DNA of 64,000 nt from contig NZ_JAAGKO020000014.1 of NCBI RefSeq assembly GCF_027947535.2, positions 62,001-126,000 of the forward strand, written 5' to 3'. Below, in pieces: positions 1-64,000 of the stretch. Both the position numbers and the translations under genes were made by a program. The DNA is from Streptantibioticus silvisoli (GTDB lineage Bacteria; Actinomycetota; Actinomycetes; Streptomycetales; Streptomycetaceae). Each line of letters begins with the position of its first letter. Position 1 is the stretch's first letter. Under the pieces are notes generated by a model. That model searched no databases. It had not been told where the DNA came from and saw nothing but the letters and a program-made list of their open reading frames with translations.

Positions 1-569
1 GCGCCGAAGCGGTGCGGCGGGAGATGTCGTGGGTGTGCCCCGATCTGCTGCCCGCGCTGTACGAACCGCTGCCGTTCGCCGACGTCGCCTCGCCCGACGA
101 GCACCACCCCGATTTCTTCCTGTGCCCGGTGTTCGGCCGCCACGAGGGGCGGACCACGGCGCGGTTCTACCTCCGCCGGATCCTGCGCAGCCAGGACAAC
201 CCCGCCGCGCCGCGGCTGACCGACCGGCAGCGGCGTGCCGTGGAGGCGGTCGAGGAGATCGCGGCCCGGCCGGACCTGGTCACCGCCATGGAGTTCCAGC
301 CGGGTGATCTTCAGCTGATCAACAACCACATGGTGCTGCACGGCCGGACGAGGTTCGACAGCGAAGAGGCGGACACCGGGCGGCACCTGCTGCGCATGTG
401 GTGGTCGGTGCCGTCGAGCAGGCTGCTGCCGCCGGAGTTCGAGGCGGCCTGGGGCACCAGGCAACCCGGCACGCTGCGCGGCGCGGCTCGGCGCTGGCAA
501 CTGCACGGGGAGTTCGGCGAGTTCCAGCGGCGGCAGGCCGACGCGTTCGGGGTCGTCATCTCCGCCTGA
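1..569 (+). CDS. TauD/TfdA-type Fe(II)/2-oxoglutarate dioxygenase, 5' end cut by window
   Basis: Only the C-terminal part (about 190 residues) is present. The open frame runs back to the window edge, so the true start lies outside. The jelly-roll C-terminal half of the TauD/clavaminate-synthase family is recognisable: a stretch NNHMVLHGRTRF carries the distal iron-ligand His (in VLHGR), and RHLLRMWW downstream carries the Arg expected to bind 2-oxoglutarate. The proximal HxD motif would be upstream of the window. Such enzymes hydroxylate or desaturate small substrates. The gene is convergent with fkbG and ends before a strong hairpin, so it belongs to a leftward neighbour group rather than to the methoxymalonyl operon. 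In a tautomycin-like pathway it could hydroxylate the dialkylmaleic moiety; that is inference from context only. The family assignment is fairly sure; the substrate is unknown. Confidence 0.8.
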   Translation, partial: AEAVRREMSWVCPDLLPALYEPLPFADVASPDEHHPDFFLCPVFGRHEGRTTARFYLRRILRSQDNPAAPRLTDRQRRAVEAVEEIAARPDLVTAMEFQPGDLQLINNHMVLHGRTRFDSEEADTGRHLLRMWWSVPSSRLLPPEFEAAWGTRQPGTLRGAARRWQLHGEFGEFQRRQADAFGVVISA

Positions 570-614
570 CGTCTGCAGGAGCATCCGTCCGCGACGGAAG
601 GCCGACACCACGAA

Positions 615-652
615 GCGGCGGCCGGCCCGGACGACTCCGGTCCGGCCGCCGC
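615..652. terminator. Strong hairpin between convergent genes (bidirectional terminator)
   Basis: An 11-bp perfect stem (615-625 with 642-652) is followed by a single C/T mismatch and a further 5-bp stem (627-631 with 636-640) closed by a CGAC tetraloop. It lies between the dioxygenase stop at 569 and the fkbG stop at 825. There is no T-run, as is usual for actinobacterial terminators. The rest of 570-824 shows no convincing gene. Confidence 0.7.
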
Positions 653-824
653 CCTGCCCGGACTCGGCGCCCGGGTCGCGTTCGCGGCGGGGTCGGCGGC
701 ACTCGCCCTCAGCGGTCCTGCCGATGGGTGGCCGCGCGGTCGTTCGGGAGGGAGGAGCGGCGACGAATTCGCCGGGTCGGCGCCCCCGCCATGGCCACCT
801 TCCGCAACCGCGCCATCGGCCTGC

Positions 825-1481
825 TCACTTCTTTCTGACGAGCGTGATGCCGTCCGCCATCGGCAGCAAGCAGATTTCGACCCGCTCGTCGGTGTGCAGC
901 CGGGTGTTCAATGCGCGCACCGCAACGGTGTCGATGTCCGTCACGGCCGGATCGGCGACCCGGCCGAAGAACAACGTGTTGTCCACCACGATCAGCCCGC
1001 CCGGGCGCAGCAGGGACAGCGATTCCTCGTAATAGTGGAGATACCCCGACTTGTCGGCGTCGATGAACACGAAATCGAACTCGGCGCCCTCCTCGCGCAG
1101 CGCCGCGAGCGTGGCACGGGCGTCACCGGCCCGCACCTCGATCCGGTCCGCCACCCCCGCCTCCTGCCAGAAGGGCCTGCCCATGTCGGGCCACTTCGCC
1201 GCGAGGTCACAGGTCACCAGCCGTCCGTCGGCCGGCAGGGCGCGTGCCATGCACAGCGTGCTGTAGCCGGTGAAAGTGCCGATCTCCAGCACGGCGCGGG
1301 CGCCGGTGAGGCCGACGAGCAGCGCGAGCAGCTGGCCCTCCTCGGGCATCACCTGCATCACCCGCGCCGCCGGCACCGTCGCTGTCTCGGCCCGGAGCCC
1401 GGCGAGCACCTCGTCGTCACGCAGGGAGGTGGCCCGCACGTAGTCGAGTAATTCCTGGTTCGCATTGATCTGCTGAGCCAT
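825..1481 (-). CDS. fkbG: SAM-dependent O-methyltransferase of methoxymalonyl-ACP synthesis (FkbG type)
   Basis: This 218-residue protein is of the usual length for the class I caffeoyl-CoA-like O-methyltransferase family. Motif I is [12 protein letters not shown], the acidic SAM-ribose region follows as VTCDL, and the metal/catalytic region reads FIDADKSGY, then VVDNTLFFG. In known clusters this enzyme O-methylates the hydroxymalonyl-ACP formed by the FkbH/I/K enzymes to give methoxymalonyl-ACP, the PKS extender. It is divergent from fkbK across a 226-bp gap. The ribosome binding site before the ATG is weak (GAAAG). Residue 11 is encoded by TTA (1449-1451 on the opposite strand), the rarest codon in high-GC actinomycetes, so translation could depend on bldA-type tRNA if the host has that control. 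The assignment is secure because all four partner genes lie next to it. Confidence 0.93.
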
Positions 1482-1707
1482 GAGGATACTTTCGTGAAAT
1501 GTCGCAGCGGGGGATTGCGGCCCAGTCTACGAATGGTCCCGGTGGTGTCAACGGTGGATTCCCGAACTCGCACAGGTGTCACTTTCCCGGGAGAAATAGG
1601 GGGGTATTCAGGGGGGTGGGCGCCGCGCTCGCGGATCATGCTGAGAGTGGGGGAAGAGAACAGGGCGGGACGGTCCGTCGGCCGAGCGTTCCCAGGGGAG
1701 GAAACAT
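1482..1707. promoter_or_regulatory. Divergent promoter region fkbG / fkbK-J-I-H
   Basis: A 226-bp gap separates two divergently transcribed halves of the methoxymalonyl-ACP pathway, so promoters for both must lie here. The heptamer GGTGTCA occurs twice in the same orientation (1544-1550 and 1575-1581), 31 bp apart, or about three helical turns, and each copy is followed by TTCCCG. This could be an activator site, but that is inference. A clear Shine-Dalgarno (GGGGAGG, 1696-1702) precedes the fkbK ATG. No unambiguous -10/-35 pair was identified. Confidence 0.5.
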
Positions 1708-2577
1708 ATGTTGCGCGAAGAGGCCGAAGACTTCTCGCTCGCCGTTCTCGGTGCGGGCACAATGGGTCTGGGGATCAGCGCGCTCGCGGTGGGGCACGGC
1801 GTACCGGTCACGCTGGTGGAGGCCGACGCGGCGAGAGCCCGGCAGGCGCCGGCCGCGGTCACCGCGCAGTTGCGCATGGCCCAGCTGATGAACGCGCTGC
1901 CGGCGGACCGTGAGTACGGCGAGCTGACCGTCACCGGGTCGCTCGCCGGGGCGGCCGGTGCCACGGTGGTGATCGAAGCCGTCACCGAGGACCTGACGCT
2001 CAAGACGAAGGTGCTCGCGCAGACCGCCGCACTGACCGGCGCCGGGGTAGCGCTGGTCTCGAACACGTCCTCGATCCCGATCGACGAGCTGGCCGGATAC
2101 CTGCCGGACGCGGCCCGGTTGATCGGCACCCACTTCATGAACCCGCCGTACCTGATCTCGACGGTCGAGGTCGTCAGGGGCGCGAGCACCGGCGAGGCGA
2201 CGCTTTCCGCCGTCACCCGGCTGCTCGGCGTCCTGGCACGCAGACCGGTCGTGGTCGGCGACGGGCCGGGTTTCGTGACCAGCCGGATCCTGCACCCGAT
2301 GATCAACGACGCGGCCCGCGTCGTGCAGGAGGGCACCGCCACGGCCGAGGCCGTGGACACCCTGATGCGCGAATGCCTCGGACACCGGACCGGCCCGCTG
2401 CGCACGGCGGACCTCATCGGCCTGGACAACCTGGCCGACTCGCTGCGGGTGCTGGCCGAGCGCACCGGCGATCACCGGGCGGCGCCGTGCGAGCTGCTGC
2501 TCGACAAGGTCCGCGACGGTCACCTCGGCCGTAAGACGGGCCGCGGCTTCTACGACTACGGGAAGGCACAACCGTGA
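1708..2577 (+). CDS. fkbK: 3-hydroxyacyl-CoA dehydrogenase family enzyme of methoxymalonyl-ACP synthesis (FkbK type)
   Basis: This 289-residue NAD-dependent dehydrogenase has a Rossmann loop GAGTMGLGI near residue 14. The family motifs follow: SNTSS (substrate-contact Ser region), GTHFMNPP (catalytic His) and a C-terminal helical half with GRKTGRGFYDY. In the methoxymalonyl pathway it oxidises glyceryl-ACP to the 2-hydroxy-3-oxopropionyl-ACP stage. The start is well defined: ATG preceded by GGGGAGG with 5-nt spacing. Its stop overlaps the fkbJ start (GTGA), showing translational coupling. It heads a compact operon K-J-I-H whose order matches the FK520, ansamitocin and geldanamycin sub-clusters. 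Confidence 0.95.
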   Translation: MLREEAEDFSLAVLGAGTMGLGISALAVGHGVPVTLVEADAARARQAPAAVTAQLRMAQLMNALPADREYGELTVTGSLAGAAGATVVIEAVTEDLTLKTKVLAQTAALTGAGVALVSNTSSIPIDELAGYLPDAARLIGTHFMNPPYLISTVEVVRGASTGEATLSAVTRLLGVLARRPVVVGDGPGFVTSRILHPMINDAARVVQEGTATAEAVDTLMRECLGHRTGPLRTADLIGLDNLADSLRVLAERTGDHRAAPCELLLDKVRDGHLGRKTGRGFYDYGKAQP

Positions 2578-2828
2578 CGACAACCTCAGAGCCGGTGGCC
2601 GAGCAGGTGCAGGCGTTTCTCACCGAGCGCACCCGGCAGACCTGGGCGCGGGACACCGACCTGTTCGCCGTCGGCGGCGTGTCGTCGATGTTCGCCATGG
2701 AGCTCGTGGTGCACCTGGAGTCCACTTTCGACATCGTGATCGCCGGTCCGGACCTCGCACTGGACAACTTCCGCACCGTCGACGGCATGACCGCGCTGGT
2801 GCTGCGGCTGCGGGAGGCCGAGCAGTGA
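2574..2828 (+). CDS. fkbJ: Discrete acyl carrier protein for methoxymalonyl-ACP (FkbJ type)
   Basis: A small 84-residue carrier protein. The phosphopantetheine site reads GGVSSMFAMEL, with Ser38 as the likely attachment residue. The Asp that usually precedes the serine in PKS carriers (DSL) is Ser here, a variant I recall from FkbJ-type free ACPs. The GTG start overlaps the fkbK TGA, and the stop overlaps the fkbI GTG. The protein carries the glyceryl, hydroxymalonyl and methoxymalonyl units and hands the last to a dedicated PKS AT domain, probably that of module 1. It is short but clearly real because of the motif and the double overlap. Confidence 0.93.
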   Translation: MTTTSEPVAEQVQAFLTERTRQTWARDTDLFAVGGVSSMFAMELVVHLESTFDIVIAGPDLALDNFRTVDGMTALVLRLREAEQ

Positions 2829-3946
2829 GCGACGACCTCGCCGGACTCGTCGCGGACCGGGTGGGCGACCGCGCGGCGGGCTGGGACGTCGCCGGCGAGC
2901 TGCCCCGCGACCTGCTGGCCGAGCTGGGCGCGCTGGGCGTGCTGTGCGCCCAGGTCGGCGTCGAGCACGGTGGAGCGGGACTGGACAGCCGGGCCAACGG
3001 CGAGCTGACCGCCGCGGTCGGCGAGCTGTGCGGTTCGCTGCGCAGCGTCATGACCTCGCAGGGCATGGCCGCGTGGGCGATCCGCCGGCTGGGCACCGCC
3101 GGGCAGCGCGACCACTTCCTGCGCCGGCTGACCTCGGGGGAGCTGGCCGCCGTCGGGTTCAGCGAACCGGGCGCGGGCAGCGACCTCGCCGCTATGGCCA
3201 CCACGATCACCGACGGCGGGTCCGGCGACGTCGTGGTCCGCGGCCGCAAGGTGTGGGTCACCGCCGCCCACTACGCCGACCTGCTCCTCGTGTTCGGCGG
3301 CTACCGGGGCGGCGCCACCGCCGTGGTGGTGCCCGCGGACACGCCGGGTGTGCGGGTCGAGCGGGTGCCGCACCCCAGCGGGTGCCGTGCGGCCGGGCAC
3401 GCCGGCCTGGTCCTCGACCATGTCCGCGTGCCGGCCGACCACGTGCTGGGCGGGGTCGGACTGCCGCTCCCGCTGGTCGTCACGGCGGCGCTGACCTACG
3501 GCCGGATGTCCGTCGCCTGGGGCTGTGTCGGCATCCTGCGCGCGTGCCTGGCGGCGGCCGTCGAGCACACCGGCGGCCGTGAGCAGTTCGGCATTCCGCT
3601 CGCCGGGCATCAGCTCGTCGGCCGGCTGCTCGCCGAGCTGTACGTCGGCGAGCAGATCGCCACCCGCGCCTGTGAGCACGCCAGCGCGTCGTGGGACGGG
3701 GGCGCGCCCGAGGTCGCCACCGACGCGGTGCAGGCCAAGTACGTCGCCTCCCGCGCGGCCGCCGCCGGGGCCTCCCACGCGGTCCAGCTCCTCGCGTCCG
3801 CCGCCGCGTGCGACGGCCACGTGGTGGCCCGCGCGTACCGGGACGCGAAGCTGATGGAGATCATCGAAGGCACCACCGAGATCTGCCAACTCCTGCTCGC
3901 CGAACACGTGCGGGGCCGGGCGGGCACTGTGAGAGGACGGCCGTGA
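2825..3946 (+). CDS. fkbI: Acyl-CoA dehydrogenase-like enzyme of methoxymalonyl-ACP synthesis (FkbI type)
   Basis: This 373-residue flavoprotein is of normal length for the acyl-CoA dehydrogenase fold. The FAD/substrate signature GFSEPGAGSD lies in the middle domain, and the C-terminal helical domain ends with IIEGTTEIC, whose Glu matches the catalytic base of the family. In this pathway it catalyses the second oxidation of the ACP-bound glyceryl unit, giving hydroxymalonyl-ACP. The GTG start overlaps the fkbJ stop, and its own stop overlaps the fkbH GTG. No frameshift or missing catalytic residue was seen. Confidence 0.94.
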   Translation: MSDDLAGLVADRVGDRAAGWDVAGELPRDLLAELGALGVLCAQVGVEHGGAGLDSRANGELTAAVGELCGSLRSVMTSQGMAAWAIRRLGTAGQRDHFLRRLTSGELAAVGFSEPGAGSDLAAMATTITDGGSGDVVVRGRKVWVTAAHYADLLLVFGGYRGGATAVVVPADTPGVRVERVPHPSGCRAAGHAGLVLDHVRVPADHVLGGVGLPLPLVVTAALTYGRMSVAWGCVGILRACLAAAVEHTGGREQFGIPLAGHQLVGRLLAELYVGEQIATRACEHASASWDGGAPEVATDAVQAKYVASRAAAAGASHAVQLLASAAACDGHVVARAYRDAKLMEIIEGTTEICQLLLAEHVRGRAGTVRGRP

Positions 3947-5025
3947 CCGCGACGCCGATGGTGAAGTGTCTGATCTGGGACCTGGACGACACGCTGTGGC
4001 GCGGCACCCTGGCCGAGGATGCCGGCGTGCGGCCGTTCGCGTGGGCGCGGGAGGTGATCACCACCCTCGACGGACGGGGTGTCCTGCAGTCCGTCGCCAG
4101 CAAGAACGACCATGACCACGCCTGGTCGCGGCTGGAGGAGTTCGGGCTGGCCGAGTACTTCGTGGTGCCGCACATCGGCTGGGGCCCGAAGTCGGGCTCG
4201 GTGCGCGCCATCGCCGAGCGGCTGAACTTCGCGCACACCGCGATCGCCTTCATCGACGACAGCCCGGTCGAGCGTGCCGAGGTGGCCCATCACCTGGCCG
4301 ACGTGCGGTGCTACCCGGCCGAGGAGGCCGCGGGGCTGGTCCGGCGGCCGGAGTTCAGTCCCGCCGTCGTCACTGTCGACTCCCGCCGGCGGCGGCAGAT
4401 GTACCGCGCCGGGTTCGAGCGCGACGCCAGCCGGGCCGAGTTCACCGGCCCCGACGAGGGCTTCCTGCGCACGCTCGACCTGGAGATGACCATCGAGCGC
4501 GCCACCGAGCAGGAGCTGTCCCGCGTGGAGGAACTGACCCTGCGCACCAGCCAGATGAACGCCACCGGCGTGCACTACGACGACGCGACGCTGCGCGGCC
4601 TGCTCGCCGATCCCGGCCACGAGGTCCTGGTGGTGACGATGGCGGACCGGTTCGGTCCGCACGGCGCCGTCGGCATCGTCCTGCTGGCCCGGCACGAGCG
4701 GGTCTGGCACCTGAAGCTGCTGGCGACCTCGTGCCGGGTCGTGTCGCTCGGCGCCGGCTCGGCCCTGCTGAACTGGCTGTCCGACCAGGCCGCCCGCGCC
4801 GGCGTGCACCTCGTCGCCGACCTGCGCCGCACCGACCGCAACCGCATGATGGAGATCGCCTACCGGTTCGCGGGATTCACCGAGCACGAGTGCGCCTGCG
4901 CGGCCGGTCTGCCGGCGCCGGGCGTCGACGGTGTCGAGCGCCTGCACCTCGTGCCGGCCGGCCGTCCCGCGTCGAGCGCACTGCGCCTGACCTCGCTCGA
5001 CCTGACCGCCGCACCGCCCCGCTGA
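3943..5025 (+). CDS. fkbH: HAD-type glyceryl-ACP forming enzyme (FkbH type)
   Basis: FkbH-family proteins capture 1,3-bisphosphoglycerate, dephosphorylate it and load the glyceryl unit on the free ACP. The HAD nucleophile motif WDLDDTLW lies at residues 12-19 (Asp13 and Asp15), SKNDHDHAW follows, and FIDDSPVER is the second HAD acidic motif. The C-terminal 150 residues are GNAT-like and end near RRTDRNRMMEIAY. I chose the GTG at 3943 because it makes the same 4-base overlap with the upstream stop as the other operon genes and gives 360 residues, normal for the family. An ATG at 3958 is the only close alternative. The stop codon is part of the hairpin that separates this gene from the regulator. 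Confidence 0.95.
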   Translation: MTATPMVKCLIWDLDDTLWRGTLAEDAGVRPFAWAREVITTLDGRGVLQSVASKNDHDHAWSRLEEFGLAEYFVVPHIGWGPKSGSVRAIAERLNFAHTAIAFIDDSPVERAEVAHHLADVRCYPAEEAAGLVRRPEFSPAVVTVDSRRRRQMYRAGFERDASRAEFTGPDEGFLRTLDLEMTIERATEQELSRVEELTLRTSQMNATGVHYDDATLRGLLADPGHEVLVVTMADRFGPHGAVGIVLLARHERVWHLKLLATSCRVVSLGAGSALLNWLSDQAARAGVHLVADLRRTDRNRMMEIAYRFAGFTEHECACAAGLPAPGVDGVERLHLVPAGRPASSALRLTSLDLTAAPPR

Positions 5026-5048
5026 CGCCGGGGCCCGGCCTCAGCGGG
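5018..5048. terminator. Bidirectional terminator containing both stop codons
   Basis: The 8-bp arms 5018-5025 and 5041-5048 are perfect inverse complements and contain the fkbH TGA and the regulator's TGA. Between them 5027-5032 and 5034-5039 pair as well, so nearly the whole 31-bp stretch can fold into one GC-rich stem. The coding sequences are only 15 bp apart. Confidence 0.75.
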
Positions 5049-7743
5049 AACCGCGCAGCAGCAGGTCCGCACACAGTTCCCCCGGCAGCTCCTCGCGCCG
5101 TTTGACGGACAGCTTGCGGAACGCGCGGGTGAGGTGCTGCTCGACCGTGCTCGGCGTGACGTACAGCTTCAGCGCGATCTCGCGGTTGGTGTACCCGGCG
5201 GCCGCCAAAGACGCCACCCGGCGCTCCGAGCCCGTGAGCGACCGGATGCCGTCCGGCCGCGCCGGTTCCCCGGGATCGTCGAAGCCTGCGCCCAGCTCGT
5301 CGAGGAACGGCTTGGCACCGCAGGACTTCGCCAGTTGCCGCGCCCGGCGCGCGAGGCGCCGCGCGCGCCGGTCATCGCCGAGGGCGTGGTGCGACGCGCC
5401 CAGATCACGCAGGGCCCGCGCGAGCTCGAAGTCGTCACCGGCGTCCTCGAGCAGACCGACCGCCTCACCCAGCAGCTGGTGCCGTCGCTTCGCGGAGCGG
5501 GTCTGCGCGAGCAACCTCAGCGACTGGGCACGTGCCCGGTCACCGTCGGCGCCGCCTCGGGCCACCTGATCGAGGACGAGCCGGCGGGCCTGGTCCCGAT
5601 CGCCCAGGCGCAGCCATGCCTCGGCCGCGGCGGTCCGCCACGGAACCGGGGCGGCGCCGGCCAGCGCCCAGCCGGTGAGCAGTTCACCGCACCGCAGGAA
5701 GTCGGCGAGCGCCGCCTGCACGCGGTCCGTCGCGAGCAGGAAATGGCCGCGACCGTAGAGGTGGTGCAGCCCGGCAAGGGTGTCGAACACCGCCGGCGGA
5801 ACCGTCCGGCCGACGTACCGGGAGGCTTCCTCGTACCGGCCCGTCCGGGTCAGCGCGAGGACCAGACCGCCGAGCGGAAGTCCGACGAACGCTCCCCACG
5901 AGCCCGGCGCCGGGAGGGTGAGCGCCGTCCGCGCGGTGGTCGCGGCCTCGTCGAACTCGCCCTTCCTGGTGAGGATCTCCGCTTTGGCCGCGAGCACCGA
6001 GGCCTGGACGACGGGCAACCCCCGGGACTCCGCCCTCGTGAGCAGCTGGTCGCACCAGAACGACGCGGCGCCGAGCCGGTCGGCGTAGATCAGGGTCATC
6101 AGGGCGGGCAACCCGCTCGGGCCCGGCCCGGACGCGCACCGGCCGGAGAGCGGCTCCCGCAACACCCGCTCCGCTTTCGCGACGACGTCCGCGCCGCACC
6201 CGCGCCCGAGCAGTTCCGCGAGCACGGCCGTGGACCGTGTCTCCACCCGCACGCCGGTTCCGCCGGCGACCGTCTTCCGGGACAGCGCGGGAAACGTGGC
6301 CGCCAGCCAGAGTTCGAGGTCGCGCAGCACGGGGGAGTCCGTTCTCCCGCGCAGGCCCGACAGCAGCTCCCCGGCCTCGTCCGTCCTCCCGCGCCACAGC
6401 AGCTGACGCACCAGCACGGCTCGCGCGGGCACGTCGAGATCGCCCGATCCCGCCGCGGCGAGCAGCGGTCCGAGGCGGACGGAGGCGGCGACCGGGTCGA
6501 TCCTCGATTCGAGCTCGAGCAGCCGCACCCGGATCCTCGCCCGGTCTCCGGCCTCGGTCCGGTGTTCGAGGGTGTGGTTCAGCAGTTCGATGGCCACCCT
6601 TGGCTCGTCCTCGGCGAAGGCGCCGGTCAGCAGTACTTCGTCCACCCAGGGGTCCGGCATCCGCCCGGCCCGAACCAGGTGCCGGGCGACCACCGGCGCG
6701 GGCAGACCGGCGCCGTGCAACAGCCGGGCGGCACGACGGTGCAGGTCTTCACGCATCGGCGCCGGAAGATCGTCGAGCACGGCCAGCCGCGCCGCGCTGC
6801 GCCGGAACGTCCCGTCGCGCAGCAGTCCGGCGGACGTCATCGCGGCGAGCGCTTGCCCGGTCGGCTCGATGTCGGCGCCGGCGAGGTGTTCGAGGGCGGG
6901 CACGGTGGCGGCGTCGGTCAGCACGGCCAGTCCGCGCACGACCGCCAGTGGCGTCGGCCCGGTGCGGTGGAGACAACCGAGGAATGCCTGACCGTACCCC
7001 TGGGCCAGGACTTCGCCGGCTGTCTCGCAATCGGCCAGCAAAGCCCGCAGCAGCACCGGATTGCCGCCGGTGGCCTCGTGGAACCACCTGCGTTTGTCGT
7101 GGTCCACCCCGGCACCCGACTGCTCGACGACCAGGTGTCCGACCGTCCGCGGGTCCAGTGGCGCCACGGTGATCCGGTGCAGGCCGGGACTGCGCAGCGC
7201 CTCGGCCCGCAGCGGCAGCGAGCAGGCCCGCACGTTCCGGTCGTCCGTGAGGACCACGACCATCCGCGTGGCCGGCAGCCGTCGCACCAGTTGCGACAGA
7301 CAGCGCGGGGACGGGAGGTCGGCGTGGCGGATGTCGTCGACCGCGATCATAAGGGGCCGCTGCCCGGCGAGTTCGAGCAGCACCCCGTACAGCCGTCGGG
7401 AAAGCAGATCGTTGTCGGCCTCACCGGCGTCCGTGGTGGAGAGGACCCGCTGCGCCACGGATGTCACGTCGCCCGGAACGGACGCCGCCTGCGGGCCGGC
7501 TTTCACACCCTGGACGAGCTGGGTCAGCACACCGAACGGGACGTCGCGCTCGGCAGGTGAACAGGCCGCGACGAGGGTGCGCACACCGGACTCGGCGGCC
7601 CGGCCGACGCAGTGGGTGAGAAGTGTGGTCCTGCCGCAGCCCCAGGGGCCGTCCAGCAGGAGAATCCCACCGCCGGCCGCATCGCCGGCTGCGGACAGCA
7701 TCCGGGTGAGTATCGAGTCCGCGCGCTCGACGGCCCGGTTCAC
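5041..7743 (-). CDS. LuxR-family large ATP-binding regulator (LAL), probable pathway activator
   Basis: A 900-residue protein with an N-terminal AAA/STAND ATPase, a long helical middle region and a C-terminal LuxR helix-turn-helix (GSERRVASLAAAGYTNREIA, then VTPSTVEQHLTRAFRKL) in the last 65 residues. The Walker A loop is GPWGCGRTT (residues 32-40), with Arg in place of the usual Lys. Walker B is LMIAVDD. LAL proteins commonly act as cluster-situated activators; tautomycetin and several macrolide clusters have one. I chose the GTG at 7743 because GGAGGGG (7748-7754) precedes it by 4 nt. A TTG at 7776 would add 11 residues but has no ribosome binding site. The gene is convergent with fkbH and divergent from the PEBP-like gene. 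No TTA codon was noticed in it. Confidence 0.93.
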   Translation of the reverse strand: MNRAVERADSILTRMLSAAGDAAGGGILLLDGPWGCGRTTLLTHCVGRAAESGVRTLVAACSPAERDVPFGVLTQLVQGVKAGPQAASVPGDVTSVAQRVLSTTDAGEADNDLLSRRLYGVLLELAGQRPLMIAVDDIRHADLPSPRCLSQLVRRLPATRMVVVLTDDRNVRACSLPLRAEALRSPGLHRITVAPLDPRTVGHLVVEQSGAGVDHDKRRWFHEATGGNPVLLRALLADCETAGEVLAQGYGQAFLGCLHRTGPTPLAVVRGLAVLTDAATVPALEHLAGADIEPTGQALAAMTSAGLLRDGTFRRSAARLAVLDDLPAPMREDLHRRAARLLHGAGLPAPVVARHLVRAGRMPDPWVDEVLLTGAFAEDEPRVAIELLNHTLEHRTEAGDRARIRVRLLELESRIDPVAASVRLGPLLAAAGSGDLDVPARAVLVRQLLWRGRTDEAGELLSGLRGRTDSPVLRDLELWLAATFPALSRKTVAGGTGVRVETRSTAVLAELLGRGCGADVVAKAERVLREPLSGRCASGPGPSGLPALMTLIYADRLGAASFWCDQLLTRAESRGLPVVQASVLAAKAEILTRKGEFDEAATTARTALTLPAPGSWGAFVGLPLGGLVLALTRTGRYEEASRYVGRTVPPAVFDTLAGLHHLYGRGHFLLATDRVQAALADFLRCGELLTGWALAGAAPVPWRTAAAEAWLRLGDRDQARRLVLDQVARGGADGDRARAQSLRLLAQTRSAKRRHQLLGEAVGLLEDAGDDFELARALRDLGASHHALGDDRRARRLARRARQLAKSCGAKPFLDELGAGFDDPGEPARPDGIRSLTGSERRVASLAAAGYTNREIALKLYVTPSTVEQHLTRAFRKLSVKRREELPGELCADLLLRGSR

Positions 7744-8141
7744 CTTGCCCCTCCGCTGAAGAGTCCCCCGCGCCAAGAGGTGCGGCGCTCGGTGACGGTG
7801 AACGCGTCATCTTCGGAACCTTTGCAGGCAATGGCCGATATGTGCGCCTGATGCCGCGCAGTCACCACGAGGCCGGTCGGCGGCGTCCTGATCCTGTATA
7901 GGGTGTCTGGCCGGGCCCGCAGCGGCGAAACGCGCCAGAACCGGTGCTGCCGATCCCGTCGCAGGACCGGGTGGCATCGCGCGGCACGTGCGCCGCGCGG
8001 CGGAAACGGCCGACGGCCACCGGACCGCCGAAGAACCGCCCGCCGGAAACCACGGATACCACGAGGTGCCGGCCGGTACCGGCGCCGGGTGGTCCTGGCG
8101 GACCGGTCCGCAGGTCCGAAGTGTCCAGACGAGGAGAATTC
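7744..8141. promoter_or_regulatory. 398-bp divergent intergenic region, regulator / PEBP-like gene
   Basis: I see no convincing gene here. The stretch must hold the promoter of the LAL gene (leftward) and probably one for the PEBP-like gene (rightward). TATAGG at 7897-7902 is the best -10-like hexamer for rightward transcription, but no good -35 lies at the right distance. GAGGAG (8131-8136) is the ribosome binding site of the downstream gene. Confidence 0.4.
7748..7754 (-). promoter_or_regulatory. Ribosome binding site that decides the LAL regulator start
   Basis: On the minus strand GGAGGGG stands 4 nt before a GTG at 7741-7743. It supports that GTG over a TTG 33 nt upstream that lacks any purine-rich leader. 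Confidence 0.7.
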
Positions 8142-8714
8142 ATGGCAGTGCTCGGTAGGTTGCTGAAGAACCGGCGGGCCGGGGAGGCGGGCCTGGCCTG
8201 GAACACGCCGAACCTGGCGGGGCCCGAGACCCTGCGGGTGACCAGTGCGGACTTCGAGCACGAGGCGACGCTGCCGGTGGCGCACGCCGGGAAGCGGTCC
8301 GGCGGCCAAAACACCTCGCCGGCGCTGAGCTGGACCGGAACCCCCGCCCGCGCCACGCAACTGCTCCTGGTCGTCGAGGACCTGGATGTACCCCTGCCGA
8401 AGCCGTTCGTCCACGGAGTCTTCCTTCTCGACGCTGCGGTGACCGAAGTCGCGCGGGGTGCGCTCGACGAGAACAGCGCCACCGCGGGGGTGCGGGTGCT
8501 GCGGTCCGGCAAGGGACGCGGCTACCTGGGGGCGGACCCGATCAAGGGGCACGGCCCGCACCGGTACGCCTTCCAGCTCTTCGCGCTCGCGCAGCCGATC
8601 ACCGCCTCGGCGGGCGGCGCGGACCTGGAATCGGCCAAACCACGCGCCGTGCTCGACGCCGCCGGCGAGGTCCTCGCGCGTGGCCGGATCGACGGCCTGT
8701 ACGAGAACCCCTGA
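8142..8714 (+). CDS. YbhB/YbcL-type phosphatidylethanolamine-binding (PEBP) family protein
   Basis: A 190-residue protein. The PEBP ligand-pocket signatures are present: NTSPALSWTG, then DLDVPLPKPFVHGVFL (the DxD..P..H motif) and GHGPHRYAFQLFAL, the highly conserved GPHRYxF block. The start is the ATG at 8142 behind GAGGAG; the frame is open further upstream, but without a ribosome binding site or family similarity. No signal peptide or membrane segment is seen, so it is probably cytosolic. Bacterial members bind small anionic ligands and their roles are mostly unknown. Its place between the regulator and the esterase-like gene suggests cluster membership, but I cannot assign a biosynthetic step. 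It is convergent with the esterase-like gene; the coding regions are 20 bp apart. Confidence 0.88.
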   Translation: MAVLGRLLKNRRAGEAGLAWNTPNLAGPETLRVTSADFEHEATLPVAHAGKRSGGQNTSPALSWTGTPARATQLLLVVEDLDVPLPKPFVHGVFLLDAAVTEVARGALDENSATAGVRVLRSGKGRGYLGADPIKGHGPHRYAFQLFALAQPITASAGGADLESAKPRAVLDAAGEVLARGRIDGLYENP

Positions 8715-8734
8715 TGCCCGGCGGCCGGCGGTGA

Positions 8735-10147
8735 TCAGTGCGCCGGTACGCCGATCCGGTGCGGGGCGGGTGATTCCGGCGTCCACGGCGTCCACGGCAC
8801 CCGCCCGTCCCTGGCCAGGGCGAGCAGCGCCGCCTGGTCCTGCGCGCCGACCGCACGGTCCTCCTCGGAGCCGACGGTGCCTTCCGGGTCGAGGAACAGG
8901 CAGGCCACGTCGGCGCCGTGGACCGGCCGGTTCGCCAGCTCGGGATAGGCGAGCACGGTCCGCCAGTTGGTGGACGGCGCGTAGTCGAACTGCTGGTACC
9001 ACACCGGGGCGCCGCCCTTGTGCTGGGCGGCGAGCAGTTTTTTGGCCGGCCCCACCCAGATCAGCTCGGACAGCGCGTCGATCTTCTCCCGGTGCGGCAG
9101 CGACTGGTCGTGCTCGGGGAACGCGCGCAGGTAGGCCGTGTCGACGGCGTTCCAGGCGTCCCACGCCCCGCTCTCCTCGGTGACGTTCGAGACAAGCAGC
9201 GGAACGCCGGCCATGAGCCCCGCCCCCAGCGAGGCGAGCGGGCTGCGGGGCAGGACGCTGCCGTCGACGAACGGTCCGTACCGGATCATGGCCGGGCCGT
9301 TCGAGGTGGACGTGGCCTGCTTCAGCATCCGCCGGTGGATAGTGCGCAGCCCCACGTTGGGCAGCCGCGCGAGATCCGTCGGCGTCGCCGCCAGCGGTCC
9401 GGCGGCCGCAAGGAAGTCCTTGGCGAACCGGGCGGCCCGCTCCTCGGCCATCGGCGGCTGGGCGCCGCTGTAGAGCGCCGCCTTGTGGAACAGCCCCTTG
9501 GCCGCCGGAGCGCCCAGCAGCGCCGCCACGTCCGACGAGCCGGAGGACAGGCCGAACAACGTGACGTTGTCCGGGTCGCCGCCGAAGGCGGCCACGTTCT
9601 CCTTGACCCAGCGCAGCGCCTGGATCTGGTCGAGCATGGACAGGTTGGCGCTGTCCTTGAAGTCCGGGTCCAGCGCGCCCAGATAGAGCCAACCCCAGGC
9701 CCCGATCCGGTAGTTCGCGGTGATCACGACCGCGTCGTGCCGGGCGGCGAAGTGCCAGACGTCGTTGGTCGACGTGCTGCCGCTGCCGTAGGCCCGGCTG
9801 CCGAAGTGCAGCCACACCAGCACCGGCCGGCGCGCGTGCGGGTTCGGGTCGGGCGACCAGATGTTGAGGTTGAGGCAGTCTTCGCTCTCGGTCGCGTCGG
9901 GGGACACCGTCGAGGGCGTCTGGCCGGGGATGATCGGCAACTGCCAGGAGACCGGGCCCCAGTGGCGCGCATCGATCCGACCGGCGGGGACGGCCGGCGC
10001 CGGTGGCCTGAACCGTTGCCCGACCCGGCCGTACGGCATGCCGCGCCAGTTCGGAACGCCCCGGTCCAGGAAGCCCCGCATCGAGCCGGACGACGTTTCC
10101 ACCACCAGGTCGTCATCGGTCAGGTCGTAATCGGTTTCCTCGCGCAT
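8735..10147 (-). CDS. Type-B carboxylesterase-like alpha/beta hydrolase with altered active-site motifs
   Basis: This 470-residue protein keeps the type-B carboxylesterase layout: SEDCLNLNIW (second family signature, near residue 90), a nucleophile elbow FGLSSGSS near residue 205, an acidic region VTEESGAW and the catalytic His in NRPVHGADVACLF. Two motifs are unusual. The elbow is GLSSG where the family normally has GESAG, and the oxyanion-hole stretch is HFGSRAYGSGS instead of HGGG..GS. There is no signal peptide, unlike secreted esterases. A cytosolic esterase-like enzyme beside a PKS could release or cleave the chain, or could form the ester between polyketide and a second acid. In a tautomycin-like pathway the last job is needed, so that is the most interesting option, though unproven. 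It is divergent from PKS1. Confidence 0.88.
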   Translation of the reverse strand: MREETDYDLTDDDLVVETSSGSMRGFLDRGVPNWRGMPYGRVGQRFRPPAPAVPAGRIDARHWGPVSWQLPIIPGQTPSTVSPDATESEDCLNLNIWSPDPNPHARRPVLVWLHFGSRAYGSGSTSTNDVWHFAARHDAVVITANYRIGAWGWLYLGALDPDFKDSANLSMLDQIQALRWVKENVAAFGGDPDNVTLFGLSSGSSDVAALLGAPAAKGLFHKAALYSGAQPPMAEERAARFAKDFLAAAGPLAATPTDLARLPNVGLRTIHRRMLKQATSTSNGPAMIRYGPFVDGSVLPRSPLASLGAGLMAGVPLLVSNVTEESGAWDAWNAVDTAYLRAFPEHDQSLPHREKIDALSELIWVGPAKKLLAAQHKGGAPVWYQQFDYAPSTNWRTVLAYPELANRPVHGADVACLFLDPEGTVGSEEDRAVGAQDQAALLALARDGRVPWTPWTPESPAPHRIGVPAH

Positions 10148-10490
10148 GTGATGTGCCTGCTCCGAATCGTGAGGGCGGACGGCGGCGCCATTCTCGTCGG
10201 CAAAATACCTGCCGAGATTCGCACGGATCCTTCCGGCGGGGTATCACCAATTCTGGTGGTCGTGCGGCCTCCCCGGTATCCGGACCCGACTACCAGGTTG
10301 GGGAGTTGATGTCGCGGATCGCGGCGATAGTTTTGATTTTCGGGCCCGCCGGTTTCGCGGACGGCGGCCGATCTGCTCGACCGCTTCCGTTGCAGGGTGA
10401 ATGAGAGGGACTTCGTGCGCACTCGGCGAAAAGTTTCCGAAGTCGATTTTCGTGACTCGTCGGCGGATGCCTCCCGGGCGGAGGTCTTCG
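10148..10490. promoter_or_regulatory. 343-bp divergent promoter region before PKS1
   Basis: The stretch is richer in A/T than its surroundings (for example around 10330-10340 and 10430-10460), typical of a regulatory region, and no gene is supported. It contains a small dyad CACCA-ATTC-TGGTG (10245-10258) that could be an operator. Promoters for PKS1 and the esterase-like gene should lie here. No clear -10/-35 was recognised. Confidence 0.45.
10480..10484 (+). promoter_or_regulatory. Ribosome binding site that decides the PKS1 start
   Basis: GGAGG stands 6 nt before the ATG at 10491. The in-frame ATG at 10401 has only a weak AGGG, and the 90 bp between are A/T-rich and code for residues unlike a PKS N-terminus. 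Confidence 0.7.
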
Positions 10491-12180
10491 ATGCGTTCCG
10501 CGCGCGCTGAGCGGACGGCCGGCTCCGGCCAGGACTGGTTGCCGTTGCTGCTGCCCGGAGGCCACCTCGAGTCGGTGCGCGCCCACGCCGGGCGGCTGGC
10601 CGAGTACCTGGACGAACGGGCCGACGTGCGGCCGGCCGATGTCGGCGCGGCGTTGCGTGCGATGGCCGCCACCGGGCCGCACCGCGCCGCCGTCGTCGCC
10701 GCCGATCGAGCCGGCTTCGCCGACGGCTTGCGGGCGCTGGCGGCCGGCCGCGGAGCGCCCGGGCTGGTCGAGGGCGCCGCTCCCGGCGGGCCGGTCGCAT
10801 TCGTGTTCCCCGGCCAGGGCGGGCAGTGGCCCGGGATGGCGAGGGACCTGCTGGCCGAGTCCCCGGTGTTCCGGGCCCGGCTCGACGCGTGCGCGCAGGC
10901 ACTGGAACCCTTCTTGGACTGGTCCCTGCTGGACGTGCTGCGCGATCCGTCCCCGCTCGACCGCGTCGATGTGGTGCAGCCCGCGCTGTTCGCGATGATG
11001 GTGGCGCTCGCCGAAGTATGGCGCTTCCAGGGGATCGAGCCCGCCGCGGTGGCCGGGCACAGCCTGGGTGAGGTGGCTGCGGCCGTTGTCGCCGGCGCGC
11101 TGTCGCTGGACGACGGCGCGCGGGTGGCGGCCCTGTGGAGCCAGGCCCAGGCGACCATCGAGGGCCGGGGCGCGATGGTGTCGGTGCGCGCGCCCGAGCA
11201 ACTGGTGCGCGAGCGGCTGGCAGCCTGGCCGGACGCGCTGGTGGTGGCCGCGCTGAACGGGCCGGCCACGGTGCTGGTGTCCGGGGACACCGCGGCAGCC
11301 GCCGAACTCGTGGCGGCCCTGACCGCCGACGGGATCCCGGCCCGCCGGGTGGCGGCACGGCTGGCCGCGCATTCGCCGCAGATCGACGAGATCCTGCCGT
11401 CGATGCGGAGGGACCTCGAACCGATCCGGCCCCGGCCGCCGCGGCTCCCGTTCTACTCGGCACACCTCGGTGCCCGGCTGCCCGGGGACGAGGTGGCGCT
11501 GGACGCCGAGTACTGGTGCAGGAACCTCCGCCACCCGGTGCGGTTCGAGGAGGCCACCAGGGCCCTGCTTGCCGACGGCTGCCGGGTGCTGGTGGAAGTC
11601 GGCCCGCACCCGGTGCTGACCGCGGCGATGCAGGAGACCGTGGAATCCGGAGCGGTCCCGGCGACGGTGTGCGGTTCGCTGCGCCGCGACCAGGGAGACC
11701 TGCGCAGGTTCCTGCTGTCACTCGGCGAGGCGTACGTGGGCGGCGCCGAGCCCGGCGGCGATGCCCTGTACGCCGGCCGCACGCCGGCGCCGCCGACCGA
11801 CCTGCCCGTGCCCGACTTCGGCACCGGACAGTCCACCGCGGACACGTCGCTGCGTGGTGAGCTGGCCGGCCTGGCGCCGGCCCGCCGGCAGGCGGCGCTG
11901 ACGGAACTGGTGTGCCGCGAGGTCGTCCTCGCCCTGGGCGGGGACGGGGGCGGGGGCGGGGCGGACGCGGTCGATCCGGACCGGCCCTTCCGCGATCTGG
12001 GGTTCGACTCGGTGACCGCGGTCGAGGTGCGCAACCGGGTGTCGGCGGCCAGCGGGCTGACGCTGCCGGTCACCGTCACCTTCGACCACCCGACGCCCGC
12101 CGCGCTCGCCTCCGCCCTCGCCGAGCGGCTCTTCGGTCCTGATCCGGGCGCCGGTCACCATCCGGACCGGTTCGCGCCTG
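10491..12180 (+). other. Loading module: AT-ACP
   Basis: The AT domain (about 10790-11700) has [10 protein letters not shown], the active-site GHSLGE (11055-11072) and LAAHSP where extender ATs show YASH or HAFH. The ACP (about 11860-12130) has GFDSV with the pantetheine Ser at 12009-12011. There is no KS or KSQ before it, so the AT loads a ready starter acid. The motif differs from malonyl and methylmalonyl types. Isobutyryl is inferred from the predicted product, not read from the sequence. Confidence 0.9.
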
Positions 12181-15100
12181 CCCCCCAGGACCCGATCGTG
12201 ATCGTCGGCATGGGTTGCCGGTATCCCGGTGGCGCCCACGGCCCCGACCGCCTGTGGGAGCTCGTCGCGAGCGGCGCCGACGCGCTGACGCCGTTCCCCG
12301 CCAACCGGGGCTGGGACGTCACCGGGACGTACGCGCCCCAGCCGGACCGGACCGGCCACCACTACCAGCGCGAGGGCGGGTTCGTGCACGACGCGGACCT
12401 GTTCGACGCCGACTTCTTCGGTATCTCGCCCCGCGAGGCCACCGTGATGGACCCCCAGCAGCGGTTGCTGCTGGAAACGTCGTGGGAGACGTTCGAACAC
12501 GCGGGCATCGACCCGACGTCGGTGCGCGGCAGCCGAACCGGCGTGTTCATCGGCGCGATGACGCTGGAGTACGGGCCCGGCACGGGCGACGACACCGGCT
12601 TCGGCGGGTACGTGTTCACCGGCACCACCGGCAGCGTCCACTCCGGCCGCATCGCGTACAGCCTCGGCCTGGAGGGTCCGGCGGTCACCATCGACACCGC
12701 CTGCTCCTCGTCGCTGGTGGCCCTGCACCTGGCGGTGCAGGCGCTGCGCGCGGGCCAGTGCGACCTCGCCCTGGCCGGCGGGGCCACGGTGATGCCGACC
12801 CTCGGCATGTTCGTGGAGTTCTCCCGGCAGGGCGGGCTGGCCGGCGACGGCCGGTGCAAGGCGTTCTCGGCCGCCGCCGACGGCTTCGGCCTGGGCGAGG
12901 GCGTGGGCCTGCTGCTCGTGGAACGGATGTCGGACGCTCGGCGCAACGGGCACCAGGTGCTGGCGGTGGTACGGGGTTCGGCGGTCAACCAGGACGGGGC
13001 GTCCAACGGCCTGACGGCGCCGAACGGCCCGTCGCAGCAGCGGGTGATCCGGCAGGCACTGGCCGACGCCGGCCTGGCACCGTCCGAGGTGGACGTGGTG
13101 GAGGCCCACGGCACCGGCACGAGGCTCGGGGACCCGATCGAGGCCCGGACGATCCTGGAGACCTACGGACAGGACCGCGAGCGTCCGCTGTGGCTGGGCT
13201 CGGTGAAGTCCAACCTCGGGCACACGCAGGCCGCGGCCGGGGTCGCCGGGATCATCAAGATGGTCCAGGCGATGCGGCACGGTCTGCTGCCCAGGACCCT
13301 GCACGTCGACGAGCCCACCCCGCACGTCGACTGGTCGGCCGGGGCCGTCCGGCTGCTCACCGACCCCACCCCCTGGCCGGACGACGACCGCCCGCACCGG
13401 GCCGCGGTCTCCTCCTTCGGCATCAGCGGCACCAACGCCCACGTGATCCTCGAAGCCCCCGAACAAGCGGCGCCGGACGAGGCGCACGAGGCGCCGGCCG
13501 ATTCCGGTGCGGCGCTGTGGGTGCTGTCCGGGAAGTCGGACGAGGCGGTCCGGGCGCAGGCCGCCCGGTTGCTGGAGTTCGTCGAGGCGGACCCGGCCCT
13601 GCGCACCGCCGACGTGGGCTGGTCGCTGGTCGGCTCCCGGTCGCTGTTCGAGCACCGGGCCGTGGTGGCGGGCTCGGGCCGCGACGAGCTGCTGGCGGGC
13701 CTGAGGAGCGCGGCGGCCGGCGAGTCCGCGCCGGCAGTGGCGCGGGGCGTCGCGCGGCCCGGCGGGGTGAAGACCGTCTTCGTGTTCCCCGGCCAGGGCG
13801 CGCAGTGGGCCGGGATGGGCCGTGACCTGATGGCCTCGTCCGCGGTGTTCGCCGCGCGGCTGCGGGAGTGCGCCGACGCGCTGGCCCCTTACGTCGACTG
13901 GGACCTGGCCGAGGTGATCGGCGGCGCCGAGGGCGCTCCCGGGTTCGAGCGGGTGGACGTGCTCCAGCCGGCGTCGTGGGCCGTGGCGGTTTCGCTCGCG
14001 GCGCTTTGGCGGTCCTTCGGCGTCGAGCCCGCCGCGGTGGTCGGGCATTCCCAGGGCGAGCTCGCGGCCGCGGTCGTCGGCGGGTACCTCACCCTTGGCG
14101 ACGCGGCGCGGATCGTCGCACGGCGCAGCCGGATGATCGCCGAGGAGCTGACCGGGCGCGGCGGGATGCTGTCCGTGCTCATGAGCGTGGACCGGGTCAC
14201 CGAAGCCCTGCGGCCGTGGGCGGGCCGCCTGTGGATCGCGGCGGTCAACGGGCCGGCCTCGGTGTCGGTCTCGGGTGACGCCGAGGCGCTGGGCGAGTTC
14301 GGCCGGGTGCTGTCGAAAGCCCGGGTCCACCGCTGGCAGCTGCCCGGGGTGGACTTCGCCGGGCACTCCGGGCACGTCGACGCCATCGAGGAACGGCTGC
14401 GCGCGGAGCTGGCCGACATCACCGCGCGACCGGGCGACGTGCCGTGGATGTCCACGGTGGACGGGCAATGGGCCGACCCCTGCCGGGTGGACGCCGGCTA
14501 CTGGTACCGCAACCTGCGCGACGCGGTCCGCTTCGAGGACGCGACGCAGGCGCTGATCGCGTCGGGCCACCGGGTCTTCGTCGAGGTCTCGACACACCCG
14601 GTGCTGACCACCGCGATCGGCGAGGTGGCGGAGGCGCAGCAGGACCCGGGCGTCGCGGTGGCCGGTACGCTGCGCCGCGACGACGGCGGCGAGGCCCGCT
14701 TCCTCGCCGCGCTCGCCGAGGTGGTGGCCGCGGGGGCCGAAGCCGACTGGGCCGCCGTGTTCGCCGGCGCGCAGCGCGTGCCGCTGCCGACCTATGCCTT
14801 CCAGCGCAAGCGCTTCTGGTTCGACACCGCCGAGGCGCCCGCCGATGTCACCGCCGCGGGCCTGAGCCCGGCCGAGCACCCGCTGCTCGGCGCGATGGTG
14901 CCGTTGCCGCAGACGGACGGCGTGCTGTTCACAAGCCGGCTGTCGCTGCGGACGCACCCGTGGCTGGCCGGCCACACCGTGCGGGACACCGTGTTGTTCC
15001 CCGGCGCCGGCTACGTGGAGCTGGCCGTCCGGGCGGGTGACAGCGTGGGCTGTGACCGGCTGGACGAGCTGACCTTGGACACCGCGCTGGTGGTGCCCGC

Positions 15101-18100
15101 GCAAGGAGGCGTACAAGTCCAGGTGGTGGTCGCGGACGCCGACGCGGATTCCCGCCGGAGCGTGGCGGTGTACGCGTGCCCCGACGGGCAACAGGTGTGG
15201 ACCCGGCACGCCACCGGCGTGCTCGGCAGTGGCGTTCGCGCGGACGCGGACTTCGACGTCGTGACCGGGGTCTGGCCCGTGCCCGGCGCGACCGAAGTGG
15301 ACACTTCGGGTTTCTACGACCGGCTGGACGCGGCCGGGTTCGGTCACGGTCCCCTGTTCCGGGGCCTGACCCGTGCCTGGCGCCACGGCGACCGGATTCT
15401 GGCCGAGGTCGGCCTGCCCGCGGACACCGGCGCGGAGTCGTTCGGCATCCACCCCGCGCTGCTCGAATCAGCGATGCGGGCGGGAGACCTCGCCGGAGTG
15501 GACGGGCTGCCGGCCGGCTTCACCGACGTGGTGTTGCGGGCCTCGGGAGCGTCGAGGCTGCGGGTGGCACTGACCCGCACCGGGCCGGACGAGGTCGCGC
15601 TGGCCGCCGCGGACACCACCGGCCTTCCGGTGCTGTCGATCGGGTCGCTGACCGTGCGGCCGCCGGCCGCGCAGACGTCGAGCGCCGGTCTCGGCGACGG
15701 CGCACTGGTGAAGCTGGACTGGCCGGGCATCACCGGCGCCGGCACCGCCGCCGCGGTGACGGACCGGCTGGTGGTCGGTCGTCCCGGTTCGATCGCGGCC
15801 GCCGTGGCGGCGGTCCCGCTGCCGCCGGTGGTGGTGCTGCCGGTGTCCGGGGACCCGGACGCGGTCGTGGAGTCCGTCCACGACGTCACCGGGTGGGTGC
15901 TGGAGCAGGTACAGCACTGGTTGAGCGACGAGCGGTTCGCCGCCACGCCGCTCGTGGTGGCGACCACGGGCGCGATCGCCGCCCGGCCGGGGGAGACGGT
16001 CACCGATCCGGCCGCGGCCGCGGTGTGGGGCCTGATGCGATCGGCGCAGACCGAGAACCCCGGCCGGTTCGTCCTCCTCGACACCGACACCGAGCCGGAC
16101 ACCGCCGTGCTGGGGCGGGTCCTGGCCGCGCACGAGCCGCAACTGGCGTTGCGCGCCGGCCGGCTGCACGCCGCTCGTCTGACCCGCGTGAGCCCGGCCG
16201 ACGCGGCGGGGCCGGTCCTGGACGCCGACGGCACGGTCGTGATCACGGGCGGCACGGGCGGCCTGGGCGGTCTCTTCGCCCGGCACCTGGTGACCGAGCA
16301 GGGCGTCCGGCACCTGCTGCTGCTCAGCCGGCGCGGCCCGGAGGCACCCGGCGCCAGCGAACTGGTGGCGGACCTGGCGCGGCTCGGCGCCGGGGCGACC
16401 GTCTCGGCGTGCGACGTGACCGACCGGCGGGCTCTGGCCGACGCGCTGGCGTCCGTGGCCGTGGAGCACCCGCTGACAGGTGTCGTGCACACCGCGGCGG
16501 TGCTCGAGGACGGGGTGATCGGCTCGCTGTCGCGCGAACAGCTCGACCGGGTGCTCGCCCCGAAGGCCGACGCGGCCTGGTACCTGCACGAGCTGACCCG
16601 CGACCACGACCTGGCCCTGTTCGCGGTCTTCTCGTCCGTCGCGGGTCTTCTCGGCAACGGCGGGCAGGGCAACTACGCCGCGGGCAACGCGTTCCTGGAC
16701 GCGCTCATGCAGCAGCGCCACGACGCGGGACTGCCGGCTGTGTCGATGGCCTGGGGTCCGTGGACGACCGAGGTCGGCCTGGTCGGCAGCCTTTCCGACA
16801 CCGACCTGCGGCGCATCGCGCGCTCGGCCACGCCGGAGTTGCCGGTGGCGCAGGGCCTCGCACTGTTCGACCGCGCGCTGCGCGCCGGTGCGCCGGTACT
16901 GGGACTGACCCGGCTGAACGTGGGAGCGTTGCGCGCTGAGGCGGACCTGCCGGCCGTGTGGCGGTCCCTGGCCGGCGGCGCCCGGCGCCGCGCGGCCGAC
17001 AACACCGTGGACAGCCAGGACGGGCTGGGCACGCGGCTGGCAGGACTGTCCGATGCGGAGCGCCGACGGGCGCTCGTCGATGTGGTGCGCGAGGCCGCGG
17101 CAGCCGTGCTGCGGCACGACGCGGGTACGGCGATCAGCACCACGCAGCCGTTCAAGGCGCTCGGGTTCGACTCGCTGACCTCGGTCGAGCTGCGCAACCT
17201 GCTGCGGGCGAGGACGGGGCTCGGGCTGCCGACCGGTGTGGTGTTCGACTACCCGACCGTGGCCCGGCTGGCCGAGTACCTCTCCCGCGGGTTCGGGCAG
17301 GCCCCCGCCGCCGAGCCGGCGGCACTGCCGACGGTGATACCGGCGCCGGTGGCCGACGACCCCGTCGTGCTGGTGGGGATGGCCTGCCGCTACCCGGGCG
17401 GGGTGACCGATCCGGCCGGTCTCTGGCAGCTGGTCCTGGCGGAAGCCGACGCCATCACACCGTTCCCCGCCGACCGCGGCTGGGACCTCGACGCGCTGCG
17501 GGACATCGACGGGCCCGGCCGCTCCGCCACTGAGCAGGGCGGATTCCTCGACGGGGTCGCAGACTTCGACGCGGCGTTCTTCGGCATCTCGCCGCGGGAG
17601 GCGCTGGCCACCGATCCGCAGCAGCGGCTGCTGCTCGAGGTCTCCTGGGAGGCGCTGGAAGACGCGGGGATCGACCCCGCCGCGCTGGCGGGCAGTGCGA
17701 CCGGTGTGTTCACCGGCGTCTACCAGTCCGGCTACGGCGATCTGGTCTCCCGCTCGGCCCAGCGCCCGCAGGGGCATCTGCTCACGGGCAACCTGGCCAG
17801 TGTGCTGTCCGGCCGGGTGTCCTACGCGCTGGGCCTGGAGGGGCCGGCGGTGAGTGTGGACACGGCGTGTTCGTCGTCGCTGGTGGCGATGCACCTGGCG
17901 GCGCAGGCGTTGCGGGCGGGGGAGTGCTCGCTCGCGCTGGCGGGCGGGGTCACGGTGATGGCCGGCTCCGAGGGATTCGTGGAGTTCACGGCGCAGGGCG
18001 GCCTTGCCGCCGACGGCCGGTGCAAGTCGTTCTCGGACGACGCCGACGGCACCGGCTGGTCCGAGGGTGTCGGCATCGTGGTGCTGGAGCGGTTGTCGGA

Positions 18101-21100
18101 CGCGCGCCGGGGCGGTCACGAGGTGCTCGCGGTGCTGCGGTCCAGCGCGGTGAACCAGGACGGCGCCTCCAACGGCCTGACGGCGCCCAACGGTCCGTCC
18201 CAGCAACGCGTGATCCGGCAGGCCCTGGCCGCGGCGGGTCTGTCCGCTTCGGACGTCGACGTGGTGGAGGCGCACGGCACCGGTACGAAGCTCGGCGATC
18301 CGATCGAGGCGCAGGCGTTGCTGGCGACCTACGGTCAGGACCGCCCCGGGGACCGGCCGTTGTGGCTGGGATCGCTGAAGTCGAACATCGGGCACACCCA
18401 GGCCGCGGCCGGCGTGGGCGGTGTGATCAAGATGGTCATGGCCATGCGGCACGGCGTGCTGCCCAGGACCCTCCACGTCGACGAGCCCTCGGCGCGGATC
18501 GACTGGTCCCAGGGCGACGTGCGGCTGCTGATCGAGGCGATGCCCTGGCCGGAGAACGGGCATCCGCGCCGGTTCGGCGTGTCCTCGTTCGGGATCAGCG
18601 GCACGAACGCGCACGCCGTCCTCGAAGCCCCCGTCGGCCCTCCGGCCGGGCCTGCGGCGGACGAACCCGCGGCGACCGGTGCGGTGAGCGTCCTGGCCGG
18701 CGGCGTGCCGTGGGTGCTGTCCGGCAAGTCCGAGCAGGCGCTGCGGGCGCAGGCGGCCCGGCTGCTGGAGTGCGTGGAAGCGGACCCGGCGCACGACGCG
18801 GTGGATGTCGGCTGGTCGCTGGCCCGTTCGCGGTCGGCGTTCGACCACCGCGTCGTCCTGGTGGGCGAGGACCGCGACGAACTGGTGGCCGGGCTGCGAG
18901 CGGTCGCGGCCGGCGGCCCGGCCCCGGGAGCGGCGTGGGACACGGTCCGGCCCGAGCACCGGGTGGGCGTGCTGTTCTCCGGTCAGGGCGCGCAGCGGAT
19001 CGGGATGGCGCGGGACCTCTACGACCGGTCCGCGGTGTTCGCGTCCACCGTCGACCTGATCGCGGCCGAGCTCGATCCGTTGCTGGACCGGCCGTTGCGT
19101 GAGGTGATGTGGGGCCAGGACGCGGAGCTGATCAACGAGACGGGCTGGGCGCAGCCGGCGTTGTTCACCGTGGAAGCGGCCTTGTTCGCGGTGCTGCGGG
19201 CTTTCGGTGTGACTCCGGATTACCTGCTGGGGCATTCGATCGGTGAGGTGACGGCGGCTTATGTGGCGGGGGTGTGGTCGCTGGCTGACGCCTGCCGGGT
19301 GGTGGCGGCGCGGGCCCGGTTGATGCAGGCGTTGCCGTCGGGTGGGGCGATGGCCGCGGTCGGGATGTCCGAGGCCGAGGTCGCGGATCTGCTCCCCGGC
19401 GGGGTCTCGGTCGCGGCGGTGAACACCGCTAACTCGGTCGTCGTCTCCGGTCCGCGAGAAGGCGTCGAGCGGGTGACCGCCGTGGCGGTCGGGCGTGGTG
19501 CGAAGGTGACGCGGTTGCGGGTCTCGCACGCGTTCCACTCGTCGTTGATGGATCCGATGCTGGACGAGTTCGCCACGGTTCTGGAGTCGGTGGAGTTCCG
19601 GCCGCCGCGGATCCCGATCGTGTCGAACCTGACCGGCGAACCCGCCGCCGAGGACCTGTGCTCGCCGGCGTACTGGGTCCGGCAGGTGCGCGGCACGGTC
19701 CGGTTCGCCGACGGGGTGCGCCGGCTGGCCGAACAGGGTGTGACGGCGCTGCTGGAACTCGGCCCGGACGCGGTGCTGTCGGGGCCGGCGCAGCACGGTT
19801 GCGCTCCGGGTACGGCGGTGGCGCCGATGTTGCGGCGCGGGCACGACGACGTGCTCACCGTGCTCGCTGCGCTCGGGCAGGTGTACGCGCAGGGGGTGTC
19901 CGTGGACTGGGCCGGGGTGTTCGCCGGCCGTGGTGCCACCCGCGTTCCGCTGCCGACCTACGCCTTCCAGCGGCAGCGGTTCTGGCCGGAGCCGGCTGCG
20001 GTCACGTCCCGGGCGTCTGCCGACCCGGCCGACGAGCGGCTGTGGACGTCGGTGGAGCACCGGGACGTCGAGGCGCTGGCGGACACGCTCGGCCTCGACA
20101 GCGCCGCGGCCGCCTCGGTGCTGCCGGCACTGGCGTCGTGGCGTACGCGTCGCCGCGACGAGTCGACAGTGGACGGATGGCGGTACCGGGAGACGTGGAA
20201 ACCGCTGGGGAGCGCGGCTCCCACGGCGCCGGCGCCCGGCCGCTGGCTGGTCGTGGTACCGACCGGAACCGGTGACGACGCGGGAACCCGGGAGATCGTC
20301 GACGCCCTGGGCGCCGGGACGCGGGTGCTCGAACACAGCGGACCCGACCGCGCGGCGCTCGCCGGGAAACTGGGCGACGCCGCCGGGCCGGACGTCCGGG
20401 TGGCCGGCGTGCTGGCGCCGGTGGCGCTCGAGCCGGACACGGCGACCGGGCTGGTGTCGGTCACCCTGCTGCTGCGGGCGTTGCGGGACACCGGTCTGCC
20501 CGCCCGCCTGTGGGTGGTGACGCGGGGCGCCGTCTCGATCGGGCACCACGACCCGGTGACCGCTCCGGGGCAGGGCGCGTTCTGGGGGCTCGGCCGGGTC
20601 GCCGCGCTGGAGGAGCCCGAGCTGTGGGGAGGTCTGGTGGACCTGCCCGAAGCACCGGACGTTACAACCGCGCGCCGGTTCGCCGCCGCCGTGTCGGACA
20701 GCGCGGGCGAGGACCAGATCGCGGTTCGCTCCTCCGGCCGCTACGGGCGCCGGCTGGTGCACGCCCCGGCGAAGACCACCGGTCCGCCGTCGTGGACGAC
20801 GTCCGGGACGGCGCTGGTCACCGGTGGCACCGGTGGCCTGGGCGCCCGGACCGCCCGGTGGCTGGTCGAGCGGGGCGCCGAACACCTCGTGCTGCTGAGC
20901 CGGCGCGGACCGGCGGCCGAGGGCGCCGACGGGATCCGGCGGGAACTCGAATCCGCGGGCGCGCGGGTGAGCGTGGTGGCCTGCGATGTGGCCGACCGCG
21001 CCGCGCTGGCCGAGGTTTTGGCGGACCTGCCGGACGCATGGCCGTTGCGGACGGTGGTGCACGCCGCCGGGGTCATGGACGACGACGTGGCGCTGGCGGC

Positions 21101-24100
21101 GACGACCCCGGAGCGGTTCGCGCGTCAACTGCGGGTGAAGGCCGACGGGGCATGTCATCTCGACGAGCTCACCGGTGATCAGGAACTCGACGCGTTCGTG
21201 CTGTTCTCCTCCGGGGCGGCGGCGTGGGGCAGCGGCGGGCAGGCCGCGTACGCGGCGGGCAACGCCTTTCTCGACGCGCTCGCGCAGCACCGCCGTGCGC
21301 GGGGCCGGACGGCGACCTCGGTCGCCTGGGGCTCGTGGGGCGGGACCGGCATGGCCCTGGGCCTGACCGCGGCCGAGCGGGACGGCCTGGACCTGCTGGG
21401 TGTCGTGCCGATGCGGCCCGAGCTGGCGATCGCCGCGCTGCAACGCGCGCTGCACGAGAACGACACGACAGTCGTCGTCACCGACCTCGACTGGAGCCGG
21501 TTCGCTCCGGTGTTCACCGCGGTCCGGCCGAGCGCCCTGCTGTCGGAGCTGGCCGAGGTCGCCGAGGCACTGGGCGGCTCGCGGGTGGACGACGCGAGTT
21601 CCGAGGGGCCGGCGGCGCGACTGGCGGGCCTGTCGCAGGAGCGGCGCCGGGCCGCGTTGCTCGATCTGGTCGGCGCGTCGGCGGCGGCCGTACTGGGGCA
21701 CGCGGCCGGCACGCGGATCGATCAGGACCAGCCGTTCAAGGACCTGGGCTTCGACTCGCTGATGGCGGTCGAACTGCGCAACCTGCTGCAAACCGGCACG
21801 GGGACGAGCCTTCCCGTCGGCCTGGTGTTCGACTACCCGACCGTGAGCCGGCTCGCGGCGCACCTGGCCGGTGAGTTCGGCCAGGCCCGCGCGGCAGAGG
21901 CGGCCGCGGTGCCCGCGCTCGTCCCGGTCACCGGCGACCCCGTCGTCCTGGTCGGTATGGCGTGCCGGTTCCCGGGCGGGGTGGCGGGGCCGGACGACCT
22001 GTGGCGGCTGGTCATCGACGAGACCGACGCCGTCACCCCGTTCCCGGCCGATCGCGGCTGGAACCTGGACGAACTGCTGGGGACGAACGGCCTCGTGGCG
22101 GCCGGCGAAGGCGGTTTCCTCGACGGCGTCGGCGATTTCGACGCGGCGTTCTTCCGGATGTCGCCGCGGGAGGCGCTGGCCACCGATCCGCAGCAGCGGT
22201 TGTTGCTCGAAACCTCGTGGGAAGCGCTGGAACAGGCCGGGATCACGCCCTCGTCGCTGGCGGGCAGTCCCACCGGTGTGTTCGTCGGCGCCTACCAGAC
22301 CGGCTACACCGAACTGGCGTCCCACTCCGGCGAGCAGTCGCAGGGGCATCTGATCGTCGGTGGCGCGGGCAGTGTGATCTCCGGCCGGGTGTCCTACACC
22401 CTCGGGCTGGAAGGCCCCGCGGTGAGTGTCGACACGGCGTGCTCGTCGTCGCTGGTGGCGATGCACCTGGCCGCGCAGGCGTTGCGGACGGGCGAGTGCT
22501 CGCTGGCGCTGGCGGGCGGGGTCATGGTGATGCCCACGCCCGAAGCGTTCGTCGGCTTCACCGCGCAGGGCGCGCTGGCGGCGGACGGCCGCTGCAAGTC
22601 GTTCGCGGACGCGGCCGACGGGACCGGCTGGTCCGAGGGCGTCGGTGTGGTGGTGCTGGAGCGGATGTCGGACGCCCGGCGCAACGGCCACGAGGTGCTG
22701 GCGGTCCTCCGGTCGAGTGCGGTCAATCAGGACGGTGCGTCGAACGGTCTGACGGCGCCGAACGGTCCGTCGCAGCAGCGCGTGATCCGGCAGGCCCTCG
22801 CGGCGGCGGGTCTGTCCACCTCGGACGTCGACGCGGTCGAGGCGCACGGCACGGGGACGAAGCTGGGTGACCCGATCGAGGCCGACGCGCTGCTGGCGAC
22901 CTACGGTCAGGACCGGCCCGGGGACCGGCCGTTGTGGCTGGGGTCATTGAAGTCGAACATCGGGCACGCCCAGGCCGCCGCCGGCGTCGGCGGCGTGATC
23001 AAGATGGTGCTGGCGCTGCGGCACGGGGTGCTGCCGAAGACGCTGCACGTGGACGAACCGTCGGCCCAGGTGGACTGGGCGCGAGGCGACGTCCGGTTGC
23101 TGACCGAGGCTGTCGCGTGGCCGCAGACCGGCCGCCCGCGACGGGCCGGGGTGTCCGCGTTCGGGGTCAGCGGCACCAACGCGCACGTGATTCTCGAAGC
23201 CCCGCCCGAAGAGTCCGGCGTCCCGGCGCGGCAGCCGTCCGCCGAGGACGGTGTCGTGCCGTGGGTGCTGTCCGGGAAGTCGGCCGGGGCCGTCCGGGAG
23301 CAGGCGTCCCGGTTGCTGGAGCACGTCGGCGCCGATCCGTCGCTGCGTCCCGTCGACGTGGCGTGGTCGTTGCTCGGCTCGCGGGAGGTGTTCGACCACC
23401 GGACGGTGGTCGTGGGCGCCGACCGGGACGAACTGCTGGCCGGTCTGCGCGCGGCGGCTGCCGGCCGGCCGTCGCCGGGCGTGGCCCGAGGCGTCGCCCG
23501 CTCCGGCGGTGGCGTGGTGTTCGTGTTTCCGGGCCAGGGTGCGCAGTGGGTGGGGATGGGCCGGGAGTTGCTGGTGTCGTCGCCGGTGTTCGCGGGGTCG
23601 ATGCGTGAGTGCGGGCAGGCGTTGGCGCCGTTCGTGGACTGGTCGCTGGAGCAGGCGCTCGGTGACGAGGTGGCGTTGGGGCGGGTGGATGTGGTGCAGC
23701 CGGTGTTGTGGGCGGTGATGGTGTCGCTGGCGGCGGTGTGGCGGTCGTTCGGTGTCGAGCCGGCGGCGGTGGTGGGGCATTCGCAGGGTGAGATCGCCGC
23801 CGCGTGTGTCGCCGGTGGTCTGTCGTTGGCGGACGGGGCGCGGGTGGTGGCGTTGCGCAGCCGCGCGATCGCCGAACAGCTCACCGGCGGCGGGATGGTC
23901 GCGCTGCCGATGCCGGCCGGACAGGTGCGCGATCTGCTCGCGGATCACCCGGAGGTGTCGCTGGCCGCGATCAACGGGCCGTCGTCGACCGTCGTCGCGG
24001 GCGAGGCCGGCGCCCTGGAGCGGCTGCTGGCCGACTGCCGCGAGCGGGAGATCCAGCCGCGCAGGATCGCCGTGGACTACGCGTCGCACTCCCGGCTGGT

Positions 24101-27100
24101 GGAGCGGATCGAGGAGCGGCTGCTGACCGACCTGGCGCCGATCACGCCGCGGCCCGCGGCGATCCCGGTCTTCTCGTCCGTGACGGGGGAGCGGGCGGAC
24201 ACCGCGTCGTGGGACGCGCGGTACTGGTACCGCAATCTGCGGACAACCGTGCGGTTCGAGGACGCGCTCACGGCCGCCCTCGACTCGGGAGCGGACACGG
24301 TGCTCGAGGTCGGCCCGCACCCGGTGCTGGCGCCCGCCGTCCAGGACATCGTCGACGGTCGCGAATCCGCCGTCGTGATGGGCACCCTGCGCCGCGGTGA
24401 AGGCGGCTTCCCCCGGATGGTGCTGGCGCTCGCGCAGGCGTACGCGCACGGCGTCCCGGTGGACTGGGCGGCGCTGTTCGCCGGTTGCGACGCCCGGCGC
24501 GTCGCGTTGCCGACGTATGCGTTCCAGCACGAACGCTTCTGGCCGGAACCGGCCACCGCGCCCGCCGACGTGACCGCGGCCGGTCTGAGCTCCGCGCAGC
24601 ATCCGTTATTGGGCGCGACGGTGCAGCTGCCGCAGACGGACGGCGTGCTGTTCACCAGCCGGCTGGCCCTGCGCACCCACCCCTGGCTCGCCGACTACAC
24701 CGTGTGCGGCGTCGCGGTGCTGCCCGGGACCGCGTACGTCGAGATGGCTGTCCGCGCGGCCGACAGCGTGGGCTGCGACCGGCTGGAGGAACTGGTCCTG
24801 GAGGCACCGCTGGTGCTGCCCGGCCAGGGCGGCGTGCAGACGCAGGTCGTGGTCGGCGACGCCGATCCCGGGACACGCCGGCGGCACGTGGCGGTGTACG
24901 CGCGTCCCGACGGGCAGGAGGAGTGGGTCCGGCACGCCAGCGGCCAGTTGAGCGCCGGTGGCCGGGGCCTCACCGGGACGGCGTTCGACCCGGTCACCCA
25001 GGCATGGCCGCCGCCCGGGGCGACACCGCTCGACACCGCGGGCTTCTACGAGCGACTCGGTGACGACGGGTTCGCCTACGGCCCGGTGTTCCGGGGGCTG
25101 ACCCGGGCCTGGCGGGACGGCGACCGGATCCTCGCCGAGATCGAGCTGCCCGAGGCCGGCCGCGGCCTTGCGCAGTCGTTCGGCATCCACCCCGCGTTGC
25201 TGGACGCCGCGCTGCAGATATCGGCGTTCGCCGGGCTGGACGGGCTCCAGTTCAGCTTCACCGACGTGGTGCTCCAGGCCTCCGGTGCCTCCCGGGTGCG
25301 GGTCGCGCTCACCCGGGTCGGCCCGGACGCGGCCGCCCTCGTGGTCGCGGACTCGACCGGGCTTCCCGTGCTGTCGATCGGCTCCCTGGTCATGCGGCCG
25401 CTGACGGTCGGCGGTTTGAGCGCGGCCACCGGCGACGGCGCGGTGCTCGAACTGCGGTGGAGTGCCGTGCCCGCGACCGCCGCGACCCCGGTGGACCGGT
25501 GGCGTCTCGCCCTGCCCGATGACGCGGTGCTCGCGGCACTCGACGGTGAGCCGACGCCGGCCGCGGTGGTGCTGCCGGTGTCCGCGGGCCCGGGCACGGT
25601 GCCGGACGCCGCGCACGAGGTCGCGGGCCGGGTGCTGAGCCGGCTGCGGGACTGGCTGGCCGACGGGCGCTCGGCGGATGTCGCGCTGGTCGTGGTGACG
25701 ACCGGGGCCGTGAGCACCGGCCAGGACGAACTGGTGACCGATCCGGCCGCCGCCGCGGTGCACGCTCTGGTGCGCTCGGCGCAGGCCGAGTACCCGGGCC
25801 GGATCGTCCTGCTCGACACCGACACCGAACTGGACGCCGCCGGACTGGGCCTGGTGCTGGCCACCGGCGAGCCGTACCTCGCCCTGCGCGCCGGGCAGCT
25901 CCACGCCGCCCGGCTGAACCGCGTCACCGGCGCCGCCGCAGCCGCCCCGGCGCTGGATCCCGCGGGGACGGTCGTGATCACCGGCGGCACCGGCCGCCGC
26001 GGTGGCGTGCTCGCCCGGCACCTCGTCGCCGGGTACGGGGTACGGCACCTGCTGCTGGTCGACCGGCGCGGCCCTGCCACGCCCGAGGCCGAGGCGGTGG
26101 TCGCGGATCTGGCGGAGCGCGGCGCCACCGTGTCGGTCGTGGCGTGCGACGTGACCGACCGGGCGGCGCTGGCCGACGTGCTCGCGTCCGTGGCCGTGCA
26201 GCACCCGGTGACCGGGGTCGTGCACGCCGCGGACGCGGACGACGACTTCGCGGTGGAGACGCTGTCCCAGCAGGAGCTCGACGGGGCGCTGGCGCCGCGG
26301 GTCGAGGGCGCCTGGAATGTGCACCAGCTGACCGGGGACCTCGATCTCGCGTTCTTCGTGCTGTTCTCGTCGCTCGACGGCGTCACCGGAACCGCGTTCG
26401 CCGACGCGCTGGCGCGGCAGCGCCGCCGCGACGGACTCCCCGGTCTGTCGCTGGCCTGGGGATCGTGGGACGGCGAGCGCGGGTTGTCGGCGCAACAGAG
26501 CATGGATCTGTTCGACCGGGCCTTGCGCTCACAGCACCCGGCGCTCGTGCTGACCCGGCTGAACCTGCCGGCGCTGCGGGCCCAGGCCGAGATGCCCGCG
26601 GTGTGGCGCTCGCTCGCCGGCACCACGGTCCGGCGCGCGGCCGACAACTCGCGCGGTGGCGGGGACGGACTGTCGCGGCGGCTCGCCGGACTGTCCGCCG
26701 CGGAACGTGACCGCCTGCTGGTGGAGCTGGTGCGCGAGTCGGCCGCCGCGGTGCTCGGCCACCCGTCCGGTGCGCAGATCGGCACGGACCAGCCGTTCCG
26801 CGAGCTGGGTTTCGACTCCGTGACGGCGGTTGACCTGCGCAACTCGTTGCAGGCCGGCGTCGGCGCCACCTTGCCGGCGACCCTGGTGTTCGACTACCCG
26901 ACCGTCACCCGCCTCGCCGCGCACCTGGCCGAGGAGTTCGGGGACACGGCTCCCGCCCCGGCGGCCGACGGCGTGACGCGGCCTGTGGCGGCGGCCCCGG
27001 TGGCCGATGATCCGGTCGTGCTGGTGGGCATGGCCTGCCGGTACCCCGGCGGAGTGACCGATCCGGACGGTCTTTGGCGGCTGGTGGCCGGCGGGACCGA

Positions 27101-30100
27101 CGGCATCACCGCGTTCCCCGCCGACCGCGGCTGGGACCTGGAGGCACTGCGGGGCACCGAAGGGCCCGGCACCGGGACGTCGGCCACCGGCCGCGGTGGT
27201 TTCCTCGACGGGGCCGGTGAGTTCGACGCGGCGTTCTTCCGGATCTCGCCGCGGGAGGCGGTGGCGACCGATCCGCAGCAGCGGTTGCTGCTGGAGGTGT
27301 CGTGGGAAGCCCTGGAGCAGGCGGGAATCGATCCGACCTCGCTGGCGGGCAGCTCGACCGGGGTGTTCGCGGGCGTCTACTCCTCGAACTACGCCAACCT
27401 GGTCGCCCGCGGTGGTGAGCACTTGCAGGGGCACCAGATCACGGGCGGGGCGGCCAGTGTGATCTCCGGCCGGGTGTCCTACACGCTGGGGCTGGAAGGC
27501 CCCGCGGTGAGCGTGGACACCGCGTGCTCGTCGTCGCTGGTGGCGATGCACCTGGCCGCGCAGGCGTTGCGGGCGGGTGAGTGCTCGCTGGCGCTGGCCG
27601 GCGGCGTCACGGTGATGGCCACCGCTGACGCGTTCGTCTGGTTCACCGCGCAGGGCGGACTGTCGCAGGACGGCCGGTGCCGGTCCTTCTCCGACTCGGC
27701 CGACGGGACCGGGTGGTCGGAGGGGGTCGGTGTCGTCGTGCTGGAGCGGATGTCGGACGCGCGCCGCAACGGCCACGAGGTGCTCGCGGTGCTGCGGTCC
27801 AGTGCGGTCAACCAGGACGGCGCCTCCAACGGCTTGACGGCACCCAACGGTCCGTCCCAGCAACGCGTGATCCGGCAGGCCCTCGCCGCGGCCGGGCTGT
27901 CCGCTTCGGACGTCGACGCGGTCGAGGCGCACGGCACCGGTACGAAGCTCGGCGATCCGATCGAGGCGCAGGCGTTGCTGGCGACCTACGGCCGGGACCG
28001 CGTGGACGGGCAACCGCTGTGGCTGGGTTCGTTGAAGTCGAACATCGGGCACCCCCAGGCCGCGGCCGGCGTGGGTGGTGTGATCAAGATGGTGCTCGCG
28101 TTGCGCCACGGAATCCTGCCCAGGACCCTGCACGTGGACGAGCCCTCGACGCAGATCGACTGGACGCAGGGCGACGTACGGCTGCTGACCGAGGCGATCC
28201 CGTGGCCGGAGACCGGCCGTCCGCGCCGGGCCGGGGTGTCGTCGTTCGGCGTCAGCGGCACGAACGCCCACGTCATCCTTGAGGCGGCGGCTGGCGACGA
28301 GCGCCGTGGTGCCCCGGAAACGCCCGCCGTGCTCACGGCGGCGGTGCCGTGGGCGCTGTCGGGCCGGACGGAGGAGGCCCTGCGGGCGCAGGCCGCGCGG
28401 CTGCTGGACCTCGTGGAGGCGGACCCGGCGCCGCGACCGGCCGACATCGGCTGGTCGCTGGCCGTCTCGCGTACCGCGTTCGACCACCGGGCCGTGGTGG
28501 TGGGCGGCGACCGGGAGGAGCTGATCAGCGGGTTGCGTGCGCTCGCGGCCGGTGAGCCCGGCGCCGGGACCGTCTCGGGCGCCGCGCAGGCCGACGCGCG
28601 GCTCGGGGTGTTGTTCACGGGGCAGGGTGCGCAGCGGGTGGGGATGGCGCGTGGGCTTTATGCGGAGTCGCCGGTGTTCGCGGCGGCGTTGGACGGGGTT
28701 CTCGCGGTGTTGGATCCGTTGCTGGACCGGCCGTTGTGCGAGGTGATGTGGGGTCAGGACGCGGAGTTGGTCGATGAGACGGGGTGGGCGCAGCCGGCGT
28801 TGTTCGCGGTCGGGGCGGCGTTGTTCGAGGTGTTGCGGGCGTTCGGGGTGGCTCCGGACTACCTGCTGGGGCATTCGATCGGTGAGGTGACGGCGGCTTA
28901 TGTGGCGGGGGTGTGGTCGCTGGGTGATGCGTGTCGGGTGGTGGCGGCGCGGGCGCGGTTGATGCAGGCGTTGCCGTCGGGTGGGGCGATGGCCGCGGTC
29001 GGGATGTCCGAGGCCGAGGTCGCGGATCTGCTCCCCGGCGGGGTGTCGGTCGCGGCGGTGAACACCGCCGACTCGGTCGTCCTTTCCGGTCCGCGAGAAG
29101 ACGTCGAGCGGGTGACCGCCGTGGCGGCCGGGCGTGGTGCGAAGGTGACGCGGTTGCGGGTGTCGCACGCGTTCCACTCGTCGTTGATGGAACCGATGCT
29201 GGACGAGTTCGCCACGGTCCTGGAGTCGGTGGAGTTCCGGCCGCCGCGGATCCCGATCGTGTCGAACCTGACCGGTGGGATCGCGGCCGCGCAGGAGCTG
29301 TGCTCCCCGCGGTACTGGACGGAGCAGGTCCGCGGCACGGTGCGATTCGCCGACGGCGTGCGCCTGCTCGCCGACCAGGGTGTGACCGCGCTGGTGGAAC
29401 TGGGTCCTGACGGTGTGCTTTCCGGTGCGGCGCACCACAGTTGCGCACCGGGCACGGTCGTGGCGCCGGTGTTGCGCCACGAGCAGGACGACGCGTCGGC
29501 GGTGCTGTCCGCGGTGGCGCGCCTGTTCGTGCACGGTGTGGCGGTGGACTGGAGCGCGGTGTTCGCGGGCCGGGGCGCGGTGCGGGTGGCGCTGCCGACC
29601 TACGCGTTCCAGCACCAGCGCTTCTGGCCCGACACGGTCGCCGTTGTCGCCGACGTGACCTCGGCCGGGTTGAACCCGGCGCAGCACCCGCTGCTCGGCG
29701 CCGTGGTGCCTTCGCCCACGGACGACGCGATCGTGTTCACCAGCCTGCTCTCGCTGCGCACGCACCCGTGGCTGGCCGACCACACCGTGGGCGGCGCCGC
29801 GGTCCTGCCCGGCACCGCCGGCGTCGAGTTGGCCATCCGCGCCGGCGACAGCGTGGGCTGCGACCGGGTCGAGGAGCTGGTGCTTCGGACGCCGCTGGCG
29901 CTGCCGGCCACGGGAGTCGTCCAGGTCCAGGTCCTGGTCGGTGCGGCCGACGAGGACGCGCGGCGGAGCTTCGCCCTGTACGCGCGGGTGGACGGCGCAC
30001 AGGAGTGGACCCAACACGCCACCGGTCGGCTGGGCACGTCCGCCCGCAGGGCCGGCCCGGACCCGTTCGGCCCGCTGGGCCAGGTCTGGCCCGCGCCGGA

Positions 30101-33100
30101 AGCCGAGGAGATCGACGTGTCCCGGTTCTACGAGCAGCGCGCCGAGTACGGCCCGGTGTTCCAGGGGCTGACCAAGGCGTGGCGCCACGGCGACCGGATC
30201 CTCGCGGAGGTCGAACTGCCCGAGTCCGGCCGTGACGCGGCGCAGTCGTTCGGGCTGCACCCCGCGCTGCTGGACGCGGCACTGCAGACGAGGGCGCTCG
30301 CGGGCGGGGAGGGCGTGGCGTGCGGGTTCCGCGACGTGGATCTGCTCGCTTCCGGCGCGGCCCGGCTCCGGGTCGCACTGACCCCGCAGGGGCCGGACGA
30401 GGTGTCGCTCGCGGTCGCCGATTCGACCGGCTCACCCGTGCTGTCGATCGGCTCCGTGACGCTGCGACCGCCCGAGGCACTCGGCACCGTGGCGGACACC
30501 GGGGACCGTTCGCTGCTCGAGGTCAGCTGGGTGCCGACTCCTGGCGGCGCCGCCCCGGTGGACCGCTGGACCGTCGTCGGACCCGCGGACCCCGTGCCCG
30601 CTCCCGAGGAGGGCGCGGTGGCGCTGCTGCGGGCGTCCGGGGACCCGGCCCCGGTGGTGGACAGCACGCATGAGCTGACCGCCGAGGTTCTCCGGCGACT
30701 TCAGCAGTGGCCGACGGACCCCGCCGGCTCGCCGCTGATCGTGTGGACCCGGGGCGCGGTCACCACCGCACCCGGTGACCCGGTCACGGATCTGGCCGCG
30801 GCGGCCGTGTGGGGCCTGGTCCGGTCGGCGCAGACGGAGGACCCGGGCCGGTTCGTACTGCTCGACACCGACACCGACTCCGGCCCACTCGACGCGACGG
30901 TGCTCGGCGACGTACTGGCCGCGGGTGAGCCGCAACTGGCGCTGCGCGGCGGCCGGCTCCTCGCGGCCCGCCTGATCCGGGCCGGCGCGGGTGACGGACC
31001 GGCGCCGGTGCTGGACCCCGAGGGCACCGTCGTCGTCACCGGTGGCACCGGCGGGCTGGGCGCCCTGGCGGCGCGGCACCTGGTGACCGGGCACGGCGCG
31101 CGGAACCTCCTGCTGGTCAGCCGACGCGGTGCGACCGCCCCGGGCGCGCAGGAACTGCTGGCGGAGCTCGGCGCGTTCGGCGCCACGGTGGTGGTGGCGG
31201 CCTGCGACGCGGCCGACCGGCAGGCGCTCGCCGAGGTGCTCGCCGAGGTCCCGCCGGAGCACCCCGTGACCGGGGTCGTGCACGTCGCGGGCGTCGTCGA
31301 CGACGGTGTGCTCGCGTCGCTGTCGCGCGAACAGCTCGACCGGGTGCTCGCCCCGAAGGTGGACGCGGCCTGGAACCTGCACTCGCTCACCCGGGACCTG
31401 TCGTTCTTCGTGGCCTTCTCGTCGCTCGGCGGCCTGCTGGGCGGCGGTGGCCAGGCCAACTACGCCGCGGGCAACACGTTCCTCGACGCACTGATGCAGC
31501 AGCGCCGCCAACAGGGGCAGCCGGGCATGTCGCTGGCCTGGGGACCGTGGTCGACGGAGCACGGCATGGTGAGCTCCCTGTCCGGCACCGACCGGCGCCG
31601 GATCGCGCGCTCGGCCACCCCGCCGATGTCGGTGGAGCAGGGCATGGAGCTGTTCGACCGGGCGTTGCGCGCGGACCGCCCGCTGCTGGCGCCGACCCGG
31701 CTGGACATGGCGACGCTGCGGGCCCAGCGGGACATCACGCCGCTGTGGCGTTCCCTGGCCGGGGCCGCGGCGCGGCGCGTGGCGGACAACACCGACGGCG
31801 GCGGGGACGGCCTGGGCCGTCGGCTGGCCGGACTGTCCGGTGCGGACCGGCTGGAGGCGCTGGCCGACCTGGTCCGCGAGGCCGCCGTGACGGTGCTGGG
31901 ACACGCCCCGGGCGAGCGGTTCGACATCGCGCAGCCGTTCCGCGAGCTGGGCTTCGACTCGCTGACCGCGGTCGAGCTGCGCAACCTGCTGCAAGCCAGA
32001 ACCGGCGTCGCCCTGGCGGCCAGCCTGGTGTTCGACCACCCGACCGTCGGTCACGTCGCGAGGTACCTGGCAGCCGAGTTCGGCACGCAACCGGCCGAGG
32101 CCGTCGTGGCGCCGGCTCTCGTGTCCGTCACCGACGATCCGATCGTGCTGGTGGGCATGGGGTGCCGGTTCCCGGGCGGCGTCTCGGGCCCGGACGACCT
32201 GTGGCGGCTGGTCGCCGAGGGGACCGACGGGGTCACGCCGTTCCCGGTCGACCGCGGCTGGGATCTGGACTCGCTGCTGGGCAGCGGCGGCCCGGGCACC
32301 GGGACGTCCGCGACCGGCGAGGGCGGCTTCCTCCCGGAGAGCGGCGAGTTCGACGCGGCGTTCTTCCGGATCTCCCCGCGGGAGGCGCTGGCCACCGACC
32401 CGCAGCAGCGGCTGCTGCTGGAGGTGTCGTGGGAGGCGTTGGAACACGCGGGCATCGACCCGAGTTCGCTGGCGGGCAGTGCGACCGGCGTGTTCACGGG
32501 CGTCTACCAGACCGGTTACGCCGAACTGGTCGCGCGGGGCGAGGAGCAGCTGCAAGGCCATCTGCTCACCGGCGCGGCCGGAAGCGTGGTGTCGGGGCGC
32601 GTGGCGTACACGTTCGGCTTCGAAGGTCCTGCGGTGAGTGTGGACACGGCGTGTTCGTCGTCGTTGGTGTCGATGCACCTGGCGGCGCAGGCGTTGCGGT
32701 CGGGGGAGTGCTCGCTCGCCCTCGCCGGCGGTGTCACGGTGATGGCCGCGGCGGACATGTTCGTCCGGTTCACGATGCAGGGTGGTCTGGCTGCGGATGG
32801 TCGGTGCCGGTCGTTCTCGGATGATGCGGGTGGGACCGGGTGGGCCGAGGGTGTGGGTGTGGTGGTGCTGGAGCGGTTGTCGGACGCCCGGCGCAACGGC
32901 CATGAGGTGTTGGCCGTATTGCGGTCGAGTGCGGTGAATCAGGATGGTGCGTCGAACGGTTTGACGGCGCCGAATGGTCCGTCGCAGCAGCGGGTGATCC
33001 GGCAGGCGTTGGCGGCGGCGGGTCTGGCCACGTCGGACGTGGACGTGGTCGAGGCGCACGGTACGGGTACGCGGCTGGGTGATCCGATCGAGGCGCAGGC

Positions 33101-36100
33101 GGTGCTGGCGACGTACGGTCAGGACCGGCCGGCGGATCGGCCGTTGTGGCTGGGCTCGTTGAAGTCGAACATCGGGCACGCGCAGGCCGCGGCGGGGGTC
33201 GGTGGCGTGATCAAGATGGTGATGGCGTTGCGGCACGGGGTGCTGCCGAAGACGCTGCACGTGGCGGAGCCGACCACGCAGGTCGACTGGTCCCAGGGCA
33301 ACGTGCGGCTGCTCGCCGAGGCGATGCCGTGGCCGGAGACCGATCACCCGCGCCGGGCGGGGGTGTCGGCGTTCGGCGTGAGCGGGACCAACGCGCACGT
33401 GATCCTCGAGGCACCTGCCGAAGCCTGCGCGGACGAACCCCCGGCTGTCGAACCCCTGGCTGTCGAACCCCCGGCTGTCCAAACCCCGGCTGTCGGAACC
33501 GTGGCGGGGGAGGAAGCGGCCGAGGCCGATCGCGTGGTGCCGTTGGTGGTGTCGGGTAAGTCGGAGGGTGCGGTGCGGGCTCAGGCGGCGCGGTTGGTGG
33601 AGTTCTGGGAGGGGTGTCCGTTGGTGGGTGGGGTGGATGTGGGGTGGTCGTTGGTGGGTTCGCGGGCGGTGTTCGATCATCGGTTGGTGGTGGTGGGTGC
33701 TGGTCGGGGTGAGTTGTTGGCGGGGTTGGGTGTGGGTGCTGTTGGTGGGTCGGGTGTGGGGGTGGTGCGGGGTGTGGCGGGGGTGGGGTGCAGGCCGGTG
33801 TTCGTGTTTCCGGGTCAGGGTGCGCAGTGGGTGGGGATGGGTCGGGAGTTGTTGGTGTCGTCGCCGGTGTTCGCGGGTGCGATGCGTGAGTGCGGGGAGG
33901 CGTTGGCGCCGTTCGTGGATTGGTCGTTGGAGCAGGTGTTGGGTGATGAGGTGGCGTTGGGGCGGGTGGATGTGGTGCAGCCGGTGTTGTGGGCGGTGAT
34001 GGTGTCGTTGGCGGTGTTGTGGCGGTCGTTCGGTGTTGAGCCGGCGGCGGTGGTGGGGCATTCGCAGGGTGAGATTGCGGCGGTGTGTGTTGCTGGTGGT
34101 TTGTCGTTGGGTGATGGGGCGCGGGTGGTGGCGTTGCGTAGTCGGGTGATTGCTGAGGAGCTTGCCGGTGGTGGGGGGATGGTGGCTTTGCCGTTGTCGG
34201 TGGGTCGGGTTGAGGAGTTGTTGGTGGGGCGGGTGGGGGTTTCGGTGGCGGCGGTGAATGGGCCGGGGTCGGTGGTGGTGTCGGGTGAGTCGGGTGCGTT
34301 GGACTGTCTGGTTGCTGATTGTGAGGGGTTGGGGGTTCGGGTGCGGCGTATTGCGGTTGATTATGCGTCGCATTCGAGTGTGGTGGAGGGGGTCGAGGGG
34401 CGGTTGTTGGCGGATTTGGCTGTGGTTGTTCCGCGGTCGTCGGTTGTTCCGGTGTTTTCTTCGGTGACGGGTGGGGTGGTGGATACCGGGGAGTGGGATG
34501 CCGGTTATTGGTATCGGAATCTGCGGGAGACGGTGCGGTTCGAGGAGGCGTTGTCGGCCGCGTTGGATGTGGGTGATCGTGTAGTGGTCGAGGTGAGTCC
34601 GCATCCGGTTCTGGTGCCGGCCATGCAGGACGTGGTCGACGGCCGTGAGGGCGCGGTGCCGGTCGTGGGCACGCTGCGGCGCGGTGAGGGGTCTTTGCAC
34701 CGCATGATCACCGCGGCCGGCCAGGTATACGCCCATGGCGTGGCCGTGGACTGGACGACCATGTTTGCGGACTCCGGCGCGCGGCGCGTCCAGCTCCCGA
34801 CCTACGCCTTCCAGCATCAGCGCTTCTGGCCGCAGAGCGCCGGCGGGACGACCGACGTCGGCGCCGCCGGGCTCACGGCGGCGGAGCATCCGTTGCTGGG
34901 GGCGATGCTGTCGTTGCCGCAGAACGACGAGGTGGTCTTCACCAGCAGGCTGTCGGTGCGGACGCATCCCTGGCTGGCGGACCACACCGTGCGCGATGCG
35001 GTGCTCTTCCCCGGCGCCGGGTACGTGGAGCTGGCGATCCGCGCGGCCGACAGCGTCGGCTGCGACCGGCTCGACGAGCTCGTCCTTGAGGCGCCGCTCG
35101 TGCTGCCTGCCTCAGGCGGCGCGCAGGTGCAGGTGGTGGCCGGGGCGGACGACGCGGAACGGTGCGGTGTCACGGTGTACGCGCGGGTCGACGGCGAGGA
35201 GACCTGGACCCGCCACGCGACCGGTGTCGTCAGCGCGTCCGCCGCCGGCGACGGGGCCGACGACGCGTTCGAACCCTTCACCCGGGAGTGGCCCGCTGCG
35301 GACGCCGTACCGCTGGAGACCGAGCAGTTCTACCAGCAGCTGGCCGACGGCGGGTTCCTGCGCTACGGCCCGGTGTTCCAGGGGCTGCGCAAGGCATGGC
35401 GGAGCGGGGAGCGGATCCTTGCCGAGGTCGAGCTGCCGGAGTCCGCCCGTGCTTCGGCGGAGTCGTTCGGCATTCATCCGGCGCTGCTGGACGCGGCACT
35501 GCACACCACGGTCTTCGCCGGTCTCGACGCGGCCGAGCAGGGCGGGCTGCCGTTCAGCTTCACCGACGTACGGCTGCGCGCCTCGGGTGCGTCGCGGCTG
35601 CGGGTCGTACTCACCCGGACCGGCCCGGACCAGGTCGCCATCGCGGTCGCGGACAGCGCCGGCGCTCCCGTGCTGTCGATCGGGTCGCTGGCCGTGCGGG
35701 CGTTCGCCTCGGACGGTTTGACGGCCGGCGCCGGCGACGGGGCCGTGTTGCGGACGCAGTGGCTCGAGACCGGGCCCGGCGCGGGCGACCCGACGGTTGA
35801 CTGGGTCACCGTCGCCCCCCGTGGCGCGGACCACCCCGACCTGAGCGCGGTCGGTGCCGCGCTCGACGCGGGAAGGCCGGCGCCGGGAGCGGTCGTGCTG
35901 GCCGTGGCCGGCGGACCGGACCCGGTGGTTCGCTCCACGCACGAGCTCACCGGCTGGGTGCTGCGGCAGTTGCAACACTGGCTGGGCGAGGCGAGGTTCG
36001 CGTCGATCCCGCTGGTGGTGTCGACCCGGGGCGCGGTGTCCGTGCACACGGGCGAGCCGGTGACCGACCTGGCCGCGGCCGCGGTGTGGGGTCTCGTGCG

Positions 36101-39100
36101 GTCGGCGCAGTCGGAGAACCCGGACCGGATCGTGCTGGTCGACATCGGCACGGGCACGGGCTCCGGCTCCGGCACCGGCGCGGACACGGACACGGACACC
36201 GGCACCGGCGCGGACACCGGCACCGGCACAGGCACGGACACGGACACCGGCACCGGCACGGACACCGGCACCGGGCTCGACGCCGGTGCGCTGGGCGCGA
36301 TCCTGGCGTCCGGCGAGCCGCAGTGGGCGGTACGCGGCGGGCGGTTCCACACCGCACGGCTCGTCCGGGTCCGGCCGGCCGACGAACTGGTCGCACCGGC
36401 AGACGTGCCCTGGCGGCTGGACTCCACGGACAAGGGCATGCTCGAGAACCTGGTGCTCGCACCGGCTCCGGAGTCGGCCGATCCGCTGGCACACGGGCAG
36501 GTTCGCGTCCAGGTCCACGCGGCGGGCCTCAACTTCCGCGACGTGCTCAACGCGCTCGACATGGTCAGCGACGTGCGCGCGGCGGGCCCGCTGGGCAGTG
36601 AGGTCGCCGGTGTCGTCACGGAGGTCGGTCCCGGTGTGCCGGACCTGCGGCCCGGCGACCGGGTCATGGGCCTGGCGTTCGGCGCGTTCGGTCCGGTGGC
36701 GGTGACCGACCACCGGCTGCTGGCGAGGATCCCCGAGGGCTGGTCGTTCGCCACCGCGGCGTCGGTTCCCGTCGTGTTCCTGACCGCCTACTACGGGCTG
36801 CTGGATCTCGCCGGGCTGGAGCCCGGCGAGTCGGTGGTGGTCCACGCCGGCGCCGGCGGTGTCGGACTCGCGGCGATCCAGCTGGCACGCCACCGGGGCG
36901 CGGAGGTCTACGCCACGGCGAGCGAGGGCAAGTGGGGTGTTCTACGGGAATGGGGAGTCCCGGCCGAGCGGCTGGCGTCGTCCCGGGATCTCACCTTCCG
37001 GGAGCGTTTCCGGGCCGCTACCGCGGATCGGGGTGTGGACGTGGTCCTGAACTCCCTCGCGGGGGAGTTCGTGGACGCGTCGGTGGATCTGCTGGCTGCG
37101 GGCGGGCGGTTCCTGGAGATGGGCAAGACCGACATCCGATCGCCGGAGGACTTCCGTGACCGGCCGTCGAGCTACCGGGCCTTCGACCTGATGGAGGCCG
37201 GCGCCGACCGGATCCAGCAGATGCTGCGGGAGCTGGTGGCGCTGTTCGAGGCCGGCGTGATCCGGCCGCTGCCGGTGGCGGCGTGGGATGTGCGCCGGGC
37301 ACCGGAGGCGTTCCGGTTCATGAGCCAGGCCAGGCACGTCGGCAAGCTGGTGCTGACGGTCCCGCAGCCCCTGGCGCAGGCCGGCACCGTGCTGATCACC
37401 GGCGCCGGTGGTCTCGGTGGCGTGGTGGCGCGGCACCTGGTGACCGAGCACGGGGTGCGGAACCTGCTGCTCGTCAGCCGCCGCGGCGCCGCCGCGCCGG
37501 GCGCCGCGGAGCTGACCGCCGAACTGGCGGGACAAGGGGCCCGGGCGACGTTCGCCGCCTGCGATCTGACCGACAGGCGGGCGCTGGCCGCGGTGGTCGA
37601 CGCCGTGGGACCGGAGCATCCGCTGACCGCCGTCGTGCACACAGCCGGGATCTTGGAGGACGGGATCATCGGCTCGCTGTCGCAGGAGCAGCTCGATCGG
37701 GTGCTGGCGCCGAAGGTCGACGCGGTCTGGAACCTGCACGAACTGACCCGCGCGCACGGCCTGTCCCGGTTCGTGGTGTTCTCCTCGCTGGCCGGACAGG
37801 TCGGGAACAGCGGGCAGGGCAACTACGCGGCGGGCAATGTGTTCCTCGACAGCCTGATGGCGCGCCGCCGCGCCGAGGGGCTGCCCGGGCAGTCGATGGC
37901 CTGGGGCGCCTGGACGACCGACGTCGGCCTGGTGGGGACCCTGTCCGATACGGATCTGCGCCGCATCGCCCGGTCGGCCATGCCGCCGCTGGGTGTGGAG
38001 CAGGGCATGAACCTGTTCGACCGGGCGTGGGACTCGGGCGCCGCGGTGCTGGGGCTGGCCCGGCTCGACGTCCGGGCGCTGCGCGCCCAGCGGGACATCG
38101 CGCCGCTGTGGCGGTCGCTGGCCGGCCACGCGGCGCGGCGCTCCGCCGACAACACGCAGGGTGGCCGCGACGACTTGGCGCGGCAGCTCACCGGGATGTC
38201 CACCGCGGACGGGCTGGCGACCCTCGTCGAGCTGGTCCGCGAGGCCGCGGCAGCGGTGCTCGGCCACGCGTCGGGCACGCAGATCGATACCGCGCAGCCG
38301 TTCACCGAGCTGGGCTTCGACTCGCTGACCGCGGTCGAGCTGCGCAACCTGCTGCGGGCCAGGACCGGAGCGAGCCTGCCCGCGAGCCTGGTGTTCGACT
38401 ACCCGACCGTCGGTCACGTCGCGAGGTATCTGGCGGGCGGGTTCGACGACACCCGCCCGGCCGGCCCGGCTCCGCTGCCGCTACCGGTCCCCGTCACCGA
38501 CGACCCGATCGTCTTCGTCGGGATGGCGTGCCGCTTCCCCGGTGGGGTGGCGGATCCGGACGACCTGTGGCAGCTGGTCGCCGACGGAGCCGAGGGCATC
38601 ACGCCGTTCCCCGCCGACCGCGGCTGGGACCTCGACGCGGCGCTCGGCGCCTCGGCGACGGGCGAAGGCGGCTTCCTGGCCGGCGTCGGCGAGTTCGACG
38701 CGGCGTTCTTCCGGATCTCCCCGCGGGAGGCGCTGGCCACCGACCCGCAGCAGCGGCTGCTGCTCGAGACCTCCTGGGAGGCGCTGGAACGTGCCGGGAT
38801 CGACCCGAACTCGCTGGCGGGCAGCCGGACGGGGGTGTACGTCGGCGCGTATCACATGGGGTACAGCGAACTGGTCGCCCGCGGCGGTGAACAACTGCAG
38901 GGCCACCAGATCACCGGTGCCGCGACCAGCGTCATCTCGGGCCGGGTGTCCTACACCCTTGGGCTGGAAGGTCCTGCGGTGAGTGTGGACACGGCGTGTT
39001 CGTCGTCGTTGGTGTCGATGCACCTGGCGGCGCAGGCGTTGCGGTCGGGGGAGTGCTCGCTCGCCCTCGCCGGCGGCGTGTCCGTGATGGCGTCGGCCGA

Positions 39101-42100
39101 CGCGTTCGCCTTGTTCACGATGCAGGGTGGCTTGGCGGCGGACGGTCGGTGCCGGTCGTTCTCGGATGATGCGGGTGGGACCGGGTGGGCCGAGGGTGTG
39201 GGCGTGGTGGTGCTGGAGCGGTTGTCGGACGCCCGGCGCAACGGCCATGAGGTGTTGGCCGTGTTGCGGTCCAGTGCGGTGAATCAGGATGGTGCGTCGA
39301 ACGGTTTGACGGCGCCGAATGGTCCGTCGCAGCAGCGGGTGATCCGGCAGGCGTTGGCGGCGGCGGGTCTGGCCACGTCGGACGTGGACGTGGTGGAGGC
39401 GCACGGTACGGGGACGAAGCTCGGTGATCCGATCGAGGCGCAGGCGGTGCTGGCGACCTACGGTCAGGATCGGCCGGCGGATCGGCCGTTGTGGCTGGGG
39501 TCGTTGAAGTCGAACATCGGGCACGCCCAGGCCGCCGCCGGCGTGGCGAGCGTGATCAAGATGGTGATGGCCTTGCGGCACGGGGTGCTGCCGAAGACGC
39601 TGCACGTGGCCGAGCCGACCACGCAGGTCGACTGGAGCCAGGGCGAGGTGCGGCTGCTGACCGAGTCCGTCCCGTGGCCGGAGACCGATCACCCGCGACG
39701 GGCCGGGGTGTCCGCGTTCGGCGTCAGCGGCACCAACGCGCACCTCATCCTCGAAGCGCCCGCCGGCGACGGATCCGGACCGGGCGCCCCGCCCGCGGAG
39801 CCGTCCGGTGTCGGCGACTTCGCCGCGGACCCTGTCGTGCCGTTGGTGGTGTCGGGTAAGTCGGAGGGTGCGGTGCGGGCTCAGGCGGCGCGGTTGGTGG
39901 AGTTCTGGGAGGGGTGTCCGTTGGTGGGTGGGGTGGATGTGGGGTGGTCGTTGGTGGGTTCGCGGGCGGTGTTCGATCATCGGTTGGTGGTGGTGGGTGC
40001 TGGTCGGGGTGAGTTGTTGGCGGGGTTGGGTGTGGGTGCTGTTGGTGGGTCGGGTGTGGGTGTGGTGCGGGGTGTGGCGGGGGTGGGGTGCAGGCCGGTG
40101 TTCGTGTTTCCGGGTCAGGGTGCGCAGTGGGTGGGGATGGGTCGGGAGTTGTTGGTGTCGTCGCCGGTGTTCGCGGGTGCGATGCGTGAGTGCGGTGAGG
40201 CGTTGGCGCCGTTCGTGGATTGGTCGTTGGAGCAGGTGTTGGGTGATGAGGTGGCGTTGGGGCGGGTGGATGTGGTGCAGCCGGTGTTGTGGGCGGTGAT
40301 GGTGTCGTTGGCGGTGTTGTGGCGGTCGTTCGGTGTTGAGCCGGCGGCGGTGGTGGGGCATTCGCAGGGTGAGATCGCGGCGGTGTGTGTTGCTGGTGGT
40401 TTGTCGTTGGGTGATGGGGCGCGGGTGGTGGCGTTGCGCAGTCGGGTGATTGCTGAGGAGCTTGCCGGTGGTGGGGGGATGGTGGCTTTGCCGTTGTCGG
40501 TGGGTCGGGTTGAGGAGTTGTTGGTGGGGAGGGTGGGGGTTTCGGTGGCGGCGGTGAATGGGCCGGGGTCGGTGGTGGTGTCGGGTGAGTCGGGTGCGTT
40601 GGATTGTCTGGTTGCTGATTGTGAGGGGTTGGGGGTTCGGGTGCGGCGTATTGCGGTTGATTATGCGTCGCATTCGAGTGTGGTGGAGGGGGTTGAGGAG
40701 CGGTTGTTGGCGGATTTGGCTTTGGTTGTTCCGCGGTCGTCGGTTGTTCCGGTGTTTTCTTCGGTGACGGGTGGGGTGGTGGATACCGGGGAGTGGGATG
40801 CGGGTTATTGGTATCGGAATTTGCGGGAGACGGTGCGGTTCGAGGAGGCGTTGTCGGCTGCGTTGGATGTGGGTGATCGTGTGGTGGTGGAGGTGAGTCC
40901 GCATCCGGTTCTGGTGCCGGCCATGCAGGACGTGGTCGACGGCCGTGAGGGCGCGGTACCCGTCGTGGGTACGCTGCGGCGCGGTGAGGGGTCTTTGCAC
41001 CGCATGATCACCGCGGCCGGCCAGGTATTCGCCCATGGCGTGGCCGTGGACTGGACCAAGGTGTTCGCGGGCCGGGACGCCGTGCGGGTACCGCTGCCCA
41101 CGTACGCGTTTCAGCACGAGCGCTACTGGCCCGACCCCGAACCGCTCGCCGCGCAGGTCGCGGTGGATCCGGCCGACGAGCGGTTCTGGGCCTCGGTGGA
41201 GCAGCAGGACCTGCGGTCGGTGGCCGAGACGCTCGGGCTGGACAGCACCGTGGTCGCGGCCATGGTGCCGGCGCTGGCGTCGTGGCGTGCCCGCCGCCGG
41301 GACGAGAACGCGGCCGACGGCTGGCGCTACCGGGAGGCGTGGAAACCACTCGGTGGCAACCACTTCCCGGTGATCTCCGGACGCCGGCTGGTCGTGGTCC
41401 CGGCCGGCAAGAGCGACGACGCCTGGGCGAGCCACGTGGCCGCCGCGCTCGGCACGGACACCGTCGTGGTGGAGCACGGCGACGACGCGGCGTTGAGCGG
41501 CGGGCTGCGGGCCGCGCTCGACGCCGACGTCCCGGTGACCGCCGTGCTGTCCCTCACCGCGGCGCTGGAACCGGATCCGACCACCGCGCTCGCGGACACC
41601 ATCGCCCTCCTGCGGGCACTGCGCGACACCGGTGCGCCGCCACTGTGGGTGGCGACCCGCGGTGCGATCTCGGTCGGCAGCCAGGATCCGGTGACGGCCC
41701 CGGGGCAGGGCGCCGCGTGGGGCCTGGGCCGCGTCGCCGCGCTGGACCAGCCCGGTCTGTGGGGCGGTCTGGTCGACCTGCCCGAGATCCTGGACAAGCG
41801 AAGCGCGCGCCTGGCCACCGCGGTGGTGTCGGGCACCTCGGGTGAGGACCAGGTGGCCGTGCGCCCGTCGGGGTTGTTCGGCCGACGGCTGGTCCACGCG
41901 CCGGCGCCCCGGCCCCGTGCCGAGGCGTGGACGACCTCGGGGACGGCGCTGATCACCGGTGGCACCGGCGGGCTGGGCGCGTACGTGGCCCGGTGGCTGG
42001 TGGAGCGGGGCAGCGACCACCTGGTGCTGGTGAGCCGGCGCGGCCCCGACGCCGAGGGCGTGGAACAACTACGGCTGGAACTGGAGGTCGCCGGCGCCGA

Positions 42101-43139
42101 CGTGACGGTGGTGGCGTGCGACGTGACCGACCGGGCGGCGCTGGCCGACGTGCTCGCCGCCATTCCCGAGGACCGTCCCCTGCGGACAGTCGTGCACGCC
42201 GCGGGTGTCGTGGGCGCAACGGCGCCGCTGCCGTCGATGACCCGGGACCAGCTCGAGTGGCCGGTGCGGGTCAAGGTGGACGGTGCACGGCATCTGGACG
42301 AGCTGACCGGTGACCTGGACCTCGACGCGTTCGTGCTGTTCTCCTCCGGCGCGGCGGCGTGGGGCAGCGGAGGGCAGGCGGGTTACGCCGCGGGCAACGC
42401 CTTCCTCGACGCGCTGGCGCAGCACCGCCGTTCGCAGGGCCGGACCGCGACATCGATCGCCTGGGGGTCGTGGGACGAGGTCGGCATGCTGAGCGGTTCG
42501 GGTGTGGCGCAACGGGACCGGCTGGCCGCACTGGGCGTGCTGCCGATGCGGCCCGAGCTCGCCGTCACCGCGTTGGCGCACGCCGTGCGGGAGGGCGAGA
42601 CCTCGCTCGTGGTCACGGACATGGACTGGGCGCGGTTCGCGCCGGTGTTCACCGCGATGCGACCGAGCGCGCTCCTGTCGGACCTGCCGGAGGTCCGGGC
42701 GGCGTTGAACGGTGGCGGGCAGCACGCCGAAGCACCCGGCGGGTTGCGGGGCCGGCTGACCGGTCTGTCCGGGGCGGACCGTGAACGGGCGGTGCTCGAG
42801 CTGGTTCGCGCTTCCGCCGCGGTCGTGCTCGGACACGGCTCGGGCACGCGGATTCCGCGGGAGAAACCCTTCAGCGAGCTGGGCTTCGACTCGCTGACCG
42901 CGGTCGAGCTGCGGAACCTGCTGCAATCGGAATCGGCAGCCGCGCTGCCCGCCAGTGTGGTCTTCGACTATCCGACGGCGGCCCGGCTGGCCCACTACCT
43001 CAGCGGCGCCCTGGGACTGGGTACGGCCGGGGAGGCCGAAGCCGTCGCGGAGCCGCCGACCCTGCCGGACGAAGACGAGAAGGCCCTGCTCACCGCGAAC
43101 GCGGACGACCTCATCGACCTCGCACTGCGCGAGGACTGA
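10491..43139 (+). CDS. Modular type I polyketide synthase 1: loading AT-ACP plus modules 1-6
   Basis: A giant protein of 10882 residues (well over 1 MDa) that starts and builds most of the chain. Domains in order: loading AT-ACP; M1 KS-AT-DH(inactive)-KR-ACP; M2 KS-AT-KR-ACP; M3 KS-AT-DH(inactive)-KR(inactive)-ACP; M4 KS-AT-DH-KR-ACP; M5 KS-AT-DH-ER-KR-ACP; M6 KS-AT-KR-ACP. There is no N-terminal docking domain, as expected for the first PKS. The C-terminus is a short acidic docking tail ending [11 protein letters not shown]. The start is the ATG at 10491 behind GGAGG. One TTA codon is present (24606-24608). Codon use shifts sharply to G/T-ending in the AT5 and AT6 regions. It is followed after 19 bp by PKS2. 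Module-level evidence is given in separate entries. Confidence 0.97.
12181..17350 (+). other. PKS module 1: KS-AT(probably methoxymalonyl)-DH(inactive)-KR-ACP
   Basis: KS at about 12190-13460 with DTACSSS (Cys codon 12702-12704), EAHGTGT and NLGHTQ. It diverges from the other KSs (GFGLGEGVG instead of GTGWSEGVG), as may befit the one that receives the starter. AT at about 13770-14720 with GHSQGE and the unique specificity motif VDFAGHS (FAGHS at 14355-14369). DH at about 14880-15660 looks dead: the second motif is HGPLF instead of YGPxF, and LLDAxxH is LLESAMR. KR at about 16210-16800 is complete, with an LED motif (B type). ACP at about 17080-17290 has GFDSL. Predicted outcome: hydroxyl. Confidence 0.9.
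17351..21930 (+). other. PKS module 2: KS-AT(malonyl)-KR-ACP
   Basis: KS at about 17360-18620 is complete. AT at about 18963-19910 has GHSIGE and HAFH, the malonyl signature. KR (structural part from about 20230, catalytic part about 20810-21390) has [20 protein letters not shown] and YAAGN. The Trp before the catalytic Tyr marks it as A type. ACP at about 21640-21870 has GFDSL. No DH is present. Predicted outcome: hydroxyl from an acetate extender. Confidence 0.92.
21931..26990 (+). other. PKS module 3: KS-AT(methylmalonyl)-DH(inactive)-KR(inactive)-ACP
   Basis: KS at about 21937-23200 is complete. AT at about 23515-24470 has GHSQGE and YASH (methylmalonyl). In the DH (about 24590-25400) the catalytic His is Tyr (LADYTV, codon 24696-24698). 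The KR (about 25960-26600) has GGTGRRGG instead of GGTGGLGG, and between FSSLDG and FADAL about ten residues that normally hold the catalytic Tyr and Asn are missing. ACP at about 26690-26940 has GFDSV. Predicted outcome: unreduced ketone next to a methyl branch. A TTA codon lies at 24606-24608. Confidence 0.92.
26991..32130 (+). other. PKS module 4: KS-AT(malonyl)-DH-KR-ACP
   Basis: KS at about 27003-28270 is complete. AT at about 28609-29570 has GHSIGE and HAFH (malonyl). DH at about 29680-30480 keeps [21 protein letters not shown] and LLDAALQ, so the catalytic residues are all there, but the segment before YGP (30124-30150) is about four residues shorter than in sister domains. KR at about 31020-31640 is complete with a VDD motif. 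ACP at about 31850-32080. Read literally, the module makes a double bond. If the DH is silent it leaves a hydroxyl. Confidence 0.9.
33435..33494 (+). repeat. Four-unit 15-bp minisatellite in the KS5-AT5 linker
   Basis: The unit GAACCCCCGGCTGTC and close variants occur four times in tandem and in frame (33435, 33450, 33465, 33480), coding [15 protein letters not shown] and QTPAV. It lengthens the interdomain linker without touching a catalytic domain. Confidence 0.9.
33537..34755 (+). repeat. 1.2-kb near-identical AT repeat, copy A (module 5)
   Basis: Matches 39837-41055 at a constant offset of 6300 nt, with about 18 mismatches counted by eye. It spans the end of the KS-AT linker and nearly all of AT5. 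The coding strand is strongly G/T-rich and poor in C (for example 33601-33660), unlike the surrounding G/C-ending codons. GGG runs at 33747-33772 meet the classical G-quadruplex pattern. Confidence 0.92.
36147..36275 (+). repeat. In-frame GGCACC/GACACC hexanucleotide repeat coding a Gly-Thr/Asp-Thr tract
   Basis: About 129 bp of imperfect 6-bp repeats code 43 residues made almost only of Gly, Thr, Asp, Ser and Ala. It sits in the region before the ER of module 5, at the spot where sister modules have only a short LLDTDTE-like stretch, so it is most simply a slippage expansion of that DTDT sequence. Confidence 0.92.
38491..43139 (+). other. PKS module 6: KS-AT(methylmalonyl)-KR-ACP and C-terminal docking tail
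   Basis: KS at about 38502-39755. AT at about 40097-41060 with GHSQGE and YASH (methylmalonyl), a near copy of AT5. KR (catalytic part about 41940-42500) has GGTGGLG and [13 protein letters not shown], then YAAGN; the Trp marks A type. ACP at about 42780-43010 with GFDSL. No DH. Predicted outcome: hydroxyl beside a methyl branch. The tail after the ACP is short, ending [13 protein letters not shown], and lacks the helical pair seen at the end of PKS2. Confidence 0.92.
39837..41055 (+). repeat. 1.2-kb near-identical AT repeat, copy B (module 6)
   Basis: Partner of 33537-34755. Both ends of the identity are abrupt: linkers on the left and the post-AT region on the right differ fully between the modules. 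Shorter identical blocks in the two KS domains (for example near 32635-32735 with 38980-39080) show that exchange also reached upstream. Confidence 0.92.
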
Positions 43140-43158
43140 CCGGAACCTGGAGTTCACG

Positions 43159-46100
43159 ATGACCGCGTCTGTGGAGAAACTGACGGAGGCCCTGCGTGCT
43201 TCACTGCTGGCCAACAAACGGCTGAAGCAGGAGAACAAAACCCTGACCGGGGTGGCGCACGACCCGGTCGTCCTCGTCGGGATGGCGTGCCGGTTCCCGG
43301 GCGGTGTGCGGGGGCCGGAGGACCTGTGGCGGCTGGTCGCCAACGGAGCCGAGGGCATCGGCCCGTTCCCCCGGGACCGAAGCTGGGACCTCGACGCCCT
43401 GCTGGGCACCGACGGCCCCGGCTCCGGGATCTCGGCGACGGGCGAGGGCGGGTTCCTCGACGGGCCGGGTGACTTCGACGCGGCGTTCTTCCGGATGTCG
43501 CCGCGGGAGGCGCTGGCGACCGATCCGCAGCAGCGGCTGCTGCTGGAGGTCTCGTGGGAGGCGCTGGAACACGCCGGGATCGATCCCTTGTCGCTGGCCG
43601 GGAGCCGGACCGGGGTGTTCGCCGGCGTCTACCAGTCCGGCTACAACGAACTGCTCTCGCGTGCCGACGAGCAACTGCGCGGTCACCAGATCACCGGTGG
43701 CGCGCCGAGCGTGATCTCCGGCCGGGTCTCCTACACCCTCGGGCTGGAGGGCCCCGCGGTCAGCGTGGACACCGGCTGCTCCTCGTCCCTGGTCTCGATG
43801 CACCTGGCCGCCCAGGCACTGCGGGCGGGGGAGTGCACACTGGCGCTGGCCGGCGGGGTCGCGGTGATGGCCGCCTCCGACGCGTTCGTCGGGTTCACGG
43901 CGCAGGGCGGCCTCGCCACCGACGGCCGGTGCAAGTCCTTCGCCGACGCCGCCGACGGAACGGGATGGTCCGAGGGCGTCGGGATCGTGGTGATGGAGCG
44001 GCTGTCCGACGCCCGCCGCCACGGCCACGAGGTGCTGGCGGTGTTGCGTTCGAGCGCGACCAACCAGGACGGCGCCTCCAACGGCCTGACCGCGCCGAAC
44101 GGTCCGTCGCAGCAACGCGTGATCCGGCAGGCGCTGACCGCCGCCGGTCTGTCCACCTCGGACATCGACGCGGTGGAGGCCCACGGCACGGGAACGAGAC
44201 TGGGTGACCCGATCGAGGCGCAGGCGCTGCTGGCGACCTACGGTCAGGACCGCCCCGAGGGCCGGCCGCTGTGGCTCGGCTCGCTGAAGTCCAACATCGG
44301 CCACACCCAGGCGGCCGCCGGTGTCGGTGGCGTGATCAAGATGGTCATGGCGCTGCGGCACGCAGTGCTGCCGAAGACGCTGCACGTGGACGCGCCGACC
44401 ACCCAGGTCGACTGGACCCAGGGCGACGTGCGCCTGCTGACCGAATCCCGGCCCTGGCCCGAAAGCGGCCACCCCCGGCGGGTCGGGGTGTCGTCGTTCG
44501 GCGTCAGCGGAACGAACGCGCACGTGATCCTCGAAGCGCCCGCCGGCGCCGGCCCGTCCGCCGCCGCCCCGGTTGGCCCCGGTGTTTTCGGCGCCGCGGG
44601 CGTGGTGCCCTGGATCGTGTCGGGGAAGACCGAGGACGCGTTGCGCGCTCAGGCGGCGAAACTGCTGGCGCATCTGACAGCGGATCCGGCGCCGGATCCG
44701 GTCGACGTGGGCTGGTCGTTGCTCACCGCACGGGCGAGGTTCGAGCACCGCGCCGTGCTGCTGGGCACCGAGCGCGACACATTGCTGACCGGGCTGAGGG
44801 CTGTCGCGGCCGGTGAATCCGCTCCGGGGGTGACGGTCGGCATCGCGGCCGAGGACAACCGGCTGGGCGTGCTGTTCACGGGGCAGGGTGCGCAGCGGGT
44901 GGGGATGGCCCGTGAGTTGTACGACGGTTCGCCGGTGTTCGCGGGAGCGTTGGACGAGGTTCTCGCCGCGCTGGATCCGTTGCTGGACCGGCCGTTGCGT
45001 GAGGTGATGTGGGGCCGGGACGCGGAGCTGATCCATGAGACGGGGTGGGCGCAGCCGGCGTTGTTCGCGGTCGAGGCGGCGTTGTTCGAGGTGCTGCGCG
45101 CCGTCGGCGTGACCCCGGATTTTCTGCTCGGGCATTCGATCGGTGAGGTGACGGCCGCCTACGTCGCCGGGGTGTGGTCGCTCGGTGACGCGTGCCGGGT
45201 GGTCGCGGCGCGGGCGCGGTTGATGCAAGCGCTGCCGTCGGGTGGGGCGATGGCGGCGATGTCGCTGCCGGAGGCCGAAGTCGTCGGGCTGCTGCCGGAG
45301 AGCGTGTCGGTCGCGGCGGTCAACACCGCGGATTCGGTGGTGGTCTCCGGGCCGCGCGAAGCCGTGGACGGTGTCGTCGAGGTCGTGTCCGGGCAGGGGC
45401 ACCGGGTGTCGCGGCTGCGGGTGTCGCACGCGTTCCATTCGTCGTTGATGGAGCCGATGCTGGCGCAGTTCCAGCAGGTTCTGGAGTCGGTGAGCTTCGC
45501 GCCGCCGCGGATCGCGGTGGTGTCGAACCTGACCGGGGTCCGGGCGACGGACGGCGAGTTGTGTTCCCCGCAGTACTGGACCCGTCAGGTGCGGTCGGCG
45601 GTGCGGTTCGCCGATGGCGTGCGCTGGTTGGGCGAACAAGGTGTCACGGCGCTGGTCGAGCTCGGGCCGGACGCGGTGCTGTCGGGCCTGGCACGGCAGA
45701 GCTGCCCGCCGCAGACCGTCGTCGTGCCGTTGCTGCGCCGCGAACAGGACGACGTGCCGGCCCTGGCGTCGGCGTTGGCTCGGCTGTGCGCGCAGGGCGT
45801 CGAGGTGGACTGGACCACGCTGTTCGCCGGCCGTGCCGTCACGCGGGTGCCGCTGCCGACCTACGCCTTCCGGCACCAGCGGTACTGGCGCACCTCCGGC
45901 GGTTCGGCCGACGTCCCGGCGGCCGGCCTGACGGCGGCGGAGCATCCGCTGCTGGGCGCGATGCTGTCGTTGCCGCAGACGGACGGGCTGGTGTTCACCA
46001 GCCGGCTCTCGGTGCGCGCCCACCCCTGGCTCGCGGATCACGCGGTGCGCGGCGCCGTGGTGTTCCCCGGCGCCGGTCTCGTGGAGCTGGTGATCCGCGC

Positions 46101-49100
46101 CGGCGACAGCGCCGGCTGCGACCGGCTCGACGAGCTGGTGCTGGAGACCCCGCTCGTCCTGCCCGCGCACGGCGGAGCCCAGCTTCAGGTCGTCGTCGGC
46201 GAGGACGACGCGCACCGGCGCGCTGTCGCGGTGTACGCCCGGCCGGACGGCGAAGAGACCTGGACCCGGCACGCCACAGGCACCGTGAGCCCGGCCGCGA
46301 CCGGGCCCGCGGACCACGCGCTGTTCGACGGCCTCGGTCGGCAGTGGCCCCCGGCGGGCGCGGCGCCACTGGACACCGAGCGGTTCTACGAGCGGCTCGG
46401 CGGCGGTGAGTTCGCCTACGGACCGGCGTTCCGGGGGCTGCGCGAGGCATGGCGGGACGGCGACCGGATCCTCGCCGAGATCGAGCTGCCCGAGCCCGGC
46501 CGCGGTGCGGCGGAGTCGTTCGGCATCCACCCTGCCCTGCTGGACGCGGCGTTGCACGCCATGGTCTTCGCGGACCTGGCGTCGGCCGGGGCGGGCTGGC
46601 TGCCGTTCAGCTTCGCCGACGTCGTGCTGCGGGCCTCGGGCGCCTCGCGGTTACGGGTGGCGCTGACCCGGACGGGTCCGGACGAGGTCACCCTCGCGGT
46701 CGCGGACGACACCGGGGCGCCCGTGCTGTCCATCGGCTCGCTCGCCGTGCGGCCGCTGGCCGGCGGCAGCCTCACCGCCGGCGAAGGCGGCACCTTGCTG
46801 AAGCCGGAGTGGATCGCGATCACCGCTGCCGCCGCCGCGGTGGACGAGTGGCTGGTCGCGGATCCCGCCGACGTGACCGCGACAGCGGCCGGCGCCGAAC
46901 CCCGGGCGGTGGTGCTGGCGGTTTCCGGCGACCCGCAGGCGGTGGTCGCCTCCACACACGAGCTGACGGGCCACGTGCTGCGGCAGTTGCGACAGTGGCT
47001 GTCGGACGACCGGTTCACCTCGGTCCCGCTGGTGATCGCGACCTCGGGTGCGGTCGCGGCGGAGCGGGAGCCGGTACGCGACCTGGCCGCCGCGGCGGTG
47101 TGGGGCCTGGTGCGGTCGGCGCAGACGGAGCACCCGGGACGCTTCGTCCTGCTCGACGCCGACCGTGCCGTGGACGCCGACGTGCTGGGGCAGGTCCTGG
47201 CCGCCGACGAGCCGCAACTGGCGGTGCGCGAAGGGCGGCTCCTCGCGGCCCGGCTGGCGAGAACCGGACCGGCCGACGAGCTGGCCGCCCCGCAGGACAC
47301 GCCGTGGCGGCTGGCGTCCACCGGGAAGGGCCTGCTGGACAACCTCGCGTTGCTGCCGTGCCCCGAAGTCGCCGAGCCGCTGGAGCGCGGGCAGGTCAGG
47401 ATCCGGGTGCACGCGGCCGGCCTGAACTTTCGCGATGTGCTCAACGCGCTGGACCTGTACCCCGGCGAGGCGGGACCGCTGGGCGGCGAGGCGGCGGGCG
47501 TGGTCACCGGGACCGGCCCCGGTGTGACCGGTCTGCGCGTGGGCGACCGCGTGATGGGCCTGGTCCCCGGCGGGTTCGGGCCCGTCGCGGTGACCGATCA
47601 CCGGCTCCTGGCGGTGGCGCCGGACGGATGGTCGTTCACCACGGCCGCCTCCGTGCCGATCGCGTTCCTCACCGCCTACTACGGCCTGGCCGACCTCGCA
47701 GGTCTTCGCACCGGGGAGTCGGTCCTGGTCCACGCGGGCGCAGGCGGTGTGGGTCTGGCCGCCATCCAGGTCGCGCGGCATCTCGGCGCGGAGGTCTACA
47801 CCACTGCGAGCGAAGGCAAGTGGGACGCCCTGCGTGCGTGGGGTGTTCGGCCGGACCGCCTCGCGTCCTCGCGGGATCTGGGCTTTCGCGAGGCATTCCG
47901 CACCGCCACCGCCGGACGGGGCGTCGATGTCGTGCTCAACTCCCTGGCGGGGGAGTTCGTCGACGCCTCGCTGGACGTGCTGGCGTCCGGCGGCCGGTTC
48001 GTGGAGATGGGCAAGACCGACGTCCGCTCGGCCGAGAGCCTCACCGACCGCTACCCCGGCCTGAGCTACTGCGCCTTCGACCTGACCGACGCCGGCGCCG
48101 AGCGCGTCCAGCGCATGCTGCGCGAGCTCGTCGACCTGTTCGAAGCCGGCGTCCTGCGGCCGCTGCCGGTGACCACGTGGGACGTACGGCAGGCGCCGCA
48201 GGCGTTCCGGTTCATGAGCCAGGCCAGGCACGTCGGCAAGCTGGTACTGACCGTCCCGCACGAGCCGGACGCCGCGGGCACCGTGCTGATCACCGGTGGT
48301 ACCGGCGCTCTGGGCGCGGTGGTGGCGCGGCATCTGGCCGGCGAGCACGGTGTCCGGCACCTGATGCTGCTGAGCCGCCGCGGCCCCGATGCCCCGGGGG
48401 CGGCGGAACTGGTCGCCGAGCTGGCCCGCCACGGCGCCGAGGTCACGGTGGCCGCGTGCGACGTGACGGATCGGCGGGCGTTGGCGGACGCGCTCGCATC
48501 CGTGGCCCCGGAGCATCCGCTGACCGGGGTGGTGCACACCGCGGGTGTGATCGACGACGGGGTGATCGGCTCCTTGTCGCAGGACCAGCTGGACCGGGTG
48601 CTGGCGCCGAAGGTGGACGCGGCCTGGCACCTGCACGAGCTGACCCGGGACCTGGACCTCTCGCTGTTCGCGGTGTTCTCGTCGCTCAGCGGCGTGCTCG
48701 GCAGCGCCGGCCAGGCGAACTACGCGGCCGGCAACGTGTTCCTGGACGCGCTGATGCAGCGGCGGCGGAACCTCGCACTGCCCGGAGTGTCGATGGCGTG
48801 GGGCCCGTGGACCACCGAGATCGGTATGGCCGGCGCCTTGTCGCGGACCGACCTCCAGCGGCTCGCGCGGTCGGCCGTGCCACCGCTGACCACGCGGCAG
48901 GGCATGGACCTGTTCGACCGGGCGGCGCGTTCCGCGCAGCCGGTACTGGGACTCGCCCGCCTGAACCTGCCGGCCCTGCGCAAGCAGCAGGACCTGCCCG
49001 TGTGGCGCACGCTGACGGGCAGGCGCCGGCCCGCCGCGAACCGCCGCCTCGCCGGCGGGGGACCGGGCGGGCGGCTCGCTTCGATGTCCACGGTGGACCG

Positions 49101-49380
49101 GGAGCGGGCGCTGGCCGAGCTGGTCCGCGAATCCGCCGCCGCGGTGCTGGGGCACAGCTCGGGCGCCGGGATCGATCCGGCCCGGCTCTTCAGCGACCTG
49201 GGGTTCGACTCGCTGACCGCCGTCGAGCTGCGGAACCTGCTCCAGGCCAGGACCGGGATCGCCCTGGCGGCAGGCGTGGTGTTCGACTACCCGACCGTCA
49301 CCCGGCTCGCCGGGCACCTGGCCGACCGGTTCGGCGACCCGCCCACGACGGGGACGACCGCCGTGCCGGAGCCGGTGTCG
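43159..49380 (+). other. PKS module 7: KS-AT(malonyl)-DH-ER-KR-ACP
   Basis: KS at about 43258-44540 has DTGCSSS where the nine other KSs have DTACSSS (codon 43774-43776); the catalytic Cys is kept. AT at about 44860-45850 with GHSIGE and HAFH (malonyl). DH at about 45920-46750 keeps [21 protein letters not shown] and LLDAALH. ER at about 47290-48270 has [15 protein letters not shown] with the Tyr of the 2S class, which has no stereochemical effect on an acetate unit. KR at about 48280-48900 is complete. ACP at about 49090-49320. Predicted outcome: full reduction. Confidence 0.92.
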
Positions 49381-52300
49381 GTGGCCGACGACCCGATCGT
49401 GCTGGTCGGGATGGCGTGCCGGCTCCCGGGCGGGGTCATGGGGCCGGACGATCTCTGGCGGCTCGTCAGTGAGGCGGGGGACGGGATCGGCCCGTTCCCG
49501 GTCGATCGCGGCTGGGACCTGGACGAGCTGGTGGGCCCGGCCGGGACCGGCAGGTCGGCCACCGGCGAGGGCGGCTTCCTCGCGGGCGCCGACGAGTTCG
49601 ACGCGCCGTTCTTCCGCATCTCGCCCCGCGAGGCGGTGGCGTCGGACCCGCAGCAGCGGTTGCTGCTGGAGGTGTCGTGGGAGGCGCTCGAGCAAGCGGG
49701 CATCCTCCCCGAAACGCTGGCGGGCAGCCGGACGGGGGTGTACACCGGCGCCTACCAGATGGGCTACGGCGAACTGGTCGCCCGGTCCGACGACCAGCTG
49801 CGAGGACACCAGATCACCGGCGGCGCGACCAGCGTGATCTCGGGCCGGGTCGCCTACACGCTCGGCCTGGAGGGGCCGGCGGTGAGCGTGGACACGGCGT
49901 GTTCGTCGTCGCTGGTCGCCATGCACCTGGCGGCGCAGGCGCTGCGCGCCGGTGAGTGCTCGCTGGCTCTCGCCGGCGGTGTCACGGTGATGGCCACCCC
50001 GGAGGCGTTCGTCGGGTTCACGATGCAGGGCGGGCTGTCCGCGGACGGCCGGTGCAAGTCGTTCTCGGACGACGCCGACGGGACCGGCTGGTCCGAAGGC
50101 GTGGGCGTGGTGGTGCTGGAGCGGATGTCGGACGCCCGGCGCAACGGCCACGAGGTGCTGGCGGTCCTCCGGTCGAGTGCGGTGAACCAGGACGGTGCGT
50201 CGAACGGTCTGACGGCGCCGAACGGTCCGTCCCAGCAGCGGGTGATCCGGCAGGCCCTCGCCGCGGCGGGGCTGTCCACCTCGGACGTCGACGTGGTCGA
50301 AGCGCACGGCACCGGTACGCGGCTGGGTGATCCGATCGAGGCCGACGCGCTGCTGGCGACGTACGGCCAGGACCGGCCGGAAGACCGCCCGTTGTGGCTG
50401 GGCTCGCTGAAGTCCAACATCGGGCACGCGCAGGCGGCCGCCGGTGTCGCGGGCGTGATCAAGATGGTCCAGGCGATGCGGCACGCGGTACTGCCGAAGA
50501 CCCTGCACGCCGAGCGGCCGACCACGCGGGTGGACTGGACGCGGGGCGAGGTGCGGCTGCTGACCGAGGCGATCCCGTGGCCGGAGACCGGGCGTCCGCG
50601 CCGGGCCGGGGTGTCGTCGTTCGGCGTCAGCGGCACGAACGCCCACGTCATCCTTGAGGCCCCGCCCGCAACCGACACGCCGCACGAGACCGCGCCGGGT
50701 ACCGGTGTGGTCGGCGCCGGCGGTGTGGTGCCGTGGGCGCTGTCGGGCCGGTCGGACGAGGCGGTGCGGGCGCAGGCCGCCCGGTTGCTGGAGTACGTGG
50801 AGGGCGCCCCCGCGCTGCGTCCCGTCGACGTGGGCTGGTCGCTGGCCGTCTCGCGTACCGCGTTCGACCACCGGGCCGTGGTGGTGGGCGGCGACCGGGA
50901 GGAGCTGATCAGCGCACTGCGTGCGGTCGCCGGCGGTGCGCCCGGTGTCGTGCGGGGCCCGGCTCGCAGCGGGGAGCGACTGGGCGTGTTGTTCACGGGG
51001 CAGGGTGCGCAGCGGGTGGGGATGGCGCGTGGGCTTTATGCGGAGTCGCCGGTGTTCGCGGCGGCGTTGGACGGGGTTCTCGCGGTGTTGGATCCGTTGC
51101 TGGACCGGCCGTTGTGCGAGGTGATGTGGGGTCAGGACACGGAGTCGATCGATGAGACGGGTTGGGCGCAGCCGGCGTTGTTCGCCGTGGAAGCGGCGTT
51201 GTTCGCGGTGCTGCGGGCGTTCGGTGTGACTCCGGACTACCTGCTGGGGCATTCGATCGGTGAGGTGACGGCTGCGTACGTGGCGGGGGTGTGGTCGCTG
51301 GGTGATGCGTGCCGGGTGGTGGCGGCGCGGGCCCGGTTGATGCAGGCGTTGCCGTCGGGTGGGGCGATGGCCGCGGTCGGGATGTCCGAGGCCGAGGTCG
51401 CGGACCTGCTCCCCGGCGGGGTCTCGGTCGCGGCGGTGAACACCGCGGACTCGGTGGTGGTCTCGGGGCCCCGGGACGAGGTCGACCGGGTGGCCGAGGT
51501 GGCGGTCGAGCGCGGTGCGAAGGTGACGCGGTTGCGGGTCTCGCACGCGTTCCACTCGTCGTTGATGGAACCGATGCTCGACGAGTTCGCCACGGTCCTG
51601 GAGTCGGTGGAGTTCCGGCCGCCGCGGATCCCGATCGTGTCGAACCTGACGGGGATGCGGGCGTCCGACGAAGAGTTGTGTTCGCCGGAGTACTGGGTGC
51701 GGCAGGTGCGGTCGGCGGTGCGCTTCGCCGACGGCGTGCGCTGGCTGGGCGAGCAGGGCGTCACCACGATGGTCGAGCTGGGTCCGGACGGAGCGCTCTG
51801 CGCATTGGCGCAGCACAGTTCGACCGTGGCCGCCGTGCCGCTGCTGCGCCGGCAGAAGGCCGGCGGGCAGTGCGACTCGGGCCTGGTGCTGTCGGCGATC
51901 GGGCAGTTGTCCGCCCACGGCGTGGCAGTGGACTGGACCACGGCGTTCGCCGGTCGTGGCGCGGTCCGGGTCCCGCTGCCGACGTACGCCTTTCAACACC
52001 AGCGGTACTGGCCCGACAGGGCGCAGGCCGCCCCGCGACCGGCCGAGGACCGGACGGACCGGCGGTTCTGGGCTTCGGTCGAACACCAGGACGTGCCGGA
52101 TCTGGCCACGATGCTGGGACTCGACGGCGGTGTCGTGGCGCCGGTCGTGTCCGCGCTGGCTTCATGGCGGGCCCGCCGGCACGAACAGTCCCTGGTGAAC
52201 GGCTGGCGCTACCGCGAGGCGTGGAAACGGCTGGCCGTCACGGGAGCGCCGCAAGCCGGACGGTGGCTGGTCGTGGTCCCGGAAGGCGCGCGCGACGACG

Positions 52301-55300
52301 CCTGGGCGGCGCAGGTGGCCGACGCCCTGGGCGCGGGCACACTCGTGCTCGACCACGGCGGGGCCGAGCTGGCCGAGCAGCTGAAGCAGGCCGGTGAGTC
52401 CGGTGCCGACGTGACCGGTGTGGTGTCGCTGGCCGCCGCCCTGGAGCCGGGCATCACCGCCGGACTGGCGGCGACGGCCTCGTTGCTGCGAGCCGTGCCG
52501 GACAGCGGCCTCGCCGCCCGGACCTGGGTGGTGACCCGCGGCGCGATGTCCGTCGGGCCCCACGACCCGGTGACCGCCCCGGCACAGGGCGGGGTGTGGG
52601 GCCTGGGCCGGGTCGCCGCACTCGAACTGCCCGCGCTGTGGGGCGGGCTGGCCGACCTGCCCGAGGTGCTCGACCCGCGCAGCGCGCGCCGGCTGGCCGC
52701 CGCGCTGCCCGGGGCGACCGGCGAGGACCAGATCGCGGTGCGCCCGTCAGGTGTCTTCGGTCGCCGACTCGTCCACGCGCCGGTGACCGGATCCGATGCG
52801 CCGTCGTGGACGACGTCCGGGACGGCGCTGGTCACCGGAGGCACCGGTGAGCTGGGTGCGTACGCGGCGCGATGGCTGGTCGAGCGCGGCGCGGAGCACG
52901 TCGTGCTCGTGAGCCGCCGTGGTCTCGACGCCGAGGGCGCGGACGCGCTGCGGCTGGAACTGGAGGTCGCCGGCGCCCGCGTCACCGTAGCCGCTTGCGA
53001 CGTGACGGACCGGCAGGCGCTGGCCGAGGTGGTGGCGGACATCCCGGAGGAGTGGCCACTGCGGACCGTCGTGCACGCGGCCGGTGTCGTGAGCGAGGAC
53101 CGCGCGCTCACCTCGGTGACCGCCGACGACCTCGACCAGCAGGTACGGGCCAAGGCCCACGGCGCGCACTACCTGGACGAACTCACCCGCGAGCTGGAGC
53201 TCGACGCGTTCGTGCTGTTCTGCTCCGGTGCGGGCGCCTGGGGCAGCGGCGGGCAGGCCGGATTCGCGGCGGCCAACGCGTACCTGGACTCGCTGGCCCG
53301 CCACCGCAGGGCGGCGGGGCGCACCGCGACCGCGATCGGGTGGGGTTCGTGGGACCAGGTCGGGGCGCTGAGCGATCCGGGCGCCGCGCAACGCGAGCAG
53401 CTTCGCCTGCTCGGAGTCGTGCCGATGCGGCCCGAGCTGGCGATCGCCGCGTTGCAGCGTGCGGTGCACGACGACGAGACCGCGATCGTCGTCGCGGACC
53501 TGGACTGGGCGCGGTTCGCACCCGTGTTCACCGCGGCGCGGTCGAGCGCCCTGCTGTCCGGGCTCCCGGAGGCCGAAGCGGCACTGACCGCGACGCGGGA
53601 CGACACCGCGATCGGCGCAGAACTGCGGGACCGGCTCGCCGGACTGTCCGAAGCGGACCGCCGCCAGGCGCTGCTCGGCCTCGTCCGTGACTCGTCCGCG
53701 GCCGTACTGGGCCACGGGTCGAGCGCGCAGATCGAGAGCGACCAGCCGTTCAGCGAGTTGGGCTTCGACTCACTGACGGCGGTGGAGCTGCGCAACCGGT
53801 TGCAGGCGGCGACCGGGGTCGCGCTGCCCGCGAGCCTGGTGTTCGACCACCCCACCGCGCATCGCCTCATGGACCACCTCGCCGGCCGATTCGGCGTGAC
53901 GGAACCGGCCGAGCCGTCGATCGGGCCGGCGGCGGTGCCGGTCGCCGACGATCCGATCGTGCTGGTGGGCATGGGCTGCCGGTTCCCGGCCGGGGTGTCG
54001 AGCCCGGAGGCACTCTGGCGGCTGGTGGCCGACGGGGCGGACGGCATCACACCGTTCCCGGCCGACCGTGGCTGGGACCTGGAGACGCTGGTGGGCACGG
54101 ACGGACCGGGCTCCGGGACGTCGGCGACCGGTGAGGGCGGGTTCCTCGACGAGGTCGCCGACTTCGACGCGGCGTTCTTCCGGATCTCGCCGCGCGAGGC
54201 GCTGGCCACCGACCCGCAGCAGCGGCTGCTGCTCGAAGTGTCCTGGGAGGCGCTGGAGCAGGCGGGAATCGACCCGACCTCGCTGGCGGGCAGCTCGACC
54301 GGCGTGTTCGCCGGCGCCTACCAGTCCGGGTATCTCGAACTGGTCTCGCGGGCCGACGAGCAACTGCGGGGCCACGCGCTCACCGGTGGCGCGGGCAGTG
54401 TGATCTCCGGCCGGGTCTCCTACGCGCTGGGCCTGGAGGGTCCGGCGGTGAGTGTGGACACCGCGTGTTCGTCGTCGCTGGTGGCGATGCACCTGGCGGC
54501 GCAGGCACTGCGCGCCGGCGAGTGCTCACTGGCGCTGGCCGGCGGGGTGACGGTCATGGCGGCGGCGGACACCTTCGTCGGGTTCAGTATCCAGGGCGGC
54601 CTGGCCGCGGACGGCCGGTGCAAGTCGTTCTCGGACGACGCCGACGGGACCGGCTGGTCCGAAGGCGTGGGCGTGGTGGTGCTGGAGCGGATGTCGGACG
54701 CCCGGCGCAACGGCCACGAGGTGCTGGCGGTCCTCCGGTCGAGTGCGGTCAATCAGGACGGTGCGTCGAACGGTCTGACGGCGCCGAACGGTCCGTCCCA
54801 GCAGCGCGTGATCCGGCAGGCCCTCGCGGCGGCGGGTCTGTCCGCTTCGGACGTCGACGCGGTCGAAGCGCACGGCACGGGGACGAAACTGGGCGATCCG
54901 ATCGAGGCGCAGGCGGTGCTGGCGACCTACGGTCAGGACCGGCCCGAGGACCAGCCGTTGTGGCTGGGCTCGTTGAAGTCGAACCTCGGGCACATGCAGG
55001 CCGCCGCGGGCGTCGGCGGCGTGATCAAGATGGTGCTGGCGCTGCGGCACGGGGTGCTGCCGAAGACGCTCCACCTGGCCGAACCCACCAGCCAGGTCGA
55101 CTGGTCCGAAGGCAACGTGCGGCTGCTCGCCGAGATGACGCCGTGGCCGGAACACGATCGTCCGCGCCGGGCCGGGGTGTCGTCGTTCGGCGTGAGCGGC
55201 ACCAACGCGCACGTGATCCTCGAAGCCCCCGCCGACCCGCCCGCGCACCCGGCCGCCGCAGACGACGACGGGGTGGTGCCGTGGGTGCTCACGGGCAGGA

Positions 55301-58300
55301 CCGAGGAAGCGGTGCGGGCACAGGCGGCGCGACTGCTGGAACGCGTCGAGGCGCAACCGGCGCCGCGTGCGGTGGACATCGGGCACTCGCTCGTCGGCTC
55401 GCGGGCCGCGTTCGACCACCGGGTCGTCGTGGTGGGCGGCGACCGGGACGAACTGGTCGCCGGGCTGCGCGCCGCCGCCGCGGGTGAGCCCGCCCAAGCC
55501 GTGGTGCGGGGGACCGCGCGGACCGGCAACCAGGCCGTGTTCGTCTTCCCCGGCCAAGGCGCCCAATGGGTCGGGATGGCGCAGGACCTGTACACGCGGT
55601 CCCCGGTGTTCGCCGAGTCGATGTGGCAGTGCGCGCGGGCCCTGGATCCGTTCGTGGACTGGTCGCTGGAGCAGGCGCTCGGTGACGAGGTGGCGTTGGA
55701 GCGGGTGGATGTGGTGCAGCCGGTGTTGTGGGCGGTGATGGTGTCGCTGGCCGCGGTGTGGCGGTCGTTCGGCGTCGAGCCCGCGGCCGTGGTGGGCCAC
55801 TCCCAGGGCGAGATCGCCGCCGCGTGCGTCGCCGGCGGCCTGTCACTCGAAGACGGGGCCCGCGTCGTGGCGTTGCGCAGCCGGGCGATCGCGGACACCC
55901 TCGCCGGGGACGGCGCGATGGTGGCCCTGCCGTTGTCCGCCGCCCGGGCCGAGGAGTTGCTCGCGCAGCGGCCGGGAATCTCGGTGGCCGCGGTCAACGG
56001 GCCCGCCTCCGTGGTCGTCGCCGGAGCCACCGAGGCCGTGGACCGACTGCTGGCCGACTGCCGGGACCAGGAGATCCAGGCGCGCAGGATCGCCGTCGAC
56101 TACGCCTCGCACTCGCCGTCGGTGGAGCGGATCGAGCAGCGGTTGCTGACCGATCTCGCGTCGATCACGCCGAAATCCTCCGCGATCGCGGTCTACTCCT
56201 CGGTGACCGGTGAGGTGATGGACACCGCGCGGTGGGACGCCGGGTACTGGTACCGGAACCTGCGCAACACCGTGCGGTTCGAGGAGGCGCTCCGCGCGGC
56301 GCTGGCGGCCGGGACCGGCGCGGTGGTCGAGGTGAGTCCGCATCCGGTGCTGGTGCCCGCGGTGCGCGACATCGTCGAGGAGCGCGGGGCCGCGGTGGCC
56401 GTGGTGGGCACGCTGCGCCGCGACGAAGGGACCGCGCAGCGGATGGTGCTCGCGGTGGCCCAGGCGTATGCGCACGGTGTGGCGGTGGACTGGACTGTCG
56501 CGTTCGCCGGCCGGGGCGCGGCGCGGGTCGCGCTGCCCACGTACGCCTTCCAGCATCAGCGGTACTGGCCCGAACCCGGCAGCGGCCCGGCCGACGTGTC
56601 GGCGGCGGGGCTGACCGCCGCGGAGCATCCACTGCTGGGCGCGGTGGTGCCCTCGCCCGCCTCGGACGCGGTGGTGTTCACCAGCCGCCTGTCGCTGCGG
56701 ACGCATCCGTGGCTGGCCGACCATGCGGTGCGGGAGTCGGTGGTGTTCCCGGGAACCGGTTTTGTGGAGCTCGCCGTCCTGGCCGGCGACAGCGTCGGGT
56801 GCGACCGCCTCGACGAACTGATCCTGGAGGCGCCGCTGGTGCTGCCCGCCCACGGCGGAGTGCAGATGCACGTGGCGGTCGGCGACAGCGAGGACGAGAC
56901 GCCACGGCGCAGTGTGGCCGTCTACGCGCGCCCCGACGGAGAGGACGCCTGGACCCGCCACGCCACCGGATTCGTGGGCACCGTCCCGCCGGGAGGCGGC
57001 GGGCACGACCTGTTCGGCGTCCTCGCGCGGGCCTGGCCGCCGGCCGGCGTGACGCACGTGGACACCGAAGGGTTCTACGAGCAGCTGCGCGAAGGCGGAT
57101 TCCTCCGCTACGGCCCGGTCTTCCAAGGGCTGCGCAAGGTCTGGCGCGGCGACGACCAGATCTTCGCCGAGGTCGAACTGCCCGAGTCCGTACGCGATTC
57201 GGCCGGGTCCTTCGGGATCCACCCGGCGCTGCTCGACGCCGCGCAGCACGCGACGGCCTTCGCGGAGCTGGGCTCGGCCGGGACCGGCGGGCTGCCGTTC
57301 AGCTTCGGCGACGTCGTGCTGCGCGCCTCGGGTGCGGCGCAGTTGCGGGTGGCGCTGACCCGGACGGGCCCGGACGAGGTCACGATCGCGGTCGCCGACA
57401 GCGCCGGAGCCCCGGTGCTGTCGGTCGGCTCGCTGGCGGTGCGGCCGGTATCGGCCGGCGAGCTCGGCGCCGGCGCCGGCGACCGGACACTGCTGAGGAC
57501 GCAGTGGGCCGACGCCGCCTTCTCGGCCCAGGCGGCGCCGGCGCAGTGGCTGGCCGTCGACCGGACCGGGGAGGACCACACCGCACTGGAAGCGGCCGCC
57601 GCGGTTCTCGACGACGGCCGGCCGGCGCCGGACGCGGTCGTGCTGGCCGTTTCCGGTGACGCGGACCGGGTGGTCGAATCCACGCACGAGCTGACCGGTT
57701 GGGTGCTGCGCCAACTGCAGTTCTGGCTGAGCCAGGACCGCTTCGGGTCGATCCCGCTGGTGGTGGCGACGCGGGGCGCGATCGCCGCGCAGCCCGGCGA
57801 AACGGTGCCGGACCTGGCTGCCGCGGCGGCGTGGGGACTGGTGCGCTCGGCGCAGACCGAGAACCCCGGCCGGATCGTCCTGCTCGACACCGGCCCGGGC
57901 GCCGCGCTCGACGCCGGCATGCTGGGCCGGGTCCTGGCGGCGGACGAGCCGCAACTGGCGCTGCGCGACGGACAGCTCCTCGCGGGCCGGCTCACCAGGG
58001 TCGGCCCGGCCGACGAGCTCGCGATGCCGCCGGACACCCCGTGGCGGCTCGACTCGACCGGCAAGGGTGTACTGGAGAACCTGGCCCTGCTGCCGTGCCC
58101 CGAGATCGAGGACCCCTTGGCCTGCGGGCAGGTTCGCATCCGGGTGCGTGCCGCGGGACTGAACTTCCGGGACGTGCTCAACGCGCTGGACATGGTGCAC
58201 GACGTGCGCGCGGAGGGCCCGCTGGGCGGTGAGGTCGCGGGTGTGGTCACGCAGGTCGGCCCCGGCGTGCCCGATCTGCGGCCCGGCGACCGGGTCATGG

Positions 58301-60291
58301 GCCTCGTCCCGGGGGCGTTCGGCCCGACGGCCGTCACCGACCGGCGGTTCCTGACCGAGGCACCGGCGGGCTGGTCCTTCGCGACCGCGGCGTCGGTGCC
58401 GATCGTGTTCCTGACCGCCTTCTACGGCCTGGTGGACCTGGCCGGGCTGGGCTCCGGCGAGTCGGTCCTGGTGCACGCCGGCGCCGGCGGTGTCGGCCTG
58501 GCGGCGATCCAACTCGCGCGGCACCTGGGTGCGGAGGTCTACGCCACGGCGAGCGAGGGCAAGTGGAATGTCCTGCGCGAGTGGGGAGTTCGGGCGGAGC
58601 GGCTGGCCTCTTCACGCGACCTGGGTTTCCACGAGACCTTCAGGGACGCGGGTGTCAACGTCGTCCTGAACTCGCTCGCGGGGGAGTTCGTGGACGCGTC
58701 GCTCGACCTTCTGGCTCCGGGCGGGCGGTTCCTGGAGATGGGCAAGACCGATATCCGTTCTCCGCAGGACTTCCGCGACCGCCCGGTCGATTACCGGGCA
58801 TTCGACCTGATGGACGCCGGCGCCGACCGGATCCAGCAGATGCTGCGGGAACTGGTGGCGCTGTTCGAGGCCGGCGTGATCCGGCCGCTGCCGGTGACGG
58901 CGTGGGATGTGCGCCGGGCACCGGAGGCGTTCCGGTTCATGAGCCAGGCCAAGCACGTCGGCAAGCTCGTCCTGACCGTCCCGCAGGACCTCGACGGCGC
59001 GGGCACCGTCCTGCTGACCGGCGGGACCGGCGGCCTGGGCAGCGTCCTTGCCCGGCACCTGGTCGCCGAGCGCGGCGTGCGGCATCTGCTGCTGGTCAGC
59101 CGCCGCGGCGCGGACGCCCCCGGGGCCGCGGACCTGGTCGGGGAGTTGACGGCGCAGGGCGCGCGGGTGACCGTCGCGGCGTGCGACGTGACCGATCGGC
59201 AGGCACTGGCCGAAGTGCTCGCCTCGGTGCCGCCGGAGCATCCGCTCACCGGTGTGGTGCACACCGCCGGCGTCCTGGACGACGGAGTGCTCGGGTCGCA
59301 GTCGCAGGACCGGCTGGACCGGGTACTGGCACCGAAGGTGGACGCGGCCTGGCACCTGCACGAGCTGACCCGGGACCTGGATTTGTCGCTGTTCGCGGTC
59401 TTCTCCTCCATCGCCGGGCAGTTGGGCAACCCGGGGCAGGCCAACTACGTCGCCGCCAACACGTTCCTGGACGCCCTGATGCAGCGCCGCCGCCGCGAGG
59501 GCCTGCCCGGGCTCTCGATGGCCTGGGGCGCCTGGACCACCGAGATCGGCATGGTCGGTTCGCTGTCGAAGACCGACCTGCGCCGCATCGCGCGGTCGCC
59601 GATGCCGCCGTTGTCGGCTCCGCAGGGCATGGACCTGTTCGACCGGGCCGTCGCCACCGGTTTCCCGCTGCTCGTGCTGACCCGGCTGAACATGCGCGCG
59701 CTGCGGGCCCAGCGCGACCTCGCGCCCCTGTGGCGGTCGCTGGCGGGCGGAGCGCTGCGGCGAGCCGCCGACAACACCGGTCACGGGCGGGACGAACTGC
59801 GGCAGCGGCTGGCGGCACTGTCCGGCGCGGACCGTCAGGAGCTGCTGACCGAACTGGTCGGCGAAACCGCCGCAGCCGTGCTGGGCCACGGCCCGGGTGT
59901 GCGGATCGACGTGGACCAGCCCTTCAGCGAGCTGGGCTTCGACTCACTGACAGCCGTCGAACTGCGCAACCTGCTGCAGGCCAAGTCCGGCGCCGTGCTG
60001 CCGGCCAGCGTCGTTTTCGACTATCCGACCGTCGCGCGGCTGGCGCGCTGCGTCGGCACGTTCTTCGGTGAGGTCGACGTTCCCGAACCGACGGAGGTCT
60101 CGGAGGCGGCGGTGCGCGCGGCGCTCGGCTCGATCCCGCTGGCGAAGCTGCGCAAGGCCCGGCTGCTGGACGCGTTGCTCGAACTGGCCCGCGACGGCGG
60201 CGAGCCCGCGGTCGACCGGCGGGAAGAGGAAGAACTCCTGCTCGCGGCGGATGCCGGCGATCTCGTCGACATCGCGCTGCGGGCCGAATGA
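43159..60291 (+). CDS. Modular type I polyketide synthase 2: modules 7-9
   Basis: A protein of 5710 residues. It opens with a coiled-coil docking segment ([20 protein letters not shown]), then M7 KS-AT-DH-ER-KR-ACP, M8 KS-AT-KR(mutated)-ACP and M9 KS-AT-DH-ER-KR-ACP. It ends with a full C-terminal docking domain (helical [20 protein letters not shown], then an acidic tail ending [10 protein letters not shown]). The ATG at 43159 has GGAG 7 nt upstream and starts exactly at the docking motif; the frame is open further left inside PKS1 but without PKS similarity. It follows PKS1 by 19 bp and precedes PKS3 by 12 bp, so all three are probably one transcript. It accepts the PKS1 chain and adds acetate, acetate and propionate units. 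One TTA codon lies at 46651-46653. Confidence 0.97.
49381..53940 (+). other. PKS module 8: KS-AT(malonyl)-KR(Tyr to Phe)-ACP
   Basis: KS at about 49390-50660. AT at about 50980-51960 with GHSIGE and HAFH (malonyl), very close to AT4. The KR (about 52240-53420) keeps its A-type frame ([13 protein letters not shown]), but the catalytic Tyr is Phe (AGFAAAN, codon 53263-53265), and the glycine loop is GGTGELG. The domain should therefore not reduce. ACP at about 53660-53880 with GFDSL. Predicted outcome: ketone, which would be the spiroketal carbon in a tautomycin-like chain. Confidence 0.92.
53941..60291 (+). other. PKS module 9: KS-AT(methylmalonyl)-DH-ER-KR-ACP and docking domain
   Basis: KS at about 53950-55220. 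AT at about 55530-56530 with GHSQGE and YASH (methylmalonyl). DH at about 56600-57440 keeps [21 protein letters not shown] and LLDAAQH. ER at about 58030-58980 has [13 protein letters not shown] and [11 protein letters not shown]; it is about four residues shorter than the other ERs near 58630-58650. KR at about 58990-59600 has a textbook LDD motif and NYVAAN. ACP at about 59830-60050. Predicted outcome: full reduction with a methyl branch. Confidence 0.92.
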
Positions 60292-60303
60292 CCGGAGGTC
60301 ACG

Positions 60304-63300
60304 ATGACGGTGCCCGTGGACAGATTGACCGAGGCGCTCCGTGCTTCGCTGCTGGCCAACAGCCGGCTGCGCCAGGACAACCGGGCACTGGTGGACGCCG
60401 CGAACGAGCCGATCGCGCTGGTGGGAATGGCGTGCCGGTTCCCGGGCGGGGTGCGCGGGCCGGAGGATCTGTGGCGGCTGGTCGCCGGCGGCGTGGACGG
60501 CGTCGGCCCGTTCCCCGCCGATCGCGGCTGGGACCTGGACACCCTGCTGGGCCCGGACGGCCCCGGTTCGGGGACCTCGGCGACCGGCGAGGGCGGGTTC
60601 CTGGACGAGCCGGGCGAGTTCGACGCCGCGTTCTTCCGGATCTCGCCCCGCGAGGCGCTGGCGACCGACCCGCAGCAGCGGTTGCTGCTGGAGGTGTCGT
60701 GGGAAGCCCTGGAGCAGGCGGGAATCGACCCGGCGTCGCTGGCCGGCAGCCCGACCGGGGTGTTCACCGGCGCCTACCAGTCCGGCTACGCCGAGCTGGT
60801 CGCCCGGGCCGGCGAGCAGTTGCAGGCCCACCAGATCACCGGCGGTGCGGGCAGCGTGATCTCGGGCCGGGTCGCCTACACGCTCGGTCTGGAAGGTCCG
60901 GCGGTGAGCGTGGACACGGCGTGCTCGTCGTCGCTGGTGGCGATGCACCTGGCGGCGCAGGCGCTGCGGGCCGGTGAATGCACGCTGGCTCTCGCCGGCG
61001 GGGTCACGGTGATGGCGTCCCCCGGCATGTTCCTGGGTTTCACCGCACAGGGCGGGCTCGCCGCGGACGGCCGGTGCAAGTCCTTCTCCGACCGTGCCGA
61101 CGGCACCGGGTGGGCCGAGGGCGTCGGCGTGGTGGTGCTGGAGCGGTTGTCGGATGCGCGCCGCAACGGCCATCAGCCGCTGGCCCTGCTGCGGTCCAGC
61201 GCGGTGAACCAGGACGGTGCGTCGAACGGGTTGACGGCGCCGAACGGTCCGTCGCAGCAACGGGTGATCCGCCAGGCGCTGGCGGCGGCCGGTCTGTCCG
61301 CGTCGGATGTCGACGTGGTCGAGGCGCACGGCACGGGGACGAAGCTCGGTGATCCGATCGAGGCGCAGGCGGTGCTGGCGACGTACGGTCAGGACCGGCC
61401 CGAGGGCCGGCCGTTGTGGCTGGGGTCGTTGAAGTCGAACATCGGCCACGCCCAGGCCGCCGCCGGCATCGGCGGCGTGATCAAGACGGTGCTGGCGCTG
61501 CGCCACGGGTTACTGCCCAAGACGCTGCACGTGGACGAGCCGTCGTCGCAGGTGGACTGGTCCCAGGGCGACGTGCGCCTGCTCACGGAGGCGATGCCGT
61601 GGCCGGAGACCGGCCGCCCCCGCCGGGCCGGGGTGTCGTCGTTCGGCGTCAGCGGCACGAACGCCCACGTCATCCTCGAAGCCGCGGGCGAAGGCGTAGT
61701 TCCCGCCGGACCGCCTTCCGGGCCGCCTGCCGTCGAGGGCGTGCTGCCGTGGATGTTGTCGGGCAAGTCGGCCGACGCGGTGCGGGACCAGGCGGCCCGG
61801 TTGCTCGAACGGCTCGGGGCGCAGCCGGTGCTGAGCCCGGCCGACGTGGGCTGGTCGTTGCTCACCTCGCGCGCGGCCTTCGACCACCGCGCCGTGGTGA
61901 CGGGCGGCGACCGGACCGAGCTGATGGCGGGCCTGCGCGCCACGGCGGACGGCGAACCCGCCGCGAACGTGGTCCTGGGTACTGCCAGGAGCGGGACCAA
62001 ACTCGGCGTGCTGTTCACGGGCCAGGGCGCTCAGCGGGTGGGGATGGCCCGTGAGTTGTACGACGGTTCGCCGGTGTTCGCGGGGGCGTTGGACGAGGTT
62101 CTCGCCGCGCTGGATCCGTTGCTGGACCGGCCGTTGCGTGAGGTGATGTGGGGCCGGGACGCGGAGCTGATCCACGAGACGGGGTGGGCGCAGCCGGCGC
62201 TGTTCGCGGTCGAGGCGGCGTTGTTCGAGGTGCTGCGCGCCTTCGGGGTGACCCCGCACTACCTGCTGGGCCATTCGATCGGTGAGGCCACCGCCGCGTA
62301 CGTGGCCGGGGTGTGGTCGCTCGGTGACGCGTGCCGCGTGGTGGCCGCGCGGGCGCGGTTGATGCAGGCGCTGCCGTCCGGCGGAGCGATGGCCGCCGTC
62401 GGACTGCCTGAGGCAGAGATCGCCGGGGTGCTGCCCGAAACCGTGTCGATCGCCGCGGTCAACACCGCGGATTCGGTGGTGATCTCCGGGCCGCGCGAAG
62501 CCGTGGAGGCAGTCGTCGCGGTCACGTCCGCCCGTGGTGCGAAGGTGACGCGGTTGCGGGTGTCGCACGCGTTCCACTCGTCCTTGATGGATCCGATGCT
62601 GGCGGACTTCCGGCAGGTGGTGGAATCGGTGCGGTTCGCGCCGCCGCGCATTCCCGTGGTGTCCAACCTGACCGGGCAGCGGGCGTCCGACGAACAGTTG
62701 TGTTCGCCGGAGTACTGGGTGCGGCAGGTGCGGTCGGCGGTGCGGTTCGCCGACGGTGTGCGGTGGCTGGCCGGCCACGGCGTGGCGGCGATGGTCGAGC
62801 TGGGCCCGGACGGTGTCCTGTCGGGCCTGGCGCGGCACAGCTGCTCCTTCGTCGCCGTACCGATGCTGCGCCGGCCGGGAACCTCCGAACGCGGCGAGGC
62901 CGCGACGGTGGTGACGGCCCTCGCGCAGTTGCACGCGCAGGGCGTGCCGGTGGACTGGACCGCTCTCTTCGCCGGGCAGGCCGCCGCGCGGATCGCGTTG
63001 CCGACGTACGCCTTCCAGCATCAGCGCTACTGGCTCGACGGCTCGAACCGGGCGGCCGACGTGTCCTCGGCCGGGCTGACCGCCGCGGAGCACCCGTTGC
63101 TGGGGGCGATGCTGACGCTTGCGCGGACCGACGGGTTCGTGTTCACCAGCCGGTTGTCCCGGCGCACGCATCCCTGGCTGGCCGAGCACCCGGTGGCAGG
63201 CTCGGCGGTGCTGCCGGCCACCGCCTACCTCGAGCTGGCCGTACGCGTCGGTGACAGCGCCGGGTGCGACCGGCTGGACGAGCTGGTGGTGCGGACCCCG

Positions 63301-64000
63301 CTGGCGCTGCCCGCCCACGGCGCCGTCCAGCTGCAGGTGGTGGTCGGCGACCGCGTGGACGGGCGCCGCGAGGTGACGGTGTACGCCCGGCCGGACGGTG
63401 AGGAGACCTGGACCCGGCACGCCACGGGGACGCTGAGCACCGGACCGTCCGATGCGGACGGCGACGACGACCCCGCTGCCGTGCTGGGCCGCGAATGGCC
63501 GGTGCCCGGTGCGACGGCCGTGGACCTCGGCGACACCTCCGGGCGCGGCCCGCTCGCCCCCGGCGTGACAGGGGTCTGGAAGCGCGGCGAGCAGGTGTTC
63601 GCCGAAGTCGAGCTGCCGCAGTCCGAGCGCGAGCTGGCGGCGTCCTTCGGTATCCACCCCGCACTGCTGGACGCGGCTTTGCGGACGGCGGCCTTCTCGC
63701 AGCCGGCGCAGAGCGCGCCCGACCCGGCCGCCTTCGGCGACGTGGTGTTGCGCGCGTCCGGCGCGGCGCGGCTCCGGGTGGCCCTGACCCGGACCGGCCC
63801 GGACGAGATCTCGGTCGCCGCGGCGGACGGTGCGGGACTGCCGGTGCTGTCGATCGGCTCGGTGATCGCGCGGCGGACGGACCGTGCGCCCACCGCTACC
63901 GGCGACCGGTCCGTCCTCGCCATGGAGTGGGTCGGGATTCCTGCGGCCGCCGGCGTGGACCTGCGCGACTGGCTGCTGGCCGGCCCGGACGACGCCCGCT
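60304..64000 (+). CDS. Modular type I polyketide synthase 3 (start of module 10), 3' end outside window
   Basis: The gene begins with an ATG preceded by GGAGG (60293-60297) and a coiled-coil docking segment ([20 protein letters not shown]) almost the same as that of PKS2. KS (about 60400-61680) is complete with DTACSSS. AT (about 62000-62990) has GHSIGE and HAFH, so malonyl. A DH region (about 63070-63860) is degenerate. The sequence ends in the linker before the expected KR. A TTA codon lies at 61510-61512. The open frame is unbroken to base 64000. It should accept the PKS2 chain. Further modules and a thioesterase are expected beyond the window. Confidence 0.96.
60304..64000 (+). other. PKS module 10 (partial): KS-AT(malonyl)-DH(degenerate)-...
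   Basis: The DH keeps the first His motif ([13 protein letters not shown]) but has lost the YGPxFxGL block: around 63520-63570 the sequence runs [14 protein letters not shown] and is roughly ten residues shorter than in sister domains. The final motif is LLDAALR instead of LLDAALH/Q. It is probably inactive, so with a functional KR beyond the window the module would leave a hydroxyl. Confidence 0.85.

Follow-up and report, generated by a model that had tools for sequence, protein, structure and literature searches.

Two nearly identical G- and T-rich tracts in modules 5 and 6 of a cis-AT modular PKS of Streptantibioticus silvisoli are very probably a GRINS pair, produced by intragenic gene conversion and carrying a native keto recoding on the coding strand. 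The window analyzed here is a stretch of 64,000 nt to which all coordinates refer, and all features lie on its + strand. GRINS are an already known kind of self-copying recoded repeat, and there is strong support for the view that the twin tracts are a strong example of it. What this analysis adds is a quantitative description of GRINS recoding, in which amino bases (A/C) give way to keto bases (G/T). The way in which GRINS arise is not known to have been established. Our counts on this and related PKSs narrow their origin, in that import, deamination alone and codon choice alone do not appear to account for them, and the lock to the coding strand, the effect on amino acids and the saturation of the recoding are direct, testable constraints. 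A role proposed for GRINS is to accelerate AT-domain exchange, which determines the structure of the polyketide (available portions of PMC10394414 and PMC9899208), and the conversion edges at AT boundaries described below mark exchange points used by nature.

Both tracts reside in one ORF of 10912 aa containing KS, AT, DH, KR and ACP domains. The preliminary description had matched 33537-34755 with 39837-41055 at a fixed offset of 6300 nt and about 18 differences; exactly 18 differences in 1219 nt are found. In a codon-wise alignment the block spans 1241 nt with 97.8% identity (33525-34765 and 39825-41065) and comprises, in AT5, the KS-AT linker, the AT and the post-AT linker. As dS between AT5 and AT6 is 0.047, the conversion can be called recent only in relative terms. 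AT3, AT5, AT6 and AT9, all within the window, share GHSQG and YASH signatures, which we take to indicate methylmalonyl-CoA-specific ATs, the substrate being predicted.

In windows of 150 nt, AT5 and AT6 are 94-99% identical and KS5 and KS6 74-99%, and after the AT the identity between the two modules drops to 0.45-0.67. Over the first three KS windows, the identity of module 5 is 0.79, 0.85 and 0.85 to module 9 and 0.74, 0.87 and 0.74 to module 6, which places it nearer module 9 in two of the three. Since KS5 is partly closer to module 9 and the identity drops past the AT, duplication of the module is out, and the AT-limited identity points to the gene conversion between modules 5 and 6 that had been proposed. 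That the twin tracts reflect a misassembly or a whole-module duplication is barely credible. The genome is indeed a draft of 130 contigs, but 15 of the 18 differences are synonymous and three are not (chance 1e-6), the longest difference-free run of 224 nt is within reach of ordinary read pairs, the module flanks diverge, and a one-contig genome (G009) has four near-identical saturated ATs. At the sites of the 18 differences, the ordinary ATs used to polarize them have mainly C. Conversion would have carried one methylmalonyl-type AT cassette, reaching from the KS-AT linker to the post-AT linker, from one of modules 5 and 6 to the other.

Shorter pieces would have reached, or come from, AT3 and AT9, as mosaic identity shows. 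The fragment noticed earlier in AT3 corresponds to a 284-nt block (23514-23797; skews +0.44/+0.52) with 93.3% identity to AT5, compared to 67% in the remainder of the domain. Four-fold sites match AT5 at 47 of 51 positions inside this patch and 43 of 90 outside it, a match (0.92) that is equalled by the best of 145 ATs from other genomes (0.93; mean 0.63). The AT9 fragment is a 109-nt block (55667-55775) with 90.8% identity to both AT5 and AT6, and it is included in a 162-nt patch with 93.8% identity to AT3 (55638-55799). Mosaic blocks in AT3, AT9 and AT11 back the idea that the tract has spread patch-wise. Two kinds of feature had escaped the preliminary description. The C-terminal halves of KS5 and KS6 are 96% alike (32768-33190 and 39113-39535) within a stretch of weaker skew, in which two blocks of 32768-33299 are about 96% identical to the KS6 counterpart at 39113-39644. 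Moreover, weaker GRINS occur in the malonyl-type ATs: AT4 (28551-29420; identity 0.91, skews 0.27/0.34), AT8 (50751-51800; 0.89, 0.26/0.31), AT7 (44841-45440; 0.89, 0.25/0.34) and, as weak cases, AT2 (19071-19790; 0.92, 0.19/0.29) and AT10 (62001-62840; 0.87, 0.18/0.26).

The G/T-ending codons reported for the tracts are borne out by their cores, delimited by change-point at 33536-34481 (module 5) and at 39839-40919 (module 6): G accounts for 74% of four-fold sites there, T for 25%, C for 1% and A for 0%. The keto share at four-fold sites (K4) is 99.1% (n=216) in the AT5 core and 98.7% (n=238) in the AT6 core, against 53-76% in the flanks. Measured per 150 nt, 33600-34499 has GC skews of +0.53 to +0.71 and TA skews of +0.56 to +0.77, which in module 5 are down to +0.09/+0.20 (GC/TA) at 34650. 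The G-quadruplex-type motif described earlier is present at 33747-33772, but it does not exceed compositional expectation: the core holds two such motifs, the mean of codon permutations is 2.0, and this count was reached in 161 of 200 permutations. A G-quadruplex as functional element was dropped, as the count is no higher than the composition yields.

We took the definition of GRINS from the available portions of PMC10394414 and PMC9899208, which cite the defining 2021 paper. There, GRINS are actinobacterial, span about 1 kb and are >90% identical to a second region within the cis-AT PKS that holds them; the threshold is >80% (often >90%) over at least 500 bp, with GC and TA skews above 0.15 (PMC9899208) or 0.25 (PMC10394414). 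Further traits given for GRINS are a location in assembly-line PKSs, usually of the cis-AT kind, a tie to gene conversion between modules, and a faster diversification among related clusters. The twin tracts share a mean identity of 0.97 over 1290 nt (33531-34820 and 39801-41090), measured with BLAST instead of the pairwise aligner of the source paper, and their skews are 0.52/0.56 and 0.54/0.58 (GC/TA). The domains of the host ORF are those of an assembly-line PKS, and mosaic identity among its KS and AT domains supports gene conversion between modules. Nothing categorical sets the tracts apart from GRINS as described; their skew is strong, with 99% keto at free core sites, and a few ATs in other genomes are equally skewed. 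Modules 3 and 6 of the azalomycin F PKS likewise carry two nearly identical GRINS in one PKS; there a KS-AT-DH-KR tetradomain is common to both, according to the available portion of PMC9899208, whereas here near-identity ends at the AT edges and the KS patches are weaker. A common skew has also been taken to indicate recent duplication in the desotamide/wollamide assembly-line genes, although these concern NRPS adenylation domains and not PKS ATs (available portion of PMC9205934).

The tracts had been called foreign-looking, and this part of the preliminary description finds no support: their most probable origin is the gene family itself. In a tree of 106 methylmalonyl ATs, built with a quick method and with other-species ATs chosen by closeness to AT5, five ATs of this one assembly line (AT3, AT5, AT6, AT9 and AT11) group in a single clade with an SH-aLRT of 98. 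The keto composition would accordingly have been built in place on the PKS's own AT lineage, as this tree and the composition of the genome's other PKSs suggest. That a piece of a donor PKS with G/T-ending codons came in and spread is highly improbable. Its composition sharply unlike the flanks speaks for such a segment, but AT5 and AT6 group with their own siblings, and among the matches listed, the best outside the pair, in the own genome and 60 relatives, is 74% in DNA over about 1.1-1.2 kb (shorter ones being 89% over 44 nt in the genome and 83% over 121 nt outside it). Proteins of other species reach 51-65% among the best 80 of at least 578 relatives. Neither a donor PKS among the DNA matches listed (60 relatives) or the best 80 protein loci nor a closely related cluster among the listed matches of both comparisons was found, and the closest relatives listed do not lie outside the host lineage, as those of recently acquired foreign DNA would. 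Dozens of like tracts occur in the genome's own PKSs, with 53 skewed regions in 416 kb around PKS genes, whereas stretches of other kinds, 614 kb in total, contain 6; the sign of the skew on each contig tracks the PKS gene strand, and ATs just as extreme arose separately in other actinobacteria.

Recoding proceeds via transversions as well as transitions and includes amino-acid-changing positions. On the stem of AT5/6, 16 of 28 four-fold C became G, 9 became T and 3 were kept. C changed to T at 20 of 29 two-fold sites, the count for control branches being 7 of 106 (p 1e-11), and A or C changed to G or T at 69 of 282 first and second positions versus 78 of 860 (p 3e-10). These counts show that A and C have been replaced directionally by G and T on the coding strand, strongly enough for amino-acid change. 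Cytosine deamination alone was discarded as an explanation, given the C-to-G excess at four-fold sites (16/28 vs 35/105, p 0.03), and the C-to-G share is 0.68 of 304 at K4 of at least 0.87 versus 0.30 of 755 at K4 of 0.5-0.6. Grouping windows by the keto share of the very four-fold sites under study is circular, so split halves were used, in which the loss of C at four-fold relative to two-fold sites is still 2.1-3.9 fold. Among 260 ATs, the coding strand is GT-skewed in 85 and CA-skewed in none; in G026, included for a comparison of strand and replication, the ATs are not keto-rich. K4 rises with the identity of the best in-genome paralog (rho 0.56, n=180 ATs), and recoding saturates near 79% G and 20% T. 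In recent tips, binned by the keto content of the tip's sisters and not of the tip, keto losses outnumber gains at four-fold sites of high-keto copies (114 vs 63; sisters at K4 0.82-0.90). Hence, recoding is not visibly advancing at present. First and second positions in these tips show a weak bias, with ratios of 1.03 to 1.54 and a value of 0.65 for the top bin.

We infer a drive that would most likely be transcription-linked, with conversion among paralogous domains then amplifying and spreading its effect. A transcription-linked drive is favored because the skew strictly follows the coding strand and, in one gene, reaches the untranslated leader; this is a FabF-like KS gene of the genome, where the skew covers leader and 5' part and fades along the gene. 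That its specific form is mutagenesis of the exposed non-template strand (e.g. by R-loops, base loss and translesion synthesis turning C and A into T or G) is a serious possibility, to which we give somewhat less than an even chance. Both T and G arise from C, and CGG to AGG is not raised, as such mutagenesis would have it. However, such mutagenesis would have to be directed at AT and KS tracts that are duplicated, the C-to-G excess is at odds with plain deamination, and a context effect keeps C in Phe codons (32 TTC of 66) versus 15 of 156 in other two-fold codons. Selection on mRNA structure or translation is quite improbable: predicted mRNA folding energy does drop from about -529 to -310 kcal/mol, but an untranslated leader is skewed too, amino acids are altered as well, and recoding is absent from most 100-codon windows of the PKS genes concerned.

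Alternatively, keto-biased gene conversion or selection, by which GT-rich unstructured strands recombine better and keto variants win among paralogs, is possible but doubtful. The skew tracks paralog identity and converted patches, and the predicted ssDNA folding of the core collapses to -74 kcal/mol compared to -236 ± 8 in 20 synonymous recodings, so that recoding takes away about two thirds of it. Keto-to-amino changes look suppressed at first and second positions (11/421 vs 84/1258, p 0.001); per G/T or A/C exchange, K-to-M amounts to 0.96 vs 1.46 and M-to-K to 4.02 vs 1.44. We did not take this suppression as proof of a fixation bias, since masking in a late burst could look the same; G-to-T is raised (47/113 vs 51/304 neutral changes), as a two-step path predicts. 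Furthermore, a strand-neutral preference would give some CA-rich coding strands, which are absent from the 260 ATs, and the recent tips run towards keto loss. RecA prefers TGG-repeat or TG-rich ssDNA through slower dissociation and without enhanced nucleation (available portion of PMC3763553). The core contains 261 TGG-family trinucleotides in 943 positions (synonymous-recoding mean 161), a small excess over codon permutation (249 ± 5). A keto-only strand would thus fold much less and resemble, in content and perhaps in working, the GT/TGG-rich DNA of the most stable RecA filaments, and recoding could therefore raise further conversion. The RecA study used purified protein in vitro and makes no link to PKSs in the portion available.

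A wider generalization is speculative and, taken whole, rather unlikely: one directional amino-to-keto process on the coding strand would make GRINS in several lineages, almost irreversibly and with a common end point at which C and A are nearly absent from free sites. Recoded alleles would be favored conversion donors, as a keto-only strand hardly folds, and this base-composition drive would constitute a selfish conversion cassette in antibiotic synthases that also extends beyond type I PKSs to the FabF-like KS gene and its leader.

As a separate observation, a KS-gene pair (C37/C60), of which C60 is a broken fragment, has 66 coding differences (33 amino-to-keto, 23 keto-to-amino) with little direction.

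The window carries a cis-AT modular polyketide synthase (PKS) with a first ORF of 10912 aa (10401–43139), a second ending at 60291 and a third continuing past the window end; KS, AT, DH, KR, ER-type and ACP domains were found in ORFs 1 and 2. The near-identical tracts of modules 5 (33537–34755) and 6 (39837–41055) are acyltransferase (AT) domains (Acyl_transf_1, E ~1e-85) harboring GHSQG and YASH signatures, which we take to be marks of methylmalonyl specificity. The preliminary description had put their divergence at about 18 differences, and we counted 18 in 1219 positions. Since 15 of these are synonymous (chance of so many, 1e-6), with dS 0.047 and dN 0.003, AT5 and AT6 appear to be genuinely separate copies that have diverged under purifying selection. 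The differences are unevenly spread, with only 5 of 18 in the first 764 nt (p 0.003), consistent with repeated conversion or with a lower number of mutable sites where the skew is strongest. Module 5 also contains a tandem 24/48-nt repeat (36141–36274) with strongly reversed TA skew.

Change points delimit a recoded core at 33536–34481 in module 5 and 39839–40919 in module 6, the latter thus reaching 138 nt further; at each of the five differences between 34481 and 34619, module 5 carries A or C and module 6 carries G or T. In G/T/C/A order, the core's 216 four-fold sites stand at 74/25/1/0% and those of the whole PKS1 at 55/6/36/2%. GRINS are defined by repeat identity together with GC and TA skew (PMC10394414, PMC9899208). 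Both tracts pass the GRINS thresholds, and a looser one is also passed by five malonyl ATs and two KS regions. Judged by sequence, the tracts belong to this known kind of element, and the original observation is correct. Among the papers listed for GRINS and for GT-rich PKS recombination, none dealt with the mechanism; the discussion in the defining 2021 paper may cover parts of the picture given below.

In a codon-wise alignment, modules 5 and 6 are 74–99% identical in the KS, 94–99% in the AT and 45–67% after the AT; over the first three KS windows, module 5 resembles module 9 more than module 6 in two. A block search among 11 ATs (AT2–AT12, i.e. without AT1 and the loading AT; seeds 93% over 75 nt) revealed conversion-type blocks embedded in domains that, AT5/AT6 excepted, are elsewhere 67–78% alike. 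AT3 shares 284 nt with AT5 and 162 nt with AT9, and AT9 shares 109 nt with AT5 and 77 nt with AT11, which bears out the reported fragments of the same style in AT3 and AT9; a second network connects the malonyl-type ATs 2, 4, 7, 8, 10 and 12. The AT3 patch matches AT5 at 47/51 four-fold sites compared to 43/90 outside, and the skew of AT3 is concentrated in it (keto, i.e. G or T, at 48/51 sites versus 47/90). Against 145 ATs of other genomes, the patch has a mean match of 0.63 and a maximum of 0.93, hence at least one other AT matches the patch as well as AT5 does. The AT identity relative to the region behind it and the mosaic blocks argue that the tracts are a gene conversion product, as had been proposed.

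The tracts had also been described as foreign-looking. In a quick-method tree of methylmalonyl ATs (106 in all: 20 from this genome and a further 86 chosen by closeness to AT5), the five methylmalonyl ATs of this PKS form one clade with support 98, the AT5/AT6 stem measuring 0.33 versus 0.20–0.27 for the AT3, AT9 and AT11 tips plus 0.076 common to those three. The 20 rows with a keto share at four-fold sites (K4) of ≥0.80 require 11 label changes (18.7 with shuffled labels), at least five of them forced by well-supported branches; on this quick tree the high-keto label is clustered, as near copies produce, yet with several origins. The PKS-bearing stretches of this genome hold 53 skewed regions of ≥500 bp in 416 kb, compared with 6 in 614 kb taken from elsewhere in it; the two sets overlap by 20 kb directly ahead of the PKS genes, and the second may itself include PKS genes. 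The native clade and the abundance of skewed regions in the genome's own PKS stretches speak against a foreign origin. Four of eight examined PKS-contig ends lie in intensely skewed tracts (C61 base 1, C84 end, both ends of C114), as though the assembly broke at GRINS.

On the AT5/AT6 stem, scored where AT3 and AT9 agree, 28 four-fold C changed to G in 16 and T in 9 cases and persisted in 3, while 65 four-fold G yielded 3 C and 2 T; two-fold C became T at 20/29 sites, and codon positions 1/2 changed amino (A/C) to keto at 69/282 and keto to amino at 11/421. The pooled control branches AT3, AT9 and AT11 gave 35/105 for four-fold C to G, 38/221 for G to C, 7/106 for two-fold C to T, and 78/860 and 84/1258 at positions 1/2. 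A wider survey took 174 AT ingroups from 260 ATs (this genome, 13 relatives, 80 species loci), leaving out near copies and any AT that lacked suitable sisters. Relative to neutral changes (G/T, A/C), those from amino to keto rise between K4 0.5–0.6 (27 ingroups) and K4 ≥0.87 (11) from 1.44 to 4.02, and four-fold C to G from 0.30 to 0.68; the reverse, keto to amino, falls from 1.46 to 0.96, which may partly reflect masking by reconversion at a later stage. The CGG-to-AGG change, which stays inside the amino class, showed no rise. Coding-strand skew is GT in 85 and CA in none of the 260 ATs, and GT in 3 and CA in none of 228 KS domains.

At K4 ≥0.97 there are seven ATs, from four genomes, which together have 1149 G, 291 T, 20 C and no A at 1460 four-fold sites; at two-fold sites, C is retained in 32/66 Phe codons and 15/156 others, Phe TTC thus resisting recoding to TTT where other two-fold C is nearly all T. 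The choice between G and T follows each codon family's ordinary lean (T share at K4 ≥0.9 and 0.5–0.6: Gly 50% and 16%, Ser 5% and 2%). Four of the seven stem from one single-contig genome, G009, whose C1:7955001–7990000 (L177–L178) holds four AT copies 97–99.9% identical with K4 of 0.97 or more, adjoined by two unrecoded ATs.

Codon choice as the cause is disfavored by a gene lying some 19 kb before the window, one of the six skewed regions of the 614-kb set, because its untranslated leader is skewed. This beta-ketoacyl-ACP synthase gene (classed as FabF-like by NCBIfam and Pfam; skewed leader and 5′ part at L165:2840–3700 = G000:C37:42840–43700), which we read as a type II PKS KS, has GC/TA skews of 0.43/0.67 over the 300 nt preceding its start and of 0.44/0.27 over its first 300 nt, absent by 600–1200. 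A relative on contig C60 of this genome shows 0.44/0.58 and 0.44/0.35 in the same parts; it is a broken fragment, 83% alike across 547 nt, adjoining a stretch that is 96% alike and carries a SARP-type regulator. Both skews exceeded 0.25 in any of these parts in none of 29 homologs from other genomes of the family (~70–78% identity), a set made up of the best-scoring loci reported from the 185 of 200 searched genomes that had a match.

Predicted folding of the 945-nt core is far weaker than in 20 synonymous recodings with the usage of this PKS (coding ssDNA −74 versus −236 ± 8 kcal/mol; template −44 versus −182; mRNA −310 versus −529), and in the same prediction the real sisters AT3 and AT9 roughly equal or exceed the recodings in folding strength. 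RecA filaments are most stable on TGG repeats, through slower dissociation rather than nucleation (PMC3763553). Taken together, a feedback between recoding and conversion is plausible. We lean towards a directional, transcription-linked process that would recode, with conversion spreading the recoded tracts.

Among 101 tips from 13 genomes, polarized by two near copies at 82–99.5% identity, the per-site four-fold ratio of amino-to-keto over keto-to-amino changes climbs from 0.59 to 4.2 with the sisters' keto content and reaches 15 in the top bin, which has 5 tips and an open interval; at positions 1/2 it goes from 1.03 to 1.54, with 0.65 in the top bin. In the higher bins, however, four-fold losses of keto bases outnumber gains (81 gains versus 145 losses at sister keto contents of 0.75–0.82, 63 versus 114 at 0.82–0.90). 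Such counts suggest recoding in bursts that then slowly decay, or a bias slightly too weak to hold its level. Near the PKS, 3-hydroxyacyl-CoA dehydrogenase and FkbH-domain genes (1708–2574, 3691–5022) and a FAGH signature in AT1 (14355) suggest, on our assumption, a methoxymalonyl-type extender unit.
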